Shown: positions 1 to 64,000, counted from the stretch's first letter. The stretch: 64,000 nucleotides of DNA from Spirochaetae bacterium HGW-Spirochaetae-2 (GCA_002839355.1 PGXW01000015.1:1-64000); one strand, 5' to 3'. Notes: generated from the letters alone by a model not told the origin. Made by a program: numbers and translations.

Positions 1-1128
1 GAGCTATCGAAATACTGCGACCGTGTAGAAAAGGAAGCGTTCTCCCTGCACCCCAAGGCCTTCCTGGGATGGATACGCATCCTGGTGACCTTGTATCCTG
101 TGGCATTGCTGTTCATATGGTTGTCGTTGCCGTTGTTTTCCCTTGTCCTCATGGGTGCCGGCTTGCTGATCATGGTTTACGAATTCTTCCTGTACAGGGA
201 AGTGATCGACCGCTGGTATCCCAAGGCGACTGGATTGAATGTATTTGGAACTGTAGAACCGGAGCAGGAAGTCCGACAGACGGTCGTGTTCAGCGGACAC
301 CATGACAGTGCCCGTGTGTTCAATTTCTATACCCATAAGCCACACCTCTACATGCTTAGGATTGGTACGGGGCTCGGAGCGTTCCTCGTATTGTCCGTTG
401 TCTCCCTACTGCAGACGGTTGTGGAGCTCTTCACCGGAGGATTGTTCGCCGCAGGTCTTCCCGGGAGGGCCTTCGTCCTGGCTGCCATCCCGCTGACAAT
501 CGCTCTTCCTTGGGTAATCAAGCTATGGTTCTTCGCTTCGGAGGAGGGGACACCTGGTGCCGGTGACAATCTGATTTCCTCCGCTATGGCTGTACAGTTG
601 GCGCGGTATTTCAAGCACAATACGGAAAACGGGAATCCGTTGCGCCATACCCGGGTCGTCTTGGCCAGTTTCGACGGAGAGGAGGCCGGCTTGCGGGGTG
701 CCCGCGACTTCTATGCACGGCATCGCAATGATCCGGAAGTCCTTTCGGCGAAGACCTGGAACTTCAATGTGGATTGTCCGTATCAGGCGAAGGACCTGTT
801 CTTCCTGACCAGCGATATCAACGGCAGTGTCAAACTTTCACAGGAGATGGCGACCAAGTGTGTCGGTATCGCACAGTCGATGGGGTATGAGGCCTTCAGC
901 CAACCGATTGCGTTCCTGACCGGGGGGACCGATGCCGCCGAAGCCGCGAAAGCTGGATTTGAAGCTGTTTCCCTCATGGCGATGCCCTGGGACAACAAGG
1001 AACGGTCGAGTGTCTACCATACGCCGAACGATCTTCCCCAAGCCATAGATCCCAAGGCGGTCGAGGAGACGTTGTCCATTGCGATCAGATTCATCGAGCA
1101 GGCAGATGCTGCGGTTCAGCATTCGTGA
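1..1128 (+). CDS. M28-family zinc peptidase with membrane segments, 5'-truncated
   Basis: The reading frame is open from the first base, so the true start lies upstream of the window. The M28 di-zinc ligands are visible in order: HHDS, then GAGDN, then the FDGEEAG pair of glutamates, an aspartate in NFNVDCP, and the last histidine in VYHTPND. Two hydrophobic segments precede the first motif. About four-fifths of a further hydrophobic pair lies between HHDS and GAGDN, so the peptidase domain is interrupted by membrane-spanning sequence. It is probably a membrane-bound aminopeptidase-like hydrolase; the substrate cannot be read from sequence. It converges with the yigZ-like gene and overlaps its 3' end by 13 bases. 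Confidence 0.85.
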   Translation, partial: ELSKYCDRVEKEAFSLHPKAFLGWIRILVTLYPVALLFIWLSLPLFSLVLMGAGLLIMVYEFFLYREVIDRWYPKATGLNVFGTVEPEQEVRQTVVFSGHHDSARVFNFYTHKPHLYMLRIGTGLGAFLVLSVVSLLQTVVELFTGGLFAAGLPGRAFVLAAIPLTIALPWVIKLWFFASEEGTPGAGDNLISSAMAVQLARYFKHNTENGNPLRHTRVVLASFDGEEAGLRGARDFYARHRNDPEVLSAKTWNFNVDCPYQAKDLFFLTSDINGSVKLSQEMATKCVGIAQSMGYEAFSQPIAFLTGGTDAAEAAKAGFEAVSLMAMPWDNKERSSVYHTPNDLPQAIDPKAVEETLSIAIRFIEQADAAVQHS

Positions 1129-1715
1129 TGTACTTCAATCGTGGCGCTACCTGAACTGAGATCGGTGATCCTGTCTATGATTTCCTGGACATGGATGGTT
1201 GGAACCGTTGCCCCTATGGTGATGCCGGTTGCGAAATCTTCGGTGGACCGGCCATCCTTCTCCACTAGCAGATTTCGGACTTGCTCATAGATTTCATAAC
1301 CGATCTGTATGGTAAGATTAGATTTTTCAATGAGTTCTTCGGTTTTCAAGGTATCAATGACGACTTTGGCTGCATCCCCATATGCTTTCACCAATCCGCC
1401 GGTACCCAACAGCGTTCCGCCAAAATACCGGACAACCATTACCAGTACGTTTGTGATTCCGCTTCCCTTGAGCACTTCCAATACCGGTCGTCCGGCGGTG
1501 TTCTTCGGTTCATGGTCGTCGCTCTGGCTGAATTGGGTGCCATCGGGACCAAGTACCGCTGCATGGACGACATGGTTTGCCTGCGGATGCAGGGCACGGG
1601 TCGCAGCGATTTTCGCCTTGATGTTCTCGATTCCATCGAGTGGCTCGGCGATGGCGACGAATCGGGACCGCTTGACTTCAATCTCGACTTGGTTCTCGGC
1701 AAGGGGAATTCTCAT
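1116..1715 (-). CDS. yigZ: YigZ/IMPACT-family protein
   Basis: This 199-residue protein has the UPF0029/IMPACT signature RYFGGTLLGTGGLVKAY near its middle and the PVLEVLKGSG stretch before it. Bacterial YigZ proteins bind nucleic acid or the ribosome; their exact role is unsettled. I chose the ATG at 1715 rather than an upstream in-frame codon because the conserved domain begins just after it (MRIPLAENQVEIEVKRSRF). There is no Shine-Dalgarno sequence. An extended -10 (TGG-TATCAT) ends six bases before this ATG, so the mRNA is probably leaderless. Confidence 0.85.
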   Translation of the reverse strand: MRIPLAENQVEIEVKRSRFVAIAEPLDGIENIKAKIAATRALHPQANHVVHAAVLGPDGTQFSQSDDHEPKNTAGRPVLEVLKGSGITNVLVMVVRYFGGTLLGTGGLVKAYGDAAKVVIDTLKTEELIEKSNLTIQIGYEIYEQVRNLLVEKDGRSTEDFATGITIGATVPTIHVQEIIDRITDLSSGSATIEVHHEC

Positions 1716-1795
1716 GCTTTGATGATACCACGGATATGTCTCAACTAATAGATTTCCAGGAATCCAACGCTTTATATGCAAAAAGATAAATACAC

Positions 1796-1824
1796 TTTAA
1801 CTTTAACATGCAATATGTTAGAAT
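1796..1824 (+). promoter_or_regulatory. Probable deoR promoter
   Basis: TTTAAC (1796-1801) and TAGAAT (1819-1824) are 17 bases apart. The -35 is weak (3/6) and the -10 good (5/6). The palindrome at 1816-1831 covers the -10, which suggests autorepression by the DeoR protein. Confidence 0.45.
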
Positions 1825-1831
1825 TGTAACA
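1816..1831. promoter_or_regulatory. Operator-like palindrome TGTTA-N6-TAACA (deoR site)
   Basis: Perfect 5+5 arms with a six-base centre (GAATTG) sit on the deoR -10. Related sites occur at 2795, 2856, 4089, 13633, 13714 and 14488, all before genes of the same sugar/BMC island. Confidence 0.6.
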
Positions 1832-1953
1832 ACTTGGGTTGCCTTGTCAAACGACTGGAGAGTGTTGTATTTTATTCGGGGCTTATGAAAGAACACAAGA
1901 GCAGATTCCACATGCACTTTTTTAATACGGGTCGTGCGGATATTGAGGTAAAA

Positions 1954-2760
1954 ATGATAAAGAGAGAAAAGAGAATACAGGATCTCACAAATTTTATAAA
2001 AGTGAATAACGCTTGTTCAATAAGTGAGTTGTCTACCAAATTCAACGTTTCGGAAATGACGATTCGCCGTGATTTGGCAATACTGGAATCCAATGGGATT
2101 GTTCGTTATCTTCACGGTGGAGCTTTGTATAATCCTGGCTTGGATTCGCAGCAATCGAATAATGAAGATGTAAAAGACTTCAGCGACTCGGATTACTTGT
2201 TCAATCAACAAATTGTCAAGCATAGGGATGATAAAATTGCGATCGCCAGGAAAGCATCGACACTCTTGGAGCCAGATGAGTCGGTTATGATCGATTCTGG
2301 AACGACCATGTCGTATTTATGTCGGGAAATTGAAAATACTTTTTCTTTTACTGCAGTCTGTTGGTCGTTGAATGTATTGGTGGAGTTAAGTCGAAAACCA
2401 AACTGCAAGCTGATCAGTTATGGTGGGTATTTCCATTCGCAAACCAAAATGTTTGAGAATCCTTACCCGTCTGATTTTATGAAGTATACCCGGGCTTCGA
2501 AGGTTTTTATCTCGGCGGGCGGGGTACACCCGCAACTTGGAGTGACTTGCCCCCTTTCCTATGAATCGGAAACAAAAAGGAAAGCAATCGAATCAAGTAA
2601 AACAAGCATCCTTTTGGTGGATGCCTCAAAATTCGGAAAAGTATGTCCTACTCATTTTGCGAATATCGAAGACTTCGATATAATTGTTACCAACGATCAT
2701 CTTGAAGAGTCGATGAAGCAGGAAATCGTTGCACGTGGGGTCCGCTTGATACTTGTATAA
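1954..2760 (+). CDS. DeoR-family transcriptional repressor of the sugar/BMC island
   Basis: This 268-residue protein has an N-terminal winged helix (SELSTKFNVSEMTIRRDLA, residues about 25-45) and a C-terminal DeoR sensor domain with the VMIDSGTT and FISAGG elements, which in this family bind a sugar phosphate. I chose the ATG at 1954 because GAGGT lies four bases upstream and the length then matches the family; the frame is open further 5'. It stands alone before the zinc dehydrogenase gene. The recurring palindrome TGTTA-N6-TAACA covers its own promoter and lies upstream of four other transcription units here, so it is the likely regulator of the island. The inducer is unknown but is probably a pathway sugar phosphate. 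Confidence 0.88.
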   Translation: MIKREKRIQDLTNFIKVNNACSISELSTKFNVSEMTIRRDLAILESNGIVRYLHGGALYNPGLDSQQSNNEDVKDFSDSDYLFNQQIVKHRDDKIAIARKASTLLEPDESVMIDSGTTMSYLCREIENTFSFTAVCWSLNVLVELSRKPNCKLISYGGYFHSQTKMFENPYPSDFMKYTRASKVFISAGGVHPQLGVTCPLSYESETKRKAIESSKTSILLVDASKFGKVCPTHFANIEDFDIIVTNDHLEESMKQEIVARGVRLILV

Positions 2761-2794
2761 GCTTTCAGCGCATCGACGAACGATGTGATATAAT

Positions 2795-2810
2795 TGTTAG
2801 AAGAATTACA
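2795..2810. promoter_or_regulatory. Operator-like palindrome, one mismatch (zinc dehydrogenase, upstream copy)
   Basis: TGTTA-GAAGAA-TTACA lies about 15 bases upstream of the -35 at 2825. It is paired with a perfect site at 2856-2871 on the other side of the promoter, a layout that would allow looping or cooperative repression. Confidence 0.5.
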
Positions 2811-2824
2811 AAAATCAATTATTG

Positions 2825-2853
2825 TTGACAATGTCTCATTCAAGCTGTATGTT
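2825..2853 (+). promoter_or_regulatory. Promoter of the zinc alcohol dehydrogenase gene
   Basis: A perfect TTGACA (2825-2830) is followed after 17 bases by TATGTT (2848-2853). It is bracketed by two operator-like palindromes. Confidence 0.6.
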
Positions 2854-2855
2854 AA

Positions 2856-2871
2856 TGTTAAAAATATAACA
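2856..2871. promoter_or_regulatory. Operator-like palindrome, perfect (zinc dehydrogenase, downstream copy)
   Basis: TGTTA-AAAATA-TAACA starts three bases after the -10 and so covers the expected transcription start. The ribosome site AGAGAGG follows directly. Confidence 0.6.
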
Positions 2872-2885
2872 TAAGAGAGGCTTGT

Positions 2886-3923
2886 ATGCTTGCATTCATA
2901 TATGATTCGAATAATAAGTTGGGTTTGAAGCAAATTGAAAGACCGACTTCAAGTAATGCCAGTGCTGTCGTCAAGATTGAAGCGACTTCGATTTGCGGAA
3001 CAGATTTACGGGCCTATCGATTTGGATCTTCGAAAATCAAGGCACCACGGACTATAGGTCACGAGATGGTCGGAACAATCGTGGAAGTCGGCAAGGATGT
3101 CAAGAACTTCTCGATTGGGGATCGTGTTCAAGTGGCACCGGCAATTGGATGTGGCGTGTGTCCTTCGTGCAAGAAGGGCAAAACCAATCTGTGTGATTCC
3201 CTGAAAACGATCGGTTTTGAATTTGACGGTACTTTTGCCGAGTATATCCATATCCCGGAAGAAGCCTTTATGCAGGACCACGTTTCAAAGGTTCCGGCAG
3301 GGCTCGATCCTCGAGAAGCTGTTCTGACCGAGCCAATCGCATGTATAGTGAATGCCCAACAGTATCTGGATATTTCAAAGGGAGATATTGTTGCGATCTT
3401 TGGATCTGGTTTCATCGGTACGATGCATGCACAACTTGCATATCATCAAGGAGCAAGCAAAGTGTTCATGATTGATGTAAACGATGCAAGAATTGCCAAA
3501 GCAAAGGAAATGCTGCCTATGCTACATGGTATCAACTCAATGAAAGAGGACCTTTTCCCTACAATTATGCAACATACAGATAACTTCGGGGTGGATGTCG
3601 CCATAACTGCATGTTCGGTTGGCAGTGCCCAATCGGATGCTTTGAGTATTATCGCCAAACAGGGAAGAATCAGCTTGTTCGGCGGGTTACCCAAGGAATC
3701 AAAAGGATTCCTTGATAGCAATATAATTCATTATAAGGAAATTTCCCTATTTGGGGCCCATGCTTCGACTGTTTCCCAGAATAGATACGTACTGGATTTG
3801 ATAGCAAGGGGAAAACTGGATGTGAAACCCTTTATCGAAAAAACCTTTCCACTTTCACAAATCGTGGAAGCCTTCGAAGCCTTGAATAATGAACTCATTG
3901 TAAAAGCGGTCTTGATACCTTAG
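2886..3923 (+). CDS. Zinc-dependent medium-chain alcohol/polyol dehydrogenase
   Basis: This 345-residue protein is a typical MDR-family sugar-alcohol or threonine dehydrogenase. The catalytic zinc cysteine is in TSICGTDLRAY and its partners are in TIGHE. The structural zinc loop has four cysteines (GCGVCPSCKKGKTNLC). The NAD-binding Rossmann motif is FGSGFIG. It probably oxidises a polyol or reduces a keto-sugar feeding the island's pathway; the exact substrate cannot be told. AGAGAGG precedes the ATG. Two DeoR-type operators flank its promoter, tying it to the transporter and BMC operons. Confidence 0.85.
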   Translation: MLAFIYDSNNKLGLKQIERPTSSNASAVVKIEATSICGTDLRAYRFGSSKIKAPRTIGHEMVGTIVEVGKDVKNFSIGDRVQVAPAIGCGVCPSCKKGKTNLCDSLKTIGFEFDGTFAEYIHIPEEAFMQDHVSKVPAGLDPREAVLTEPIACIVNAQQYLDISKGDIVAIFGSGFIGTMHAQLAYHQGASKVFMIDVNDARIAKAKEMLPMLHGINSMKEDLFPTIMQHTDNFGVDVAITACSVGSAQSDALSIIAKQGRISLFGGLPKESKGFLDSNIIHYKEISLFGAHASTVSQNRYVLDLIARGKLDVKPFIEKTFPLSQIVEAFEALNNELIVKAVLIP

Positions 3924-4088
3924 TCACGAATAGTTCAACTCCCCTGGAATGGAAGGATTTCACATACTTTCCCAATTCGTCGATCGACATTCGGGCACCC
4001 CTGTTATTCCGATAGGGGAAAGCCAAGTTGTTTCGGGGCACTACCCCTTCGGGGATGCGATAAAACCTTGTTGGAAAAACCTTCAAAA

Positions 4089-4104
4089 TGTTTGAAAAGT
4101 AACA
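4089..4104. promoter_or_regulatory. Operator-like palindrome, one mismatch (ABC importer)
   Basis: TGTTT-GAAAAG-TAACA matches the TGTTA-N6-TAACA pattern at 9 of 10 arm positions. It lies about 140 bases upstream of the importer's -35, further than the other copies, so a direct role is less certain. Confidence 0.4.
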
Positions 4105-4223
4105 TACAGTATTAATTTATCAATATATGTTCATGGACAAAAAAAATTTTAATTAGTTATATTATATATAATAATTAACGCATTTCCTAGTGAAAAAACA
4201 TATATTGGTGATGATTGCAAAAT

Positions 4224-4254
4224 GTTGTCAAATTATCATAAAAATGTTGACAAC
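4224..4254. promoter_or_regulatory. Inverted repeat overlapping the importer -35
   Basis: GTTGTCAA (4224-4231) and TTGACAAC (4247-4254) are perfect 8-base arms separated by 15 bases. The right arm contains the -35 hexamer, so a bound protein would block the promoter. It differs from the DeoR-type palindrome. Confidence 0.4.
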
Positions 4255-4275
4255 GGTATTTCCTTGATTAATAAT
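4247..4275 (+). promoter_or_regulatory. Promoter of the sugar ABC importer
   Basis: TTGACA (4247-4252), 17 bases, AATAAT (4270-4275). The -35 is perfect and the -10 matches 5 of 6. Confidence 0.65.
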
Positions 4276-4343
4276 GAACATATGTCACAGATCGAGTGGC
4301 GGTTTTTAACATGACTGAGTAAACCGATAAGGAGGTTGTACGT

Positions 4344-5405
4344 ATGAAGTCAAGATTGTTAGTAGTTTTCATGGTTTTGCTTCTTGTTGTATCTGTTTTT
4401 ACAGTTTCTGCAGGGGCACAAAAAGAGGCTGTCGCTGAAAAGCCATTGATTGGATTCATCACCAATGGACCCTACGAATTTTGGACTTATTCTGCGGCGG
4501 CAGTCGAGATTCTGAAGAAGGATTTGAATATCGATGTTGAATTCCTGCTTCCTCCAAATGGTCTTCCTGAAGAGCAAAAGCGATTCATCGAGTCGTTGGT
4601 CACCAGGGGTGTGGATGGTATTGGTATCAGTGTAACCGATCCCGATAACGTAACACCATTTTTGAATGAGATTATGGAAACAGTTCCTATGGTGATGTTT
4701 GACAGCGATGCGCCGAATAGCAATAGGTTGGCTTATGTTGGTATGAGCAACTATGCTGCTGGAAGAATGGCTGGACAGGCTGTCAAGGAAGTGCTTCCAA
4801 ATGGTGGCGAGTTCATGATTATTGTTGGCCGGCTGGATGCGCAGAACGCAATCGAACGACGTCAGGGAATGATCGATGAATTGAATGGCGAGCCGTATGT
4901 TGCACAATATCCCGGCAAAATGACTCCCAACACGCCGAATTTGAGATTGGGTGGAGGAAAGTGGACCTTGCTTGAAACGAGAACCGATGGTGGTGACCAG
5001 TCGAAAGCAAAGTCGAATTCTGAAGATGCTATCTTGAAGTTCCCCCAGATGGATTTGATGGTTGGTATGTGGAGCTACAGTTCCCCTGCCATTATCAGTG
5101 CTGTGGCAGATGCCGGACTTCTTGGCAAAATGAAGATAATCGGCTTCGACATGGAAAATGAATTGTTGCAGGCTGTGAAAGACGGACATGCTTATGCGGC
5201 TCTCGGCCAGGATCCTTTCACCTATGCTGTCAGAACAATAGAGATTTTGGCAAAGAAAGCACGTGGTGAAGCGGTTTCCATCCCAGCCGACAAGTTGATC
5301 GATGTCCCCGCATTGAAGATTACTGCGCAGAATATCGATGAAGTTTGGGGCAAGTACAAAGCCCAGCTTTCCGATGGCAACAAGTATCTTGAAGCAACAA
5401 AATAA
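4344..5405 (+). CDS. Periplasmic sugar-binding protein of an Rbs-type ABC importer
   Basis: This 353-residue protein starts with a cleavable signal peptide (hydrophobic residues 5-24, ending SAGA) and no lipobox cysteine. The rest is a Peripla_BP_4 ribose/galactose-type binding fold; the early GFITNGPYEFWTYSAAA stretch aligns with the family's ligand-binding strand. GGAGG lies eight bases before the ATG. It is the first gene of the importer, followed by an intercistronic terminator hairpin and then the ATPase and permease. This layout usually gives excess binding protein over membrane subunits. The ligand is unknown, but the context points to a pentose or deoxy-sugar. Confidence 0.88.
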   Translation: MKSRLLVVFMVLLLVVSVFTVSAGAQKEAVAEKPLIGFITNGPYEFWTYSAAAVEILKKDLNIDVEFLLPPNGLPEEQKRFIESLVTRGVDGIGISVTDPDNVTPFLNEIMETVPMVMFDSDAPNSNRLAYVGMSNYAAGRMAGQAVKEVLPNGGEFMIIVGRLDAQNAIERRQGMIDELNGEPYVAQYPGKMTPNTPNLRLGGGKWTLLETRTDGGDQSKAKSNSEDAILKFPQMDLMVGMWSYSSPAIISAVADAGLLGKMKIIGFDMENELLQAVKDGHAYAALGQDPFTYAVRTIEILAKKARGEAVSIPADKLIDVPALKITAQNIDEVWGKYKAQLSDGNKYLEATK

Positions 5406-5451
5406 TTCTATAGGCCAAATCGGGAGCGAAGGTATGTAGCTCGATGAATAG

Positions 5452-5484
5452 AAACCGGTCGGGGCTCACTCTGACCGGTTTTTA
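5452..5484 (+). terminator. Intercistronic hairpin with T-run, partial terminator
   Basis: AAACCGGTC (5452-5460) pairs with GACCGGTTT (5473-5481) and is followed by Ts. It lies between the binding-protein and ATPase genes and probably attenuates downstream transcription. Confidence 0.75.
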
Positions 5485-5571
5485 AAAGACTGGATGGATT
5501 GGGACCGACCGTTGATATAGATCACTGGTACATTATGCAACTTTTGTTTGTTGGACCGTAAGAAGGGTAGG

Positions 5572-7146
5572 ATGGTTGTGGTTGATATGGAAAAAATAAA
5601 AATACACGAAGTAGGGACAACGACGATGGTGAACGAACTACCGGAGAAATATGTGCTTCAAGTAAGGAATATTTCAAAATCGTTTCCAGGTGTTCGAGCT
5701 CTGAACGATGTAAGTTTCAACCTCAAGGTAGGTGAGACTCTTGCATTGGTTGGGGAGAATGGAGCAGGCAAAAGTACGATGATGAAAATCCTTGCAGGAG
5801 TATATGTACCTGATGCAGGGGAAATAATCATAGAGGGAAATGCCGTATCCATTGGCTCTGTCGAACGGGCAACCCAATTTGGTGTAGCGTTGGTCCACCA
5901 GGAGTTGAACCTGTGCGACAACCTGTCGATTGCAGGAAACGTATTTTTGGGACGAGAGCCCAGGCGTCCGCATTTTAAGAAGATAATTGATTTTGATAAG
6001 ATGAATAAAGATGCAGCGGAGGTATTGAAAAAGGTCGGCTTGAATACCAATCCCTCAAAGATTCTGAAAGAATTGCCAATTAGTGCTCAACAATTGGTAG
6101 AAATTTCAAAAGCACTTTCAATACATGCAAAAGTGGTTATGTTTGATGAACCCACAAGCAGTCTCTCTGAGCATGAGACAGAGCAATTGTTCAATGTTAT
6201 CAAGGATTTGAATTCACATGGCATTAGTTGTATTTATATTTCCCATCGACTTGGCGAAGTCAAGGACGTGGCCGACAGGGTAATTGTGTTGCGTGACGGG
6301 AAACTTTCCGGTTCCCTTGATAAGGATGAAATTAATCGCGATAGGATGATTCGATTGATGGTTGGTCGCGATATAGAGAAGATGTATGAAAAACGACATC
6401 TGGTGACGGATAAGGTGCGGCTGCAATTGGAGGACTTGATTGTTCCGAAACAAGCCCGCTTCCCTGTCAATCTAGCTGTCAAGGGGGGCGAAATTGTCGT
6501 TCTCTCCGGCTTGATAGGTGCAGGCCGATCGGAGTTGCTCCATACGATATTTGGAGTTGACAAGAGCTGGGGGGGGAAGATTCTTCTTGATGGAAAAGAA
6601 GTGACAATCAACAAGCCGATTGATGCCATCCGCGCAGGTATGGTTTTGGTTCCTGAAGATAGAAAATTAAACGGGTTGGTTGTCAATTTGGAGGTTGATA
6701 ATAATATCGCACTGCCTGGTTTGTGTGACAATCTATCAAATAGAGGTTTCATTGATAAGAAGAAGGTAATCGAATTGGCTGATACAATGGTGAAGAAGCT
6801 CGATATCCGATTATTTAAAACAACACAACTCGCAGAATCCCTTTCAGGGGGCAATCAGCAAAAAGTTGTCTTGGCAAAATGGTTGGCAATGAATCCTACC
6901 CTGCTTTTGCTCGATGAACCTACTCGTGGAATTGATGTTGGAGCCAAAGCAGAAATCTATAAATTGCTTGAAGACCTGGCTCAATTGGGAGTTGCGATTT
7001 TAGTGGCATCCAGCGAATTGCAAGAAGTTCTTGGAATTGCCGACAGGATTGTCGTGATGTGCGAAGGGCGGATAACAGGCGAATTGGATCCTGCTTCATG
7101 CAGTGAGGAAGATATCATGAAATTAGCAACGGAGCGTTTAAAATGA
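5572..7146 (+). CDS. Sugar ABC importer ATPase, two nucleotide-binding domains (RbsA/MglA-like)
   Basis: This 524-residue protein has two fused ABC domains. The first has Walker A GENGAGKST and Walker B VVMFDEPTS. The second has the degenerate Walker A GLIGAGRSE typical of the RbsA C-terminal half, signature LSGGNQQK and Walker B LLLLDEPTR. It energises import together with the permease, whose ATG overlaps its stop (ATGA). I chose the ATG at 5572, preceded by AGAAGGG; an in-frame TTG at 5548 is also possible. The first 30 or so residues are an unusual extension before the ABC fold. Confidence 0.9.
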   Translation: MVVVDMEKIKIHEVGTTTMVNELPEKYVLQVRNISKSFPGVRALNDVSFNLKVGETLALVGENGAGKSTMMKILAGVYVPDAGEIIIEGNAVSIGSVERATQFGVALVHQELNLCDNLSIAGNVFLGREPRRPHFKKIIDFDKMNKDAAEVLKKVGLNTNPSKILKELPISAQQLVEISKALSIHAKVVMFDEPTSSLSEHETEQLFNVIKDLNSHGISCIYISHRLGEVKDVADRVIVLRDGKLSGSLDKDEINRDRMIRLMVGRDIEKMYEKRHLVTDKVRLQLEDLIVPKQARFPVNLAVKGGEIVVLSGLIGAGRSELLHTIFGVDKSWGGKILLDGKEVTINKPIDAIRAGMVLVPEDRKLNGLVVNLEVDNNIALPGLCDNLSNRGFIDKKKVIELADTMVKKLDIRLFKTTQLAESLSGGNQQKVVLAKWLAMNPTLLLLDEPTRGIDVGAKAEIYKLLEDLAQLGVAILVASSELQEVLGIADRIVVMCEGRITGELDPASCSEEDIMKLATERLK

Positions 7147-8231
7147 TTAAAAGCAATAAAATGGTTGAGTATGTTCGAAGTATGAAGCGGATTGGAGGAA
7201 TTACTTTCTTATTGTTCCTTATCATTTTAGTTACGGCAATTATCAATCCACAGTTCATAAGTTCATATAATATTAGAAATATTCTCCGTTGGACAGGACT
7301 GTTTGGTCTATTGAGTCTTGGAGCCGCTTTTGTTGTCATTACTGGAGGAATAGACTTGTCCATTGGATCTGTGGTTGGACTCATTGGATCCATTGCAGCT
7401 TATCTGATGGTTCATGCGCAGTGGCCTGTTTGGATGGTATTGATTTTTATCATATTGTTGTCGGCAACCATAGGACTGATTCATGGGTTGCTCATTACCA
7501 AGATTCATATGCAAGCCTTCGTTGTCACTCTCTGCGGGCTGTTTGTGTATCGGGGCCTGGCGCGCTATCTGATGGATGATCGGACGCAAGGGTATGGAAC
7601 CGGATTCCAAAATGTAAGATTTCTGGCTGGTGGACGTCTCCCATCTGCATTCTGGCCAGCAGGGCAAGCTCCAAAATTTATCCAGAATTGGTCGATTCCA
7701 ATGCCGTTCCTGTTGCTGATCGCTATAGCTGTCTTGATGGCGATTGTTCTAAATAAAACAATATATGGGCAACATCTGAAAGCTACAGGAAGAAATGAAT
7801 GTGCTTCCCGGTTCAGTGGAATCCACACTGATAATGTTTTGATAATTGCCTATGTGATCAGTTCAACACTTGCAGGACTTGGAGGATTGCTATTTTCCCT
7901 CGATTTGAACACCGTGCAGCCTTCCTCGATGGGAAACATGTATGAATTGTATGCCATTGCCGGATGTGTTGTTGGAGGTGTGAGTCTGAGAGGTGGAGAC
8001 GGCTCTATCCTAGGCGTGATCCTTGGAACGGCAATCGTCCGTGTCTTATACAACGCGATCAATGTAGCTGGTGTGTCGACCCAATTGGAACAAGTGGTCC
8101 TTGGGCTTGTAATTCTGATTGGTGTCGCCGCGGATGAAGTCGTACGGATGATCGCTGCCCAACGAAAAGTGCGTGAATCTATGATTCTAGCCCAAAAGGC
8201 ATTGGAAAAATCCAAACAAACGGAATCCTAG
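7143..8231 (+). CDS. Sugar ABC importer permease (RbsC-like)
   Basis: This 362-residue polytopic membrane protein has the BPD_transp_2 pattern: an N-terminal helix, the GLLSLGAAFVVITGGIDLSIGS segment, and the conserved cytoplasmic GRNECASRFSGIHTDNV loop that contacts the ATPase. The start overlaps the ATPase stop by four bases, indicating translational coupling. A 47-residue insertion around RFLAGGRLPSAFWPAG between helices is larger than in E. coli RbsC. It completes the importer with the genes at 4344 and 5572. Confidence 0.9.
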   Translation: MIKSNKMVEYVRSMKRIGGITFLLFLIILVTAIINPQFISSYNIRNILRWTGLFGLLSLGAAFVVITGGIDLSIGSVVGLIGSIAAYLMVHAQWPVWMVLIFIILLSATIGLIHGLLITKIHMQAFVVTLCGLFVYRGLARYLMDDRTQGYGTGFQNVRFLAGGRLPSAFWPAGQAPKFIQNWSIPMPFLLLIAIAVLMAIVLNKTIYGQHLKATGRNECASRFSGIHTDNVLIIAYVISSTLAGLGGLLFSLDLNTVQPSSMGNMYELYAIAGCVVGGVSLRGGDGSILGVILGTAIVRVLYNAINVAGVSTQLEQVVLGLVILIGVAADEVVRMIAAQRKVRESMILAQKALEKSKQTES

Positions 8232-8252
8232 GTAAAGTAAAAGGAGAAGACA

Positions 8253-9347
8253 ATGGCAGACTATTTGGGAAAAAGTTGGACCAGGGAAGGTCTAAGAGCC
8301 TATATTTCGGATGAATCGGCCATAGCTGGTGCCAGTCCTTTTGTATTCAATGATGGGAAAGCTGCAGGAGTTCAAGGCATCGATGTCTATACTGGAAGTG
8401 GCCTTGCATTTCAAGTGATTCCTGGAAGGGCTATGGATATCTATGGATGCAGCTATAAGGGCATTCCCCTGCAATTCACATCTGCGACTGGTATGACTTC
8501 ACCAGGTTATTATGAAGAGCCGGGGTTGAATTGGCTGAGGACGTTCTTCGGTGGACTACTTTCCACATGTGGTATCACCAATAGTGGAGCACCCTCCACA
8601 GACAATGGAAATGCATTTGGTCTCCATGGTCGGATTGGAAACGCCGGTGCTGAGCATGTTTCGATTTCTCAAAAGTGGATTGGGGATGAATACGTTATCT
8701 CGATTTCGGGAAGAATGCGAGAAGCCTTTGTAATGGGCGAAAACTTGACCTTGACCCGAACGATATCGACAAGGCTTGGATCCAATACGATACGTATCGA
8801 GGATGCGATTGAGAATCGTGGTTTTGAGCCACAACCGCTTATGATGCTGTACCATTTCAATTTTGGGTTCCCGTTGCTTTCGGAAAAATCAAGAATTGTA
8901 ATCCCAAGCAAGGCAACAACGCCTCGAGACAAGCAATCGGAAGTGGATAATGGTGTATCCGAGTGTTTTGAATATCCCAAGCCGACCCAAGGATATAAAG
9001 AGAAAGTGTTTTTCCATTCCGTTGGAGCTGAATCCGACGGGAAGACCTTTGTGGCATTGGTCAATCCGGATATTCAGGGAAAACCCTTGGCAATCATGTT
9101 GCGTTACAATCGCAATGAATTGCCCCAATTGACCGAATGGAAAATGCCTGGGAAAGGCTGTTATGTTTGTGGTTTGGAACCTGGTACAGTCAATCCGATA
9201 GGTAGGGCGAAAGCACGCGAAACCAAACTCCTACCAATGCTGGGTCCACAAGAAGTGTACAATGTTGCAGTCGAATTGGAAGTTTTGGATTCAATCGACA
9301 AGATCAATGGATTGGACGTGTATGCCAAGTCGTTGAGGAACTCTTAA
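8253..9347 (+). CDS. DUF4432 family protein, galactose-mutarotase-like fold
   Basis: This 364-residue protein resembles the DUF4432 branch of the aldose-1-epimerase superfamily. The family-like motifs are VIPGRAMDI near residue 53, a GLHGRIGNAG stretch near residue 128, and MLYHFNFGFPLL near residue 198. DUF4432 proteins often sit in sugar-catabolic operons; their reaction is not generally established and epimerisation or mutarotation is the best guess. It follows the permease by 21 bases with an AAGGAGA ribosome site, so it probably acts on the imported sugar. Confidence 0.75.
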   Translation: MADYLGKSWTREGLRAYISDESAIAGASPFVFNDGKAAGVQGIDVYTGSGLAFQVIPGRAMDIYGCSYKGIPLQFTSATGMTSPGYYEEPGLNWLRTFFGGLLSTCGITNSGAPSTDNGNAFGLHGRIGNAGAEHVSISQKWIGDEYVISISGRMREAFVMGENLTLTRTISTRLGSNTIRIEDAIENRGFEPQPLMMLYHFNFGFPLLSEKSRIVIPSKATTPRDKQSEVDNGVSECFEYPKPTQGYKEKVFFHSVGAESDGKTFVALVNPDIQGKPLAIMLRYNRNELPQLTEWKMPGKGCYVCGLEPGTVNPIGRAKARETKLLPMLGPQEVYNVAVELEVLDSIDKINGLDVYAKSLRNS

Positions 9348-9370
9348 GTATTCCCATACGGAGGTTTGTA

Positions 9371-10588
9371 ATGGAACAATCAGAGATTTCCCACATAGTT
9401 AAGGAAGCATTGAAAACCCATGATGGTTTGTTGCGGATGCGACCGAGCTGGGTAGCCAGGACCTTTCTCGAACCGGGAAAGCGGTTGGGGTTGAAGGAAC
9501 ATGAATACCCTGTGGGCAAACGGGGTTTTATCTGTGAACGATGGTTGGGCTCGGAGACAGAAGTCGACAACGAGGTGAAATTTAAAAACGAAGGGTTGTC
9601 GCTGTTGGATATCCCCGGTCATGATATTTTGCTTCGGGATGCGGTTCAGGCTACAAAGGCGGAGATCTTGGGAGCTGAATATGCAAAAACCCACAAGAAC
9701 CTCCTCAGGCTTGCCAAGATCTATGACTACAAGGGAAGGATCTTTTACCATTTTCATCAAACACAAGAGGAAGCGTCAAAAGTGGGTGCTACCTCGAAGG
9801 AAGAAGCCTACTATTATCCGGAAGGTGTTGATTTGGGACCACATCCAGAGACATTCTTCGGGGTGCATCCATATATTGTGGAGCAGAACAAGCAATATGA
9901 GATATTGCTGCCTTGTCTCAAAAAGTGGGATAGCGAATTGATACTCCAGCATTCAAGGGCATATTTGAACGTTCCTGGCGAGGGTTTCCATCTGCCAGCT
10001 GGTGTATTGCATGCTCCGGGTTCTGCCCTAACAATTGAATTGCAGGAACCTTCGGATGTCATGTCGGTTTTCCAATCCAATGTTGAGGGGAAGCAAATTT
10101 CCAAAGAGTTGCTGTTCAAGGATGTGGAAAAGAAAGTTGTGCAGGAAAAACAGGAGAAGGCTGTTTTGGACCAGCTCAATTGGGATATCAATGGGGACCC
10201 GTATTTCTATGAAAATCGTCATACTCCCCCAATCCTGATTGAAGAGACGGCGACCGATGAAAGTCAAGAATATTGGATATACTATAATACTACACGCTTC
10301 AGCGGGAAAAAGTTGGTAGTCAAACCCCACAAGAAGGTTTTAAGCAAAGATATGGGTGTCTACAATATTCTTGTCTGGAAAGGTCGTGGCAAGGCTGACG
10401 AGCTGTTGGTCGAAGGGCAGAATTTCGGGAAAGATGAATTGTTGGTTGTAGACGAAAAAGCCCGCAAGGGAGTCGTATACGAAAACACTGGCGATACCGA
10501 CTTGGTGATTCTAAAATTCTTTGGACCGGATATAAACAATTCGGTTATTCCATTCATTCCAAAATACCCGGAACAAAAGAAATCTTAA
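9371..10588 (+). CDS. Cupin-type sugar (phosphate) isomerase-like protein, related to type I phosphomannose isomerase
   Basis: This 405-residue protein has histidine-rich cupin motifs recalling ManA: FYHFHQ near residue 124, HPETFFGVHP near 157, and LPAGVLHAPGSALTIELQEPSD near 210-230, which parallels the ManA metal and substrate region. A second cupin-like domain follows. ManA proteins interconvert mannose-6- and fructose-6-phosphate. In this setting a lyxose-, ribose- or deoxy-sugar isomerase is equally likely, and I do not assign a substrate. It is 23 bases after the DUF4432 gene, within the same operon. Confidence 0.6.
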   Translation: MEQSEISHIVKEALKTHDGLLRMRPSWVARTFLEPGKRLGLKEHEYPVGKRGFICERWLGSETEVDNEVKFKNEGLSLLDIPGHDILLRDAVQATKAEILGAEYAKTHKNLLRLAKIYDYKGRIFYHFHQTQEEASKVGATSKEEAYYYPEGVDLGPHPETFFGVHPYIVEQNKQYEILLPCLKKWDSELILQHSRAYLNVPGEGFHLPAGVLHAPGSALTIELQEPSDVMSVFQSNVEGKQISKELLFKDVEKKVVQEKQEKAVLDQLNWDINGDPYFYENRHTPPILIEETATDESQEYWIYYNTTRFSGKKLVVKPHKKVLSKDMGVYNILVWKGRGKADELLVEGQNFGKDELLVVDEKARKGVVYENTGDTDLVILKFFGPDINNSVIPFIPKYPEQKKS

Positions 10589-10601
10589 TAAGGAGAGGAT
10601 T

Positions 10602-11990
10602 ATGAAAAAGCCAAAAATTGGACTATTGGGAATCATGCATGGACTTTACGATGAAAAGCAACCGGAAATTACCGCTCAACAGGAAAAATTTGCTAGAGAG
10701 GTAATTGGGAAACTTTCTGATAGAGCCGATATCACTTTCAAGAAAGCAGCAAAAACCAGAACCCAAATAGAAGAGACTGTCGCGGAATATAATAACGGTG
10801 GATATGATGGCATCATGATTATTATGCTTCTGTATAGTCCAGGCTTTACGTTGATTGGAGCATTGAGGGAGAACAGACTTCCTGTGATGCTCGCAAATGT
10901 CCAACCATTACCAGTGGTGACTACCGACTGGGATTGGAGTCGATTGACTACGAACCAAGGTATCCACGGAGCACAAGACACTGCAAATATGTTGTTACAT
11001 GCGGGAATAAAGCCAGCGATAATTACTGAGGATTGGAAAAGTGACGCCTTCAAGGAATTTTTCACCGATTGGGCGAAAGCAGCTCAAACCCACAACGCCC
11101 TTAAGAAAATGCGCTTGGCTGTTTTCGGTAGAATGAAAGGGATGGGAGATATAGTCGGCAATGATGAGAAATTCTATCGGATGATCGGCCCCGAGGTCTT
11201 TTTTGAGGGTATTGGTGACATCTACAAATTGATGCAAGAAGTGACTGACAAACAGATTGCGGAAAGCATAGCCGAGGACAAGAAGAATTTCCAGGTTGAT
11301 CCCAAGTTGACACTTGAAAGACATCAGTATGCGGCGAGGATGCAATTGGCCTTCGAGCGGTTCCTGATAGAGAATCGTTTCAATGGATTCAGTGCGAATT
11401 TTGGAGTTTTCGCTGAGGATGGAAGGTTCAAGCAAATCAATATGTTGGCTGCCTCGAACCTCATGGCAAAAGGTTATGCCTATTCGAACGAAGGTGATGT
11501 GCATACTGCTGCCTTGGTAGGTGCTGGTCACATACTTGTTGGGGATGCACATTTTACGGAAATGTATTCTCTTGACTATGAGAAGGATTCCGCTTTGATG
11601 AGTCATATGGGAGAAGGAAACTGGAAAATTGCCCGAAAAGATCGCCCGATCAAATTGATCGACAGGGAACTGGAGATTGGCGGATTGGATAATCCGCCGA
11701 CAGTAGTCTTCAGCGCTCAACCGGGACCTGGGACTTTGGTCTCTTTGGCTCCTCTCGATGATGTTGATTACCGTCTGGTGATTTGCAACGGATCAATTCT
11801 CGATACACCCGAGTATAAGAATGTTCCAATGACATATTTCCATTTCAAGCCTGACACTGGTATCAGGAGTGCAATGGATAATTGGATGCGATACGGTGGA
11901 ACCCACCACCAGACCCTTACTCTGGGGACTTATGGAAGAAGGTGGGAAATGTTGTGTGACATGTTAAAGATCGCATACGAGAAAGTGTAA
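10602..11990 (+). CDS. L-arabinose/L-fucose isomerase-like protein
   Basis: This 462-residue protein has the fucose/arabinose isomerase fold. Four metal and catalytic positions of the AraA type can be matched: the glutamate in NEGDVHTA, the glutamate in FTEMYSLDY, the histidine in SHMGEGNW and the first histidine in GGTHHQTL. AraA-type enzymes turn an aldopentose into a ketopentose with Mn2+. It lies 13 bases after the cupin gene and before a sugar kinase, the usual isomerase-then-kinase order of pentose pathways. A strong terminator follows. It is diverged from AraA proper, so the substrate may be another pentose or deoxy-sugar. Confidence 0.75.
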   Translation: MKKPKIGLLGIMHGLYDEKQPEITAQQEKFAREVIGKLSDRADITFKKAAKTRTQIEETVAEYNNGGYDGIMIIMLLYSPGFTLIGALRENRLPVMLANVQPLPVVTTDWDWSRLTTNQGIHGAQDTANMLLHAGIKPAIITEDWKSDAFKEFFTDWAKAAQTHNALKKMRLAVFGRMKGMGDIVGNDEKFYRMIGPEVFFEGIGDIYKLMQEVTDKQIAESIAEDKKNFQVDPKLTLERHQYAARMQLAFERFLIENRFNGFSANFGVFAEDGRFKQINMLAASNLMAKGYAYSNEGDVHTAALVGAGHILVGDAHFTEMYSLDYEKDSALMSHMGEGNWKIARKDRPIKLIDRELEIGGLDNPPTVVFSAQPGPGTLVSLAPLDDVDYRLVICNGSILDTPEYKNVPMTYFHFKPDTGIRSAMDNWMRYGGTHHQTLTLGTYGRRWEMLCDMLKIAYEKV

Positions 11991-12009
11991 GCGGGAATGG
12001 GTTTTGCAG

Positions 12010-12051
12010 CGTGGATGTCTGGGCTGGTAAGAAGCCGACATCCACGTTTTT
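12010..12051 (+). terminator. Rho-independent terminator after the isomerase gene
   Basis: CGTGGATGTC (12010-12019) pairs perfectly with GACATCCACG (12037-12046), followed by TTTTT. It ends the importer/isomerase operon. Confidence 0.88.
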
Positions 12052-12117
12052 CTATTGGACATAAGCCCTGTTCCTATTATGGATGGAGATTTTATCGATT
12101 GTATTCGGGAGGAATTG

Positions 12118-13635
12118 ATGGAAAAGAAATATGTGATGGCGATTGATCAAGGAACCACTGGAACCCGAGTCATCTTGTTCGATCATGAGGGACAAGTCCA
12201 TTCGACAGCTTATCATGAGATAAAACAGATATATCCGCATCCTGGTTGGGTTGAGCACAATCCAGTGGAGTATTGGGAAACAGTACTGGATTGTACCCGG
12301 GAGATATTGGCCGAAGGTAGGGCGAAAATTGAGGAAATTGCCTGCATCGGAATAACAAACCAGCGTGAAACAACAATATTATGGGACAAAATTACCGGTG
12401 AACCGTACTATAATGCCATCGTTTGGCAATGTAGAAGGAGTGCGGAAATCTGCGAGACCTTGAAAGAGAAGGGATATGAGCCAACAATCCGCAAGAAGAC
12501 CGGTCTCGTGGTGGACGCCTATTTTTCTGGAACAAAGATTCGATGGATCTTGGACAATGTTCCCGGAATAATGGATCGGATCAGGGAGAACCGTGTCTGC
12601 ATGGGCACAATCGATTCGTATCTTATCTGGAAACTGAGTGGAGGGGCTTCCCATGTAACCGATTACAGCAATGCCTCGCGAACAATGCTTCTTGATGTAC
12701 ACAATCTTTCTTGGGACCAGGAGTTGCTGGATATGTTGGATATTCCCGCTTCGATCCTCCCCGAATTGAAACCGAATAGCGGGCATATGGCAACAACATC
12801 TGCCAAGGTTTTTTTCGGACAGGAAATTCCAATCTCCGGATCAGCTGGCGACCAGCATGCGGCTACTTTCGGGCAGACCTGTTTTGAAAAGGGAATGGCA
12901 AAGAATACATATGGTACCGCTCTGGCCTTGATGATGAATATCGGCGAGACGTTTGTTCCTTCCAAGCATGGGCTAACCACAGATTTGCTCTGGAATATAC
13001 ATGGCAAGACCTCGTATGGATTTGAGGGTGTGATTTTTATTGGTGGTGCTGCTGTACAGTGGTTGCGGGACGGATTGAAGATCATTGAAAGTGCATCCAT
13101 GTGCGATCGGCTTGCCGAGAAAGTTCCGGATACCGGCGATTTGTACCTGGTTCCTGCATTTACGGGACTTTGTGCTCCGTATTGGGATATGTATGCGCGA
13201 GGTCTCCTCATCGGAATAACCCGCGGGACCACACAGGAACATATCGCCAGAGCTGCTTTGGAATCGATGGCCTATCAGACGAGAGATGTTGTCGATGCAA
13301 TGGTGAAAGATTCCCGAGTCACTCCCGAAACCTTGCGGGTGGATGGTGGTGCCTCGAAAAGTGATTTCCTGATGCAATTCCAATCCGACATCCTAGGTAT
13401 CCCTGTAGAACGTCCTGTGGTTTCGGAGATGGCTGCACGTGGAGCCGCATACCTGGCAGGACTGGGGATAGGCTTTTGGAGTGACCTGAAGGAATTGAGT
13501 CGACATTGGAAGCGTGAGCGTCTTTTTGAGCCAACGATAAGCGTCGATCAACGGGAAAGCCTGTACGACGGATGGCGAGAAGCAGTCAACCGATCCCTAC
13601 AGTGGGACAATAGGAGCAAATTGAAAATAAAGTGA
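12118..13635 (+). CDS. FGGY-family carbohydrate kinase, glycerol-kinase-like
   Basis: This 505-residue protein is collinear with glycerol kinase. The ATP motif DQGTTGTR, the substrate arginine and glutamate in NQRETT, the tyrosine in DAYFSGTK and the catalytic aspartate in SGSAGDQHA are all present. The loop that carries the fructose-1,6-bisphosphate site in E. coli GlpK (KGGTR region) is missing, so that feedback is probably absent. It sits between a pentose-isomerase-like gene and the BMC operon, so it may phosphorylate a keto-sugar rather than glycerol. GGGAGG lies five bases before the chosen ATG. It follows a terminator, so it needs its own, weak-looking promoter near 12055-12083. Confidence 0.82.
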   Translation: MEKKYVMAIDQGTTGTRVILFDHEGQVHSTAYHEIKQIYPHPGWVEHNPVEYWETVLDCTREILAEGRAKIEEIACIGITNQRETTILWDKITGEPYYNAIVWQCRRSAEICETLKEKGYEPTIRKKTGLVVDAYFSGTKIRWILDNVPGIMDRIRENRVCMGTIDSYLIWKLSGGASHVTDYSNASRTMLLDVHNLSWDQELLDMLDIPASILPELKPNSGHMATTSAKVFFGQEIPISGSAGDQHAATFGQTCFEKGMAKNTYGTALALMMNIGETFVPSKHGLTTDLLWNIHGKTSYGFEGVIFIGGAAVQWLRDGLKIIESASMCDRLAEKVPDTGDLYLVPAFTGLCAPYWDMYARGLLIGITRGTTQEHIARAALESMAYQTRDVVDAMVKDSRVTPETLRVDGGASKSDFLMQFQSDILGIPVERPVVSEMAARGAAYLAGLGIGFWSDLKELSRHWKRERLFEPTISVDQRESLYDGWREAVNRSLQWDNRSKLKIK

Positions 13636-13648
13636 TAATTTTTTAACA
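13633..13648. promoter_or_regulatory. Operator-like palindrome, one mismatch (SDR, upstream copy)
   Basis: TGATA-ATTTTT-TAACA begins within the last codons of the kinase and overlaps its stop. It matches the island palindrome at 9 of 10 arm positions. Confidence 0.4.
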
Positions 13649-13706
13649 TAAAATGATAAGTATTATTACTATTTACGTAATATGAGATAATATTAACAAA
13701 ATAGTA

Positions 13707-13734
13707 TTGACATTGTTATAAAATTAACTACAAT
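13707..13734 (+). promoter_or_regulatory. SDR promoter with operator between -35 and -10
   Basis: TTGACA (13707-13712), 16 bases, TACAAT (13729-13734). The spacer holds TGTTA-TAAAAT-TAACT (13714-13729), one mismatch from the island palindrome, in the classic repressor position. Confidence 0.6.
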
Positions 13735-13781
13735 TAGTTAAGTGGTGTTGGATAAGACTGTTGTTTACTTAGGAGGAATGT

Positions 13782-14436
13782 ATGCGACCTGATAGGTTTG
13801 TTGATAAGGTTGCCTTTATTACTGGTGGCGGGCAAGGTATGGGGCAACAGCTGGCAATCGATATGGCGAAGGAAGGCGCACGGGTTGTTGTCGTGGATAT
13901 CGATGTTCAAGGTTTGGAGGAAACGAGAACTCTTCTCGAAGAACAGAATTCCGATTATTTGATTATCGAGTGCGATATTTCGGACGATGTCCAGGTTGCA
14001 AAAGCAATCGGAAAAACTATTGGGAAGTATAGTCGATTGGATATCCTGGTAAACAATGCCGGCTTGTTGCGGAATGCAACAATCGAGGAAACAACCAACG
14101 ATTTGATCGATAAGACGATCGATATCAATATCAAGGGGATTCTATACGCAATTCGTGAAGTAACTCCAATCATGAAGCGTCAATCATATGGACGTATTGT
14201 AAATGTTTCCTCGATCACTGGTTACCTGCAACGCGATCGCCCCACATGCAGTCATGACAAAGATGATGTACTACTGGGACGATGCGAAGAAAGATGCGAT
14301 GGCAGAGAAGATTCCAGTGAAGCGACTTGGTACTGTGAAGGACATGTCCAATCTGATGATGTTCTTATCCTCGGATGATGCTTCCTTCATAAATGGAGAG
14401 GTCGTCAATATAAACGGTGGATACTATATGGACTAG
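13782..14436 (+). pseudogene. Short-chain dehydrogenase/reductase broken by an internal deletion
   Basis: The 5' frame gives a normal SDR start: the NAD motif TGGGQGMG, the NNAG motif in DILVNNAGLL, and GRIVNVSSITG with the catalytic serine. At that point the frame changes. The rest of the family continues from about 14227 in another frame (CNAIAPHAVMTKMM through the C-terminal INGEVVNINGG). The part between, about 38-40 residues with the catalytic YxxxK, is absent, so some 110-120 bases are missing. The in-frame product is a 198-residue chimera. The gene has a strong promoter and a GGAGG site, so it was functional recently. An assembly error cannot be excluded. Confidence 0.8.
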
Positions 14437-14452
14437 GATGGTATTTTTTTAA

Positions 14453-14474
14453 TGATAATGTTTATGAATTATCA
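14453..14474. promoter_or_regulatory. Inverted repeat upstream of the BMC operon
   Basis: TGATAAT (14453-14459) and ATTATCA (14468-14474) are perfect 7-base arms eight bases apart, 37 bases upstream of the BMC -35. It could be a second regulator site; the role is unknown. Confidence 0.3.
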
Positions 14475-14487
14475 GAAAATGTGAAAA

Positions 14488-14503
14488 TGTTATAGAAGTT
14501 ACA
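14488..14503. promoter_or_regulatory. Operator-like palindrome, one mismatch (BMC operon)
   Basis: TGTTA-TAGAAG-TTACA ends seven bases before the BMC operon -35. It links the microcompartment operon to the DeoR regulon. Confidence 0.55.
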
Positions 14504-14510
14504 ATAAAAA

Positions 14511-14540
14511 TTGACTTTGGTGCTTTTCGGATGGTATAAT
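14511..14540 (+). promoter_or_regulatory. Promoter of the BMC operon
   Basis: TTGACT (14511-14516), 18 bases, perfect TATAAT (14535-14540). It is the only evident promoter for the ten genes to 20772. Confidence 0.65.
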
Positions 14541-14609
14541 GGTAGCAAATCTAGTGCAATGGAATGGAACGGGTAACTTCTGAAGTTAAAAATGAAAAGG
14601 GGTAAAAGT

Positions 14610-15248
14610 ATGGGGGTAGATCTTAGAACTTATGTTTTTCTGGATTCGCTTCAATCGCAAATGGCATCGTTTATTTCAACAATCTCAAAAGGATATTTCC
14701 CTGTAGCGGAGCAAGCATGCGCCATCTTGGAAATATCACCGGGAATCGAGATAAACCGAGTAACCGACATTGCTCTCAAAGCGACTGATGTCAAGCCAGG
14801 GATTCAAATTGTAGAACGATTGTTCGGTTTGCTGGAAGTTCATTCCGATAGCCAGGCAGATGTCAGACAAGCAGGTGAAGCGGTACTTAAAGCCTTGGGG
14901 TTGAATGAGGAAGATCGGATAAAGCCACAAATTCTGACTAGTCAACTAATCAAGAATATGAGTGATCACCATTGCCAGTTGATCAATAAAGTTAGACACG
15001 GAAATATGGTGCTTCGTGGCGATACCCTGTATGTCCTTGAGTTGCAGCCCGCCGCATATGCCTTCTATGCCGCCAACGAAGCGGAAAAGGCCTCCCATAT
15101 CAATATTGTCGAGGTGGTCGGTTATGGAAGTTACGGCAGGGTCTATATCTCGGGGAATGAAGCGGAGGTTCTTATTAGCAAAGAGATTGTTGAGAGTAGG
15201 ATCGCTTCGTTGTCTGGTAGGGTTTTGAGTGATAAGAGCAAGGAATAA
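14610..15248 (+). CDS. BMC-T shell protein (tandem BMC domains)
   Basis: This 212-residue protein has two BMC folds in one chain. The first includes ACAILEISPG and FGLLEVHSD; the second includes LYVLELQPAAYAFYAANEAEK and VEVVGYGSYGRVYISG. Such proteins form pseudohexamers that occupy shell facets and often have a gated pore for larger molecules. I chose the ATG at 14610, with AAGGGG seven bases upstream, over an ATG 18 bases earlier. It is the first gene of the microcompartment operon and the only BMC-T in it. The length matches the EutL/PduB class, though the residue-level subfamily is uncertain. Confidence 0.85.
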   Translation: MGVDLRTYVFLDSLQSQMASFISTISKGYFPVAEQACAILEISPGIEINRVTDIALKATDVKPGIQIVERLFGLLEVHSDSQADVRQAGEAVLKALGLNEEDRIKPQILTSQLIKNMSDHHCQLINKVRHGNMVLRGDTLYVLELQPAAYAFYAANEAEKASHINIVEVVGYGSYGRVYISGNEAEVLISKEIVESRIASLSGRVLSDKSKE

Positions 15249-15277
15249 CTAGGAATAACTTAAAAGGAGAACATGGT

Positions 15278-15580
15278 ATGGCGGAAATTTTTGATAGCGC
15301 ATTGGGTATGATCGAGACAAGGGGCTTCGCTGCGATGGTCGAAGCATCGGATGCAATGAGTAAGGCTGCGAAAGTTCAGCTGGTTGGATATCAACAGATT
15401 GGAGGCGGTTATGTGACTGCGATTGTCCGAGGTGATGTCGCTGCTGTCAGGGCCGCTATAGAGGCGGGAACTGTTGCCGCCCAGAAGGTTGGCGAAATTG
15501 TATCCTCCCACATAATTCCGAGACCGCACGCGATGGTCGATGAAGTATTGCCATTGGGTCGGCCCGAGAAGAAGAAGTAA
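15278..15580 (+). CDS. BMC-H hexameric shell protein (PduA/EutM/CcmK type)
   Basis: This 100-residue protein has the canonical Pfam00936 sequence: ALGMIETRGFAAMVEASDAM at the start, the RGDVAAVRAA helix and SSHIIPRPH near the end. Six copies tile the flat facets of the shell. The pore loop reads QIGGGYVTAIVRG rather than the usual KIGSGLVTVIVRG, so the central pore is lined by glycines and should differ in selectivity. It is the only BMC-H gene here and so must supply most of the shell. AAAGGAG precedes the start. Confidence 0.95.
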   Translation: MAEIFDSALGMIETRGFAAMVEASDAMSKAAKVQLVGYQQIGGGYVTAIVRGDVAAVRAAIEAGTVAAQKVGEIVSSHIIPRPHAMVDEVLPLGRPEKKK

Positions 15581-15654
15581 TGGATTTACGTCTATGATGT
15601 CAGATGAAATGCGTCCTTCGGGACGCATGTGTCTCTATCTGGAGGAATACTACA

Positions 15655-15963
15655 ATGGTGTTGGGGAGAGTTGTTGGAACGGTGGTGTCTACTGCAAAAG
15701 CTGAACAGCTTGAATCACTCAAGTTGCTCCTAGTCGAAAAAATATCAATTCCGAGCCTTGCAGGAGTCAATGATTTTGTTGTTGCGCTGGATTCTGTTGG
15801 AGCCAATGTCGGCGAAATCGTATTTTATGTCACAGGTTCCAGTGCACGGCTGACTGCTGTTTCCAAGGGGAAACCTTCCGATGCAACCATCGCAGCTATT
15901 GTCGACAATATTGACTTGTATGGGAACATGATCTATCGGAAGGATCAAAATCTTGAGGATTAG
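15655..15963 (+). CDS. BMC-P pentameric vertex protein 1 (EutN/CcmL)
   Basis: This 102-residue protein has the EutN/CcmL opening VLGRVVGTVVSTAKAEQLES and the closing SDATIAAIVDNID. Pentamers cap the twelve corners of a polyhedral shell. I chose the ATG at 15655, preceded by GGAGGA. The open frame runs further upstream, but the extension is not conserved. It is the first of four BMC-P paralogues in the operon. Confidence 0.92.
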   Translation: MVLGRVVGTVVSTAKAEQLESLKLLLVEKISIPSLAGVNDFVVALDSVGANVGEIVFYVTGSSARLTAVSKGKPSDATIAAIVDNIDLYGNMIYRKDQNLED

Positions 15964-15966
15964 TCT

Positions 15967-16254
15967 ATGAATTTTGCCAGGGTGTGCGGTTCGGTTGTCA
16001 GCAATACTCGTGACGAAAGCTATATCTCTTCGAGATTTATGCTAATCGAAAGTTGTGATTCGGAAGCAAAGGGTAGCGGAAGCTATCTGGTGGCTCTTGA
16101 TATTATCGATTCCCGACCGGGAGACATGGTGCTCGTTTGCCAGGGCAGTTCATGCAGGTGGACATTCGAGACGGAGAACTTGCCGGTCGATACGCTGATT
16201 GTCGGGATTGTCGATAGGGTGTACTCGGGGAATAAGACATTGTACCTCGGGTAA
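15967..16254 (+). CDS. BMC-P pentameric vertex protein 2 (EutN/CcmL), diverged
   Basis: This 95-residue protein has the EutN-like RVCGSVVSNTRDESYISSRF opening, the central LVALDIIDSRPGDMVLVCQG and the closing LIVGIVDRVYSG. It is more diverged from the other three, with a shortened central loop and several extra cysteines. It starts three bases after the previous stop, so translation is probably coupled. Confidence 0.88.
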   Translation: MNFARVCGSVVSNTRDESYISSRFMLIESCDSEAKGSGSYLVALDIIDSRPGDMVLVCQGSSCRWTFETENLPVDTLIVGIVDRVYSGNKTLYLG

Positions 16255-16279
16255 ACCATAGAACCAAGGAGATGTACTT

Positions 16280-17710
16280 GTGAGTCAAAGTATTGAAGAA
16301 ACAGTTCGTACATTGGTTGAAAAATTGGTCTTGGAGTATAGCGCTTCCTCTGTAGGAGCGGAACATATCGCACCATCCCAATATGCGAGCGGTATCTTTC
16401 CCACTATGGATCTAGCCGTAAAGGCTGCCTATGAAGCTCAACGACACCTTGTCGAGCTCCCGCTTGAAAAGAGGAAAGAGATAGTCCAGGCCATGCGGGA
16501 AACCGCTGTGGATCATGCCCAGGAATTTGCCGAGATGGCTGTCCAGGAAAGTGGCCGAGGAAATGTTGCCGATAAGATTGCAAAAAACATGCTGGCAGCA
16601 AAGAAGACTCCCGGGGTTGAGGATGTTGAGACCTCGGCATACTCCGATGAGCACGGACTTTCTCTCGTGGAGAGAGCTCCTTATGGTGTTATCGGATCTA
16701 TCACTCCCGTAACAAACCCCACCGCCACTATTATCAATAACGGTATCAGCATGATAAGTGGTGGCAACTCGGTTGTGTTCAATCCTCACCCTGGAGCGAA
16801 AAATGTTTCCTGCTTTGCGATTGAAGTCCTCAATGCGGCAATCGAGCGAGTTGGAGGACCAAGGAATCTTTTGGTTTCACTGGCCCAGCCGACGATTGAA
16901 TCCGCAAATGAGATGATGCGACATCAAAAGATTTCCCTATTGGTTGTTACCGGGGGTCCTGGAGTAGTCAAGGCTGCAATGAATAGCGGAAAAAAGGTGA
17001 TAGCTGCAGGGCCGGGTAATCCTCCTTGCGTAGTCGATGAAACCGCCAAGATACAAAAAGCTGCGAGAGATATAGTCGCAGGTGCTAGTTTCGACAACAA
17101 TTTGGTTTGTATCTGTGAAAAGGAAGTACTCGTTGTCAAGAGTGTTGCGAACGAGTTGATAAGCGAGATGCAAAAGGTCGGTGCCTACTTGTTATCCGAT
17201 CAGCAGACCAAATCGTTGTTGGACCAAGTGATTGAAGTACCCGGAACGATGAATGTCGAGGGTGTGATAAAGAGGGAATACGTGGGGAAGTCTCCAAGCT
17301 TTCTCGCTTCCTTGATTGGTGTTACGGTTCCTGAAAGCACCAGGTTGCTTATTTGTGATGTCGATGCGGGAAACCCTTTGGTCTGGACGGAACAATTGAT
17401 GCCCTTCTTGCCGATTGTGAGAATGGAAAATGTAGACCAATGCATAGAATTGGCAGTCCAATGTGAACATGGGTTCAGGCACACCGCGATTATGCATTCG
17501 TTGAATGTGGAAAAGCTGAGCAAGATGGCTAGACAGATGAATTGTTCACTATTTGTCAAGAATGGCCCTTGTTATGCGGGTTTGGGAAATGGTGGTGCGG
17601 GGTATACTTCGTTCACAATTGCCAGTCCCACAGGAGAAGGGCTTACGCGCGCTCGTACCTTCACTAGGGAGAGACGATGCACTTTGGTTGATTATTTTAG
17701 GATCATCTAG
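16280..17710 (+). CDS. CoA-acylating aldehyde dehydrogenase, microcompartment type (PduP/EutE)
   Basis: This 476-residue enzyme turns acetaldehyde (or propionaldehyde), CoA and NAD+ into acyl-CoA and NADH. The NAD-site motif SITPVTNPTATIINN and the active cysteine in ASFDNNLVCICEKEV are clear. Residues 3-21 (SIEETVRTLVEKLVLEYSAS) form a likely amphipathic helix, followed by a linker, as in the PduP encapsulation peptide. The start is a GTG with AAGGAGAT upstream. DeoC in the same operon makes acetaldehyde, so this is the oxidative branch inside the shell, with the iron alcohol dehydrogenase regenerating NAD+. Confidence 0.95.
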   Translation: MSQSIEETVRTLVEKLVLEYSASSVGAEHIAPSQYASGIFPTMDLAVKAAYEAQRHLVELPLEKRKEIVQAMRETAVDHAQEFAEMAVQESGRGNVADKIAKNMLAAKKTPGVEDVETSAYSDEHGLSLVERAPYGVIGSITPVTNPTATIINNGISMISGGNSVVFNPHPGAKNVSCFAIEVLNAAIERVGGPRNLLVSLAQPTIESANEMMRHQKISLLVVTGGPGVVKAAMNSGKKVIAAGPGNPPCVVDETAKIQKAARDIVAGASFDNNLVCICEKEVLVVKSVANELISEMQKVGAYLLSDQQTKSLLDQVIEVPGTMNVEGVIKREYVGKSPSFLASLIGVTVPESTRLLICDVDAGNPLVWTEQLMPFLPIVRMENVDQCIELAVQCEHGFRHTAIMHSLNVEKLSKMARQMNCSLFVKNGPCYAGLGNGGAGYTSFTIASPTGEGLTRARTFTRERRCTLVDYFRII

Positions 17711-17729
17711 ATGTAAGAGGAGTCATTGC

Positions 17730-17999
17730 GTGAAATTAGGTCGGGTAATCGGAACGGTGGTCAGTACGAAGAAATTGGAATGTTTCGATAGGAAGAAGTT
17801 GTTGTTGCTTCAGCCGATTGATGAGAACGGACAACCGGTGGGAAAGCCAATTGCCGCTATGGACACCGTACAAGCCGGAGAAGGCGATACAGTGATGTTC
17901 GAAGGTGGCAAAGAGGCAGCTCAAGCTTTGGACAATTGGTTCAATCCCTGTGACGCCACTATCATCGGTATTGTAGATGGGATATCAACGGGAGAGTAG
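17730..17999 (+). CDS. BMC-P pentameric vertex protein 3 (EutN/CcmL)
   Basis: This 89-residue protein begins VKLGRVIGTVVSTKKLECFD and ends ATIIGIVDGIS, matching EutN/CcmL over its full length. I chose the GTG at 17730, with AGAGGAG seven bases upstream, instead of the much earlier ATG in the same open frame, because the family starts exactly here. The next BMC-P gene starts one base after its stop. Confidence 0.92.
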   Translation: MKLGRVIGTVVSTKKLECFDRKKLLLLQPIDENGQPVGKPIAAMDTVQAGEGDTVMFEGGKEAAQALDNWFNPCDATIIGIVDGISTGE

Positions 18000-18000
18000 T

Positions 18001-18273
18001 ATGATTCTTGCTAAAGTCCTTGGTTCGGTGACCTGTACCATAAAACATGAACATTACAAAGGGAAGAAGATTCTTATAGTTCAGCCGGTAGGTCCAAACG
18101 CGACACCATCGGGGAAGTCTTTCCTTGCTCTCGATGGGGTGCAGTCGGGAATTGGAGACTTGGTTTTGGTTTTTGATGAAGGTGGCTCGGCAAGGGATAT
18201 TCTCGGTGATAAGGATCTCTTGACAATCAGGACAATAATTGGTGGGATTGTAGATTCGGTATCGAAGGATTAG
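18001..18273 (+). CDS. BMC-P pentameric vertex protein 4 (EutN/CcmL)
   Basis: This 90-residue protein begins MILAKVLGSVTCTIKHEHYK and has LALDGVQSGIGDLVLVFDEG and IIGGIVDSVS. The ATG at 18001 has GGAG six bases upstream, inside the end of the previous gene. It is most like BMC-P 3 next to it, suggesting a tandem duplication. Confidence 0.92.
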   Translation: MILAKVLGSVTCTIKHEHYKGKKILIVQPVGPNATPSGKSFLALDGVQSGIGDLVLVFDEGGSARDILGDKDLLTIRTIIGGIVDSVSKD

Positions 18274-18279
18274 GAAATA

Positions 18280-18741
18280 GTGGATATGGTTAAAAACGTT
18301 GCTTTGGGTTGTGATCATGGGGCATATCAGCAAAAGGTCTTTCTGAAGACGTTCCTGGAGAATCTCGGGTACAACGTCCTTGATGTTGGTTGCGACATAA
18401 ACGAAAAAGTTGATTATCCCGATATCGCATATGCAGTATGTAGGAAAGTTGTCACCGAATCATGTGATAGGGGAATTATGTTGGACGGGGCGGGAATCGG
18501 TTCGTCTATGGTTTGCAATAAGGTTAGGGGTATACGTGCTGCATTGTGTTATGATTTGAAAACGGTTGTAAACAGCAGGATGCATAACAATGCGAATGTG
18601 CTTACATTGGGAGGTCCATTGCATAAAGCCGACGAATTGAGCTTAATGGTAAGAACTTGGCTAGAAACTCCGTTCGAAGGTGGACGGCATATAGTAAGAA
18701 TCAATAAGATGATGTCCATAGAGAGAGGGGGATTGAATTGA
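18280..18741 (+). CDS. RpiB/LacAB-family sugar-phosphate isomerase, catalytic cysteine replaced
   Basis: This 153-residue protein matches RpiB along its length (ALGCDHGAYQQK near the start, NKVRGIRAALCYD, RMHNNANVLTLGG). RpiB interconverts ribose-5- and ribulose-5-phosphate. The usual active-site CGTGIG reads DGAGIG here, so the cysteine base is replaced by aspartate. This suggests a changed substrate or mechanism, not necessarily loss of function. The histidine in RMHN is kept. The start is a GTG (ATG two codons later is an alternative). It overlaps deoC by one base. In SPU-type BMCs an RpiB relative accompanies DeoC. Confidence 0.85.
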   Translation: MDMVKNVALGCDHGAYQQKVFLKTFLENLGYNVLDVGCDINEKVDYPDIAYAVCRKVVTESCDRGIMLDGAGIGSSMVCNKVRGIRAALCYDLKTVVNSRMHNNANVLTLGGPLHKADELSLMVRTWLETPFEGGRHIVRINKMMSIERGGLN

Positions 18742-19544
18742 TGGATCAAAATTCACTGGTTGAATTAATCACAAAAGAAGTTTTAAAGAAAATTGAAAGT
18801 TCCAAAGAAGGACTCGGTGCTACAGCGAAAGAAGACGCAATGAAAATTGCCGCTGCGAAAATCAATATAACGACTCCACGGGACATGGCAAAATATATAG
18901 ACCATACATTGTTGAAGCCTGAATCCAGGGCGGAGGAATTTGATAAACTCTGCAAGGAAGCGATCGAATACCAATTCAAATCGGTGTGTGTCAACTCTTC
19001 TTGGGTGTCGTATGTGGCGAAGAAACTACAAGGAACCAAAGTTCTTGTTTGCTCTGTCGTTGGCTTTCCACTCGGGGCAATGACAAGCAGGAGCAAAGCA
19101 TTCGAAACACGAGAAGCCATTGAGCATGGAGCCTCGGAAATCGATATGGTGCTCGCAGTGGGCAAATTGAGGGCCGGAGACTACAAGTATGTTGAAGAGG
19201 ATATTCTATCGGTCAGGAGGGCAACGCGTAGTTCCACCATACTCAAGGTGATTCTCGAGACCTCGATGCTTACCGATGAGGAAAAGATAATTGCGTGCCA
19301 AATCGCCAAGCGATCAGGTGCTGATTTCGTTAAGACAAGTACTGGTTTCGGGGGCGGCGGTGCGACAGTTGCCGATGTGCTGTTGATGAAACAGACTGTT
19401 GGCGAAAAAATTGAAGTGAAAGCTAGTGGGGGTATCAGGGACTTTGCCACAGCATTGGCCATGTTGGAAGCTGGTGCAACCCGAATTGGAACGGGATCTG
19501 GCGTTGCAGTGGTGAGTGGTATGAAAGGTTCTGGAGGGTATTGA
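18741..19544 (+). CDS. deoC: Deoxyribose-phosphate aldolase with N-terminal encapsulation-type extension
   Basis: This 267-residue class I aldolase splits 2-deoxyribose-5-phosphate into glyceraldehyde-3-phosphate and acetaldehyde. The Schiff-base lysine is present (FVKTSTGFGGGG), as are the aspartate in SEIDMVLAVG and the second lysine in EVKASGGIRD. About 50 residues precede the conserved AKYIDHTLLKP. Residues 3-20 (QNSLVELITKEVLKKIES) form a probable amphipathic helix with a flexible linker, absent from the second DeoC in this window. That is the pattern of a microcompartment targeting peptide. It overlaps the RpiB stop as TGATG. Acetaldehyde made here would feed the operon's aldehyde dehydrogenase. 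Confidence 0.95.
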   Translation: MDQNSLVELITKEVLKKIESSKEGLGATAKEDAMKIAAAKINITTPRDMAKYIDHTLLKPESRAEEFDKLCKEAIEYQFKSVCVNSSWVSYVAKKLQGTKVLVCSVVGFPLGAMTSRSKAFETREAIEHGASEIDMVLAVGKLRAGDYKYVEEDILSVRRATRSSTILKVILETSMLTDEEKIIACQIAKRSGADFVKTSTGFGGGGATVADVLLMKQTVGEKIEVKASGGIRDFATALAMLEAGATRIGTGSGVAVVSGMKGSGGY

Positions 19545-19590
19545 TACCTTTTGGTTTAGAAGGCTGATAATCATGTAAGGAGGACTATCA

Positions 19591-20772
19591 ATGTTAAATT
19601 TTTCCTATTGGAATCCAACAAGGATCATCTTTGGTAAAGAATCGATAGCAGATGTCGGCCAGGAAGCCGCCAAATGGGGGAAAAGGGTTCTTTTCCATTT
19701 TGGTGGAGGTTCTATAAAAGCGAACGGGGTATACGATGCGGTCACAAACTCTCTGAAGGAAGCCGGGTTGGAAGTGGTATACCTGGGGGGTGTTGTTCCA
19801 AATCCGCATTTGTCCCTGGTGCGTCAAGGTATTGCCCTATGTAAGAAAGAAAAGATCGACCTGGTTCTTGCGGTTGGGGGCGGTAGCGTGATCGATTCTG
19901 CCAAAGCCATCGCATTCGGTACGAAATTGCAGGGCAATGAAGACGTATGGAATGATTATTTCATGAGGGCGCAATATGATATTCAGGATGCGCTACCAGT
20001 TGGTGTTGTATTGACCATTCCCGCCGCAGGATCTGAAAGCTCGACCGCTTCTGTGATAACCGATGAAAAAGAAGGGTTGAAGCGAGCGATCAATTCTGAA
20101 ACCGTAATCCCAAAATTCGCTGTCATGGACCCTGAGACCAACTATTCATTGCCCAACTATCAAACAGCTTGCGGTGCAACCGACATTCTTGCCCATCTTC
20201 AGGAAAGATACTTCACCATGGTCGGAGGCAACGATTTGTCCGATCGCCTGCTCGAAAGCTGCATGCGCAATATTATTGCCAACGCTCCGTTGGCTCTGAA
20301 GAACCCGTCCGAGTATGTGTATAGGGCTGAGCTTATGTGGACAGGAACCATCGCACACAACAATCTTCTTGATAGGGGAAGGCTTGGAGATTGGGCGACA
20401 CACGACATCGAGCATGAACTGAGTGCCCTGTATGATATCGCCCATGGCGCAGGCTTGGCGATCTTATTCCCAGCGTGGATGAAGTATGTGTACAAGGACA
20501 ATATCGATCGCTTTGTGCAGTATGCAATTCGGGTTTGGGATGTCAGTCTCCCGTTGGAGGACAAGGACAGTATTGTGGAGGAAGCGATCACTCGTCTCCA
20601 GAATTTTTATAGACGGATTGGCATGCCCACAAGTCTGACCGAAGTAAAAATCGGAAAAAACAAGCTGCGGTTCATGGCCGAGAAGGCCTTGTTCGGTGAA
20701 AGGACCCATCTGGGGAATTTCAAGAAATTGTATGTCGATGATGTTGAGAAGATCTACCACTTGGCATTGTAA
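19591..20772 (+). CDS. Iron-containing alcohol dehydrogenase (BdhA/YqhD-like)
   Basis: This 393-residue group III dehydrogenase reduces an aldehyde with NAD(P)H. The GGGS coenzyme motif (LAVGGGSVIDSAKA) and the four metal ligands are present: aspartate and histidine in GATDILAHLQE, and two histidines in IEHELSALYDIAHGAG. In the BMC context it probably reduces acetaldehyde to ethanol and recycles NADH from the aldehyde dehydrogenase. It has no obvious N-terminal targeting helix, so it could be encapsulated by another contact or act outside. GGAGGA lies upstream. It is the last gene of the island. Confidence 0.9.
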   Translation: MLNFSYWNPTRIIFGKESIADVGQEAAKWGKRVLFHFGGGSIKANGVYDAVTNSLKEAGLEVVYLGGVVPNPHLSLVRQGIALCKKEKIDLVLAVGGGSVIDSAKAIAFGTKLQGNEDVWNDYFMRAQYDIQDALPVGVVLTIPAAGSESSTASVITDEKEGLKRAINSETVIPKFAVMDPETNYSLPNYQTACGATDILAHLQERYFTMVGGNDLSDRLLESCMRNIIANAPLALKNPSEYVYRAELMWTGTIAHNNLLDRGRLGDWATHDIEHELSALYDIAHGAGLAILFPAWMKYVYKDNIDRFVQYAIRVWDVSLPLEDKDSIVEEAITRLQNFYRRIGMPTSLTEVKIGKNKLRFMAEKALFGERTHLGNFKKLYVDDVEKIYHLAL

Positions 20773-20781
20773 TCGATATTG

Positions 20782-21729
20782 TTACCATCTATGAAAAAAC
20801 ACATTGTCTTCATCTGGTGGGATGAGGTCGTCCAGGTTGTCCGCAATCAGACGTAGTGCCACCAGGTGGGACCCTGCTAGGGGTATGATCTTTCCGCGTA
20901 GGTTGGCATTGAGTTGATCCTTTGTCCGTGCACCCGTCAAGACGATATCGACCGGTTGCGCAAGGACCCAGGCAAGTGCGACTGTCGCCATATCTGTTGC
21001 ATATTCCAACGCCGTTCGTTCCAATGCATGTAATAGATTGTGGAACGTTTCCACATACTGCGTATCGAATGGAAACAACCCTCGCCTGAGATCCTGCGCA
21101 TCCAGATCCTCCCGACTCCTATAGCGTCCGCCGAGAAGTCCGAGCCCAAGGGGGCTGTATGCAACTATCCGTAGACCATGGGCAGTGCACAGCGGAGCAA
21201 GGTTTCGGAGGCTTCTGGTCCACAAAAGGGAGAGGGGAATCTGGCAATAGGAGATTTCCGTTGTATCAAGTGCCTGTTGCAACAAAGGCTGTGTGAAATT
21301 GCTTACACCAATATGTTTTACCAAACCTTGGTCCCTCACGCGACCCAAGGCCTGCAGATACGGACGGCAATCCTTTGTCGAATCGGGCCAATGCACATAC
21401 AGGATATCGACATAGGATGTACACATCCTTCGTAGCGAGGTCTGTACCGAAGCCAGGATATCCGAAGGTGAATTGGGTAGGAACAGCTTGGTCGCCAAGC
21501 AGTATTCCTCCCGGGGAACTTCCTTGGAAAACCGTTTCAGCTGTTGTCCGACCAGCTGTTCGGAAAGCCCCTTGCCATAGCCTTGTGCCGTGTCGAAGTG
21601 CCGTATTCCTCCCCGGAGGGCCGCATGGAGAGTCCGTATCGAGTCGTCACGTTGTTGATCGAGCCAATATCCACCACCAAAGGCCCAACATCCGAGGCTC
21701 AAGGTGGCTTTCCTTGTTTCAGGATCCAT
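20782..21729 (-). CDS. Aldo/keto reductase
   Basis: This 315-residue protein has the AKR TIM barrel with catalytic aspartate in GIRHFDTAQGYG, histidine in YVDILYVHWPD, and the conserved GVSNFTQPLL and AYSPLGLGLLGG stretches. It reduces carbonyls with NADPH; the substrate is unknown. Its ATG overlaps the stop of the Nudix gene (TGATG), so the two are co-translated. It converges with the BMC operon, leaving only nine bases. Confidence 0.9.
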   Translation of the reverse strand: MDPETRKATLSLGCWAFGGGYWLDQQRDDSIRTLHAALRGGIRHFDTAQGYGKGLSEQLVGQQLKRFSKEVPREEYCLATKLFLPNSPSDILASVQTSLRRMCTSYVDILYVHWPDSTKDCRPYLQALGRVRDQGLVKHIGVSNFTQPLLQQALDTTEISYCQIPLSLLWTRSLRNLAPLCTAHGLRIVAYSPLGLGLLGGRYRSREDLDAQDLRRGLFPFDTQYVETFHNLLHALERTALEYATDMATVALAWVLAQPVDIVLTGARTKDQLNANLRGKIIPLAGSHLVALRLIADNLDDLIPPDEDNVFFHRW

Positions 21730-22643
21730 CAAGCTTCTTCGTCCAGATCCTCTATCAATGTGCTGCTGAGCATTTTCTCACCCTCGAAGATGAACCTGCC
21801 AGTGAATCGGCGTCCTTCCAATGCCAAGGGGAACCACAACCGGTCGTCCTCCCACATCTTGTCATAAGGAAGATCGGAGACCGGGCACCAGAATGGTCGG
21901 GCCTCATCGGTTTCACCAAGTTCACCCGAGTGTTCGTAGGCGAAGAATACATGGCCGCGCATCGCCAAACCGTCGGTGAACTGGAATTCCAGCACACCTT
22001 TGTGTTCGACCTTGGTGACGCTGATTCCCGTCTCCTCGGCGATTTCGCGCATGGCCGCCTCGCTTGCCGTTTCGTCTTCCTCGATATGCCCGCCGGGAGC
22101 GTTGACCAATCCTTTGCCGAGTCCGGTCTTCTTGTCTATGAGCAGGACGTTGTCGCCGTCGAACAGGTAGCACAGTACTGCAGTTTCGGTCGGTTCCCAA
22201 CTGTCCCAATCGATCTCGTCCACGGTTCGGGCAGATGCCGGTGCCACAACAGGCTCCAATTCGGCGACCTCGACCACAGCTTCTTGCGGGTGGTCTTCCG
22301 CCCAGCATGTGTCACAGAGGTTGTCATCGTAGTTGATGATGGCGGTATAATTCAATTTCGCATCGCAACGGACACACTTGGTCCTGAACAGGAGGACGCG
22401 GTGGCGAAATGGAATACCGACCGCCATGGCGAGGAACAGGGCTGGAACCGCAAGCCAGTGTGGCCAGCCGCGGCTGAGGATAATCACGATGAAGATCTGC
22501 CACACCATCGCCAAGGAAGCGATGATCAGTGTCGCTGACCGTTTCTTGTAACTGCGGGGGGCAAATTTCCTTTGATAGAGGTTTACCACAAGGATTGCAA
22601 CGAGGAACCATAGGTATTTGTCGGCTATTGTTTCGAGTATCAT
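21729..22643 (-). CDS. Membrane-anchored zinc-ribbon Nudix hydrolase
   Basis: This 304-residue protein has three parts. Residues 1-80 hold about three hydrophobic helices. Residues about 90-112 hold a two-CxxC zinc ribbon (CVRCDAKL and CDTCW). The C-terminal half is a Nudix domain with an intact box (GGHIEEDETASEAAMREI, then AEETGI). The domain resembles the MutT/MTH1 side of the family, which cleans oxidised nucleotides, but the substrate is not certain. I chose the ATG at 22643 since the next hydrophobic helix starts there. There is no ribosome site; TTGATT-N17-TACTGT ends seven bases upstream, so a leaderless start is possible. Confidence 0.8.
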   Translation of the reverse strand: MILETIADKYLWFLVAILVVNLYQRKFAPRSYKKRSATLIIASLAMVWQIFIVIILSRGWPHWLAVPALFLAMAVGIPFRHRVLLFRTKCVRCDAKLNYTAIINYDDNLCDTCWAEDHPQEAVVEVAELEPVVAPASARTVDEIDWDSWEPTETAVLCYLFDGDNVLLIDKKTGLGKGLVNAPGGHIEEDETASEAAMREIAEETGISVTKVEHKGVLEFQFTDGLAMRGHVFFAYEHSGELGETDEARPFWCPVSDLPYDKMWEDDRLWFPLALEGRRFTGRFIFEGEKMLSSTLIEDLDEEA

Positions 22644-22772
22644 GGTGTTGACAGTAGCCTGTGGATAGGGAAAAATCAAGGCCGATCGAATGCGGTTGCC
22701 GGGAATGTCCAGTTGCGTTGGCCTGCAGAATACGGTAATCTGGACAAGTCTCTTGTTTGTGAGGAGAATCCG

Positions 22773-23447
22773 ATGTTGAAACCCGAAGAACTGGCCGGTT
22801 ATATTGACCATACATTATTGGCAACCAATGCCACCGAAGATAAGATTACCCAATTGTGCCAGGAGGCGCTGCAACACAATTTCGCCTCCGTGTGCGTAAA
22901 CAGTTGTTGGACCGCAACGTGTGCCGCCCTGCTGAAAGGGAGTCCAGTGAAGGTCTGCACAGTCGTCGGATTTCCCCTCGGGGCCATGAAAAGTGAAAGC
23001 AAGGCTCTTGAGGCTGCCCAGGCAGTTGCCGACGGAGCAACCGAGATCGACATGGTGGTCAACGTGGGTTGGCTCAAGGAGGGGCGGTTGGATGCCTTCG
23101 AGCAGGATATCCTCCTGGTGAAGGAAGCCTGTGGAGATTTATTGCTCAAAGTCATTATCGAGACGTGCCTGCTTTCCGACGAGGAGAAGCAGACGGCCTG
23201 TCGATTGGCAGCAAGCGCGGCGGGAAGGTATGTCGAGACTTCGACCGGCTTCTCGACCGGCGGGGCAACCGAACAGGATGTCGCACTCATGCGCTCGGTT
23301 GTAGGCGAGCATATCGGTGTGAAGGCCTCCGGCGGTGTCCGAAGTTTTGAAACGGCTGTTGCCATGATCTCCTCCGGAGCGTCCCGTCTCGGAACCAGTA
23401 GCGGAATCGCTATTGTCCAGGGAGCCGCATCGCATGCCGCGTATTGA
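22773..23447 (+). CDS. DeoC-like protein lacking the Schiff-base lysine
   Basis: This 224-residue protein is collinear with deoxyribose-phosphate aldolase from AGYIDHTLLATN to the end and has no N-terminal extension. The active-site lysine that forms the Schiff base is glutamate: YVETSTGFSTGG instead of FVKTSTGF, from codon GAG at 23235-23237. The aspartate in TEIDMVVNVG and the second lysine in GVKASGGVRS are kept. It should not be a normal class I aldolase. It may be inactive, regulatory or catalyse another reaction. GAGGAG lies six bases before the ATG. The downstream thymidine-kinase-like gene overlaps its end by 14 bases. Confidence 0.88.
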   Translation: MLKPEELAGYIDHTLLATNATEDKITQLCQEALQHNFASVCVNSCWTATCAALLKGSPVKVCTVVGFPLGAMKSESKALEAAQAVADGATEIDMVVNVGWLKEGRLDAFEQDILLVKEACGDLLLKVIIETCLLSDEEKQTACRLAASAAGRYVETSTGFSTGGATEQDVALMRSVVGEHIGVKASGGVRSFETAVAMISSGASRLGTSSGIAIVQGAASHAAY

Positions 23448-24588
23448 GGAACGGGACAAATTGCCTGACGATTTTCTCAAGAGCCTCGGCTTTCCATCGA
23501 TAACAGTACACCAGACGTTCACCCACTTCGATTTTACCCTTCCAGGCCGTCGCGTCCTGGTTATCGGTCCGATGGGCTCGGGCAAGACCGAGTTCTCGGC
23601 ACGGGTCTGGCGGGATGCCGCGATTGCCCAGAAGAAAAGCGATGTCATCCGTCGCTTGACCAGTACCAACGGGGTCGATCGTCGCAAGGTGTTTTTCGTC
23701 CGTTCCGAAATCGATGGACAACGGTTCCAGGAATATCCGGGTGATGCGCTCGCGTACCGCAACGGGTATATCCGGTGTGGAGAAAACATCGCCCGCATCC
23801 GCGATTCCTTCGGATTGGAACAAGTTTTGGCCGACAATCCCGAAATAGGAACCTTTATCATCGACGAGGCCTCGTTTTTCGATGAGAGGATAGCCTATGT
23901 GGTGCGCAACCATAGCTTGGAACGGGGTATATTGTTCATTTTTCCCACGCTGATATTGAATTTCAGACGGGATATCTTCAACTCCACCGCACGCCTCATG
24001 CTCGACATCGCAACCGATGTGATACCCCTGACAGCCTATTGCGAACATCCCGACTGCATGAAGGATGCCTTCTACACCTACCGGTATTATCGTGTCGATG
24101 GACAGGAATGCCCTGCCCTCTATTTCGACCCCCTGATCATCGTGGGTGGTGACACGCAGAAGGACGATCCGCTCAATCCCAACTATTGTTCACGGTGCGA
24201 CGAACACCACTACCTCCCGGCAAAGGAGTATACGTTCTTCCACCTGAAACCGTTGGGGGAGAGGGCTTCCAGAGGTGATACCGGCCCGCTGCGCGACGAG
24301 ATGTATGCGTTGAAGCACCATATCTGTGAATCCGCCCTGTACCAGCACATGGACCAGCGCTACGGCAGTCGTCCCGATGCCGAGATATTCATGAATGCGA
24401 TAAAACCCGGGTGCCTCGCGGAGAAGGCTTTGATCTACCTCTTCTGCGAACAGAACCTGCTTGCCGAAGATCTGCTTGTCCGTCTGGTATATGAACTCGA
24501 GCTCGACAGGGTGTACATGACCAAAGTCCTGAGCGACAACCTCCGTCCGGTCTCTTTCGAGCAACCATTGTTGACGGTCGTGGACTGA
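23434..24588 (+). CDS. Thymidine-kinase-like P-loop protein with extra C-terminal domain
   Basis: This 384-residue protein resembles type II thymidine kinase. It has a P-loop GPMGSGKTEFSARVW, a Walker B-like FIIDEASFF and a zinc-ribbon pair (CEHPDC and CSRCDEHH) with the TYRYY strand between. Type II kinases are usually about 190-230 residues. Here the N-terminus is longer, large insertions are present, and some 120 extra C-terminal residues follow the zinc ribbon without a family I recognise. Thymidine salvage fits the DeoC-like neighbour with which it overlaps. A different nucleotide-binding role cannot be excluded. I chose the ATG at 23434 (GGGAG upstream). Confidence 0.65.
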   Translation: MPRIEERDKLPDDFLKSLGFPSITVHQTFTHFDFTLPGRRVLVIGPMGSGKTEFSARVWRDAAIAQKKSDVIRRLTSTNGVDRRKVFFVRSEIDGQRFQEYPGDALAYRNGYIRCGENIARIRDSFGLEQVLADNPEIGTFIIDEASFFDERIAYVVRNHSLERGILFIFPTLILNFRRDIFNSTARLMLDIATDVIPLTAYCEHPDCMKDAFYTYRYYRVDGQECPALYFDPLIIVGGDTQKDDPLNPNYCSRCDEHHYLPAKEYTFFHLKPLGERASRGDTGPLRDEMYALKHHICESALYQHMDQRYGSRPDAEIFMNAIKPGCLAEKALIYLFCEQNLLAEDLLVRLVYELELDRVYMTKVLSDNLRPVSFEQPLLTVVD

Positions 24589-24720
24589 TTGCAGGCAACG
24601 TAAGGTGCCCGAAGGAACCTTTCATAGTCGGAATAATCCAAAAAGTGGGCGATTTCGGCACTTGAATCGCTTGTATCCTTGTTCCACACTGATCCCATGG
24701 ATAGTATGGCAACCATTCCT

Positions 24721-25605
24721 TCAACTCGTAGGATCCACCATGCGGCGAAGCGTTCCTATCGTCTGCGGTGCACTACGCGGATCACAATTCTCCAACAGGA
24801 TGTCGATATCCGGTCGGTGGCGACCTACAAGTTCGAGCAGTCCCGCCGTATCGAGATCTCCGGCCAGAGGAGGCATACTCCCTTGTTTCCACCCGTCCAC
24901 GTAGCGGAAATCCTTCACATGGATTGCGACGATCTTGTCTCCAAAAGCCGAGAAGGCCTGGGAAAAGAAGATGCTTTGGGCTTGTGCGCTGGGAACCGCA
25001 CCGATCGACCCGTCGACTTCGGCAAGGCCTTCCCATGGCAACAGGTTCACCGGATCGTAGATCACCTGCAGGCTCGGGGAATCTATTCGGTCGAGAAGCC
25101 TCACCATCTTGTCGCAAGAGTCTATGGTGTGCTGTCGGGCCACCGCCTCCACCCCCACAACCGCACCATGGCGCTCGGCTGTCCGCACAAGCCGCTCGAC
25201 CGATCGGCACAACCGGTCGAAGTTCCGTTCGGAGGACGTCTGAGGATGGAAGGAGCAGTCGGCATTGGCCGAGCCGGTCTCGGTGCCTACTACCAAGCAA
25301 CCGAAATCGGACGCATACCGGAGGTGCTCCTCGAATTTCTGCAACGCGGAGTCCAACAGTCCGTCATCCGGATGCACGGGATTGATATAGCAGCCGAGGA
25401 CTCCAATCGAAATACCCTGCTGAGCCAGGGTGGTGCGGATATTCCTCGCATACGCCGGACTTATGGTTCCGGTATGTGGCGGATCGACCAGGGCCTTGTG
25501 CAGTGCCAGTTGTATGGGGACCGGGGCGAAAGCCGCGAAAGTCTGGGCCAAGGTGTCGATTGTCATACGACCGAAATCGTGCGCACGAAATCCGAATTGC
25601 ATCAT
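24721..25605 (-). CDS. Sugar phosphate isomerase/epimerase-like TIM barrel
   Basis: This 294-residue protein matches the xylose-isomerase-like AP_endonuc_2 family. Likely metal ligands are the glutamate in GVEAVARQHT, the aspartate in VIYDPVNLL, the histidine in IVAIHVKDFRY and the glutamate in ILLENCDP. Such enzymes isomerise or epimerise sugars or break down sugar acids. It is divergent from GH28, pointing to a role in uronate or rhamnose metabolism. The ATG at 25605 has no ribosome site. TTTACA-N18-TATACT ends six bases upstream, so the transcript is probably leaderless. Confidence 0.78.
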   Translation of the reverse strand: MMQFGFRAHDFGRMTIDTLAQTFAAFAPVPIQLALHKALVDPPHTGTISPAYARNIRTTLAQQGISIGVLGCYINPVHPDDGLLDSALQKFEEHLRYASDFGCLVVGTETGSANADCSFHPQTSSERNFDRLCRSVERLVRTAERHGAVVGVEAVARQHTIDSCDKMVRLLDRIDSPSLQVIYDPVNLLPWEGLAEVDGSIGAVPSAQAQSIFFSQAFSAFGDKIVAIHVKDFRYVDGWKQGSMPPLAGDLDTAGLLELVGRHRPDIDILLENCDPRSAPQTIGTLRRMVDPTS

Positions 25606-25654
25606 CCGACAAGTATAATCGGAGCACATCGGAACTGTAAAGGAGCGTCTCGTT

Positions 25655-27031
25655 ATGGTTTGTTGTACGCTTGATGAATTCTCCGGCAAAGCCGATGGGG
25701 TTTGGGACAATTCCGCCGCCTTCGCTTCCGCACTGGCCCATATCGCCGAAGCGGGGGGAGGAACACTCTCCGTTTCGTCGGGAACCTGGCTGACCGGGCC
25801 GATCGAATTGTGCGACAACTGCACATTGGAACTCGCAGAGGGTGCACGCATCAAGTTTATTGCCGATTTTACACGATACAAACCGGTGTGGACCCGCTGG
25901 GAAGGTGTCGATTGCTATGCCATGCAACCCTGTATACAAGCGCGTAACCGTACCAATGTCTTCATAACCGGACTTGGAACGATCGATGGGGGGGGAAATC
26001 CCTGGTGGGATTACCGCAATACGATCAAGGCCCAGACAGACCGGGGACCGCAGACCGAACTGGAGAAGACGTTCGCCGGATTGAACCCCGATTACCTGAA
26101 ACAACCGGGAGGCGGTGGCGGAAGGGGGTCCCAGTTCCTCGCCCCACCGACAATCCAGTTGTACCGGTGTGAGGATTGCCGCATAGAGGGAATCACAGTA
26201 GTCGATTCACCGTTCTGGACTATCCACCCAGTCTATTGCAATCGCTTGGAGATTCGGAACGTAACGGTACGGAATCCCTACGAGGCACCGAATACCGATG
26301 GCCTGGACATAGATTCGTGTCGGGATGTGGTCGTCGAAGATTGCTTTTTCGATGTCGGTGACGATGCCATCGCCCTCAAATCGGGATCAGGCGCAGATGG
26401 CATACGGGTAGGTATTCCCACCAGGAATGTTTCGATAGCACGCTGTACGGTTCAACGGGCACATGGTGGTATTGTCGTAGGAAGTGAGACGGCTGCCGGC
26501 ATCTACCAGGTAACAGGGACCGATTGCACGTTTATCGACACCGACCGGGGACTCAGGATCAAGACCCGGAGAGGACGGGGTGGCCATGTGGAGGATTTGA
26601 CCTTCACCGGAATCAGGATGGAGAATACCCTCTGTCCCATAGCAATCAACATGTATTACCGTTGCGGGGTCTCTCCGGACGAAGGGGACACCCCCTTCTC
26701 CCTGCATGCACTCGAGATTGGTGAGGCGACCCCCAAGATACGCCGGGTGACTATCCGGGATCTGCACGCGACCGGCAGCCGGGCTTCGGCCGGGTTTTTC
26801 GTGGGATTGCCCGAGTCCCCCATTACCGATTTGCATCTGATTGGATGCCATATCGATACGCGGACACACGAACCCGTCCCTACGGAGGATTCCGAAATGT
26901 ACGACGGGTTGCCGTTGGCGGCGGGGCGGGGCATGCGGTTCCGTCATTGCAGCGGTATCCGTTTGGAAGATGTCCACGTCGAGGGAACCGACATACCCTA
27001 CCATCTGGAAGAGGGTGTGGATTTCTCGTGA
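25655..27031 (+). CDS. GH28 polygalacturonase-family glycoside hydrolase, apparently cytoplasmic
   Basis: This 458-residue beta-helix enzyme has the four GH28 signatures in order: NTDGLDI, GDDAIALKSG, AHGGIVVGSE (the GHG motif appears as AHG-G) and RGLRIKT. It hydrolyses galacturonic-acid-containing chains. No signal peptide is present, so it probably acts inside the cell on imported pectin oligomers, like the GH105 enzyme at 33938. AAGGAG precedes the ATG. It is followed by the large AraC hybrid regulator and a CUT1 importer, forming one pectin locus. Confidence 0.9.
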   Translation: MVCCTLDEFSGKADGVWDNSAAFASALAHIAEAGGGTLSVSSGTWLTGPIELCDNCTLELAEGARIKFIADFTRYKPVWTRWEGVDCYAMQPCIQARNRTNVFITGLGTIDGGGNPWWDYRNTIKAQTDRGPQTELEKTFAGLNPDYLKQPGGGGGRGSQFLAPPTIQLYRCEDCRIEGITVVDSPFWTIHPVYCNRLEIRNVTVRNPYEAPNTDGLDIDSCRDVVVEDCFFDVGDDAIALKSGSGADGIRVGIPTRNVSIARCTVQRAHGGIVVGSETAAGIYQVTGTDCTFIDTDRGLRIKTRRGRGGHVEDLTFTGIRMENTLCPIAINMYYRCGVSPDEGDTPFSLHALEIGEATPKIRRVTIRDLHATGSRASAGFFVGLPESPITDLHLIGCHIDTRTHEPVPTEDSEMYDGLPLAAGRGMRFRHCSGIRLEDVHVEGTDIPYHLEEGVDFS

Positions 27032-27072
27032 AAGACATTTCGTGATGCCGCCACTGATGGTATGATGCCCAT

Positions 27073-30000
27073 ATGGTTGTGAGCAAAGCAAAACCATTGC
27101 GATTGGCTCTTATGCTCGCCTCGATCCACACAGGATCCTCGGAGGCCTTGTGGACAGGTATAGCCGATACGGCAGAGGCCTCAGGCCAAGCGCTTTTCGT
27201 CTTTCCTGGCGGTCGGCTCGATGCCCCGGGTGAGTTCGAATACCTGCGCAACAGCATCTACCGGTTGATCAACCATGAGACGGTCGACGCCCTTGTCAGT
27301 TGGGGGTCCAGTCTGATCGGTACCGTCGACTTCACCCAGGCGATCGCTTTCCACAGGCAATTCTTGGATCTTCCCCTCGTAACCATTGCCCTTCCGATGC
27401 CCGGTGCACATGTTGTCTCGTTCGATGCCTATCAAGGGATGAAATCGCTCGTGCTCCACTGCATACGGACCCATGGTGCGTCACGGTTAGCTTTTGTCAG
27501 GGGTCCGGAAAACCATGCTTCGGCCGAGGACCGCTACCGGGCATATCTCGACGCACTCTCCGAATCGGACCTTCCCCTGCTCCCGCAGCTGATCAGTTCC
27601 CCCTATCCCTGGCATGAAGGGGATCTCGCGTTGTCGGAGTTGATCGAAGAGCGCAAGCTGGTTCCCGGCCGGGACTTCACCATGGTGTGTTGTGCCAGCG
27701 ACATGTTGATGCTCAATGCCGCCAAGGTCCTGGAACGCAAGGGTTTCGGCATCCCCCGGGATGTCGGTATCGTGGGGTTCAATGATTCGGTTGAGAGTAG
27801 ATTCCTCTCCGTGCCGGGTACCACCGTGCGGGTTCCCTTTTCCGAACTGGGGAAAGTTGCCCACAAAGTACTCATGGACAGCTTGACAGGGACACCGGGA
27901 TCCGAAGATATCGTACTGCCCGCGCAACCGGTAATCCGGTATTCCTGCGGCTGTTCACAGTCGATGCAAGGAGCGTTATCCCACAATGGATCTTTTGGCA
28001 GGCGGGAGTTGCACGCTTGGGCAATCCGGCAATTTGCCCTGGACCAGGAGCGGCAAAACGCCTATCTGGAACCGTTGCTCGATGCATTGTACCGGGGAGT
28101 GGGAAACCAGGGGACCTCCTTGTTTCCGTTGTTGGCGAAAGTACTGGAGCGCTACTTTCAGGACGAGCCCGACACATCCGCATTCCAACAGACCGCCGAA
28201 GCCGTCTCGGCCTTGGAGGACCTTGATCCAAGGTACCTGCAGGCTATTGTCCAAAGGGGCAGGACGCTTGCGTTGGAGACCCAATCGAGGCTGGCCAACA
28301 AACGTAGTTACGAGTTTATCCAGCAGGCAGAACTGCTCAATGCCTTCAAATGCGATTTGCTGAAAGCCTGGAACCGGCAATCGTTGGTGGCGATCATGGT
28401 GCAACATCTGCCGAAACTGGGTGTCGGCCAAGCATTTCTGGTCATGAATGAGAACGACGCCTATTCACGGTATGTCGGTGGATACAGGGCCCAGGTACCG
28501 ATCGGGACTCCCGATGAACTGTTTCCATCGCATCGGCTGCTTCCACAGCAGATCGACTCCACCTGCGGTCCCGGCGTATATCTGGTCCAACCCCTGTTCA
28601 TCGAGAACCAGGCACTCGGCTATGTAGTCACTGCCATTGCAGATCGGAATGCGCTCAAACACGAGGAGCTCCGTTCTTCCATAAGCAGCGCACTCAAGGG
28701 CGTCCTGTTGTTCGAAGAGATGGCGAAGGCAAAGGATGTCGCCGAACGGGCCGAACAGGCGGAGCTGGATTTCTTCGCTTCCATGGGAGCGAGTTTGAAG
28801 GAGCCCCTATGCGATTTCATCGGACGCATGGATATGTTGCACAAGCTGGTTGCCGAGGAGCAGGTGCAAACGGCAAGGGTTGGACACACCATAGCCTCCC
28901 TCTCGCACGATATGAGCTCATATCTGGAACATACGAAGCTGTTGTTCGACCAGACCCTTGCCCAAGCCGGCTCCCTGGAACTTGACCGGGTCCTCGTTGC
29001 GGTCGAACCGTTGCTGACCGATGTGGCCAGGTCGACCGGATGCCTGCTCACCTTGCCCATGCGGCTGCCGCTGGTCGTCGGGGACAAGCGGCGGTTGGAG
29101 CAGCTGCTTTCACTGGTCATATCCTCCTTTCCTCCGGTATATGGGCCTGTGCATATCCAAATCGGCATCGATGGTACGGGGATGCATTTCTATTTCCAGG
29201 GTTCACAGACGGCAAACAGGGCTGTCAAGCCCATAACAATAGTTCCCTTTATCGAAAGTCTCATCCTGTTGCACGGCGGTTCGTATACCCGACAGGAGAC
29301 TTCATTCGAAATGGTGTTGTCTTGGCCCAACCTTGGAGAACCTGGTGTCGCCCGTCCACAACCCACCTCGAAGGTGATGTTGGTGGTGTCGGGTGGTACG
29401 GAGCTAGGTTCGGAGGCGCAAAGGGTTGCCAAACTCTGTCAGCTGGAACCCGCGGGCCTGTCTGTCGAACAGCTGCTCCAATCACCTGCGGATGTTCCGG
29501 AGGGTGCTTTGCTCTATTGGGATGCCGATTTGGCGGATACCGCCCAATTTCTTGCGATGGTAACGGTTTCTCGGCATTACGCGCTGTTCAGCATCCCCTT
29601 GGTTGTATTTGGAACCGTTCTTGAAGGGGAGCCGACACTCCTTGGTGCGATTGAAAAGCATTTGCGGTCATACCAGAGGGGACCGATCCTCGTTTGGAAG
29701 GATATGCGGCATCTGCCGCTTTGCAATGCCTTGCATCTGCAACCGATCGTGGTATCCGAGATCGAACAGCTTACAGGAATTCTTGAAGAAGTTACCCCGT
29801 CCTGCCTGGTTGTCCGTGGTTTCGACCCCGAATTGGTCAAACTTGTTCGCCATGCGGTCCCAGGATCCGTCCTGCCACTTGTTGCAATTGTCGATACGTT
29901 CCCTCCCGAAGAAGAGATGGCTGCAGTGGGAGCCATTCCCTACTTGTTGCTCTGCCATGGTGCCGTCAGTGGCTATCCGGAGTTTTGCGAACGGATCCGT

Positions 30001-30351
30001 GAAATCGGTTCGAATGGTGAAATCCTGTCCGCACACACGGGAATTCTGGTAAAACGGGCCCAACGCTATATCGAGACGCACGCCAAGGGAATGGTGACCC
30101 GGTGGAAGATCGCCGAATCGGTGAACACCAGTGAAGATTACCTGACCCGCATTTTCAAGAAGGAGCTTGGGATGTCCCCGTGGGAGTATCTCAGCCGGTA
30201 TCGGGTCGAGCTTTCCGTGAAGTTGCTGCAGGAGACGGATTTGCCGCTGTCGGAGATTGCGCTACGTTGCGGGTTCCAGGACCAAGCCTATTATTGCAGG
30301 GTCTTCAAGAAGCTCAAGCATGCCACCCCCGGTTCACTGAGGCTCCCATAG
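27073..30351 (+). CDS. Giant hybrid regulator: LacI-type sensor, GAF-like, degenerate kinase, AraC DNA-binding domain
   Basis: This 1092-residue soluble protein combines several modules. Residues about 8-295 are a periplasmic-binding-protein-like sensor of the LacI type, without a LacI helix-turn-helix. Residues about 410-560 look GAF-like. Residues about 570-760 resemble a histidine-kinase core (SLSHDMSSYLEHTK) but the ATPase motifs are eroded. A receiver-like section follows. Residues about 990-1092 are two AraC helix-turn-helices (IAESVNTSEDYLTRIFKKE and IALRCGFQDQAYYCRVFKK). It probably senses a pectin-derived sugar in the cytoplasm and controls the flanking genes. No ribosome site is seen; TGG-TATGAT ends six bases before the ATG, suggesting a leaderless mRNA. 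Confidence 0.82.
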   Translation: MVVSKAKPLRLALMLASIHTGSSEALWTGIADTAEASGQALFVFPGGRLDAPGEFEYLRNSIYRLINHETVDALVSWGSSLIGTVDFTQAIAFHRQFLDLPLVTIALPMPGAHVVSFDAYQGMKSLVLHCIRTHGASRLAFVRGPENHASAEDRYRAYLDALSESDLPLLPQLISSPYPWHEGDLALSELIEERKLVPGRDFTMVCCASDMLMLNAAKVLERKGFGIPRDVGIVGFNDSVESRFLSVPGTTVRVPFSELGKVAHKVLMDSLTGTPGSEDIVLPAQPVIRYSCGCSQSMQGALSHNGSFGRRELHAWAIRQFALDQERQNAYLEPLLDALYRGVGNQGTSLFPLLAKVLERYFQDEPDTSAFQQTAEAVSALEDLDPRYLQAIVQRGRTLALETQSRLANKRSYEFIQQAELLNAFKCDLLKAWNRQSLVAIMVQHLPKLGVGQAFLVMNENDAYSRYVGGYRAQVPIGTPDELFPSHRLLPQQIDSTCGPGVYLVQPLFIENQALGYVVTAIADRNALKHEELRSSISSALKGVLLFEEMAKAKDVAERAEQAELDFFASMGASLKEPLCDFIGRMDMLHKLVAEEQVQTARVGHTIASLSHDMSSYLEHTKLLFDQTLAQAGSLELDRVLVAVEPLLTDVARSTGCLLTLPMRLPLVVGDKRRLEQLLSLVISSFPPVYGPVHIQIGIDGTGMHFYFQGSQTANRAVKPITIVPFIESLILLHGGSYTRQETSFEMVLSWPNLGEPGVARPQPTSKVMLVVSGGTELGSEAQRVAKLCQLEPAGLSVEQLLQSPADVPEGALLYWDADLADTAQFLAMVTVSRHYALFSIPLVVFGTVLEGEPTLLGAIEKHLRSYQRGPILVWKDMRHLPLCNALHLQPIVVSEIEQLTGILEEVTPSCLVVRGFDPELVKLVRHAVPGSVLPLVAIVDTFPPEEEMAAVGAIPYLLLCHGAVSGYPEFCERIREIGSNGEILSAHTGILVKRAQRYIETHAKGMVTRWKIAESVNTSEDYLTRIFKKELGMSPWEYLSRYRVELSVKLLQETDLPLSEIALRCGFQDQAYYCRVFKKLKHATPGSLRLP

Positions 30352-30425
30352 GTCGGAAAAGTACAATCATTGCTCTGAATAGTCCCCGAAGAGAAGAGTA
30401 TTCTTGTAAACAGAGAGGGTTTGTG

Positions 30426-31358
30426 ATGGATGCATCCGTATCGGTCCCATCGTCCGGAAAAACATTGGTGCGCAGGATACAGCGGCATCGGGCCATATAT
30501 ATCCTGCTGGTCATTCCCATCACCTACTTCATCATATTCAAATATATTCCTATCTGGAACGGACAGATCGCCTTCAAGAATTTCATGCCGCGACAGGGAG
30601 TGCTTGGTTCGGCGTGGATCGGATTCGCCAATTTCGTCGAATTCTTCGATTCGTTCTACTTCTGGGAATTGTTGCGAAATACTGTCATGTACAGCGTCGG
30701 CAAGCTCCTGATCAGTGTTCCCCTTTCCATCATGTTGGCGATCATGTTGTACGAATGCCGTATAACGGTCCTGCGCAAGACCGTGCAGACGTTGGCGTAT
30801 CTGCCCCATTTCCTCTCCTGGGTCATCATGTACGGTATCCTGTTGGGGCTGCTCGCCCCTGGTGACGGATTGCTCAACGATATAGCCAAGGCCTTCGGCG
30901 GTCGGGGAATCGACTATCTTACCAATGTGCGGGCTTTTCCCTGGGTAGTCCTCCTTTCGGACGCATGGAAGGAGATGGGGTGGGGAGCGATCATATTCAT
31001 AGCAGCACTCATGGCGATCGACCCGACACTGTTCGAGGCGGCGATTGTCGAAGGTGCGACAGCTTGGCAGCGGGTACGGTACATCACCCTTCCGTCGATA
31101 CTTCCGGTCATCATCATGGTGGTGCTGCTCCGACTCGGCACGATCCTGAGCGGTGGGTTCAACCAGCTGTACATGCTCTATTCGCCCTCGGTCTACAGCG
31201 TCGGAGACATCATAGACACTTGGGTATTCCGTGGTTTGCAAGAGGGCAAGTTCGCCCTGGCGACAGCTGTCGGGCTCTTCAAGGGTCTGATGGGCCTGTT
31301 CTTGCTCACATTCTCGAACCGCATGACCAGGAAGGTCAGCGGATCGTCGTTGTACTGA
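30426..31358 (+). CDS. CUT1 sugar ABC importer permease 1 (LplB-like)
   Basis: This 310-residue membrane protein has six predicted helices and the EAA loop (EAAIVEGATAWQRVRYITLP) that contacts the ATPase. It belongs to the LplB/YtcP-type permeases used for complex oligosaccharides. I chose the ATG at 30426 (GAGAGGG upstream). The open frame extends back into the regulator gene, but that part is not conserved. No ATPase gene is nearby, so a shared MsmX-type ATPase elsewhere is likely. Confidence 0.9.
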   Translation: MDASVSVPSSGKTLVRRIQRHRAIYILLVIPITYFIIFKYIPIWNGQIAFKNFMPRQGVLGSAWIGFANFVEFFDSFYFWELLRNTVMYSVGKLLISVPLSIMLAIMLYECRITVLRKTVQTLAYLPHFLSWVIMYGILLGLLAPGDGLLNDIAKAFGGRGIDYLTNVRAFPWVVLLSDAWKEMGWGAIIFIAALMAIDPTLFEAAIVEGATAWQRVRYITLPSILPVIIMVVLLRLGTILSGGFNQLYMLYSPSVYSVGDIIDTWVFRGLQEGKFALATAVGLFKGLMGLFLLTFSNRMTRKVSGSSLY

Positions 31359-31371
31359 GGGGGGGGGAAGC

Positions 31372-32274
31372 ATGGCAAAATCCCATATGAAATCCCCAGT
31401 CGTGGGAATCTCCGCAACAGACAAGGTCTTCTACCTGCTGGTAAATACGGTGCTTGTCTTCCTGTTCATCGTCATTGCCATTCCGCTTTGGAGCACCATA
31501 ACACTGTCGTTCCGTCCGAACCATTTCATCGGAACCAATTTCGAGGGGATGTTTCTCGCACCCTGGAATTGGTCGGGAGCCGCGTACAAGGCACTGCTGG
31601 GAAACAACGGTTTCATCATGGCTTTTTTCAACAGCATCAAGATCATGGTCTATGGCGTTGCCTCGGCACTGTTCTTGACCGTACCCCTGGCGTATGCGCT
31701 CTCCATACGGACTCTCCCTGGACGGGTGTTTTTCATTGTCATCATCCTGATCCCGCACATGTTTGACGTCGGTATGATCCCATCGTTCCTCATGGTCAAG
31801 GATCTCGGCCTGATCGACAAGCTTGCCGCTGTCTACCTTCCCACAGCGGTGAGCACCTACAACTGTCTGATCATGAAGGGGTTCTTCGAAGGTATTCCCG
31901 ACGAATTGAAGGAGTCCGCCCGTATCGATGGAGCTTCCGAGTTCACCTTGCTCCTGCGGATCATCCTTCCCCTGTCGAAACCGATCGTCATGTCGGTGGG
32001 ACTGTTCTATGCGGTCTCCTTTTGGAATGACTTCTTCCACCCCATGCTGTATTTGAACTCGAACAACCTCATGCCGTTGCCGATACTCTTGAGGAACATC
32101 CTCATGGCAAGCGGCATGAACGAATTTGTCGAAGTGAGTGCATTCGGCGAGGCTCCGATCCAAGCGATCAAGGCCGCCAGTGTATTCCTCGCTGCAATAC
32201 CAATGGTAATCGCATATCCCTTCATCCAAAGATATTTCGCCAAGGGGACACTCCTTGGCAGTGTGAAAGGATAA
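31372..32274 (+). CDS. CUT1 sugar ABC importer permease 2 (LplC/YtcP-like)
   Basis: This 300-residue membrane protein is the partner permease, with the EAA-type loop ESARIDGASEFTLLLRIILP in its second half. It starts 13 bases after permease 1. The spacer contains nine consecutive Gs followed by AAGC, which acts as its ribosome site. The carboxyl end (GTLLGSVKG) is typical for the family. Confidence 0.9.
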   Translation: MAKSHMKSPVVGISATDKVFYLLVNTVLVFLFIVIAIPLWSTITLSFRPNHFIGTNFEGMFLAPWNWSGAAYKALLGNNGFIMAFFNSIKIMVYGVASALFLTVPLAYALSIRTLPGRVFFIVIILIPHMFDVGMIPSFLMVKDLGLIDKLAAVYLPTAVSTYNCLIMKGFFEGIPDELKESARIDGASEFTLLLRIILPLSKPIVMSVGLFYAVSFWNDFFHPMLYLNSNNLMPLPILLRNILMASGMNEFVEVSAFGEAPIQAIKAASVFLAAIPMVIAYPFIQRYFAKGTLLGSVKG

Positions 32275-32294
32275 TGTTTCAAAGGAGGAGACAT

Positions 32295-33860
32295 ATGGGA
32301 ACGAAACGCATGTTGTTGGTGGCCATGATGGTGGGACTGTTGTTGTGCACCCCATTGATGGCACAAGGACAACGGGAAGCCGGTGGTGCCGGACCTGTCG
32401 ATATCGAACTCTGGTACGGAGCGGCAATTACCGAAGCTGGTCCTCCACCCTCGGATTGGGTGGGATTCCAGATCATCAGGGACAAGCTGGGGATCAATCT
32501 CAAGCTCACGGCATTGCCATCAAATGAAGCCGACCAGGATGTCAAGATTTCCGCAGCGGCAGCCGCGGACAATCTCCCCGATATCTTCATGGTGCGCAGG
32601 GAAGTCTGGCTACGTCTGGTCAAACAGGGAATGCTTGCACCTGTCGACGACCTGTATGCCAAGATGCCGGTGCGTACGGCCCTGCAATACGATGCCGACA
32701 GTATCGGGTTCACCACATTCGAAGGCGTATCGTATGGTCTGGCATCACCCGGGTCCATTGCTAAGAACGAGGGTGTCCTGATCCGCAAGGATTGGCTGGA
32801 CAAGCTGGGACTGAAAGTCCCTGTGACGCTCGACGACTATATGCAGGTCATGAAGGCCTTCACCTTCAACGATCCCGACGGAAACGGCAAGCACGATACC
32901 TACGGCTTTGGTGCGTTCATCGAGATCAACAATTTCGAGGAAGGTCTGGGCAGAAGGATGGATCCATTCTTCGGTGCGTTCGGTGTGGCCGGGACCTGGA
33001 ACATGACCAAAGCCGATTTCGGTCTGAATGTACGCAAGGGCAAGTACTACGATGCCATGGCTTTCATCAAGCGGATGGCCGACGACGGTGTTGTCGATCC
33101 CAACTGGCTCGCATACAAGAAGGACGATTTCAGGGCGGCATGGAAACAGGGTCGGTTCGGTATCATGCGTGAGCAGAATGCCGCCTTCGCCGCAACGAGC
33201 AACTATGCCCCGTTCGACAAGAACTTCCCCAACGGCGAGTGGATTGTCATAGATCCCCCGAAGGGGCCGGAAGGCAAGCAGTCCGTCGGCGTGTATACCA
33301 GCCAATATCGGGTATATGCGATCAGTGACAGGGTCACGGCCGAGAAGAAGGATGCGATCGCGCGTCTGCTGGACTGGATGTCGAGCAAAGAGGGGTACTA
33401 TCTGCTCGGATGGGGTGTTGAGGGTGTGAACTATACCCTGGACGATGGAATTCCCGTTGCAGCAGGGGTACCCGATCCCGAATACGCCTTCACTGGTCCG
33501 AAGGGACAACCGTATACGCAGTTGCGCAACATGGTCTTCTATAACGGTGAAGTCGAGCTGACGAGCCGGTATCCGACCTACATAACGGCAACCAGTGGGA
33601 AGGAGATGAGTGCATTGCGTGTCCTGGTCGATATGCAAAGCAGGCCTTGGACCGCAGCGATCGCCTCCGATACCTTGCCACCACCGAGTACCGACCTGAA
33701 ACGGTTCTACGAGCAGGGTGTCACCGAATTCATCACCGGTCGCCGCGCATTGAACAAGGCGAACTGGGATGCTTGGGTAGCCGAGTTCGACAAGCTCGGC
33801 GGGAAGGCATGGGAAGAAGAGGCACGGAGTGTGGCAGTGGCCAATGGCCTGTTGCGCTAA
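32295..33860 (+). CDS. Extracellular solute-binding protein of the CUT1 importer
   Basis: This 521-residue protein has a signal peptide (hydrophobic residues 6-23, MAQG cleavage region, no lipobox) and a family 1 binding fold of the LipO/YtcQ class. An EF-hand-like loop NDPDGNGKHDTYG near residue 195 probably binds calcium, as in alginate- and pectin-oligomer-binding proteins. AAAGGAGGAG precedes the chosen ATG at 32295. With the two permeases it likely imports unsaturated galacturonate or rhamnogalacturonan oligomers. Confidence 0.9.
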   Translation: MGTKRMLLVAMMVGLLLCTPLMAQGQREAGGAGPVDIELWYGAAITEAGPPPSDWVGFQIIRDKLGINLKLTALPSNEADQDVKISAAAAADNLPDIFMVRREVWLRLVKQGMLAPVDDLYAKMPVRTALQYDADSIGFTTFEGVSYGLASPGSIAKNEGVLIRKDWLDKLGLKVPVTLDDYMQVMKAFTFNDPDGNGKHDTYGFGAFIEINNFEEGLGRRMDPFFGAFGVAGTWNMTKADFGLNVRKGKYYDAMAFIKRMADDGVVDPNWLAYKKDDFRAAWKQGRFGIMREQNAAFAATSNYAPFDKNFPNGEWIVIDPPKGPEGKQSVGVYTSQYRVYAISDRVTAEKKDAIARLLDWMSSKEGYYLLGWGVEGVNYTLDDGIPVAAGVPDPEYAFTGPKGQPYTQLRNMVFYNGEVELTSRYPTYITATSGKEMSALRVLVDMQSRPWTAAIASDTLPPPSTDLKRFYEQGVTEFITGRRALNKANWDAWVAEFDKLGGKAWEEEARSVAVANGLLR

Positions 33861-33937
33861 TTCCACATCGACTGTCGTTTGGGGTGGTCGGAACCACAGG
33901 TGACCCGGCTACCCCCCTTTCCTATAGGTGTACAGAT

Positions 33938-35035
33938 ATGGACTCTACAGAAGCATGCTCGATCGCACGATGTATGGTCGACAGTATTCTCACTTGGTAT
34001 TCCCCGGACAAGATGCGTTGGCATTATGAAGACGGGTTGTTCCTCTTCTCGACCTTTGCGGTTGGTATCCATGACGGGGATGACCTCTTGTTGCAACGAG
34101 TGAAGGCGACCTATGACACGTTGGTCAATCCTGATGGAACGATATCCTCCTATCGCATGGATGATTACAATCTGGATCAAATCAATGCCGGCAGGCTATT
34201 GTTCGACCTGTACGGACGCTTTGGAGATGAACGCTACCAAAAGGCTGTCACCTTGCTCGCGGACCAGTTGCTCTACCAGATGCGAACCCTTGGCGGCGGG
34301 TATTGGCACAAGCGGATATATCCTCGCCAGATATGGCTCGACGGATTGTACATGGCCCAGCCGTTCCGTTGTCGGTTTGCCTTGGATCGGGGTGATGCCA
34401 CCATTGCGGCGGATGTGGTCCGGCAGATGGTCGCCATAGAATCCCGGACCCGCGATGCTTCCACTGGGTTGCTCTACCATGCATGGGATGAATCCTTGCA
34501 ACAATTGTGGGCGAACCAGAGTACCGGTTGCTCTCCCCATTTTTGGGGACGGTCCATGGGCTGGTATTGCATGGCGTTGGTCGATGTCCTGGACTACCTG
34601 GGCCCAGACGTTCCCGGTAGGGAGGAACTGGTCGATATCGTCGGACGCACTGCCGACGCGGTCTTGCAATGGCAGGACAGATGCCATTTGTGGTATCAGA
34701 TACTGGATCAGGGTAGCCGTGCCGACAACTATCTGGAGACCTCCTGTTCGGCGATGTTCAGCTATTTCCTTCTGAAGGCCCATCGGCTTGGCCTGTTGGA
34801 GGAAGACTGCTACCGGAATGCCGGAATCGCCGCTTTCGAGGCTTTGGTCGACCGCAAGACCAGCACCGATGCGAATGGATTGCTGCATTTGCACGATATT
34901 TGCTCGGTCGCAGGACTGGGAGGCACCCCATATCGTGACGGATCGTACGGTTATTATGTGGGGGAGCCGGTGGCTACGGACGACTTCAAGGGCGTAGGGC
35001 CCTTCATTCTCGCGGCATTGGAAATTCCCGATTGA
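33938..35035 (+). CDS. GH105 unsaturated rhamnogalacturonyl/glucuronyl hydrolase (YteR-like)
   Basis: This 365-residue (alpha/alpha)6-barrel protein removes the unsaturated uronic acid left by pectin lyases. The catalytic aspartate region IWLDGLYMAQPF is present, as is the SPHFWGRSMGWYCMALVDVL stretch. No signal peptide is seen, so it acts in the cytoplasm on imported oligomers. I chose the ATG at 33938 with AGGTG about eight bases upstream. The open frame upstream overlaps the binding-protein gene and is not conserved. It closes the pectin locus. Confidence 0.9.
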   Translation: MDSTEACSIARCMVDSILTWYSPDKMRWHYEDGLFLFSTFAVGIHDGDDLLLQRVKATYDTLVNPDGTISSYRMDDYNLDQINAGRLLFDLYGRFGDERYQKAVTLLADQLLYQMRTLGGGYWHKRIYPRQIWLDGLYMAQPFRCRFALDRGDATIAADVVRQMVAIESRTRDASTGLLYHAWDESLQQLWANQSTGCSPHFWGRSMGWYCMALVDVLDYLGPDVPGREELVDIVGRTADAVLQWQDRCHLWYQILDQGSRADNYLETSCSAMFSYFLLKAHRLGLLEEDCYRNAGIAAFEALVDRKTSTDANGLLHLHDICSVAGLGGTPYRDGSYGYYVGEPVATDDFKGVGPFILAALEIPD

Positions 35036-35096
35036 TATATTACCGGGCAGTTTCCCTGTCTCAATATAATTTTATATCATGAATTCTCGGTTTGGT

Positions 35097-35125
35097 TTGA
35101 CAGACCCTCGGGAGAGGGCTAGAAT
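35097..35125 (+). promoter_or_regulatory. Strong promoter of the nucleoside importer operon with spacer palindrome
   Basis: Perfect TTGACA (35097-35102), 17 bases, TAGAAT (35120-35125). The spacer holds CCCTC-N4-GAGGG (35105-35118), a perfect inverted repeat where a repressor would block RNA polymerase. Confidence 0.7.
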
Positions 35126-35158
35126 ATCATATCATACTAGATGATAAGGAGAGTTCAC

Positions 35159-36147
35159 ATGAAGAAGTATGTTGTTGTACTGTGTGTACTGTTGCTCCTT
35201 GGCTCGGTGATTTTTGCACAGGGTCAGGCTGACACGGGAAAGAAGTTGCTCAAGGTCGGAATGGTTACCGACGCGGGAACCATTGATGACAAGTCGTTCA
35301 ACCAGGGAACTTGGGAAGGAATTCTCAAGGCACAGAAGGAAGGTTTGGTCGATGCCAAATATCTGAAGCCGTCGGGCACCACCGAAGCCGATTACCTGAA
35401 GGAAATCGGTAACTTGTTTGATGCCGGTTACAAATTCATCATCACCCCGGGATTCAAGTTCGAGACCACAATCTATGAAGCCCAGGACAAGTATCCTACG
35501 GCCAAGTTCGTCATTCTCGATGGCGAGCCCCACACCGCCGACTATTCGATTTTCCGCATCGAGAAGAATGTAGTCGCGGTCTATTGGGCAGAGCACGAGT
35601 CCGGTTTCCTCGCCGGTGTCGCTGCAGCCTTGCAGATGAAGACCGGTAATTTCGGATTCATCGGTGGAATGGAAATTCCCGCAGTCCAGAAATTCAACTG
35701 GGGCTGGCAGCAGGGAATCAAGTATGCCAACGAGAAATGTACGACAGGGGTGTCAATGTAATCTTCGCGGCAGCTGGTGGTGTGGGTGTCGGGGCCATAA
35801 ACGAAGCGAAAGCCCGTGTTACAGGCGGAAAGAATGTTTGGATCGTCGGTGTCGACGTCGACCAGTATCCCGAGGGAATGCTCCCCAGCGGGAAGTCGAT
35901 TATCCTTACCAGTGCCATGAAGTATCTTGACCGTGCCTCCTATGACATGATCAAGCACGAGCTGGCCGGAACATTCCCCGGTGGAGAGGTCCTGCATTTG
36001 GATGCGACCAACGACGGAATAGGTATTCCTGTCACCAACCCGAACCTCTCGGCCGATGTGGTGGCCAAGGTCCAGGAGCTCTATGGCAAATTGAAGAGTG
36101 GTGAAGTCAAGGTCGCCGACTCGCAGATTGCCGGTCTGTTCAAGTAA
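35159..36147 (+). pseudogene. BMP/PnrA-family nucleoside-binding protein broken by an internal deletion
   Basis: The 5' frame begins with a signal peptide (residues 3-20) and the family motif VTDAGTIDDKSFNQGTWEG and runs to YANEK at about 35737. It then meets a stop at 35759-35761. The family resumes in another frame at MYDRGVNVIFAAAGGVGVGA (35737 onward) and ends normally at 36147. Relatives have about 30 residues between these two points, so roughly 90 bases plus a frame change are lost. The binding protein of this importer is therefore broken, or the assembly is wrong. The promoter and AAGGAGAG ribosome site are intact. Confidence 0.82.
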
Positions 36148-36173
36148 GAGAGATCGCATAGTTTCGAACATGT

Positions 36174-36201
36174 ACAAGGGCCGCCCCAGGGCGGCTCTTG
36201 T
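36174..36201 (+). repeat. Intercistronic hairpin after the binding-protein gene
   Basis: ACAAG/CTTGT and GCCGCC/GGCGGC arms form a stem with one G-T pair and a small loop. There is no T-run, so it more likely stabilises the upstream mRNA than terminates transcription. Confidence 0.55.
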
Positions 36202-36261
36202 CAAATACAGTTGTGAACCGATGTACGGAAATATCCGTGCCCTCGAGGAGGCTTTTGCCCA

Positions 36262-37782
36262 ATGAGTCATGTCATAGAGATGTTGAATATCCGCAAGGAA
36301 TTTCCCGGTATCGTTGCCAACGACAACATTACCCTACAGGTCGAGAAGAGTGAGATCCATGCGATTCTCGGTGAGAATGGAGCCGGGAAGTCTACTTTGA
36401 TGAGCATTCTGTTCGGTTTGTACCATGCCGATCGGGGAACCATCAAAGTACGGGGTCAGGAGGTGCATATCGCATCGCCGAACGATGCGACCGATCTTGG
36501 TATCGGTATGGTGCACCAACACTTCCAGCTGGTCCAGACGTTCACCGTCACCGAGAACATCATACTCGGCAAGGAAGGTGGGTTTGTCCTCGACAGGAAA
36601 TCGGCGGCACGGAAGATCAAGGCCTTGTCCGAGCAGTATGGGCTGCGTGTCAATCCCGATTCGGTGATCGAGGATATCACGGTCGGCATGCAACAGCGCG
36701 TCGAGATCCTGAAGATGCTGTATCGCGATGCCGAGATCCTGATTTTCGATGAGCCGACAGCCGTTCTTACTCCACAGGAGATCGAGGAACTGATGCAGAT
36801 CATGCGCAACATGGTCAAGGAGGGCAAGTCGGTCATCCTGATTACACACAAGCTCGATGAGATCAAGGCTGTCGCCGACCGGTGCACGATCATCCGTCGC
36901 GGCAAGATGGTCGGTGTGGTCGATGTGGCCTCCACCTCCCAGGCAAAGATGGCTTCGATGATGGTCGGCCGGCCGGTCAACTTCAAGGTGGTCAAAGAGG
37001 ATATGGAAGCAGGCAAGCCGGTACTCGAGGTCAAGGACCTGCATGTGCTGAACATCAAGAAGACACCGGCAGTCAAGAACTTCTCATTGCAGGTGCGTGC
37101 CGGAGAGATTGTCGGTATCGCGGGTGTCGACGGCAACGGACAATCGGAATTGGTCGAGGCTATCACCGGATTGCGACCCATAGTCTCCGGTTCCATATAC
37201 ATAAATGGAGCCGATATCAGCCAGGCTTCGATTCGCGAGAGGAACGAGTCTGGTGTGGGACATATACCCGAAGACCGCCAGAAGCGGGGATTGGTCATGG
37301 CTGCGTCGCTCAGTTCGAACATGGTGATCAAGGAGTACTACCGCGAACCTTTCAGCAAACATGGGATATTGCACCAGGATACGATAGACAAGCATGCACA
37401 GGAAATCTGCGATGCCTTCGATGTCCGTTCAGGCGAGGGGATATTCTCCCATGCCGGCAAACTCTCCGGAGGGAACCAGCAGAAGGCGATCGTGGGGAGG
37501 GAGATGGCGTTGGAACCCGACTTGATCATTGCCGTACAACCCACGAGGGGTCTGGATGTCGGAGCAATCGAATATATACATAAGCGGTTGGTGGAACATC
37601 GGGACAAGGGCAAGGCGGTCTTGTTGGTCTCCTTCGAGTTGGATGAGATATTCAACCTGTCCGACAGGATCGCAGTCATGAACAGCGGTGAACTGGTCGA
37701 TGTCGTGGAGACGAAACGTACGAACGAGGAAGAGGTCGGCCTGATGATGGCTGGCGTCAGGAACAAGGAGGCCGCATTGTGA
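36262..37782 (+). CDS. Nucleoside ABC importer ATPase (YufO/NupO-like)
   Basis: This 506-residue protein has two ABC domains: Walker A GENGAGKST and Walker B ILIFDEPTAVL in the first, and GVDGNGQSE, LSGGNQQK and the AVQPTRGLDVGA Walker B variant in the second. The last variant is typical of BMP-linked nucleoside importers. The permease GTG overlaps its stop by four bases. It drives uptake of purine nucleosides for the phosphorylase at the operon's end. Confidence 0.92.
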   Translation: MSHVIEMLNIRKEFPGIVANDNITLQVEKSEIHAILGENGAGKSTLMSILFGLYHADRGTIKVRGQEVHIASPNDATDLGIGMVHQHFQLVQTFTVTENIILGKEGGFVLDRKSAARKIKALSEQYGLRVNPDSVIEDITVGMQQRVEILKMLYRDAEILIFDEPTAVLTPQEIEELMQIMRNMVKEGKSVILITHKLDEIKAVADRCTIIRRGKMVGVVDVASTSQAKMASMMVGRPVNFKVVKEDMEAGKPVLEVKDLHVLNIKKTPAVKNFSLQVRAGEIVGIAGVDGNGQSELVEAITGLRPIVSGSIYINGADISQASIRERNESGVGHIPEDRQKRGLVMAASLSSNMVIKEYYREPFSKHGILHQDTIDKHAQEICDAFDVRSGEGIFSHAGKLSGGNQQKAIVGREMALEPDLIIAVQPTRGLDVGAIEYIHKRLVEHRDKGKAVLLVSFELDEIFNLSDRIAVMNSGELVDVVETKRTNEEEVGLMMAGVRNKEAAL

Positions 37783-38888
37783 AAGTCAAGATCAAGAGCA
37801 ACGCCTTCCTGATCGCTGTCTCGGCGGTAATCCTTGGATTGCTTGCCGGTGGGTTGTTGATGATGTCGATCGGCAGCAATCCGTTCGAGGGATTCTATTA
37901 CCTGTTCCGCGGCGGACTTATGAACATGGAGCGTATCGGCAACACGATTTCGACGGCGATCACCCTGATGTTGGTGGGATTGTCCGTAGCCTTCGCCTTC
38001 AAGACCGGCTTGTTCAATATCGGGGCTGCCGGACAGATGTTGGTCGGTGGACTCTGCGCGACACTGGTGGCCCACTATGTGTTCATTCCCAGACCATTCT
38101 ATCTGGTTGTAATCATATTCTGTGCGTTCCTGGGGGGAGCCTTGTGGGGTGTCATCCCAGGAATACTCAAGGCAAAGTTCAATGTGCATGAAGTGGTCGC
38201 GACCATCATGATGAACTGGATCGCCTATTGGTCCATCTATTATTTTGTGCCGGCATATCTCAAGGGTCCTTCGTTGGAGACGGAGTCGAAGTCGATCGCA
38301 ATCGGGCAAACCCTTCGGTCTCCCTGGTTGACAGGGATCTTTGGTGGCGGCTACATCAATCTGGGTATTTTTGTCGCTATCGCTGCGGTATTCGTCATCA
38401 AGTATGTACTCGACAAGACCACATTGGGCTTCGAACTGAAAGCGGTCGGATCCAACAGGTTTTGTGCCGAATACGCCGGTATAAAGGTCAACCGGAATGT
38501 CGTCATCTCCATGATGATCGCCGGCGGACTCGCGGGCCTTGCCGGTATGGCCTACTATACCGGATACTCGAGAAACATCCAGATCGGGGTCATGCCATCC
38601 ATGGGGTTCGACGGCATCGCGGTCGCACTCTTGGGAGCAAGCAATCCGATCGGGGTCCTGTTCTCGGCCCTGTTCTTCGGGATGTTGCAATCGGGGAAGG
38701 GGTTCATGAACGCCATGACGGAAGTCCCTCCCGAGATAGCCGATACGATTATCGCCACCATCATCTACTTTACGGCTACCAGTGTGCTCTTCAGCCGCTT
38801 CTGGGATTCCGTAGGGCGAAGGAAACGGGACAAGGCCCAACAGAAGAGCGACCAGGACGAGAGCAAGGAGGAGGTGAGCCATGAATAA
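37779..38888 (+). CDS. Nucleoside ABC importer permease 1 (YufP/NupP-like)
   Basis: This 369-residue BPD_transp_2 membrane protein has the FNIGAAGQMLVGGLCAT motif of nucleoside permeases and the GSNRFCAEYAGIKVNRNV coupling loop. The start is a GTG that overlaps the ATPase stop (GTGA). Its tail is a charged Lys/Glu-rich run of about 25 residues. The next gene starts eight bases inside it. Confidence 0.92.
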   Translation: MKVKIKSNAFLIAVSAVILGLLAGGLLMMSIGSNPFEGFYYLFRGGLMNMERIGNTISTAITLMLVGLSVAFAFKTGLFNIGAAGQMLVGGLCATLVAHYVFIPRPFYLVVIIFCAFLGGALWGVIPGILKAKFNVHEVVATIMMNWIAYWSIYYFVPAYLKGPSLETESKSIAIGQTLRSPWLTGIFGGGYINLGIFVAIAAVFVIKYVLDKTTLGFELKAVGSNRFCAEYAGIKVNRNVVISMMIAGGLAGLAGMAYYTGYSRNIQIGVMPSMGFDGIAVALLGASNPIGVLFSALFFGMLQSGKGFMNAMTEVPPEIADTIIATIIYFTATSVLFSRFWDSVGRRKRDKAQQKSDQDESKEEVSHE

Positions 38889-39909
38889 TACGACAACGAA
38901 GCAGAGTCTGTTCACCAGCCCGCTTGGAATAGCCATATACATAGTGGTCGGCCTGGTCTTGCTGGCTGTGATGGCGACCAACCACCTGATCGGGATGATC
39001 CTTCCCTATGCGATCGCCTATACCATTCCCTTGCTCATGACTGCCTTGGGTGGGTTGTACAGTGAGCGTAGCGGAGTGACCAACCTCGGTTTGGAAGGCT
39101 TGATGCTGGTGGGATATTTTGCCTCGGCCCTTACAATCAACCTCACCGAGCAAACGTTGCAGGCGAGTGCATTGCCTCTGGGTCTGTTGGCCGGAGTGCT
39201 TGCGGGAGCCTTGTTCTCCATGTTGCATGCATTCGCCTCCATCAATTTGAAGGCCGACCAGGTAATCAGTGGAACCGCGATAAATATGCTTGCCAGTGCC
39301 CTTACGGTGTATCTGGCACGAACGATAGCCGGTAGCGGAAATGTCCGTATCATGCTGGGCATTGTCCGGAGGGATATTCCAGGGCTCTCCAAGATTCCGG
39401 GTATCGGGACGCTGTTCTTCACCCAATCCTACTGGAGTACTTGGGTTGCGCTGATAGTCTGGGGAGCCTCATGGTTCCTCCTCTACAAGACTTCGTTCGG
39501 GCTTCGCCTGCGTGCGTGCGGCGAACACCCGTCGGCTGTCGCTTCCGCCGGTGTGAATGTCTATGGGATGCGCTATTTTGGGGTCGGCATGTCGGGAGCC
39601 CTCGCCGGGCTTGGCGGCAGTATCATCCTCATAACCTATTCCGGGGAATTCAACGGTACCGTAGCCGGACTTGGATTCCTGTCGATCGCCGCCTTGATAT
39701 TCGGGCAATGGAAGCCCCTGGGGATCTTGGGTGCGACCTTCTTTTTCGGTACGGCCACGACCATTGCCAACGTTTCGCAGGTCATTCCCCAACTCGGCGT
39801 GATTCCACCGGTGATATTCAAGGTGTTCCCCTACGTGGTGACACTGTTGGCCTTGATTGTGTTCTCGAAACGTTCCGCAGCCCCGAAAGCTGTCGGTGAA
39901 GCCTTCTAG
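38881..39909 (+). CDS. Nucleoside ABC importer permease 2 (YufQ/NupQ-like)
   Basis: This 342-residue membrane protein is the second permease, with SERSGVTNLGLEGLMLVG at the position where nucleoside permeases have the NIGAEG-like segment, and the ACGEHPSAVASAGVNVYGMR coupling loop. It overlaps permease 1 by eight bases. A perfect 11-base-pair hairpin follows before the phosphorylase. Confidence 0.92.
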   Translation: MNNTTTKQSLFTSPLGIAIYIVVGLVLLAVMATNHLIGMILPYAIAYTIPLLMTALGGLYSERSGVTNLGLEGLMLVGYFASALTINLTEQTLQASALPLGLLAGVLAGALFSMLHAFASINLKADQVISGTAINMLASALTVYLARTIAGSGNVRIMLGIVRRDIPGLSKIPGIGTLFFTQSYWSTWVALIVWGASWFLLYKTSFGLRLRACGEHPSAVASAGVNVYGMRYFGVGMSGALAGLGGSIILITYSGEFNGTVAGLGFLSIAALIFGQWKPLGILGATFFFGTATTIANVSQVIPQLGVIPPVIFKVFPYVVTLLALIVFSKRSAAPKAVGEAF

Positions 39910-39933
39910 TGGTCTGTAAAGCTTACAGACCAC
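39909..39933 (+). repeat. Perfect 11-bp hairpin between permease and phosphorylase genes
   Basis: GTGGTCTGTAA (39909-39919) and TTACAGACCAC (39923-39933) flank a three-base loop. It begins on the last base of the permease stop and has no T-run. It could be an RNA-processing or stability element. Confidence 0.7.
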
Positions 39934-39951
39934 AAGTGAGGAGGAATGTCT

Positions 39952-40782
39952 ATGAATGATGTGATGGTGCGGTTGCGAGAGGCAGCCGAATACGTGCAGG
40001 CGAAAATCGGAACAGAGCCCGTTTCGATCGGCATGATTCTCGGATCTGGTCTTGGTGATCTAGCCAATGAGCTGGAAAATCCGATTGCGGTTCCCTATGT
40101 CGAGATTCCCCACTTTCCCGTTTCCACAGTTCCGGGACATGCCGGGCGCCTGGTTGCCGGATACCTCGGTGGCAAGCGGGTCCTGGTTATGCAAGGGCGG
40201 TTCCATTTCTATGAAGGCTATGGCATGGATACCGTCGTGTTTCCGGTCCAGATGATGCGTGTCATGGGAATCCTGGACCTGTTGGTCACCAATGCGGCAG
40301 GATGTGTCAATACGGCATGGTTGCCCGGCGATCTCATGTTGATCAGCGACCACATCAAGTTGATTCCTGAAAATCCCCTGCGGGGTGCGAATATCGGAGA
40401 GCTTGGCGATCGTTTCTTCGACATGAGTACGGCCTATCCTGAAAATCTGCGGGCAATGGCCCGCAAGGAGGCCGATCGTCTGGGTATCGTCCTGCGTGAA
40501 GGGGTATACCAGCTCTTTACCGGACCTTCCTTCGAAACACCTGCGGAGGTGCGGTTCGCTCGAACCTGTGGAGCCGATGCCGTGGGCATGTCCACCGTAC
40601 CCGAGGTGATCGCCGCACGTCATGCGGGCATGCGCGTGCTGGGTATTTCTTGCCTCACCAACATGGCGGCCGGGATTCTTGACCAGCCGCTGAACCATAT
40701 CGAGGTCTTGGAGACAGGAGAGCGGGTGAAGGCTACATTCTCGGCACTGGTAAAGGCGATAGCATCCTCATGGCCGCATTGA
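39952..40782 (+). CDS. punA: Purine nucleoside phosphorylase, trimeric type
   Basis: This 276-residue enzyme splits purine nucleosides with phosphate into base and ribose-1-phosphate. Motifs follow the trimeric family: GSGLG, VPGHAGRLV, QGRFHFYEGY, LVTNAAG, GPSFETPAEVR, VGMSTVPEVIAARH and SCLTNMAAG with the purine-selecting asparagine. GAGGAGG is seven bases before the ATG at 39952. An ATG six bases earlier is too close to it. It works on nucleosides brought in by the preceding importer. Confidence 0.93.
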   Translation: MNDVMVRLREAAEYVQAKIGTEPVSIGMILGSGLGDLANELENPIAVPYVEIPHFPVSTVPGHAGRLVAGYLGGKRVLVMQGRFHFYEGYGMDTVVFPVQMMRVMGILDLLVTNAAGCVNTAWLPGDLMLISDHIKLIPENPLRGANIGELGDRFFDMSTAYPENLRAMARKEADRLGIVLREGVYQLFTGPSFETPAEVRFARTCGADAVGMSTVPEVIAARHAGMRVLGISCLTNMAAGILDQPLNHIEVLETGERVKATFSALVKAIASSWPH

Positions 40783-41288
40783 CCGCGAAGCAACTTGTAG
40801 CGTATCTCGGTCTTGAGCCGTTGGAGGGAGAGGGGGGTTTTTACCGGCGTGTGTTTCTCGATACGCAGATAGTCGGAACCGCTGGGCTTGGTCCTTTCAC
40901 CAAACCGCAACTCCCCCTAAGCAGTACGATCTATTATCTGGTGACTCCCGAGAGTTTCTCCGCTTTGCACAAGCTTGCCGGCAGCGAAGTCTGGACATGG
41001 ATTGCCGGTGATCCGCTGGATCAGTTCCTGCTCTACCCCGATGGGGATATCGAGTTGCGGGTAGTGGGCTTGGCAGGTGGCGCAATGCCTGTCTCCGTTG
41101 TTCCGGGCGGGTGCTGGCAAGGTACCCGGTTGGCCAAGGACGGTTCCTTCGGTTACGCATTGTGCAGCACGGTCATGAGCCCGGCCTATGATGCGAGTGA
41201 TTTTGTCTTGGCCGATGCGGGGCTTTGTACGCTGTTTCCCTCGGCCGCTGCCCTGATCCAACGATTCATAGCACACGATTGCCACTAG
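40770..41288 (+). CDS. DUF985 cupin-like protein
   Basis: This 172-residue protein has the single-cupin DUF985 pattern: GGFYRRVF, STIYYLVTPESFSALHKL, SEVWTWIAGDPL and the late VVPGGCWQGTR. The function of the family is not settled. It overlaps the phosphorylase gene by 13 bases and is translationally coupled to it. Confidence 0.85.
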   Translation: MAALTAKQLVAYLGLEPLEGEGGFYRRVFLDTQIVGTAGLGPFTKPQLPLSSTIYYLVTPESFSALHKLAGSEVWTWIAGDPLDQFLLYPDGDIELRVVGLAGGAMPVSVVPGGCWQGTRLAKDGSFGYALCSTVMSPAYDASDFVLADAGLCTLFPSAAALIQRFIAHDCH

Positions 41289-41303
41289 TTTGCGGGAGGT
41301 TCC

Positions 41304-42065
41304 ATGGATTTTGAGTTGCGGGGTAAAAAGGCTCTGGTTACCGGTGCTTCGGGTAATCTTGGCAGCGCCATAGCCACTGTCTTGGCCATGCAGGGAGTCT
41401 CCGTCGGTTTGTTCTACGGCTCTCGGAATTCCGGTGAAGCTACCCAACGGTTGGCGCAGCGGTTGTCATGTCTCGATTTTGTCGAAGCGATCGCACTGCA
41501 TGGCGATGTCCGCAGTGAGGAAAGTCTCGAGGAGGCGATCGCAGCTTTCCTCGCCCATTTCGGGCAGCTGGATATCCTGGTGAACAATGCTGGGATATTC
41601 ACCTCCTCTTCCCAGGAAAACCTGCCGGAGGAGGATTGGGACGCAGTCATGGATATCAACGTGAAGGGAATCTGGCGGATGTGCCGGCTCTCGTTTCCCC
41701 ATTTGATACAAAGCCGTGGTACGGTTGTGAACATCTGTAGTATCAATGCCTTTCGTCCAGGGTTTGGTGGTACCGCCCATTACGATGCCTCCAAAGGAGC
41801 GGTTGCCGCATACACGCGGTCGTTGGCTGCCGAATATGCCCCCTATGGCATCCGGGTCAATGCTGTGGCACCGGGGCTGATCGATGCCGTTCGCCTGCGT
41901 GACGATGCCCCCGACCTGGTTGGCCATTATGAGAACCGGGCAGCCCTGAAACGGTTGGTCGCACCGGAAGATATCGCCCAGGTTGTCGCGTTCCTCGCCT
42001 CCGATGCCTCGCGGGCGATGACAGGAGAAATTGTTGCGGCAGATTGCGGGTATGGTATGATGTAG
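41304..42065 (+). CDS. Short-chain dehydrogenase/reductase, intact
   Basis: This 253-residue classical SDR has TGASGNLGS, LVNNAGIF, the serine in NICSINAF, catalytic YDASK and the VAPGLID substrate loop. It oxidises or reduces an alcohol/carbonyl with NAD(P). The SDR at 13782 lacks the YxxxK region by comparison. GGGAGG precedes the ATG. It lies 15 bases after DUF985. Confidence 0.92.
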   Translation: MDFELRGKKALVTGASGNLGSAIATVLAMQGVSVGLFYGSRNSGEATQRLAQRLSCLDFVEAIALHGDVRSEESLEEAIAAFLAHFGQLDILVNNAGIFTSSSQENLPEEDWDAVMDINVKGIWRMCRLSFPHLIQSRGTVVNICSINAFRPGFGGTAHYDASKGAVAAYTRSLAAEYAPYGIRVNAVAPGLIDAVRLRDDAPDLVGHYENRAALKRLVAPEDIAQVVAFLASDASRAMTGEIVAADCGYGMM

Positions 42066-42067
42066 CG

Positions 42068-42742
42068 ATGAAAATCCTCTGTGTTTCCGATGAAAAGGAT
42101 CCGTTGGTGTACTCGAACAACGTGGTGGAGCGGTACGGTGAGGTCGATATGGTGATATCCGCGGGCGACCTGCCGTTGAAATACTACGAGTTCATCGTTT
42201 CCTCGTTGAACAAGCCGTTCTACTTTGTCTTTGGGAACCATCATGTCGAGGATCTCCACAAATTCTCCAAACGCTGTTGTGCCGAGGATTCTCTCGATAT
42301 CAGGTTCGACAGATCCCGTTTGGGATGGGGAGTCGGGGGCGATTTCATCGATGGATTGGTGCTCCGCGACACTTCCACCGGATTGCTGTTGGCCGGGTTG
42401 GGTGGTTCGATGCGTTATAATCGCGGAGACCATCAATTCACCGAATTCGAGATGTATCTCAGGATATTCAGGATGGTTCCCAAACTGCTCTATAACCGCC
42501 TGCGTTTCGGCAGATACCTGGATATCCTCATTGCCCATGCTCCTCCCCGAGGTATCGGTGATGGGGACGACAAGTGCCACACCGGCTTCAAGGCGTTCCT
42601 TTGGTTCATGCGAACATTCAAGCCGGCGTACCTGGTACATGGACATGTCCATCTATTTGATCTAAACTCGCCTAGGATCACGCGGTACCACGAGACGGAT
42701 GTGATCAACATATACAGCAGTTATCTGCTGGAGAAGGATTGA
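42068..42742 (+). CDS. Metallophosphoesterase
   Basis: This 224-residue protein has a calcineurin-like phosphoesterase pattern: an initial ILCVSDEKDP (the usual DxH is SDE-like), then ISAGDLP, FGNHH, IAHAPPRG and HGHVHL. Because the first metal motif is atypical, activity may be altered. It may act on a nucleotide or cyclic phosphodiester. No ribosome site is visible: the ATG is three bases after the SDR stop, and an extended -10 (TGG-TATGAT) ends six bases upstream. Confidence 0.82.
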   Translation: MKILCVSDEKDPLVYSNNVVERYGEVDMVISAGDLPLKYYEFIVSSLNKPFYFVFGNHHVEDLHKFSKRCCAEDSLDIRFDRSRLGWGVGGDFIDGLVLRDTSTGLLLAGLGGSMRYNRGDHQFTEFEMYLRIFRMVPKLLYNRLRFGRYLDILIAHAPPRGIGDGDDKCHTGFKAFLWFMRTFKPAYLVHGHVHLFDLNSPRITRYHETDVINIYSSYLLEKD

Positions 42743-42747
42743 GGGGT

Positions 42748-43653
42748 ATGGGTGTCTCCAGTTTCACCAGCCGGGAGGATTTCTCCAAGGCTCGTGCGAA
42801 GGGTCGGATGCAGGATCTGCTCTCGACATTGCAATGGAAAAACAACGAATTGCTGTCATTCTATGAAGTGACGAAATTGCTCAACCCGAAAGTGGAGACC
42901 TATCGTGGCCTGAAAGCTATTCCGGTCGACAAGGTTATCGGAAGCGAGGGGCGGTACCACGATTTCACCCTGGCGTTCTACCCGCGCAAGGAGATGCTGC
43001 GTTCCCGATGGCAAAGCATAGACGAAGCCCATCTCAAACAGGTCATATTGCCGCCGATCAGCGTCTACAAATTGGGAAGCTGCTACTTCGTCCGCGACGG
43101 GAACCACCGTGTCTCTGTCGCCAAGGCCCAGGGAGTGGAGTTTATCGATGCGGAAGTGGTTGAGCTGGATTCCGAGATTCCGCTCGAGCCCGGTTTGACC
43201 AGGGCCCAACTGGAGCGGAGGGTCGTCGCCTACGAGCGCCAGCGGTTCATCGACGAGTTCTCCCTGGACAGGTTCATGGATATGGATCTGGTCAAATTCA
43301 CTTCACCCGGCATGTACCCTGAAGTGATAAACCATATCCAAGTCCACAAATACTATATCAACCAACACAAGAAGGGTGAGATTCCGTTCGATACCGCCGC
43401 CCGGTCATGGTATGAACAGGTATTCCTCCCCATTGTCCTGCAGATCCGAGAGGATCGTCTGTTGTATTCTTTCCCTGGAAAGACCTATGGGGATCTGTAC
43501 CTATGGATTGTCCGCCACTGGGACAACCTCAAGCATGGTGTGGAGGAAGAGGTTACGATTGAGAACGCTACGAAGGATTTCAAGAACAGGTTCGGCAAGA
43601 AGTGGTTCAAGCGCTGGACCGGGTGGGCGAGGCAACTGTTCAAACATTCATGA
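42748..43653 (+). CDS. ParB-nuclease-fold-like protein
   Basis: This 301-residue protein has a ParB/sulfiredoxin-like core in its first half (LPPISVYKLGSCYFVRDGNH then RVSVAKAQG). The C-terminal half is basic, ending KKWFKRWTGWARQLFKHS. Proteins of this type are found as DUF4032-like or transcription-related genes in spirochaetes and clostridia. The function is unknown. GAAGGA lies nine bases before the ATG, inside the previous gene's end. Confidence 0.65.
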   Translation: MGVSSFTSREDFSKARAKGRMQDLLSTLQWKNNELLSFYEVTKLLNPKVETYRGLKAIPVDKVIGSEGRYHDFTLAFYPRKEMLRSRWQSIDEAHLKQVILPPISVYKLGSCYFVRDGNHRVSVAKAQGVEFIDAEVVELDSEIPLEPGLTRAQLERRVVAYERQRFIDEFSLDRFMDMDLVKFTSPGMYPEVINHIQVHKYYINQHKKGEIPFDTAARSWYEQVFLPIVLQIREDRLLYSFPGKTYGDLYLWIVRHWDNLKHGVEEEVTIENATKDFKNRFGKKWFKRWTGWARQLFKHS

Positions 43654-43667
43654 TATGAGCGAAGGGA

Positions 43668-44210
43668 TTAGAGCCCGGTGAATGTGAAGGTAATCGTGTC
43701 CTGGTAGTCTCCGGCAAGGTATATCTCTGCAGCAGGTGTGACGATCACGAAGGTTCCCTGCAGGTCGTAGCCGTTGTCATACCCTCCGAATGAAGCTTGC
43801 GCTGCATTCACAACAGGGCTCTGGCCCGCCGGTCCTGCTCCATCGTAGTCGAAGGTCATGGAATAGGGTATATGGGCATTCACCTCGAGGTGCTTCAGCC
43901 GCATCTGTGAACCAAGTCCGTTGGTACTGGTTATGGTGAGGTACACCGTCTGGTCTCCCGTATGGGTGAAGGTGTACCCGATCGGATAGGGCGTTCCCAG
44001 GGTGATGGTGGCTGCAGTCTCGGCAAGGGTGAATTCGCTGGTGGACGGTATTACTGTATTGAGGTACAGGTAGTCGGTATCGAGCAAAGTCTCGGCTGCA
44101 TATAGGTTGAAGGCTGGAAAACACATGGTTGCACACAAGACCAGAGCCAACAGGCCAAATATTTTTTTTCGTGATGGTAGATGTTTCTTCCGACTTTGTA
44201 CTGTAAACAT
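43668..44210 (-). CDS. Small secreted beta-rich protein 1
   Basis: This 180-residue protein has a long basic N-region, a hydrophobic core (residues 17-38) and a cleavage site near LYA-AE. The mature part is beta-rich and low in charge. It ends AGDYQDTITFTFTGL, recalling the final strand of spore-coat-U or fimbrial domains. No catalytic motif is visible. It is one of five similar proteins in this region. TTGACA-N17-TATATT ends six bases before the ATG (TTTCCC between) and no ribosome site exists, so the mRNA is leaderless. The -35 lies in a TTGACACAAGT box. Confidence 0.7.
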   Translation of the reverse strand: MFTVQSRKKHLPSRKKIFGLLALVLCATMCFPAFNLYAAETLLDTDYLYLNTVIPSTSEFTLAETAATITLGTPYPIGYTFTHTGDQTVYLTITSTNGLGSQMRLKHLEVNAHIPYSMTFDYDGAGPAGQSPVVNAAQASFGGYDNGYDLQGTFVIVTPAAEIYLAGDYQDTITFTFTGL

Positions 44211-44534
44211 GGGAAAAATATAGCAATCACCCCTACTTGTGTCAATAGTTATGAATCAGATAATTATTGCATGAGTTCTTGGTAAGTTTTTATTAGATTG
44301 ATAGAAACTCTTTTCTTATAAAAAATTATGTAGTATATTTCTATCAAGATACCACAAGAAAAGTCTTTTACAATGAATTTCCATTTGTGTACGAGTTTTC
44401 TGATGGAATTACAATAGACCTTCTTATGTCAAAAGATATAAGCTGATTGCCCGTCGATGCCCGAATTTCTTTTATTATATCCTTTTGTGGGAAATTATGG
44501 CATTATGTAAGAAGTTGGAGGAGGATGAAGAGTC
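44211..44534. other. Divergent control region between secreted protein 1 and GntR regulator 1
   Basis: These 324 AT-rich bases hold no gene. They contain the minus-strand promoter above and a reversed TTGACATAAGA box at 44422-44432 on the regulator side, which fits control of both genes by the same factor. Confidence 0.45.
44217..44245 (-). promoter_or_regulatory. Leaderless promoter of secreted protein 1
   Basis: On the minus strand TTGACA (44245-44240), 17 bases, TATATT (44222-44217), with TG one base before the -10. The ATG follows after six bases. The -35 is part of a near-match to the TTGACATAAGT box. Confidence 0.7.
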
Positions 44535-45266
44535 ATGATAACATCATTTAGTTCGGAGACCAAGTCTGCCCAGATCGCCCGGCAGATAGAGGAGATGATT
44601 CTTAACAAAGTGTACCAGGTCGGACAGCCGTTGCCGTCCCAGCAGGAATTGGCTAAGGATTTCAATGCAAGTTCGCGTTCCATCAGGGAGGCTTTCAAGC
44701 AGTTGGAGGCAAAGGGTCTGGTGGAAATCAGCCAGGGAAAACGGGCAATGGTCAAGTCCAACAATCTTGAGCAGTTTGTCGCCTCTCTTTCCTCCACCTT
44801 GATCAGCAACCACACGACCGACAAGAAGTTGTTGCTGGATCTCATGCAGGTACGTACGACTGTCGAAGTATCGGCCACCAGGGAACTTTCCCGCAGTGAC
44901 CAGCGCAGCATCCTGGTTCGTTCGCTGGACAACCTGACCTCGAAGATGGAGCAATTGTTGCCCCGGCTGCAGGCAGGGGACCAAGAGGCTATCACTCAGT
45001 GGAACGGGCATGATTTCAATTTCCACAAGACATTGATCGATTCCAACGACAACGTGATCCTGACAGCGATCTACGAGAACTTGTCGCCGTTGCTCTATAC
45101 AAGTATGGACCAGATTACCAATACCTATGGCGAGCTGGAGAAAAGCACGCGCGAGCACCGGTACTTGGTTGAAGCCCTCGAGCAGGGCCAGACCGACCTT
45201 GCCGTAGCCCTTGCTCTGGTACACCTGACCGCGATCAGGGGAAAACTGGAAGCCTCCGTGGTCTGA
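44535..45266 (+). CDS. GntR-family (FadR/FCD) regulator 1
   Basis: This 243-residue protein has a GntR winged helix (PLPSQQELAKDFNASSRSIR, then EAFKQLEAKGLVEIS, residues 26-62) and an all-helical FCD effector domain with FHKTLIDSNDNVIL as part of its metal/ligand site. FCD regulators usually sense carboxylic acids or sugar acids. It is strongly paralogous to the regulator at 45522. GGAGGAGG precedes the ATG. It probably acts on the TTGACATAAGT boxes nearby, though this is inferred from location only. Confidence 0.88.
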   Translation: MITSFSSETKSAQIARQIEEMILNKVYQVGQPLPSQQELAKDFNASSRSIREAFKQLEAKGLVEISQGKRAMVKSNNLEQFVASLSSTLISNHTTDKKLLLDLMQVRTTVEVSATRELSRSDQRSILVRSLDNLTSKMEQLLPRLQAGDQEAITQWNGHDFNFHKTLIDSNDNVILTAIYENLSPLLYTSMDQITNTYGELEKSTREHRYLVEALEQGQTDLAVALALVHLTAIRGKLEASVV

Positions 45267-45293
45267 CCTCCTTATATATTAGACAATTGCCTT

Positions 45294-45325
45294 GGCTTCG
45301 GACTTCTGCTTCCGAAGCCATTTTT
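45294..45325 (+). terminator. Terminator after GntR regulator 1
   Basis: GGCTTCGGA (45294-45302) pairs with TCCGAAGCC (45311-45319), followed by ATTTTTA. Confidence 0.85.
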
Positions 45326-45452
45326 ATGCACTTTTTTCCAAAGATATGTTCAAAGTGACACCGTACTTTGTACATAACTCATGTCACCAGATAAAATATT
45401 TGTAGTGCTATTGCCAAACAATACCTGATATAGTACACTAAAGATAGCATTA

Positions 45453-45497
45453 TTGACTTTTACTTATGTCAGTACCTAATTTTATTCTGTCATAAGT
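45453..45497 (+). promoter_or_regulatory. Promoter of GntR regulator 2 with two inverted boxes
   Basis: TTGACT (45453-45458), 18 bases, TAATTT (45477-45482). ACTTATGTCA (45462-45471) lies between the hexamers and TGTCATAAGT (45488-45497) just after. They are inverted to each other at 9 of 10 positions and match the box found before the secreted-protein genes. A third variant (ACTCATGTCA) is at 45377-45386. Confidence 0.55.
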
Positions 45498-45521
45498 TTT
45501 GAAAGAAGGAGATCCAATCCA

Positions 45522-46298
45522 TTGGACACCATAGAACGTATTCCACAACAAACTCTCCCTGGCCGCACGAAATCCGCCAGGATTGCGAACTATTTGGAGG
45601 AGTTGATTCTTTCCAAACAGTTGAGTGCCGGAGAGTTGTTGCCCTCCCAGCAGGAACTGGCCGAGAAGTTCGACGCCAGCTCCCGTTCTATCCGGGAGGC
45701 CTTCAAGCAGCTTGAGGCGAAAGGTTTGCTCAGCGTCAGCCAAGGGCGCCGGGCCTGTGTAAAGTGCAACAACCTCGACCAGTTTGTGGAATCGCTCACC
45801 GATTCTATTATACGTAGCGGTTCCAGCGATGCCAAACTCATGCTTGATCTGGTGCAGGTCCGTACCAGTGTCGAGGTTTCCGCTGCCCGTGATTTCTCAC
45901 GCAATCCCCGGCGCAAGGAAGTTGTGCGGGAGTTGCGTTCCCTTTCCGACATGATGGGCAAGACCTTGGTGGGAATCGAAGCCCATGAGCAACGTGCTAT
46001 CGACGAGTTCCGTAGAACCGAGGGCGATTTCCATAAGGTGCTTGTCCGCTCCAACGACAATATCATCCTGGACGCCATCTACGAGAACCTTTCTCCGTTG
46101 TTGGATGAAAGTCTTTCCTTCTCTGCCATCAACTTCGAGGAATATGAGAAGAAGGTCCGTGAGTACCAATACATTGCGGAGGCGTTGCACAATGGCCAGA
46201 CCGACCTTGCGGTCGCCTTGGTATTGGTCAACTTGACGAACCTGAAGAAACGTATCGAAGAGTATGCCGAGCGAAGGAACAAGTTCGCGTTCGCATAA
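45522..46298 (+). CDS. GntR-family (FadR/FCD) regulator 2
   Basis: This 258-residue paralogue of the regulator at 44535 has the same winged helix (LPSQQELAEKFDASSRSIRE) and FCD domain (FHKVLVRSNDNIILDAIYEN). The start is taken as TTG at 45522 with AGAAGGAGA ten bases upstream; no ATG lies near enough to retain the conserved N-terminus. Inverted copies of the TTGACATAAGT box cover its promoter, suggesting autoregulation. The two regulators probably arose by tandem duplication and may form heterodimers. Confidence 0.86.
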   Translation: MDTIERIPQQTLPGRTKSARIANYLEELILSKQLSAGELLPSQQELAEKFDASSRSIREAFKQLEAKGLLSVSQGRRACVKCNNLDQFVESLTDSIIRSGSSDAKLMLDLVQVRTSVEVSAARDFSRNPRRKEVVRELRSLSDMMGKTLVGIEAHEQRAIDEFRRTEGDFHKVLVRSNDNIILDAIYENLSPLLDESLSFSAINFEEYEKKVREYQYIAEALHNGQTDLAVALVLVNLTNLKKRIEEYAERRNKFAFA

Positions 46299-46318
46299 AT
46301 CGGTTCTGCTCTTGCATG

Positions 46319-46362
46319 AAGCCTCCACTACCCGTATCCTGATGGGAGTGTGGAGGCTTTTT
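46319..46362 (+). terminator. Terminator whose 3' arm carries the next gene's ribosome site
   Basis: GCCTCCAC (46321-46328) pairs with GTGGAGGC (46350-46357), followed by TTTTT. The GGAGG in the right arm is correctly spaced for the ATG at 46364, so the hairpin both ends regulator 2 transcription and hides this ribosome site. Confidence 0.8.
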
Positions 46363-46363
46363 C

Positions 46364-47149
46364 ATGTCTACTGATCCGATCATATCCTTGAAGAACATTA
46401 CGGTCCGCCGTGCCGGCCGGCCGATTCTCGATTCGGTGTCCCTCGATATCTTCGCTGGCGAGCATGTGGCGATCATCGGCGCCAATGGAGCGGGCAAGTC
46501 GACGCTTGTGCAGGTGATGAGCGAAGAGGTGCATCCGATCTGGTCTCCCGACAGCCAGAGGATCCTTTTCGGCCAGGACCGATGGAAGGTCCTGGAGCTG
46601 CGCAAGCGCATGGGAATCGTGTCGGCCGCACTGCAATTCCTCTGCACCACTTCGTACCCGGTCCGCCATATCGTACTGTCGGGTTTCTTCAGCAGTATCG
46701 GATTGGATTTCCACCATCAGGTGACCGTCGACATGGTGGAAGCCGCGAACCGGTATCTGGATGAGCAGGGAGTGCTGCATCTGGCGGAGAAATCCATGCG
46801 GACACTCTCCAGTGGTGAGGCGCGCAGGGTATTGCTGGCCCGTGCGATGGTACATGATCCCGAGGTCATGCTGCTCGACGAGGCTGTCTCCAATCTCGAT
46901 TTGCCGGCGAAGCGATCGTATCGGGATGCCCTGGAATCCTTCGCCCGTGCAGGGAGGACGGTAATCCTGGTTACCCACGACTTGTCCGAGATCATTGGAG
47001 AGATAGGTCGGGTGGTGGTGTTGAAGCACGGACAGATACTGGCCGACGGACCCAAAAGGGAGATACTGAACGAGAAGTTACTCAGTGATGCCTATGGGAC
47101 CAGGGTATTCCTCTCGGAGCGGGAGGGAAGATTTAACGCTTGGTGTTGA
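46364..47149 (+). CDS. Stand-alone ABC ATPase (YlmA/ModF-like)
   Basis: This 261-residue single ABC domain has Walker A GANGAGKST, signature LSSGEARRVLLARAMV and Walker B VMLLDEAVSNLD. It resembles the YlmA group of orphan ATPases near metal and molybdate transporters. No permease gene is adjacent. The ribosome site GGAGG lies in the 3' arm of the preceding terminator stem. Confidence 0.87.
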   Translation: MSTDPIISLKNITVRRAGRPILDSVSLDIFAGEHVAIIGANGAGKSTLVQVMSEEVHPIWSPDSQRILFGQDRWKVLELRKRMGIVSAALQFLCTTSYPVRHIVLSGFFSSIGLDFHHQVTVDMVEAANRYLDEQGVLHLAEKSMRTLSSGEARRVLLARAMVHDPEVMLLDEAVSNLDLPAKRSYRDALESFARAGRTVILVTHDLSEIIGEIGRVVVLKHGQILADGPKREILNEKLLSDAYGTRVFLSEREGRFNAWC

Positions 47150-47210
47150 GGGCCGCGGGTAGTATATTGGACGTATACCTTGGCGATTGACGCCAAACAG
47201 GGAGGGTGCC

Positions 47211-47804
47211 ATGAATCGGTGTTCCATAATTGTCCACAGCGTTAACGGGAACAGTTACATTATCGCGACCTATCTGCAGGAGCTTTTGAACCAGCGGAAT
47301 GTCGATGCGAGACTGTATCGGGTAGAAGATGCCGATTTGCATATCTGGGCGAACAAGTCCGATACGGCAAACGATTTTTACGAAGATATCCAGGCTTTGC
47401 CGGTAGCTAGTGAGGAAACGCTCCTCAAGAGTCGAATGGTCGTCCTCGGGTGCCCCACTACATTCGGAAATGTGTCGGCTGAGATGAAGGCGTTCATGGA
47501 TTCGACCTATTCCATGGCGGAGGCTCGTAGCATGGAAGGAAGGTTCTTCGCCTGTTTCACCAGTTGCACGCATAGCGTGAGCGAGGGAGCCTTCTGCATC
47601 GACTCGATGGTACACTATGCCCAGACCATGGGCATGATCCATATTCCCCTTGGGATCCATGACCAGCTGGCGTGGGCCAACCAACCGGTAAGCGGTATAG
47701 TCCACTTGGCGGGTATCGAAAATTCGATCCGTCCATCGAAGCAGCTGGGCGATGTCCTGGCGGTCTATGCCGATACATTGGCGGCGCACGTGCAAGAAAG
47801 ATAA
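47211..47804 (+). CDS. Flavodoxin-fold/NADPH-dependent FMN reductase-like protein
   Basis: This 197-residue protein has the flavodoxin pattern: an initial strand with a HSVNGNSYIIATYL phosphate-binding loop (diverged from TGNT), GCPTTFGNVSAEMKAFMD near residue 85 as in WrbA, and CTHS later. It may be an FMN-dependent quinone reductase. GGAGGG precedes the ATG at 47211. Confidence 0.8.
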   Translation: MNRCSIIVHSVNGNSYIIATYLQELLNQRNVDARLYRVEDADLHIWANKSDTANDFYEDIQALPVASEETLLKSRMVVLGCPTTFGNVSAEMKAFMDSTYSMAEARSMEGRFFACFTSCTHSVSEGAFCIDSMVHYAQTMGMIHIPLGIHDQLAWANQPVSGIVHLAGIENSIRPSKQLGDVLAVYADTLAAHVQER

Positions 47805-47820
47805 ACAAAACATAATCCAT

Positions 47821-47866
47821 GGAGACCGCTGTCGAGTCGAAGAGGCTTGGTGGCGGTCCTTTTTTG
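47821..47866 (+). terminator. Terminator after the flavodoxin-like gene
   Basis: GACCGC (47824-47829) pairs with GCGGTC (47853-47858), followed by CTTTTTT. Confidence 0.7.
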
Positions 47867-48202
47867 TCGCAAGTAGGTCAGAAGTTTGACCAATCCTTTG
47901 ACATAAGATACCGAAAACAACATTTATAAAGCCTTTATAATAGAATCATGTTACAAGTAAAAAGTGCAATAATCGCCTGAAAAGGCAAGAGAATGTCATA
48001 AGATGAAGTAGTAGATAAATATATAAAATATTATAATATAACGAAATGAAAAATACTGAAAAATATTTCGTAATTTTTTATCCATTTTTTTGTTTAGCTA
48101 TTGACATAAGTTTAGAGTGATAGTATTGTAAGTCCATGCACCGGAAGTGGTGTAGGAAATAGAATAACAAAACGACGATAAAGTCGAATAGGAGTTTATG
48201 AT
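47867..48202 (+). other. Gene-less AT-rich region with orphan TTGACATAAG boxes
   Basis: I see no protein gene in these 336 bases. A TTGACATAAGA box is at 47898-47908 and a weaker one at 47993-48003, far from the known promoter at 48101. They could be distal operator sites or drive a short untranslated RNA. Confidence 0.35.
48101..48129 (+). promoter_or_regulatory. Promoter of secreted protein 2 with exact TTGACATAAGT box
   Basis: TTGACA (48101-48106), 17 bases, TATTGT (48124-48129). The 11-base box spans 48101-48111. Confidence 0.55.
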
Positions 48203-48796
48203 ATGAAAAAGGCGATTGCAATCTTGTTGGTGCTTCTCGTGGCTGGTGTGGCGTTTGGGGCTGATACTTTGACATTGGAATCTGTAGTTACAGGAGTGTT
48301 AAAGCACGGGTTTATTAGTTCGGAAATTGCGGATGTAACTTTTGCAAATATTAGTACTGGTGTAGGTGCCGCAGGGGTTGATAATTCCATTACGGGGATA
48401 GATTTCCTTGAAGATGACGATCAAGATGTAGGTTATTATTACTTTGCTTCAAATACTGCCAATACGGGTTATAAGGTTTCTTTTGTTGTAAATCCTTTTT
48501 CTAGCACTACTACGGGTGTGAATTTCAAGGTTCCTTATACATTGAATATGACTGGAACTGGAAATAGCACAAATGTTACACTTACAACTGCCGCAATATC
48601 TACGACTGGAACTTTGGGTGGAACTATAACGGCAAGTTCTCCGGTGGATGTAATTGCGACGCCAAGCAACGCTGTAAGTCATAAATATGCTGGTCTTGCT
48701 CTTTCAATAACCGTTGATGGTACTGGGAATGAAACCTATGGTCTTCCAGCTGATACTTATGTTGGATCGGTTGTTGCAACAGTAACGACACATTAA
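48203..48796 (+). CDS. Small secreted beta-rich protein 2
   Basis: This 197-residue protein starts with a short basic N-region and a hydrophobic signal core, with a cleavage site near AFG-AD. The mature part is rich in Thr, Ser, Val and Gly, has alternating hydrophobic residues, and contains DVGYYYFASNTANTGYKVSF, which aligns with the G-W/Y-x-F-x-x-S-N segment of its neighbours. It ends DTYVGSVVATVTTH. I recognise no named family. AGGAG lies eight bases before the ATG, and the leader is about 70 bases. Confidence 0.72.
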   Translation: MKKAIAILLVLLVAGVAFGADTLTLESVVTGVLKHGFISSEIADVTFANISTGVGAAGVDNSITGIDFLEDDDQDVGYYYFASNTANTGYKVSFVVNPFSSTTTGVNFKVPYTLNMTGTGNSTNVTLTTAAISTTGTLGGTITASSPVDVIATPSNAVSHKYAGLALSITVDGTGNETYGLPADTYVGSVVATVTTH

Positions 48797-48821
48797 TAAT
48801 TATTTTTAGTGAAAAGTGTCT

Positions 48822-48852
48822 GGGGTTCGGTTATTCGCCGAACCCCCTTTTA
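48822..48852 (+). terminator. Terminator after secreted protein 2
   Basis: GGGGTTCGG (48822-48830) pairs with CCGAACCCC (48838-48846), followed by CTTTTATT. Confidence 0.82.
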
Positions 48853-48872
48853 TTATCTGTAGGTTTTTTGTC

Positions 48873-49230
48873 TCAGTGCAGAAATCTGGGGGACCGAGGC
48901 TTGAGAAACGGTCTCCTGGAAGCTGCCATGAGCTTGAGGAAGAAGTATTCGTCGGCGACAAATCCATAAGCGTTGCGTTTGATGACCTTGGCGAGGTTGT
49001 TTGTCCCCTTCAGCTTTCCCGAACTTATGGGGTGCCGAGCATGGTTGACGATACCTTCCAGATGGTTCTCCACGGTCGCGGTGAACGAGACGAGTTCGAG
49101 GAGTCCCGACTGCCTGGCGACCCGGCACCACTGGCCATCCCCGATTCCAGCAAGTTCGGGTGACGCACCGCGTAGGCCAGCTTGAACTGCTCCAACAGAA
49201 CCTAAGCGACATTAATGTCCCAGCTTTCTC
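48873..49230 (-). pseudogene. Decayed transposase fragment, ISL3-like
   Basis: On the minus strand the C-terminal end of an ISL3/IS204-type transposase can be read: HLEGIVNHARHPISSGKLKG, then TNNLAKVIKRNAYGF and DEYFFLKLMAASR. The part just upstream (LLEQFKLAYAVRHPNLLE) is in another frame, so there is at least one frameshift. Everything 5' of it, including the catalytic domain, is missing. No terminal repeats are visible. It records a past insertion among the secreted-protein genes. Confidence 0.7.
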
Positions 49231-49409
49231 CCGGATCAGTTGTTTCTATGTTTCCTCCTAACTCCAGAAATATTCACTAAGCCAATTTATCCACCAACTT
49301 ATGTACTAACTGAAATTTCCATATGATCTTACATATAATTATAATGTAATAAATTAAAAAATATTGTGAAAAGTCTGATATAATTTCTGTTGATATATTA
49401 CATCAGCTG

Positions 49410-49438
49410 TTGACATAAGTTGAAGGCGTAAGTACACT
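49410..49438 (+). promoter_or_regulatory. Leaderless promoter of secreted protein 3 with exact TTGACATAAGT box
   Basis: TTGACA (49410-49415), 17 bases, TACACT (49433-49438), then six bases (TTACCC) and the ATG. The box spans 49410-49420. Geometry is the same as for secreted protein 1. Confidence 0.65.
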
Positions 49439-49444
49439 TTACCC

Positions 49445-49966
49445 ATGTTGAAAAAGAGTGTTGTCTTGATCGCTATTTATGCGGTCCTTGCTACATCTTT
49501 GCTCTTTGCCGAATCTATATCAGTTGGTACTACTACGCTCAACCTCAATGGAGTGGTCAGCCCCAAATCCCTCCTTGGCATAACCCAGCTTCTGGGTGCA
49601 TCTCCTGGACTTGAGACCGCCATATCCCTTGATAGCGGCGACATCCTCTATGAAGCTGAAGGTTTTGGGGTTGAAGTCGGAATCTGGACCGTTTCTTCAA
49701 ACAGTTCCTCGAACTTGGTACTCTATATAGATTACGATGCCTTCACGGACGATACACTCTCTGGTGTTCAGATTGGGTACGATGTATACAACGGCACCGA
49801 CTGGATCGATTCCGGAGATCTGTTTGCGACACTCGTGCGTGTTGGCGGGACCTATCCTGCCTCGGCAAATACAGGCCCGATCTTCATCAAGCGAACCGAC
49901 TCGTCCACCTATCCTCCCAGCACCAACTACCGAACAACCATTCAATTCTCATTGACAGCCCAATAG
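49445..49966 (+). CDS. Small secreted beta-rich protein 3
   Basis: This 173-residue protein has a clear signal peptide (MLKKSVVLIAIYAVLATSLL, cleavage near FAE). The mature part has TTTLNLNGVVSPKS, then VEVGIWTVSSNSSSNLVLYI and ends YRTTIQFSLTAQ. Those three landmarks recur in proteins 4 and 5. The start is fixed by the signal peptide. No ribosome site is present, and the -10 ends six bases before the ATG. Confidence 0.75.
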   Translation: MLKKSVVLIAIYAVLATSLLFAESISVGTTTLNLNGVVSPKSLLGITQLLGASPGLETAISLDSGDILYEAEGFGVEVGIWTVSSNSSSNLVLYIDYDAFTDDTLSGVQIGYDVYNGTDWIDSGDLFATLVRVGGTYPASANTGPIFIKRTDSSTYPPSTNYRTTIQFSLTAQ

Positions 49967-50387
49967 ATACATCCCCAGACCAGTGCCGGGATTGCATGAC
50001 TACATGCAATCCCTCTTGGAGTGAAGAAGAGGCAAAGTCTCCAGGATTCAGGGCTTGCCATGGGTTGTAGAAGCCTTTCATTTCTCAGGCAATGAATCAT
50101 GGGCCGATCAAGCCATTATTCTTTTGACATATGATGGACATTACCAATAGCACACATCTTTGGTAAAAATCCCTTTACCTTAAAAATCCATTGAATTATT
50201 GTTGAAAGTAGCAGAGGTGACACATGATGAGCTCGTATCAAGCATGTATAAATATATATAATTAAACAATATAAACATATATTATAATAAAATCATAAAA
50301 AATATAGAAAATATTAACTCATCTATTGACATAAGTAATAAGCGGGTTTAAATTATACGTACAGCTTTTGCTGAGAGAGGTATTGAT
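49967..50387 (+). other. 420-base region between secreted proteins 3 and 4
   Basis: No gene is visible. It holds a perfect 11-base-pair hairpin, GGGATTGCATG/CATGCAATCCC (49988-50013), without a T-run, a degenerate TTGACATATGA box at 50124-50134 and the promoter of protein 4. Confidence 0.45.
50326..50354 (+). promoter_or_regulatory. Promoter of secreted proteins 4-5 with exact TTGACATAAGT box
   Basis: TTGACA (50326-50331), 17 bases, TAAATT (50349-50354). The box spans 50326-50336. Confidence 0.5.
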
Positions 50388-50891
50388 ATGAAAAAAAGAT
50401 CTATCACCATAATTCTGATTGTACTGATTGGTTTTACCCTTGCTGCCGATGTTACAACTGTTGGTTCGGGATCTCTGAACGTGTATGGTAGTGTCGGTTC
50501 TGGAACTATTGCATTCACAGTGCAACAGACCAATACCACAAGAATTGACTTGGTCAATAATACTGCCATCCAACCAACTGGAGATGGCATCGTATTGGGA
50601 AACTGGGAATTTTCTGCGAGTAACCAGGGCTTTACTGTTCCCTATACGGTAACCTATGCTACAACTCCATTGACATCTGGATCGACAACCATTGCTTTCG
50701 AAGTCATTGAATTGAACGGTACTACAGTAGTAACCCAATCGAGCAATTCAACTTCTTTCACGGCTGCGGCGGGAAGCCCTCTTGTTACCCGGGATATCGC
50801 AGTTCGTTTGGAAGAGACAGTTCCTTCTGGAGCCCCTGCAGCGAACAACTACAATGGTTCGATCACCATTACCTTGACAACAGGGACTTGA
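50388..50891 (+). CDS. Small secreted beta-rich protein 4
   Basis: This 167-residue protein has a signal peptide (residues 3-20, cleavage near LAA-D) and a threonine- and serine-rich mature part: GSLNVYGSVGSG, GDGIVLGNWEFSASNQGFTV and the final NYNGSITITLTTGT. The layout matches protein 5 closely, including GDG-x-x-x-G-x-W. It is probably a surface or periplasmic beta-sandwich subunit; the terminal strand suggests a fimbria- or coat-like fold, without proof. GAGAGG precedes the ATG. Confidence 0.75.
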   Translation: MKKRSITIILIVLIGFTLAADVTTVGSGSLNVYGSVGSGTIAFTVQQTNTTRIDLVNNTAIQPTGDGIVLGNWEFSASNQGFTVPYTVTYATTPLTSGSTTIAFEVIELNGTTVVTQSSNSTSFTAAAGSPLVTRDIAVRLEETVPSGAPAANNYNGSITITLTTGT

Positions 50892-50912
50892 TTTTCTTGT
50901 TATACATAATGT

Positions 50913-50935
50913 AAGCACCCTCCGGGGTGCTTTCT
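50913..50935 (+). terminator. Attenuator hairpin between secreted proteins 4 and 5
   Basis: AAGCACCC (50913-50920) pairs with GGGTGCTT (50925-50932), followed by TCTTA. The T-run is short, so partial readthrough into protein 5 is likely. Confidence 0.65.
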
Positions 50936-50964
50936 TATATAAGGTTTTAAGGAAGGAAGCGAAA

Positions 50965-51513
50965 ATGAGAAAACATATGGTATTGATGCTCAGTTTGATT
51001 TTCATCTTCATGCTTCCTTCCCTGTGGGCGGATACTACTCCCCAGACTCTCGGTTCGGATACCATCACCTTCAAGGGTTTTATAGAATCGGGCCTCTACT
51101 TCTCTGTATCCCGTCTCACAGAGACCTCCTATAACCTGCTTTCGGATGAGTTGCAACCCGATGGGGATGGCGTAGATATTGGATCTTGGACACTTCGCGT
51201 AGATAATCCTCCCGTTACCGAAACCACCTTTACCATCACATACAGCTTTGCACCGTTGCGTAGCACTATAACCACCATAGAGGATGAAATTGACTTCATT
51301 CTCTTAGAACGACCTGAAGACAATTCAAGCGAACCGGTGGAGAAGAACAATATCATTGGAACCGAAGTTTCCATTGTCCTGGGATCCGGACTGAACACCG
51401 TTACGCGTGTGTTTTCCGCTCGGTTGACCAACGCTGGTGCGAATACTGCAATGCGCGCCGCAGCTACCGACACCTATCAATCCGATATAACCGTATCGCT
51501 TGCGGCAGAGTGA
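50965..51513 (+). CDS. Small secreted beta-rich protein 5
   Basis: This 182-residue protein has a signal peptide (cleavage near LWA-DT), TITFKGFIESG, GDGVDIGSWTLRVDNPPVTE and a terminal YQSDITVSLAAE. It is the paralogue most like protein 4, but with more acidic residues in the middle. AAGGAAGGAAG lies before the ATG. It has no promoter box of its own and probably follows protein 4 by readthrough. Confidence 0.75.
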   Translation: MRKHMVLMLSLIFIFMLPSLWADTTPQTLGSDTITFKGFIESGLYFSVSRLTETSYNLLSDELQPDGDGVDIGSWTLRVDNPPVTETTFTITYSFAPLRSTITTIEDEIDFILLERPEDNSSEPVEKNNIIGTEVSIVLGSGLNTVTRVFSARLTNAGANTAMRAAATDTYQSDITVSLAAE

Positions 51514-51536
51514 AAAAGCATGCTGGAAAGCGCAAA

Positions 51537-51562
51537 TAAAAGACTTGAAAAAAAGTCTTTTC
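51537..51562 (+). terminator. Terminator after secreted protein 5
   Basis: AAAAGACTT and AAGTCTTTT arms with a short A-rich loop form a stem rich in A and T, which then ends in CAA. It is weak but well placed. Confidence 0.5.
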
Positions 51563-51589
51563 AACTGACTGAAACCATGTAATAATCAA

Positions 51590-51702
51590 TCTTGTGGTTG
51601 CTCTTGGGCAGGGCGGAAGCTGCCTAGGGATGCATGGACATAAGGTCGCTCCTTATGCTCTGAAGGAGGTGCCGCTTTCCCCACCGGGGAGGCGGTTTTT
51701 TT
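51590..51702 (+). ncRNA. Candidate structured small RNA ending in a strong terminator
   Basis: Three hairpins follow each other: GGCAG/CTGCC around GGCGGAAG, CATAAGG/CCTTATG, and CCGC-CCCC/GGGG-GCGG followed by eight Ts. No open frame uses the region. It converges with the ROK gene. It is not recognisable to me as 4.5S, 6S or tmRNA: the GGAA loop is present but the SRP AGCA partner is missing. A weak -10 (TAATAAT) lies upstream. Confidence 0.35.
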
Positions 51703-52859
51703 TATGCCTGGTGGTGTTTGAGCTGCTCCAGAAGTGAACGCTTGAAGACAAATTCATCCAGACCGATCGCTGCCGTACCCAATATCCCGGCCCGATCACC
51801 CAATTGCGTCCGTTCAATACGAGTCGTGGAACTGACAAGCGGTGGAGCCTTGCGCTGGAACGCCTCCCTCAGCGCAACGAAATAGCGTTCCGGTAGGGCC
51901 GATATTCCGCCTCCGACTATCACCTTCTGTGGCCTGAGGATCGCAGCGGCGTAAATGAGTGCGTGTGCCATGGCTTCTGCAGCTTGCAGCAGATCACCCG
52001 CCACAGCACTGTCGGACTCGGCCATGGTGCACAACTGCTTCACAGAAGTGATCCCGTCATACCCTTCGACCAGAGCCCAGCCCGCGGCCAAGGTCTCCAG
52101 ACACCCGAACGCACCGCAATGGCAACGCCCCGATTGTCCGATCGGCATGTGGCCGAATTGGCAATCCTGCAACAGGAGTGTTCCCTTGGACAGGAATGCC
52201 GCCCCGATATGTTCTCCCCAGTTCACATAGAAACAAGTGGTATCGGCTTCCAGGTTGGCGAACCAGCGCTCACCGAGGACCATCGACTTGACATTGTTTT
52301 CGACAATGACCGGAAACGGCACATGCTTGGAAAGCGCATACGCCAATGGAACGGATTCCCACCCCCACTGGGGAACCTGTAGGATCGTCCCGGTCGCAGG
52401 CTCCACTGTCCCATTGATCGAAACCGCCATTCCGGTCACAGCCTTCGGATCTTTCATGCGGGAAAGGAACTTGTTCGTGCCCTGGATGATAAGGGCTGCC
52501 AGGTGTTCGGGAGTAGGCTTCTTCTCGGTGGGGAAGCGTTCGAACCGGAGCATTTCCCCGGCGAGGTTCACCAATGCGATTGCCGTATTGCGGGTGCCGA
52601 CATCGATTGCCATGACCATGTTGTGGTCCTTCTGCAACTCGAGCGCAACCGGACGACGTCCGGCTGCAGTCGTACGGGTACCACTTTCCGATACCATACC
52701 CTCGGCGATGAGCAGATCGACTATCTCACCGGTGCTCACCTTGTTCAGACCCAGCAACCGCGAGACGTCGGCACGGGAAAGATCCTCGCCCGTGGCGATG
52801 AGATTGAGCGTCCTGAGCCGATTGAGTTGGCGGGCAGAAGAAGGTTGGGTGAAGCGCAT
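51702..52859 (-). CDS. ROK-family transcriptional regulator (NagC/XylR-like)
   Basis: This 385-residue protein has an N-terminal winged helix (LSRADVSRLLGLNKVSTGEI) and a ROK sugar-binding domain with the ATP-site DVGTRNTA and the zinc motif GRCHCGAFGCLETLA. ROK repressors release DNA on binding a sugar or sugar phosphate. Its own promoter is TTAACA-N17-TATGCT with the ATG five bases after the -10 and no ribosome site, so it is probably leaderless. It is divergent from htpG. The regulon is unknown. Confidence 0.9.
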   Translation of the reverse strand: MRFTQPSSARQLNRLRTLNLIATGEDLSRADVSRLLGLNKVSTGEIVDLLIAEGMVSESGTRTTAAGRRPVALELQKDHNMVMAIDVGTRNTAIALVNLAGEMLRFERFPTEKKPTPEHLAALIIQGTNKFLSRMKDPKAVTGMAVSINGTVEPATGTILQVPQWGWESVPLAYALSKHVPFPVIVENNVKSMVLGERWFANLEADTTCFYVNWGEHIGAAFLSKGTLLLQDCQFGHMPIGQSGRCHCGAFGCLETLAAGWALVEGYDGITSVKQLCTMAESDSAVAGDLLQAAEAMAHALIYAAAILRPQKVIVGGGISALPERYFVALREAFQRKAPPLVSSTTRIERTQLGDRAGILGTAAIGLDEFVFKRSLLEQLKHHQA

Positions 52860-52964
52860 GCCCTAGCATAGCCCAGATTAGCCCAAATGTTAATCAAAAC
52901 GTTGCCGCTAGCCTTTTTTTTGACTATGTTATCTCTGGTACATACACACGTTTCGGAGGAATTC

Positions 52965-54830
52965 ATGGAACAGAAGAAATTCAAGACGGAGGTGTCCGAA
53001 CTACTGCACCTCATCATCCACTCGCTCTACTCGCACAAGGAAATCTTCTTGCGTGAGCTGATCAGCAATGCATCCGATGCATTGGACAAACTCAAGTATC
53101 TGACGTTGGTCGATCCAGCCTTCAAGGACTTGCAGTTCACCCCTCGGATCGACATCGCCTTCTCTGACGACGACAAGAAGAAGACCCTGGTGATCAGCGA
53201 CAACGGCGTCGGCATGGCCCACGACGATCTCGCAGACGACCTGGGGACAATCGCCCGTTCGGGAACCAAGAACTTTCTCAAGAACCTCACCGAGGACCAG
53301 AAGAAGGATTCGAATCTCATCGGGCAATTCGGCGTCGGATTCTACAGCAGCTTCATGGTAGCCGAGCGGGTGGAAGTAGTCAGCCGCAAGGCGGGAACCG
53401 AAGAGGCTTGGAAATGGTCGTCGACAGGCAAGGGTACCTTTACCCTCGAAGAAGCCCAGCGCGATAGCCAGGGAACCACCATCACCTTGCATCTCAATGA
53501 GGAAGGGGATGAATATGCGAACCGATGGGCATTGGATCGCCTGATCAAACGATACTCCGACCACATCGCATTCCCGATCTTCCTCGAATATGACCAAGAC
53601 GAGTACGACGACAAGGGCAAGAAGAAGGGGACCGAGCACAAGGTCGAGCAGGTCAACAGCGCGGCCGCCTTGTGGAGACGCAGCAAGAGCGAACTGACCG
53701 CCGACGACTACAACGAGTTCTACAAGAACACCTCGCACGATTCCGAGGATCCCCTGTACTATGTCCACACACAAGCCGAAGGTGCCAACAACTACACCAC
53801 GTTGTTCTTCATTCCATCCAAGGCACCCTATGACCTCTACCATGCCGACTACAAGCCCGGGGTGAAGCTCTACGTCAAGCGCGTCTATATCACCGACGAC
53901 GAGAAGGAGCTGCTTCCATCCTACCTGCGCTTTGTTCGGGGAGTGATCGACAGCGAGGATTTGCCGTTGAACGTCAGCCGCGAGATCCTGCAGCAGAACC
54001 GGATCATGAGCAATATCAGGACCGCCTCGGTCAAGAAGATCTTGGGGGAACTGAAGAAGCTGGCAGAGCAGAATCCGGAACTCTATGCGAAGATCGCCGA
54101 ACAATTCAACAGGCCGCTCAAAGAGGGCTTGTACAGCGACTATGCCAACCGCGAGACGCTGCTCGACCTTGTCAGGTTCAAGAGTTCCGAAGTCGAAGGC
54201 TACACCAGCCTAACGGCATACAAGGAGCGGATGAAGGAAGACCAGAAGAACATCTACTACCTTGCGGGAGGAAACGAAGAGACCATCCGCCGCTCGCCGT
54301 TGCTTGAAGGCTATCGGAAGAAGGGGATCGAAGTCCTGTTGATGACCGATGATATCGACGATATCGTTGTTCCCTCGATCGGAACCTACCAGGAGAAGAC
54401 GCTCAAGGCTATCAACAAGTCGGGAGCCGTCGACGAACTGGACAAGGACGAGAGCAAGAAGAAGAGCAAGGAAGGCAAGGACGTCGTCAAGAAGATCAAG
54501 AAGGCCCTGGGCGAGCGCGTGAAGGATGTCGTCGTATCGACCCGCCTGGTCGATGCCCCGGCCGTAGTGGTTGTGGATGACGACGACATGTCGGTGCAGA
54601 TGCAGCAGATCCTCAAGTCCATGGGGCAGAGCGACATGCCCGAGAGCACACCGATTCTGGAGATCAACCTCGATAGTCCGGTCGTGAAGAAGATCGCCGA
54701 CACCGATGACGAGACCTATATCACCGACCTGTCCCAAGTGTTGTTGGACCAGGCATTGCTCAACGAAGGGGTCATGTTGAAGAATCCCGCCGATTTCGTC
54801 AAAAGGCTTACGGCGTTGCTTTCGCGATAA
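52965..54830 (+). CDS. htpG: Hsp90-family chaperone HtpG
   Basis: This 621-residue protein is a full-length HtpG. The N-terminal ATPase has ELISNASDALDK, DNGVGM and IGQFGVGFYSSFMVA; the middle domain has the RGVIDSEDLPLNVSRE stretch; the C-terminal dimer domain is complete. It is an ATP-driven chaperone in the cytoplasm. I chose the ATG at 52965 with CGGAGGA upstream. No CIRCE element is seen in the 105 bases before it. The middle-to-C-terminal linker has a Lys/Asp-rich run (near residue 500). Confidence 0.97.
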   Translation: MEQKKFKTEVSELLHLIIHSLYSHKEIFLRELISNASDALDKLKYLTLVDPAFKDLQFTPRIDIAFSDDDKKKTLVISDNGVGMAHDDLADDLGTIARSGTKNFLKNLTEDQKKDSNLIGQFGVGFYSSFMVAERVEVVSRKAGTEEAWKWSSTGKGTFTLEEAQRDSQGTTITLHLNEEGDEYANRWALDRLIKRYSDHIAFPIFLEYDQDEYDDKGKKKGTEHKVEQVNSAAALWRRSKSELTADDYNEFYKNTSHDSEDPLYYVHTQAEGANNYTTLFFIPSKAPYDLYHADYKPGVKLYVKRVYITDDEKELLPSYLRFVRGVIDSEDLPLNVSREILQQNRIMSNIRTASVKKILGELKKLAEQNPELYAKIAEQFNRPLKEGLYSDYANRETLLDLVRFKSSEVEGYTSLTAYKERMKEDQKNIYYLAGGNEETIRRSPLLEGYRKKGIEVLLMTDDIDDIVVPSIGTYQEKTLKAINKSGAVDELDKDESKKKSKEGKDVVKKIKKALGERVKDVVVSTRLVDAPAVVVVDDDDMSVQMQQILKSMGQSDMPESTPILEINLDSPVVKKIADTDDETYITDLSQVLLDQALLNEGVMLKNPADFVKRLTALLSR

Positions 54831-55110
54831 CTGCAACCTTATACATGGGGGACTTCTGATACCTGTACACAAGGATATGGGAAGTATCCCTGCACTAGTG
54901 ATCTGTAACAACATAAACCACGCAAGAGGAGACTCGGGCGTGGTTTCTTACGTTTCCTGCACCCGCTCGGAAAAGGTGCCGGTGTTCTGGTTTCTATTTG
55001 CCCGCTTCGTTTGGCAAACATCTGCATGAAGGACTTACCCCGGTACCGTACTGGTCGAATATATACATTATTCCGATAGCGGTATATAATACGTGCATGA
55101 GGTGATGGCG
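54831..55110 (+). other. Spacer between htpG and the Fic gene
   Basis: It contains a terminator-like hairpin (ACCACGC/GCGTGGT, about 54917-54943) and the Fic promoter at 55062-55090. No gene is visible. Confidence 0.5.
55060..55090 (+). promoter_or_regulatory. Fic promoter with inverted repeat
   Basis: TATACA (55062-55067), 17 bases, TATAAT (55085-55090). TATATAC (55060-55066) and GTATATA (55082-55088) are perfect inverted arms covering both hexamers, which fits autoregulation by the protein's own DNA-binding domain. The arms are AT-rich, so caution is due. Confidence 0.5.
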
Positions 55111-56031
55111 ATGAAGTATGTCGGTACCAAAAAAGCCAGTGAAAAGTGGGGAATCAGCGACCGCAGGGTCCGGGTGCTGTGCAATCAGGGTCGTATCGAA
55201 GGTGCGATAAGGTTCGGGCGGAACTGGTCTATTCCCGCGGATGCCCCAAAACCTGTCGATGCTCGGGAAGGAACTGGAAAAATGTATACGGGACTGGATG
55301 TTGATTTCAGCCAAATCGATACCCTCAAGCAATCAATCGACCGGTACCGCCCTTTTTCACAGGGTCTTGCGGATTCACTGCATAAAAAATTGATTGTGGA
55401 GTGGACCTACAACAGCAATGCGATAGAAGGAAACACCTTGACGTTGTCGGAGACGAGAGTCGTTCTTGAAGGAATCACAATCGGTGGAAAGAGTGTTGTC
55501 GAGCATCTGGAGACAATCAACCATCGTGATGCGATTCTCTTTGTGGAAGAGCTCATTTCCGATAGGCAGCCTCTTTCCGAATGGAATATCAGAAACATCC
55601 ATGCTTTGATATTGAAGGGAATCGATACCATGAACGCCGGGACGTACCGAACGGAAAATGTTTTGATAAGTGGTGCAAGACATATTCCTCCAAAGCATCA
55701 TGAGATCGGGGATTTGATGCAAAAGCTTATTGGGGAATACCATACTGAGTGGGAAGGCTTGCATCCTGTTGTACGGGCAACACTGTTGCACGGGGAGTTT
55801 GTAAAGATCCATCCATTCATCGACGGAAATGGCAGGACTTCAAGATTGCTTTTGAATTTTGAACTGATCAAGCATGGGTACACGCCGATTATCATCAAGA
55901 ATGAGGAACGGGCAAGATACTATGATGTTCTCGATTTGGCCCATACTACTATGGATTATGGTCCTTTCATACGACTGGTATCGGCCCTGGTGGTAGAATC
56001 GGAAAAGCTTTGGCTTTCGGTACTAGAGTAG
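55111..56031 (+). CDS. Fic-domain AMP transferase with N-terminal DNA-binding domain
   Basis: This 306-residue protein has a helix-turn-helix of the MerR/excisionase type (KKASEKWGISDRRVRVLCNQG) and then a Fic domain. The active-site motif HPFIDGNGRTSR is intact. An inhibitory helix motif NAIEGNTL precedes it, so activity is probably held in check until released. Fic proteins transfer AMP to a target hydroxyl. I chose the ATG at 55111, with GAGGTG six bases upstream. No antitoxin gene is adjacent, in line with the built-in inhibitor. Confidence 0.9.
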   Translation: MKYVGTKKASEKWGISDRRVRVLCNQGRIEGAIRFGRNWSIPADAPKPVDAREGTGKMYTGLDVDFSQIDTLKQSIDRYRPFSQGLADSLHKKLIVEWTYNSNAIEGNTLTLSETRVVLEGITIGGKSVVEHLETINHRDAILFVEELISDRQPLSEWNIRNIHALILKGIDTMNAGTYRTENVLISGARHIPPKHHEIGDLMQKLIGEYHTEWEGLHPVVRATLLHGEFVKIHPFIDGNGRTSRLLLNFELIKHGYTPIIIKNEERARYYDVLDLAHTTMDYGPFIRLVSALVVESEKLWLSVLE

Positions 56032-56124
56032 TAGCCGGTTCCCTGTGGAGGGTCCGGTTGCATCGGCATGCGATAGGCCGTATGATAGGAAAAGTGAACA
56101 CAGTGCAATAATTTGGAGGAAAGA

Positions 56125-57018
56125 ATGGACGCACAAATGGAAATACGCTCTTTATGGGAATCGATGCAACTTTGGTTCAACGAAGAATCCGTAAGCCTGC
56201 TTTTCAGTGTCATTGGAATACTGCTGATCCTCATAGTGGGGAAGATCTTGATTGTTGTCCTACGCAAGGTGATGGGGAAAATGTTCACCAGAAGCAAGAA
56301 GATCAACGAACTTATGGCGAAGTTCCTCTTGAAGGTGGTGTCTGTCGTAAGTTGGACCTTTGTGTTTCTGATTGTACTGACCCAAATGGGCATCAATCTC
56401 GCCCCGATTCTCGCAGGTATCGGCGTCACCGGCTTCATTCTCGGATTCGCTTTCCAGGAAACGATCGGCAATCTGCTTGCCGGAGTCATGATCGTACTCA
56501 ACGCTCCCTTCAGGATCGGCGACTATGTCGAGGTCGGCTCCATGAACGGAACGGTCAGGGATATGGATATGATGAGCGTCACCTTGGCCACACCCGACAA
56601 CAAGCGGGTGATCATGGCCAATAAACTGATATGGGGCCAGGCGATTGTCAACTACTCCTATACGGAGACCCGTCGTGTGGAAATGGGCGTCTCCATTGCC
56701 TATGACAGCGATGTGGTCAAGGCCAAGGAAATCCTATGGGAAATTCTAAACAGTTATCCCGAAGTGCTGCCTGAACCGAAACCTGTCATAGCCGTCAACA
56801 AACTGAACGATTCGTCGGTCGATCTGGTGGTCCGGCCTTGGACCAAGCCTTCCGACTATTGGACAGTCTATTTCCGGTTCCAGCAGGAAGTACTGGAGAA
56901 GTTCCGCGCCGCCAAGGTCGAGATACCCTTTCCTCAGCTAGACGTGCATATGCCCGAACACGCACCGGTTCCAGGATTGGATGCGACAGTGCATGTCAAA
57001 GAGGCTCTGAAGAGCTGA
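56125..57018 (+). CDS. mscS: Small-conductance mechanosensitive channel (MscS)
   Basis: This 297-residue protein has three membrane helices. The pore-lining third helix is GIGVTGFILGFAFQETIGNL, followed by the beta domain with FRIGDYVEV and the C-terminal vestibule. It opens under membrane tension to release solutes. GGAGGA precedes the ATG. It overlaps rlmE convergently by 23 bases. Confidence 0.95.
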   Translation: MDAQMEIRSLWESMQLWFNEESVSLLFSVIGILLILIVGKILIVVLRKVMGKMFTRSKKINELMAKFLLKVVSVVSWTFVFLIVLTQMGINLAPILAGIGVTGFILGFAFQETIGNLLAGVMIVLNAPFRIGDYVEVGSMNGTVRDMDMMSVTLATPDNKRVIMANKLIWGQAIVNYSYTETRRVEMGVSIAYDSDVVKAKEILWEILNSYPEVLPEPKPVIAVNKLNDSSVDLVVRPWTKPSDYWTVYFRFQQEVLEKFRAAKVEIPFPQLDVHMPEHAPVPGLDATVHVKEALKS

Positions 57019-57628
57019 CTGGTTTTGGAGGAAGCCGGTCCAACCCGACGAGGAAAATCTCGAAGGAGTCGGATCGGCTTGCTTTTGGCTTGAAAGGTTT
57101 GGCTTTGGTGAACAATTGGCGCATCCGCTTGAGGATCTCGATCTCGCCTCCGCCTTGGAATATCTTGATGACCAGGTTTCCATGTACCTTCAGGTGTTCC
57201 TCGGCCAACGCCAACACGCTCTCCGCCAGCCATTCGCTGCGGGAAGTGTCTACCGAACGGTTGCCGGTCGTCATGGGGGCGGCATCGCTGATTATGGCAT
57301 CGTAAGGTCCGTGGGACACCAATTTTTCCCTGATCTCGGCACTGAAGGCATCCCCTATATAGCTGATTACCGTCGGTGGAACCGGGTGCAATCCCAGGGG
57401 ATTGAGGTCTACCGCCACAATGGTTCCATTGCCCTTGATCAGCTCCCTGTGGGTATAGAGTGTCCAACTTCCGGGAGCGGCACCTACATCGAGTACAGTA
57501 TTGCCGGGACGGATCAAGGTGTGGTTCTTCTGAATCTCTTCCAATTTGTACACGGAACGGGCAGGATAGCCCTCTTTGCGTGCTCGGAGCGTATATGAAT
57601 CGGCTGTATCACGTCTGCTTTTCGCCAT
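56996..57628 (-). CDS. rlmE: 23S rRNA 2'-O-ribose methyltransferase RlmE (FtsJ)
   Basis: This 210-residue protein has the FtsJ fold: SAM motif VLDVGAAPGSWT, and the K-D-K-E tetrad from VYKLEEI, ISDAAP, VIKIFQG and the SFEIFLVG glutamate. It modifies U2552 of 23S rRNA in the assembling ribosome. I chose the ATG at 57628, where the family N-terminus begins. A long attenuator-like hairpin lies upstream. Confidence 0.95.
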   Translation of the reverse strand: MAKSRRDTADSYTLRARKEGYPARSVYKLEEIQKNHTLIRPGNTVLDVGAAPGSWTLYTHRELIKGNGTIVAVDLNPLGLHPVPPTVISYIGDAFSAEIREKLVSHGPYDAIISDAAPMTTGNRSVDTSRSEWLAESVLALAEEHLKVHGNLVIKIFQGGGEIEILKRMRQLFTKAKPFKPKASRSDSFEIFLVGLDRLPPKPVSSSEPL

Positions 57629-57679
57629 GGGTGGAATTCTATCATGAATTGGTTGCTGTGGTAACCGGGGAGGGGAAAA

Positions 57680-57736
57680 AAGGGAGGAGGCCAGCGGGAG
57701 GGTTGTTGGGGTGGGGAGAGAATTCCGCTGGCCTCC
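57680..57736 (-). terminator. 12-bp hairpin plus T-run in the rlmE leader
   Basis: On the minus strand GGAGGCCAGCGG (57736-57725) pairs perfectly with CCGCTGGCCTCC (57697-57686) across a 27-base loop, then TCCC and six Ts follow. It could act as an attenuator before rlmE or terminate an antisense transcript. Confidence 0.6.
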
Positions 57737-57964
57737 AAGGAAAATCACACTAAAGGAGGTATGAAAAAACTGTTGCTCTGTACAAATCTATATGCATTGT
57801 CCGTGCCAACTTCGTGAAAAGTGCTTAAAATTCGTGAAATTGCCCTATTTTATTGGTATTCCGATACAAAAACATGACAATTGGTGGGAATCAAGGGTGT
57901 TTGGGAGTGCGAGAGGGTGTGAAAAAATGTTACAGCTGAATCTTCTCGCGCAACATGTGCACAA

Positions 57965-57993
57965 TTGACGAATCGTTCGCCGATAGCTATGTT
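57965..57993 (+). promoter_or_regulatory. Leaderless promoter of the rhomboid gene
   Basis: TTGACG (57965-57970), 17 bases, TATGTT (57988-57993), then six bases and the ATG at 58000. Confidence 0.65.
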
Positions 57994-57999
57994 TCTGCT

Positions 58000-58632
58000 A
58001 TGGCCAATACATTGTTGAACAAAAAGTTTCGCTATTCCTATACCAACGTCGCGCTGAAATTGATCATTGCGAACGTCGTGGTATTCCTCGTCACCATGGT
58101 CTTGCCGCAGGCGTACGGATACCTTGCCATGGTGCCGAGCTATATCGTGTACCGCCACTGGTACTGGCAGGTCTTCACCTATATGTTCGTCCATGCCGAT
58201 ATCACCCATATCCTCTTCAATATGCTGGGATTGTTCATGTTCGGCACACAGGTCGAGCGCCGCATCGGCAGCAAGGAGTTCCTACTGTTCTACCTGCTCA
58301 CCGGTACGCTATCGGGTGTCTTCTCCTTGATATCCTACATAAGCGCGGGAACCAATGTGATTTTGGTCGGGGCCTCTGGTGCGATCTATGCCGTACTGTT
58401 CGCCTTTGCCGTCCTCTACCCGTATGCGAGGGTATTCGTGTTCGGCATATTCCCTTTGCGGGCACCCATCCTGGTAATCCTTTATACGTTGTTGGAAATG
58501 TTCAACCAGGTCTTCGGCAGTACCCGGGGTGTGGCACACCTGACCCACTTGGCGGGGTTTGCCTTCGCGTACCTGTACTTCCTGCTCAGATTGAAGATCA
58601 ACCCCATAGAAGAGTGGCGGAGGAACCGCTGA
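58000..58632 (+). CDS. Rhomboid-family membrane protein (probable intramembrane serine protease)
   Basis: This 210-residue protein has six hydrophobic segments. The rhomboid landmarks are HADITHILFNMLGLFMFG in the second, the catalytic serine in GASGAIYAVL in the fourth and the histidine in HLTHLAGFAFAY in the sixth. It probably cleaves membrane proteins within the bilayer. I chose ATG 58000 rather than 57955, because a promoter fits it exactly (six bases after the -10) and relatives start here. Confidence 0.88.
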   Translation: MANTLLNKKFRYSYTNVALKLIIANVVVFLVTMVLPQAYGYLAMVPSYIVYRHWYWQVFTYMFVHADITHILFNMLGLFMFGTQVERRIGSKEFLLFYLLTGTLSGVFSLISYISAGTNVILVGASGAIYAVLFAFAVLYPYARVFVFGIFPLRAPILVILYTLLEMFNQVFGSTRGVAHLTHLAGFAFAYLYFLLRLKINPIEEWRRNR

Positions 58633-58645
58633 CCAGCACAGGAGG

Positions 58646-59731
58646 TCAGTCCGTCAGATTCCATTCGGAGCGCAAATCGGCATAGCCCTTCTTTATCACA
58701 TCGAAGATGATCTTGATCTTCTCGTTGTGGTGGATGAATGCCGATTTCATGGCGTTGAGCGTAAGTTTCTCCAGATCACGGATAGTCAGCCCGTAGTACT
58801 CCACCGCGATCTCCATCTCCTTCGAGAGGGTCGTATCGCTCATAAGCCTGTTGTCGACACTCAAGAACACCCGATAGTTGTTGCGGAAGAACGTATGGAA
58901 GGGGTGGCTGGCGAAATCGGGTGCCGCTCCGGTTCCCACGTTGCTGCTCAAGCACATCTCGATCGGGATCCTCCGATCCTGGATAAAATGGGCAAGCGAA
59001 CCCATCTTCTCGATTTTTGTTCCCGAAATGGCCATATCATCAATCAACCGGGTTCCATGTCCGATCCTATGCGCCCCGCAGACTTGGATCGCCTGCCAGA
59101 TCGATTCGAGCCCGAAGCCTTCCCCCGCATGGATGGTGATATTGAAGTTCTGGTTGCGGATATATTGGAAGGCCTCCAGGTGCTTCTTGGGTGGGTATCC
59201 GCTCTCATCTCCGGCCAAATCGAACCCCACCACACCCCGCGAACGGTAGGCGACCGAAAGTTTCGCCACCTCGAGGGATAGGGACGGAGCTTGGTTGCGC
59301 AATGAGCACAAGATCACCCCATAGGACATGCCGGTCCTTCGTTTTCCCTCATCCATTCCCTCGAGTACCGCAACCACCACCTCGTCCATGCTCATGCCCT
59401 TTTCCGTGTGGAGAATGGGAGCAAACCGGATTTCGGCATACACGACATGGTCGGCGGCAAGATCCTCCACCGCCTCGATTGCGACACGGCGCAGCGCTTC
59501 GGGTGTCTGCAGGACCGCTACGGTGACCGCGAACGTCTCCAGATACAGCGGCAGGCTCTTCTGTACGCATCCGCGGGCGAACCACGCCGCCAATTCCTCC
59601 GGATTATGGCTTGGAATCGCAACCCCGCAGGTGTCGGCCAGGTCGATAATGGTCCGTGGCCGCAACCCGCCATCCAAGTGATCGTGCAGCTCCACCTTGG
59701 GAACACGCTTGATAAGTTCTTTCGTCATCAT
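58646..59731 (-). CDS. add: Adenosine deaminase
   Basis: This 361-residue enzyme deaminates adenosine and deoxyadenosine to inosine. Zinc ligands are in ELHDHLDGG, the TIHAGEG histidine and glutamate, HRIGHGTRL, and the aspartate pair in FLSVDNRLMSDT (the usual STDDP region is changed). Inosine could then feed the purine nucleoside phosphorylase at 39952. The ATG at 59731 has no ribosome site; TACTAT ends six bases upstream with TTGCCC 18 bases before, so it is probably leaderless. Confidence 0.92.
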   Translation of the reverse strand: MMTKELIKRVPKVELHDHLDGGLRPRTIIDLADTCGVAIPSHNPEELAAWFARGCVQKSLPLYLETFAVTVAVLQTPEALRRVAIEAVEDLAADHVVYAEIRFAPILHTEKGMSMDEVVVAVLEGMDEGKRRTGMSYGVILCSLRNQAPSLSLEVAKLSVAYRSRGVVGFDLAGDESGYPPKKHLEAFQYIRNQNFNITIHAGEGFGLESIWQAIQVCGAHRIGHGTRLIDDMAISGTKIEKMGSLAHFIQDRRIPIEMCLSSNVGTGAAPDFASHPFHTFFRNNYRVFLSVDNRLMSDTTLSKEMEIAVEYYGLTIRDLEKLTLNAMKSAFIHHNEKIKIIFDVIKKGYADLRSEWNLTD

Positions 59732-59861
59732 AGCATCATAGTACTATGGGAACAGCTTCGGGGGCAACAAATTTGGGATGCAGGGAGACTTACCCCTTTA
59801 CTATTGGACTGTTATTGGTGATATTTAAGACGGGTTCAGGATGAACCGAGGAGGCCACTGC

Positions 59862-60368
59862 ATGGATCAAGAGAAACTCCAGGAAAAATTGCTGACTGCA
59901 GCAGACAGCGCGAAGGATGCGAGCGAATTGATCAAATTGCTTCGTCAGGGTGCGGATGTCCATTGCACCGACTCCTTCGGGCTTACCCCGCTCATGCGAG
60001 CGGCGTTGTTCAATTCAAGTGCGAAGGTCGTCAGGGCGTTGGTCGAAGCCGGAGCTGACGTTTTCGAGCGCGAACCGCAATACAAGTCGACAGCATTGCA
60101 ATTGGCGGCAAACCACAATCCGAATCCGCAGATCATCGACGCGTTGGTCGAAGCCGGTTCCGATGTCCACGACGTCAATTACCTCGGCGAGACCGCACTG
60201 GTCATGGCTGTCAACAGCGGTAATGACACAAAAGTCATCTCGGCGCTTATCCGTGCCGGAAGCGACGTCAATGCACGCGACTACCAGGACCGTTCGGCAC
60301 TGGATTATGCCCGCATGTCACGCCGGACCTACGTGGTGAAGATTCTCAAGGAAGCCGGCGCGCACTAG
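59862..60368 (+). CDS. Ankyrin-repeat protein
   Basis: This 168-residue soluble protein consists of about four ankyrin repeats, each with a GxTPLxxAA-like turn: GLTPLMRAALF, STALQLAANH, GETALVMAVNS and DRSALDYARMS. It has no signal peptide and probably mediates protein contacts in the cytoplasm. GAGGAGG precedes the ATG. The partner is unknown. Confidence 0.88.
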   Translation: MDQEKLQEKLLTAADSAKDASELIKLLRQGADVHCTDSFGLTPLMRAALFNSSAKVVRALVEAGADVFEREPQYKSTALQLAANHNPNPQIIDALVEAGSDVHDVNYLGETALVMAVNSGNDTKVISALIRAGSDVNARDYQDRSALDYARMSRRTYVVKILKEAGAH

Positions 60369-60383
60369 AGACTTGAAAAGCTG

Positions 60384-62141
60384 CTACAGTTGTCGGTGCA
60401 CCATGTTCGAGCGAATATCGGTCATCAACGAGGCGACCAGGTCCTTGGTATCCGCCACCAGAGAGGCGAGCGGGAAGGCCCGGGCATCTTCGGAGCTACC
60501 ACGCAACTTCACTTCGACATTCCCTTCCTTCAACGAGCGGTTGCCCAAGGTAATGCGTACCGGAATGCCGATCAGGTCGGCGTCGGCGAACTTCACCCCG
60601 GCCGATTCCTTGCGGTCGTCGTACAGGACTTCTATCCCGGCGGCTGTCAAATCGCTATAGATCTTCTCGGCAATCTCGGCATCTTTGACCAGCGATACCA
60701 GGTGGACCTGGTAGGGAGCGGCCGTAATGGGGAGCTTGAGCCCTGCTTCGTCGTTGTACTGTTCGGCCAGGCAGGCCAGTAGCCTTCCCACTCCGATGCC
60801 GTACGAACCCATGATCACCGGCTTGCGGGTCCCGTCCTCATCCTGGTACATGCATCCCATCGACTCGGAGTAGCGCGTCCCCAACTGGAAGATGTTGCCC
60901 ACTTCGATTCCCTTGCTCTGCTGAAGTGGCGTAGAACAGACGCTGCATGCATACCCCGCAGCCGCCGAGGCGATATCGGCAACTGTGCCGGTATAGTCGC
61001 GGCCGAAATTGGTGTTCAACAGGTGGTAATCGGTCTTGTTCGCACCAGCGACCAGGTTGGTGGATTTCGCGACCGAATCGTCGACGATCACAATCACCTC
61101 CTGTGCACACCCTATGGGACTGCCGAATCCAGGCTCCATGCCCGCGGCCTTGATCTCATCGGTATGGGCCGGGCGCAACGCATTGGCTTTGGCTGCGTTC
61201 TGCAGCTTGTTCTCCTCGACTTCCATGTCCCCTCGGATCACGCCGACTATCAACTTCTGCATCTCTTCCCCGGTCGTGCTGTCGACAAAGGTTCCCATCA
61301 TGAACAGGGCTTTCGCCGTGTTCCGTTGGTCGATGGAGAGGAAGTTGGCCAAATCCTCGATCGAGGCGCAATTGGGGGTGAGCTTCTCCTCGAGCGGGAG
61401 CATCTCGCCGGTTTTGTGTTCCTTCTTGAAGACGGCGACCTGTCGGTTCGCCGTATAGCCACAACTTGGACACGTTATGATCGTATCCTCGCCAATAGGC
61501 GAGAGGTACATGTATTCGTGCGCGACCTTGCCACCCATCATGCCCGAATCGGACCCGACCGCGATAGTCGGTAGGGCGCAACGGTCGAATATCCTGAAAT
61601 AGGCACTGTAGTGGGCCTGGTACTGCTTTTCCAATCCTGCCTGGTCACGGTCGAAACTGTAGGAATCCTTCATGGTGAATTCACGTACGCGGATCAGTCC
61701 CGCACGGGGACGCGGATCGTCGCGCCATTTCGTCTGCAGCTGGTAGACCAACTGGGGCAGGCGCTTGTAGGAGTCGATCTCGAAGCGGGCAATATCGGTG
61801 ACACATTCCTCATGGGTCATGGCGAGGACCATATCCCGACCGACGCGGTCCTGGAAACGACTCATTTCCTTGTCGATGCTGAAGTATCTGCCCGTCTCCT
61901 TCCAGATATCGGCAGGATTCACCACCGGCATCAACAGCTCCTGTCCTCCGATTCCATCCATTTCCTCGCGGATGATCGTCTCGATCTTCCGGACCGACCG
62001 CAATCCCAAGGGGAGCAGGGAGAAGATTCCGGCACCCAGTTGCTGGATGAACCCGGCCCGTACCAAATACCCATATCCCATACTCTCCGCACCAGCGGGG
62101 ACTTCGCGAAGCGTCCGGGAAAAGACATGTGACATTCTCAT
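60384..62141 (-). CDS. proS: Prolyl-tRNA synthetase
   Basis: This 585-residue enzyme is the bacterial ProS type. It has class II motif 2 (RDDPRPRAGLIRVREFTMKD), motif 3 (GSYGIGVGRLLACL) and an inserted YbaK-like editing domain between them, which clears mischarged alanine. I chose the ATG at 62141 with TAGGAG about seven bases upstream. It charges proline tRNA. It converges with the ankyrin gene. Confidence 0.96.
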   Translation of the reverse strand: MRMSHVFSRTLREVPAGAESMGYGYLVRAGFIQQLGAGIFSLLPLGLRSVRKIETIIREEMDGIGGQELLMPVVNPADIWKETGRYFSIDKEMSRFQDRVGRDMVLAMTHEECVTDIARFEIDSYKRLPQLVYQLQTKWRDDPRPRAGLIRVREFTMKDSYSFDRDQAGLEKQYQAHYSAYFRIFDRCALPTIAVGSDSGMMGGKVAHEYMYLSPIGEDTIITCPSCGYTANRQVAVFKKEHKTGEMLPLEEKLTPNCASIEDLANFLSIDQRNTAKALFMMGTFVDSTTGEEMQKLIVGVIRGDMEVEENKLQNAAKANALRPAHTDEIKAAGMEPGFGSPIGCAQEVIVIVDDSVAKSTNLVAGANKTDYHLLNTNFGRDYTGTVADIASAAAGYACSVCSTPLQQSKGIEVGNIFQLGTRYSESMGCMYQDEDGTRKPVIMGSYGIGVGRLLACLAEQYNDEAGLKLPITAAPYQVHLVSLVKDAEIAEKIYSDLTAAGIEVLYDDRKESAGVKFADADLIGIPVRITLGNRSLKEGNVEVKLRGSSEDARAFPLASLVADTKDLVASLMTDIRSNMVHRQL

Positions 62142-62262
62142 GCAGAAACTCCTAATCGACGGTGTTCCGTCAAGGCGCATTGTACCAGAATGCACTGGCC
62201 TGCTCAACGGTATGCTCTTCTCTTTCACAGCGAAAACCGCTACAGTGCACAAGGAGGAACTC

Positions 62263-62919
62263 ATGGACATCGAACGGTTTGCCAGTGAAAGAATGCAGGT
62301 GGCGGCCCTTATGAGCCGGCTCTACACCTGTCGCCTGACCACCACCAGCGGTGGGAATATCAGTCTTCGCCTCACCGGGGACCTCTTCTGCATCACCCCG
62401 TCGAAACTCGACAAGGCCAACCTGACCGGCGATCTGATTGCCATCGTGGACATGGATGGGAAGAACCTTACTCCCCACCTGTCGTTGAGCATCGAGAGTG
62501 AGATGCATCGGCAGGCGTTGCTCACCCGACCCGATATCTCGGCTGTCGTGCATGCACATCCCTGTTACGCTTCGGCCTTCACCGCCATGAAGCGGCCGAT
62601 CAACACCAGGCTCCTGGCCGAGTCATGGTTCCTCATAGAAGAACCGGCCTTTGCTCCCTATGCCAGGATGGGTACCCCGGCGCTTGCAGATGCGGTCGCG
62701 AGCTGTCTCGCATCATCCAATGTGGTGCTTATGGAAAACCATGGGGTCCTGACTGTCGGCAACTCCCTCATAGAAGCCTTCGACCTGATCGAGGTATTGG
62801 AAAACAGTGCGAAGATGACGTTCATAACCGAATCCTTGGCCGCGACACGCAACGGATGGGACACGAGTGCGCTCGATGCCGAACGTTGCGACGAGTTGAT
62901 GCGCATGAAGCGCGGATGA
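62263..62919 (+). CDS. Class II aldolase/adducin-family protein (FucA-like)
   Basis: This 218-residue protein has the zinc motif VVHAHPCYAS with two histidines and a third in MENHGVLTVG. The N-terminal GGNISLR motif binds the substrate phosphate in FucA. Enzymes of this type split sugar-1-phosphates such as fuculose-1-phosphate into dihydroxyacetone phosphate and an aldehyde. Substrate is not determined. AAGGAGGAA precedes the ATG. Confidence 0.88.
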   Translation: MDIERFASERMQVAALMSRLYTCRLTTTSGGNISLRLTGDLFCITPSKLDKANLTGDLIAIVDMDGKNLTPHLSLSIESEMHRQALLTRPDISAVVHAHPCYASAFTAMKRPINTRLLAESWFLIEEPAFAPYARMGTPALADAVASCLASSNVVLMENHGVLTVGNSLIEAFDLIEVLENSAKMTFITESLAATRNGWDTSALDAERCDELMRMKRG

Positions 62920-62923
62920 TGCC

Positions 62924-63652
62924 ATGAAGTTGGAACTTGAGACGATTCCGGTATGGGATGGCGTGAAAAGCGACAAGGAATGCTTCTTGTGCTCCCTTAT
63001 GAAGGAAGCCGAGGCCCACGCGGTCTCCTACTTTCTCGGTAGTTCGGTCATGCACCCCGAGACCCGCATTGCGGTGAACGACACCGGATTCTGTCCCAAC
63101 CATTGGGCGTTGCTCGCCGCTGCCGGCAAACCGCAATCGGTTGCCCTGATCTCCCATACCTACCTCGAGCAGACACTTGGACAACTGGAGCCCAGGATCG
63201 AACGGATTGCAAAGGGGAAGGCGGGAAGAAAGACCACCTTGGCTGTCCAGGATATGGTCGCCACCATGCAAAAGCGCGAAGCCGGTTGCCTTGTCTGCGA
63301 CAAGATGAAAGTGCGGTTGGACCGGTATGCCACCACTATCGTCTATCTCTGGGGTGAGGATGTCGAATTCCGCCAAGCGCTCTCGGAAGGCAAGGGTGTT
63401 TGCCTGCACCATTTGGAAGCTCTTCTGACTCGTGCTCCCTCGGTGTTGGATGCGAAACAGACCCAGGCGTTCTCGACTGAATTGACCACCTTGGTACACC
63501 ACAACCTGAAGCGCCTGGAGCATGACCTCTGGTGGATGACCCAAAAGTACAAGGCTGAGCATGTCGATTCCCCATGGAATGGATGTGAGGATGCCCACAA
63601 GAGGCTGGTGAACAAGCTTATAGGAGAGGGACGGATCTTTTCCGACTCTTAA
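62924..63652 (+). CDS. DUF6062-family protein with cysteine/histidine clusters
   Basis: This 242-residue protein has paired Cys/His motifs: ECFLCSL near residue 20, GFCPNHW near 56, GCLVCDK near 125 and VCLHHLE near 160, which probably bind metal. It matches the uncharacterised DUF6062 family. Its start is four bases after the aldolase stop. It overlaps the unknown reverse gene at 63618 by 35 bases. Confidence 0.75.
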   Translation: MKLELETIPVWDGVKSDKECFLCSLMKEAEAHAVSYFLGSSVMHPETRIAVNDTGFCPNHWALLAAAGKPQSVALISHTYLEQTLGQLEPRIERIAKGKAGRKTTLAVQDMVATMQKREAGCLVCDKMKVRLDRYATTIVYLWGEDVEFRQALSEGKGVCLHHLEALLTRAPSVLDAKQTQAFSTELTTLVHHNLKRLEHDLWWMTQKYKAEHVDSPWNGCEDAHKRLVNKLIGEGRIFSDS

Positions 63653-64000
63653 TCCCTAGTTTGAGCTGGTGCACATCGGTCGAAACGTCGCTTATCTGCC
63701 GGCGCTTGAACAACTGGCAGTGCTTCTCCGACCGGAGGAAGTGGTAATAGTCGATAGTGGTCTCATCGGCCCGATAGATGAGCATGTACTCTTTCAAGGG
63801 CAAAAAGGCGATGGCCAAGGTAAGTTCACACCCCGCCTTGGTCTTCAAGTCATGCAAACCCAGCAGCTCCTGCTCGGTGAGATATCCGTCGCGGCACACG
63901 ACCGCCATGAGTCGTTTCGGATCCCGTTCCTGCCGGTCATGGACCAGTATGTCGGGAACCAACCCTTGCGACTCGTCCATGATCGGAGCGCACAGGTCGA
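63618..64000 (-). CDS. Unknown protein, cut by the window end
   Basis: The frame runs off the window at its 5' end, since codons stay open upstream of the ATG at 63980 and that methionine looks internal. The visible 127 residues include LVPDILVHDRQERDPKRLM and TIDYYHFLRSEKHCQLFKRR. I recognise no family. The tail is basic (GIKSRKRSV). Confidence 0.5.
   Translation of the reverse strand, partial: DLCAPIMDESQGLVPDILVHDRQERDPKRLMAVVCRDGYLTEQELLGLHDLKTKAGCELTLAIAFLPLKEYMLIYRADETTIDYYHFLRSEKHCQLFKRRQISDVSTDVHQLKLGIKSRKRSVPLL

Follow-up and report, generated by a model that had tools for sequence, protein, structure and literature searches.

A sugar import, isomerase and kinase cassette as a possible front end of an SPU-type microcompartment in a spirochaete

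Here, we report that four genes at positions 8253 to 13,635 of a 64,000-nucleotide stretch of DNA from Spirochaetae bacterium HGW-Spirochaetae-2 (the window), encoding a DUF4432 protein, a cupin, an AraA-like isomerase and a GlpK-like kinase, are coupled to the bacterial microcompartment (BMC) locus downstream, a coupling that we consider well supported. In our main reading, to which we give about even odds (roughly 0.5), this cassette feeds the adjacent SPU (sugar phosphate utilisation)-type microcompartment as its front end, and under one regulator the two would turn an aldose into a ketose phosphate and lead it to cleavage by DeoC. Gene content, the shared operator, co-occurrence, the kinase pocket, the catalytic sites of the isomerase and DeoC, and the targeting peptides are the sequence-based parts of this reading.

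All four genes lie on the + strand straight after a single importer, with the coordinates given by an earlier sequence-only reading of this DNA. The unit joins them to an upstream DeoR-type regulator, a Zn-dehydrogenase and a ribose-type ABC importer, and to the downstream shell locus, as follows.

1816 to 1831, no strand, operator TGTTAGAATTGTAACA before DeoR
1834 to 2760, + strand, DeoR-family transcriptional regulator, probable regulon repressor (PF00455/PF08220)
2795 to 2810, no strand, operator TGTTAGAAGAATTACA before the Zn-dehydrogenase
2856 to 2871, no strand, operator TGTTAAAAATATAACA before the Zn-dehydrogenase
2886 to 3923, + strand, zinc-dependent dehydrogenase, threonine/inosose-dehydrogenase-like (PF08240/PF00107)
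4089 to 4104, no strand, operator TGTTTGAAAAGTAACA before the binding protein
4344 to 5405, + strand, periplasmic sugar-binding protein (PF13407)
5548 to 7146, + strand, sugar ABC transporter ATP-binding protein (PF00005 x2)
7143 to 8231, + strand, sugar ABC transporter permease (PF02653)
8253 to 9347, + strand, DUF4432 protein, aldose-1-epimerase (mutarotase) fold (PF14486, 323.9 bits)
9371 to 10588, + strand, phosphomannose-isomerase-fold cupin (predicted structure and invariant residues)
10602 to 11990, + strand, AraA-like aldose-ketose isomerase, separate subfamily, metal ligands kept
12118 to 13635, + strand, GlpK-clade FGGY kinase, remodelled acceptor pocket (Phe270 to Ala)
13714 to 13729, no strand, operator TGTTATAAAATTAACT within a promoter-like site (13707-13734)
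13782 to 14436, + strand, SDR dehydrogenase, broken in the window
14488 to 14503, no strand, operator TGTTATAGAAGTTACA before the shell genes
14592 to 15248, + strand, BMC-T (CcmP-like) shell protein (NF053796, 288 bits)
15278 to 15580, + strand, BMC-H shell protein
15655 to 15963, + strand, BMC-P vertex protein 1 (PF03319)
15967 to 16254, + strand, BMC-P vertex protein 2 (PF03319)
16280 to 17710, + strand, CoA-acylating aldehyde dehydrogenase, N-terminal encapsulation-peptide-like helix (NF011927, 666.7 bits, cut-off 403)
17730 to 17999, + strand, BMC-P vertex protein 3
18001 to 18273, + strand, BMC-P vertex protein 4
18280 to 18741, + strand, RpiB-family protein, Asp and Ala at the EcRpiB Cys66 and Thr68 positions
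18741 to 19544, + strand, DeoC-family aldolase, encapsulation-peptide-like N-terminus (MDQNSLVELITKEVLKKI) (TIGR00126, 275 bits)
19591 to 20772, + strand, iron-containing alcohol dehydrogenase (PF00465)

The regulator has DeoR as its top NCBIfam match (163.7 bits, under the cut-off of 244), and the Zn-dehydrogenase is 43% identical to one adjoining DeoC in another SPU locus (L098). The kinase ORF is listed from TTG 12055, but ATG 12118, which follows a GGAGG-like site, makes a better start and gives 505 amino acids. A 101-bp deletion takes the YxxxK out of the SDR gene in the window, the copies in the two related loci described below (L023 and L024) being intact. ORFs in GC-rich comparison loci were called with codon-usage scoring.

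A palindromic candidate operator, TGTTA-N6-TAACA, precedes the regulator, dehydrogenase, importer, SDR and shell genes. Allowing at most one mismatch, there are 8 matches in the 64 kb (0.95 expected; 0/100 shuffles), seven of which fall in this locus, and the intergenic DNA of the locus holds six sites over five regions where 0.17 would be expected. Beside the SPU loci of other families, i.e., in sequence independent of the motif discovery, three perfect sites were found in 5.1 kb of adjoining intergenic DNA (0.008 expected), and two of the three belong to L089, where they lie between DeoR gene and shell genes. The window regulator is 35-39% identical to the regulators adjoining other SPU loci; operator and regulator type are common to them and to the window locus. 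Cassette and microcompartment are probably run by one DeoR-family regulator. The link between cassette and DeoC, which the sequence-only reading had suspected, is thus stronger than that reading could know, because one operator spans both cassette and shell locus. Co-regulation in itself is no proof of a single pathway. A terminator scan of the window returned no more terminators than in shuffles.

The gene order of the cassette is kept in a near-identical genome (L023) and, up to the contig limit and at 72-87% identity, in another genus (L024), and therefore chance does not account for the cluster. The isomerase subfamily occurs in 3 of 139 family genomes, and a DeoC with a targeting N-terminus occurs in the same three and in no others of the 139, a co-occurrence sample of three genomes of which two are almost identical. 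The other spirochaete SPU loci examined carry no such import, isomerase and kinase cassette.

The AraA-like enzyme keeps the domain architecture of AraA (three L-arabinose isomerase domains in Pfam) and, in the alignment, all four of its metal ligands, which we take to be Glu306, Glu333, His350 and His450. It scores 174.4 bits against an AraA equivalog cut-off of 622 and shares 26% identity with the AraA of this genome; a canonical AraA (739 bits) and a canonical GlpK (678 bits) are encoded elsewhere in the genome. Judged by its residues and scores, it is an aldose-ketose isomerase but not an L-arabinose isomerase. A relative at 41% identity has an FGGY kinase and a class II aldolase as its operon partners. 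BLAST detected no similarity to the isomerase of the apiose cluster, and orthology with that enzyme was rejected.

The cupin belongs to no Pfam family and its ManA match is sub-threshold (15.6 bits to the TIGR00218 phosphomannose isomerase profile, cut-off 116.2), though the label of ManA-like given to it earlier is borne out by its AlphaFold2 model (pLDDT 93.7), whose best structural matches are phosphomannose isomerases (Foldseek E 1.9e-17, TM up to 0.79 by target length). With His127, His129, Glu145 and His214 invariant at the metal-binding site, the cupin is predicted to carry the class I phosphomannose isomerase fold and metal-binding site. A PDB sequence search with the cupin gave nothing informative. 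The DUF4432 protein matches PDB 3ty1, annotated as hypothetical aldose 1-epimerase, at 1e-27, and the literature search on DUF4432 found nothing informative.

GlpK profile models match the kinase at 752 and 683 bits, above both cut-offs, and it is 53% identical to E. coli GlpK, from which it sits on a separate branch. The loss of its fructose-bisphosphate site (EcGlpK Gly230 to Lys, Arg236 to Glu), pointed out in the sequence-only reading, is real but not diagnostic, because most ordinary GlpKs of the family have lost it too, and we dropped it as a distinguishing feature. The GlpK signature residues Arg83, Glu84, Tyr135 and Asp245 are kept, but not Phe270, one of the five GlpK specificity residues and a contact to glycerol (PMC3245297), which is Ala in the window and in both orthologues. 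Among 27 other GlpK-clade homologues of the family, 26 keep Phe270, the exception being AplK-like with Ser, the residue that the D-apulose kinase AplK has at this position. Further pocket changes relative to GlpK are Gly268 to Ala, Cys269 to Leu and Gln247 to His (mature numbering); in common with AplK the kinase has the Phe270 loss, Gln248 to His and Leu273 to Met (Met1 numbering). The telling change, Phe270 to Ala, had gone without mention in the earlier reading. In the tree the kinase falls outside the AplK clade, which rules it out as an AplK orthologue, and it does not have the AplK motif GDSH...TYGTGSSVM. Since Phe270 is lost both here and in D-apulose kinases, this GlpK-clade enzyme is probably a ketose kinase. 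Names such as glycerol kinase taken from profile scores can mislead, AplK and the window kinase both being without the glycerol-contacting residue.

By its predicted products, the downstream locus is a microcompartment of the known SPU type, a published type that the earlier reading left out. It encodes BMC-H, BMC-T and BMC-P shell proteins, an aldehyde dehydrogenase, a pfam01791 DeoC-type aldolase and a pfam02502 RpiB-type protein, and both of these Pfam families are among the criteria for SPU loci (PMC8217296). We place the locus at the level of the SPU type, of which seven subtypes have been published. SPU is among the commonest microcompartment types, 26 phyla having >280 loci between them (PMC8217296), and the role published for it is the breakdown of DNA sugar (PMC8217296; PMC4207490). 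Compared with SPU as described (Axen 2014; Sutter 2021), the window locus has in common BMC-H, CcmP-like BMC-T, BMC-P, the acylating aldehyde dehydrogenase, RpiB and DeoC; it adds the importer, DUF4432 protein, cupin, isomerase and kinase within the regulon, and has its own alcohol dehydrogenase and no nucleoside genes.

The RpiB-family protein is the obvious candidate for the step from ketose to aldose phosphate, a gene overlooked when the linking step was first called not obvious. However, Asp and Ala stand at the catalytic Cys66 and Thr68 positions in 13 of 13 SPU RpiB sequences (Spirochaetota), i.e., Cys66 (or Glu75, as in the mycobacterial form) with Thr/Ser68 was seen in none of them, and the ring-opening His99 and the phosphate-binding Arg133 and Arg137 are kept. 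The isomerisation base, the threonine of the O1-O2 shuttle and His99 have been assigned these roles in RpiB (PMC4783025). With other residues at the isomerisation positions throughout the SPU RpiB set examined, the protein is doubtful as the linking enzyme. An apparent RpiB-DeoC fusion in L079/L080 is not claimed, its N-terminal part being without RpiB residues.

The DeoC active site is normal for a 2-deoxyribose-5-phosphate aldolase (D16, T18, D102, K167 and K201 kept), and besides the BMC copy no DeoC with the Schiff-base lysine was found in the genome. In the tree the BMC DeoC groups, at a support of 100/99, with DeoCs from sugar operons that carry an FGGY kinase, apart from other SPU DeoCs. 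The literature search on release of glycolaldehyde by DeoC found nothing informative.

A route of isomerase plus kinase, the ketose-forming and phosphorylating path already proposed, is the best reading of the cassette. The ABC importer would bring in an aldose, the DUF4432 protein would present the right anomeric form, and the AraA-like enzyme would turn it into a ketose; the PMI-fold cupin would be a second sugar isomerase, and the ketose would then be phosphorylated by the GlpK-clade kinase. The sugar may be a ketose of C4-C5 size, and it might have a branched chain, as apulose has, or the L configuration. The RpiB-family protein may convert the ketose phosphate to, or present it as, an open-chain aldose phosphate, from which the shell-targeted DeoC would release a two-carbon aldehyde, presumably glycolaldehyde if the C2 hydroxyl is kept, and leave a triose phosphate; the acylating dehydrogenase would turn the aldehyde into acyl-CoA and the iron-dependent alcohol dehydrogenase would recycle NADH. 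A C2 hydroxyl must be absent from the substrate of an ordinary DeoC but present in that of an aldose-ketose isomerase. The link from ketose phosphate to DeoC is only a candidate, because the RpiB-family protein is without the residues for aldose-ketose isomerisation. The logic, sugar phosphate to aldolase to aldehyde in a shell, is common to the fucose/rhamnose aldolase microcompartments (PVM, GRM5), which use class II aldolases where the window locus has a class I DeoC. A new pathway, as first proposed, is possible.

It is somewhat improbable, in our judgement, that DeoC serves only nucleoside-derived 2-deoxyribose 5-phosphate, the ketose phosphate of the cassette passing into central metabolism via transketolase or epimerases and all being co-regulated scavenging genes. 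This would match the published SPU reading (PMC8217296; PMC4207490), the canonical residues and sole standing of the BMC DeoC, the nucleoside-type (Bmp) importer beside SPU loci L079 and L080, the phosphopentomutase DeoB beside L089 and seven PNP/UDP phosphorylase-family matches in the genome; yet the regulon is without a nucleoside gene, the nearest DeoCs are in sugar operons, and cassette and compartment have a common operator and occur in the same three genomes. DeoB and pyrimidine-nucleoside phosphorylase were not found in the 99.8% complete genome, a weak argument because DeoB is rare across the family (3/138 above the cut-off).

Quite unlikely is the import of 2-deoxyribose, or a close 2-deoxy sugar, with the altered kinase making the DeoC substrate by phosphorylating its terminal carbon. 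Isomerase and cupin would then deal with accompanying pentoses, and RpiB would only be a ring-opening partner that provides the aldehyde form. This reading explains why SPU RpiB keeps His99 and the phosphate arginines and loses the isomerisation base and shuttle threonine, and it fits the canonical DeoC residues, but it leaves no need for the AraA-type isomerase encoded between importer and kinase. The deoxyribokinases known so far are of the PfkB type, not FGGY, and the known product of GlpK has the L configuration, which both speak against it.

We regard the D-apiose pathway as known, in which apiose goes to apulose, apulose 4-phosphate and then transketolase, DeoC not being involved, as very improbable here. 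The degradation cluster (aplK, aptA, aptB; apsI), as given in PMC13001218, citing Carter et al. 2018, resembles the cassette in its ribose-type ABC importer, fucose/arabinose-isomerase-superfamily isomerase and GlpK-clade kinase without Phe270; against that description, the window has an isomerase of another branch, a kinase outside the AplK clade, an aldolase microcompartment instead and no transketolase among the profiled genes of 1834-20772. An AplK-like kinase and split transketolase elsewhere in the genome (G000:C75) bear on both sides, i.e., the parts exist in this organism, but the set is already present away from the cassette. Plain use of L-arabinose or glycerol, suggested by family names from profile models and the GlpK scores of the kinase, is rejected as highly improbable, as had been suspected, with Phe270 lost, the isomerase far under the AraA cut-off and canonical AraA and GlpK elsewhere.

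SPU function has so far been inferred from annotations alone, with RpiB taken as a ribose-5-phosphate isomerase. On our main reading, the front-end cassette under the SPU switch points to a different use for a widespread compartment type. It is also imaginable, though unlikely, that SPU is a general pentose-phosphate-splitting platform with exchangeable front ends, in which the so-called RpiB is a remodelled ring-opening enzyme or new isomerase and this DeoC clade makes glycolaldehyde and triose phosphate by cleaving a pentose phosphate that is not of the deoxy kind and may be branched like apiose; if true, neither the aldolase reaction nor the pentose route would have been described before. 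A dedicated cassette for sugar import, isomerisation and phosphorylation has come under the SPU operator in one lineage at least, and this, together with the residue loss in RpiB, makes the question of the SPU substrate directly testable.

The observation of a sugar cassette beside a bacterial microcompartment (BMC) is confirmed in the window genome, a 3.6-Mb MAG that is 99.8% complete and, by its named relatives, of Sphaerochaetaceae type, and the four genes that the sequence-only reading had placed ahead of the shell genes (DUF4432, cupin, AraA-like isomerase, GlpK-like kinase) were called correctly. The compartment is of a known type, i.e., sugar phosphate utilisation (SPU), which is defined by shell genes plus DeoC, RpiB and an aldehyde dehydrogenase; in its published reading, 2-deoxyribose 5-phosphate from DNA is cleaved by DeoC and ribose 5-phosphate is isomerised by RpiB (PMC4207490; PMC8217296). 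The gene order is as follows.

From about 1834, + strand: DeoR regulator, Zn-dehydrogenase, sugar-binding protein, ABC ATPase, permease
8253-13635, + strand: DUF4432, cupin (9371-10588), AraA-like isomerase, GlpK-like kinase (ATG 12118 being the more likely start, over TTG 12055)
13782-14436, + strand: SDR
Next, + strand: CcmP-like BMC-T, BMC-H, two BMC-P, acylating aldehyde dehydrogenase, two BMC-P
18280-18741, + strand: RpiB family
To about 20772, + strand: DeoC, iron alcohol dehydrogenase

The SDR gene has a 101-bp deletion that removes YxxxK and shifts the frame, while the copies in HGW-Spirochaetae-4 (L023) and in another genus (L024) are intact; pseudogenisation or misassembly could explain this.

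Synteny, co-occurrence and a shared operator show that cassette and compartment are one unit. The entire unit recurs in L023 with 86-100% identity gene by gene. In L024, conservation (72-87% identity) starts at the binding protein and extends as far as the first shell gene, at which point the contig stops; a second contig of that genome carries a DeoC fragment (82% identical), with the same alcohol dehydrogenase behind it. The close isomerase subfamily (87% or more identity) is found in 3 of 139 family genomes, the same three in which DeoC matches extend into the targeting peptide, which amounts to about two independent observations because two of the three genomes are near-identical. The palindrome TGTTA-N6-TAACA was spotted by eye before any statistics were made. 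It has eight sites with at most one mismatch in 64 kb (0.95 expected; eight were reached in 0 of 100 shuffles), seven of them in the cassette-BMC locus, and the intergenic regions of the locus hold six sites against 0.17 expected: ahead of DeoR, the Zn-dehydrogenase (two), the binding protein, the SDR and the shell genes, with promoter-like hexamers overlapped by the SDR and DeoR sites. A motif noticed after the fact calls for a test on independent sequence: next to the core genes of 14 other SPU loci, 5.1 kb of intergenic DNA holds three perfect sites (0.008 expected, 0 of 1000 shuffles). Recurrences in other families (L089, 12545-12695; L084, 5691-5727; L098, 11986) suggest a conserved SPU regulator, and in L089 two perfect sites lie between the shell genes and a divergent DeoR gene. 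It thus seems that SPU loci have long been controlled by the DeoR-type regulator through this operator, and that in the window lineage the sugar cassette was brought under the same control.

The aligned residues make it unlikely that the cassette kinase phosphorylates glycerol as a true glycerol kinase would. Its profile scores exceed the curated GlpK cut-offs, it shares 53% identity with E. coli GlpK, and Arg83, Glu84, Tyr135 and Asp245 are retained. The glycerol-contacting Phe270 of GlpK is Ala in this kinase and both orthologues; among the 27 further GlpK-clade homologues compared from the family, 26 have Phe at this position, and only L142, which groups with AplK, has Ser. AplK is encoded in the E. 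coli D-apiose cluster, and carriers of that cluster can use apiose for growth (PMC13001218). Like the window kinase, AplK belongs to the GlpK clade; it too has Ser at 270, and in both kinases Gln248 is replaced by His and Leu273 by Met (Met1 numbering). Membership of the AplK clade was rejected, as the tree puts the window kinase on the GlpK side. With AplK-like changes in a kinase outside that clade, the pocket seems to have been opened on two occasions, one of them for a branched ketopentose. The fructose-bisphosphate site, noted earlier as missing, is indeed lost, but its loss is common in the family and is not a distinctive trait. GlpK makes sn-glycerol 3-phosphate and also takes dihydroxyacetone and L-glyceraldehyde, which makes L-configured or branched ketoses the first candidates for the window kinase. 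Elsewhere in the window genome, a likely D-apiose cluster (L157; G000:C75, 7026-16861) holds an AplK-like GlpK-clade kinase, called glycerol kinase by profile models, a split transketolase, a DUF4432-SIS fusion, a Zn-dehydrogenase and a DRL-type oxidoreductase.

The AraA-like protein retains the four metal ligands (Glu306, Glu333, His350 and His450) in the alignment and scores 174 bits against an AraA cut-off of 622, while a true AraA elsewhere in the genome scores 739. Its nearest non-spirochaete relative found (41%) is on a Subdoligranulum plasmid and adjoins an FGGY kinase and a class II aldolase, i.e., the same isomerase, kinase and aldolase logic as proposed here. DUF4432 has an aldose-1-epimerase fold. 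The cupin matched no Pfam family; its model (pLDDT 93.7) matches phosphomannose isomerases far ahead of any other solved fold, and His127, His129, Glu145 and His214 are invariant. Relatives of the cupin, a family of phosphomannose-isomerase fold that has no Pfam model, occur in varied sugar operons (L004-L022, L026), among which a tetritol-like operon of Arthrobacter carries a DAK-type kinase, RpiB and TIM.

The sequence-only reading saw no obvious step from a ketose phosphate to DeoC. The RpiB-family protein is the obvious candidate, although its isomerisation residues are replaced. In RpiB, Cys66 acts as the base in proton transfer between C1 and C2, and Thr68 shuttles a proton between O2 and O1; Cys mutation abolishes the activity of related enzymes (PMC4783025), and conservation of the Thr position, as either Ser or Thr, has been described (PMC3212906). 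All 13 alignable SPU RpiB sequences have Asp and Ala instead (among them the window protein and those of L081, L082, L083, L084, L088, L089, L092, L093, L094, L097 and L098), with ring-opening His99 and phosphate-binding Arg133 and Arg137 retained. Asp66 might still act as the base and hence allow isomerisation; on these residues, the published ribose-5-phosphate isomerase assignment does not look safe. A role as ring-opening helper for 2-deoxyribose 5-phosphate also fits, because the O2 shuttle that is lost with Thr68 would be pointless on a 2-deoxy sugar. An RpiB-family gene split over two frames also occurs in the window genome (L155; G000:C68, 48483-48856).

The catalytic residues of the window DeoC are canonical. 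Its N-terminus is a helix-like segment, MDQNSLVELITKEVLKKI, common to SPU DeoCs and absent in non-BMC relatives, in keeping with an encapsulation peptide. An N-terminal extension of this kind is also seen in several SPU RpiB proteins from other genomes, but not in the window RpiB-family protein. In the tree, this DeoC clades (support 100/99) with those of three sugar operons, which variously encode FGGY kinase, ribulose-phosphate 3-epimerase, L-ribulose-5-phosphate 3-epimerase and SDRs; in two of these operons the DeoC has no targeting peptide and shell genes are absent nearby. The clade has Ala at the EcDeoC Pro106 position and lacks the phosphate-site residue Ser238, where other SPU and canonical DeoCs have mostly Asn and Ser; these features speak for a clade of sugar routes but do not show a different substrate. 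Near relatives of SPU DeoC without the targeting peptide (L122, L123) sit in pentulose-type operons with SDRs and sugar-phosphate epimerases. The L024 genome has a second targeting-peptide DeoC (L115; G261:C80, 148-939). Behind it come genes for a ribulose-phosphate 3-epimerase, a protein like L-ribulose-5-phosphate 3-epimerase, an aldolase or epimerase like AraD/FucA, and an FGGY kinase; this may be a second SPU locus whose sugar front end is a different one.

That DNA sugar alone feeds the compartment is a less likely reading. Other spirochaete SPU loci do adjoin a nucleoside-type importer (L079, L080) or DeoB (L089); DeoB and pyrimidine phosphorylase were not found in the window genome, to which we give little weight because DeoB is rare across the family although DeoC is nearly universal there. 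A second DeoC 3 kb downstream (22773-23447) has Glu in place of Schiff-base Lys167, as in the near-identical genome of L023 (L117), and is probably not an aldolase. Of the DeoCs found in the genome, only that of the compartment is thus complete; it may therefore serve both the cassette sugar and the DNA sugar. Of the proposed new pathway, what stands is a real, co-regulated sugar route with an altered kinase, tied to the microcompartment; substrate and linking reaction stay candidates, and there is a realistic chance that the locus leads to undescribed DeoC/RpiB chemistry.
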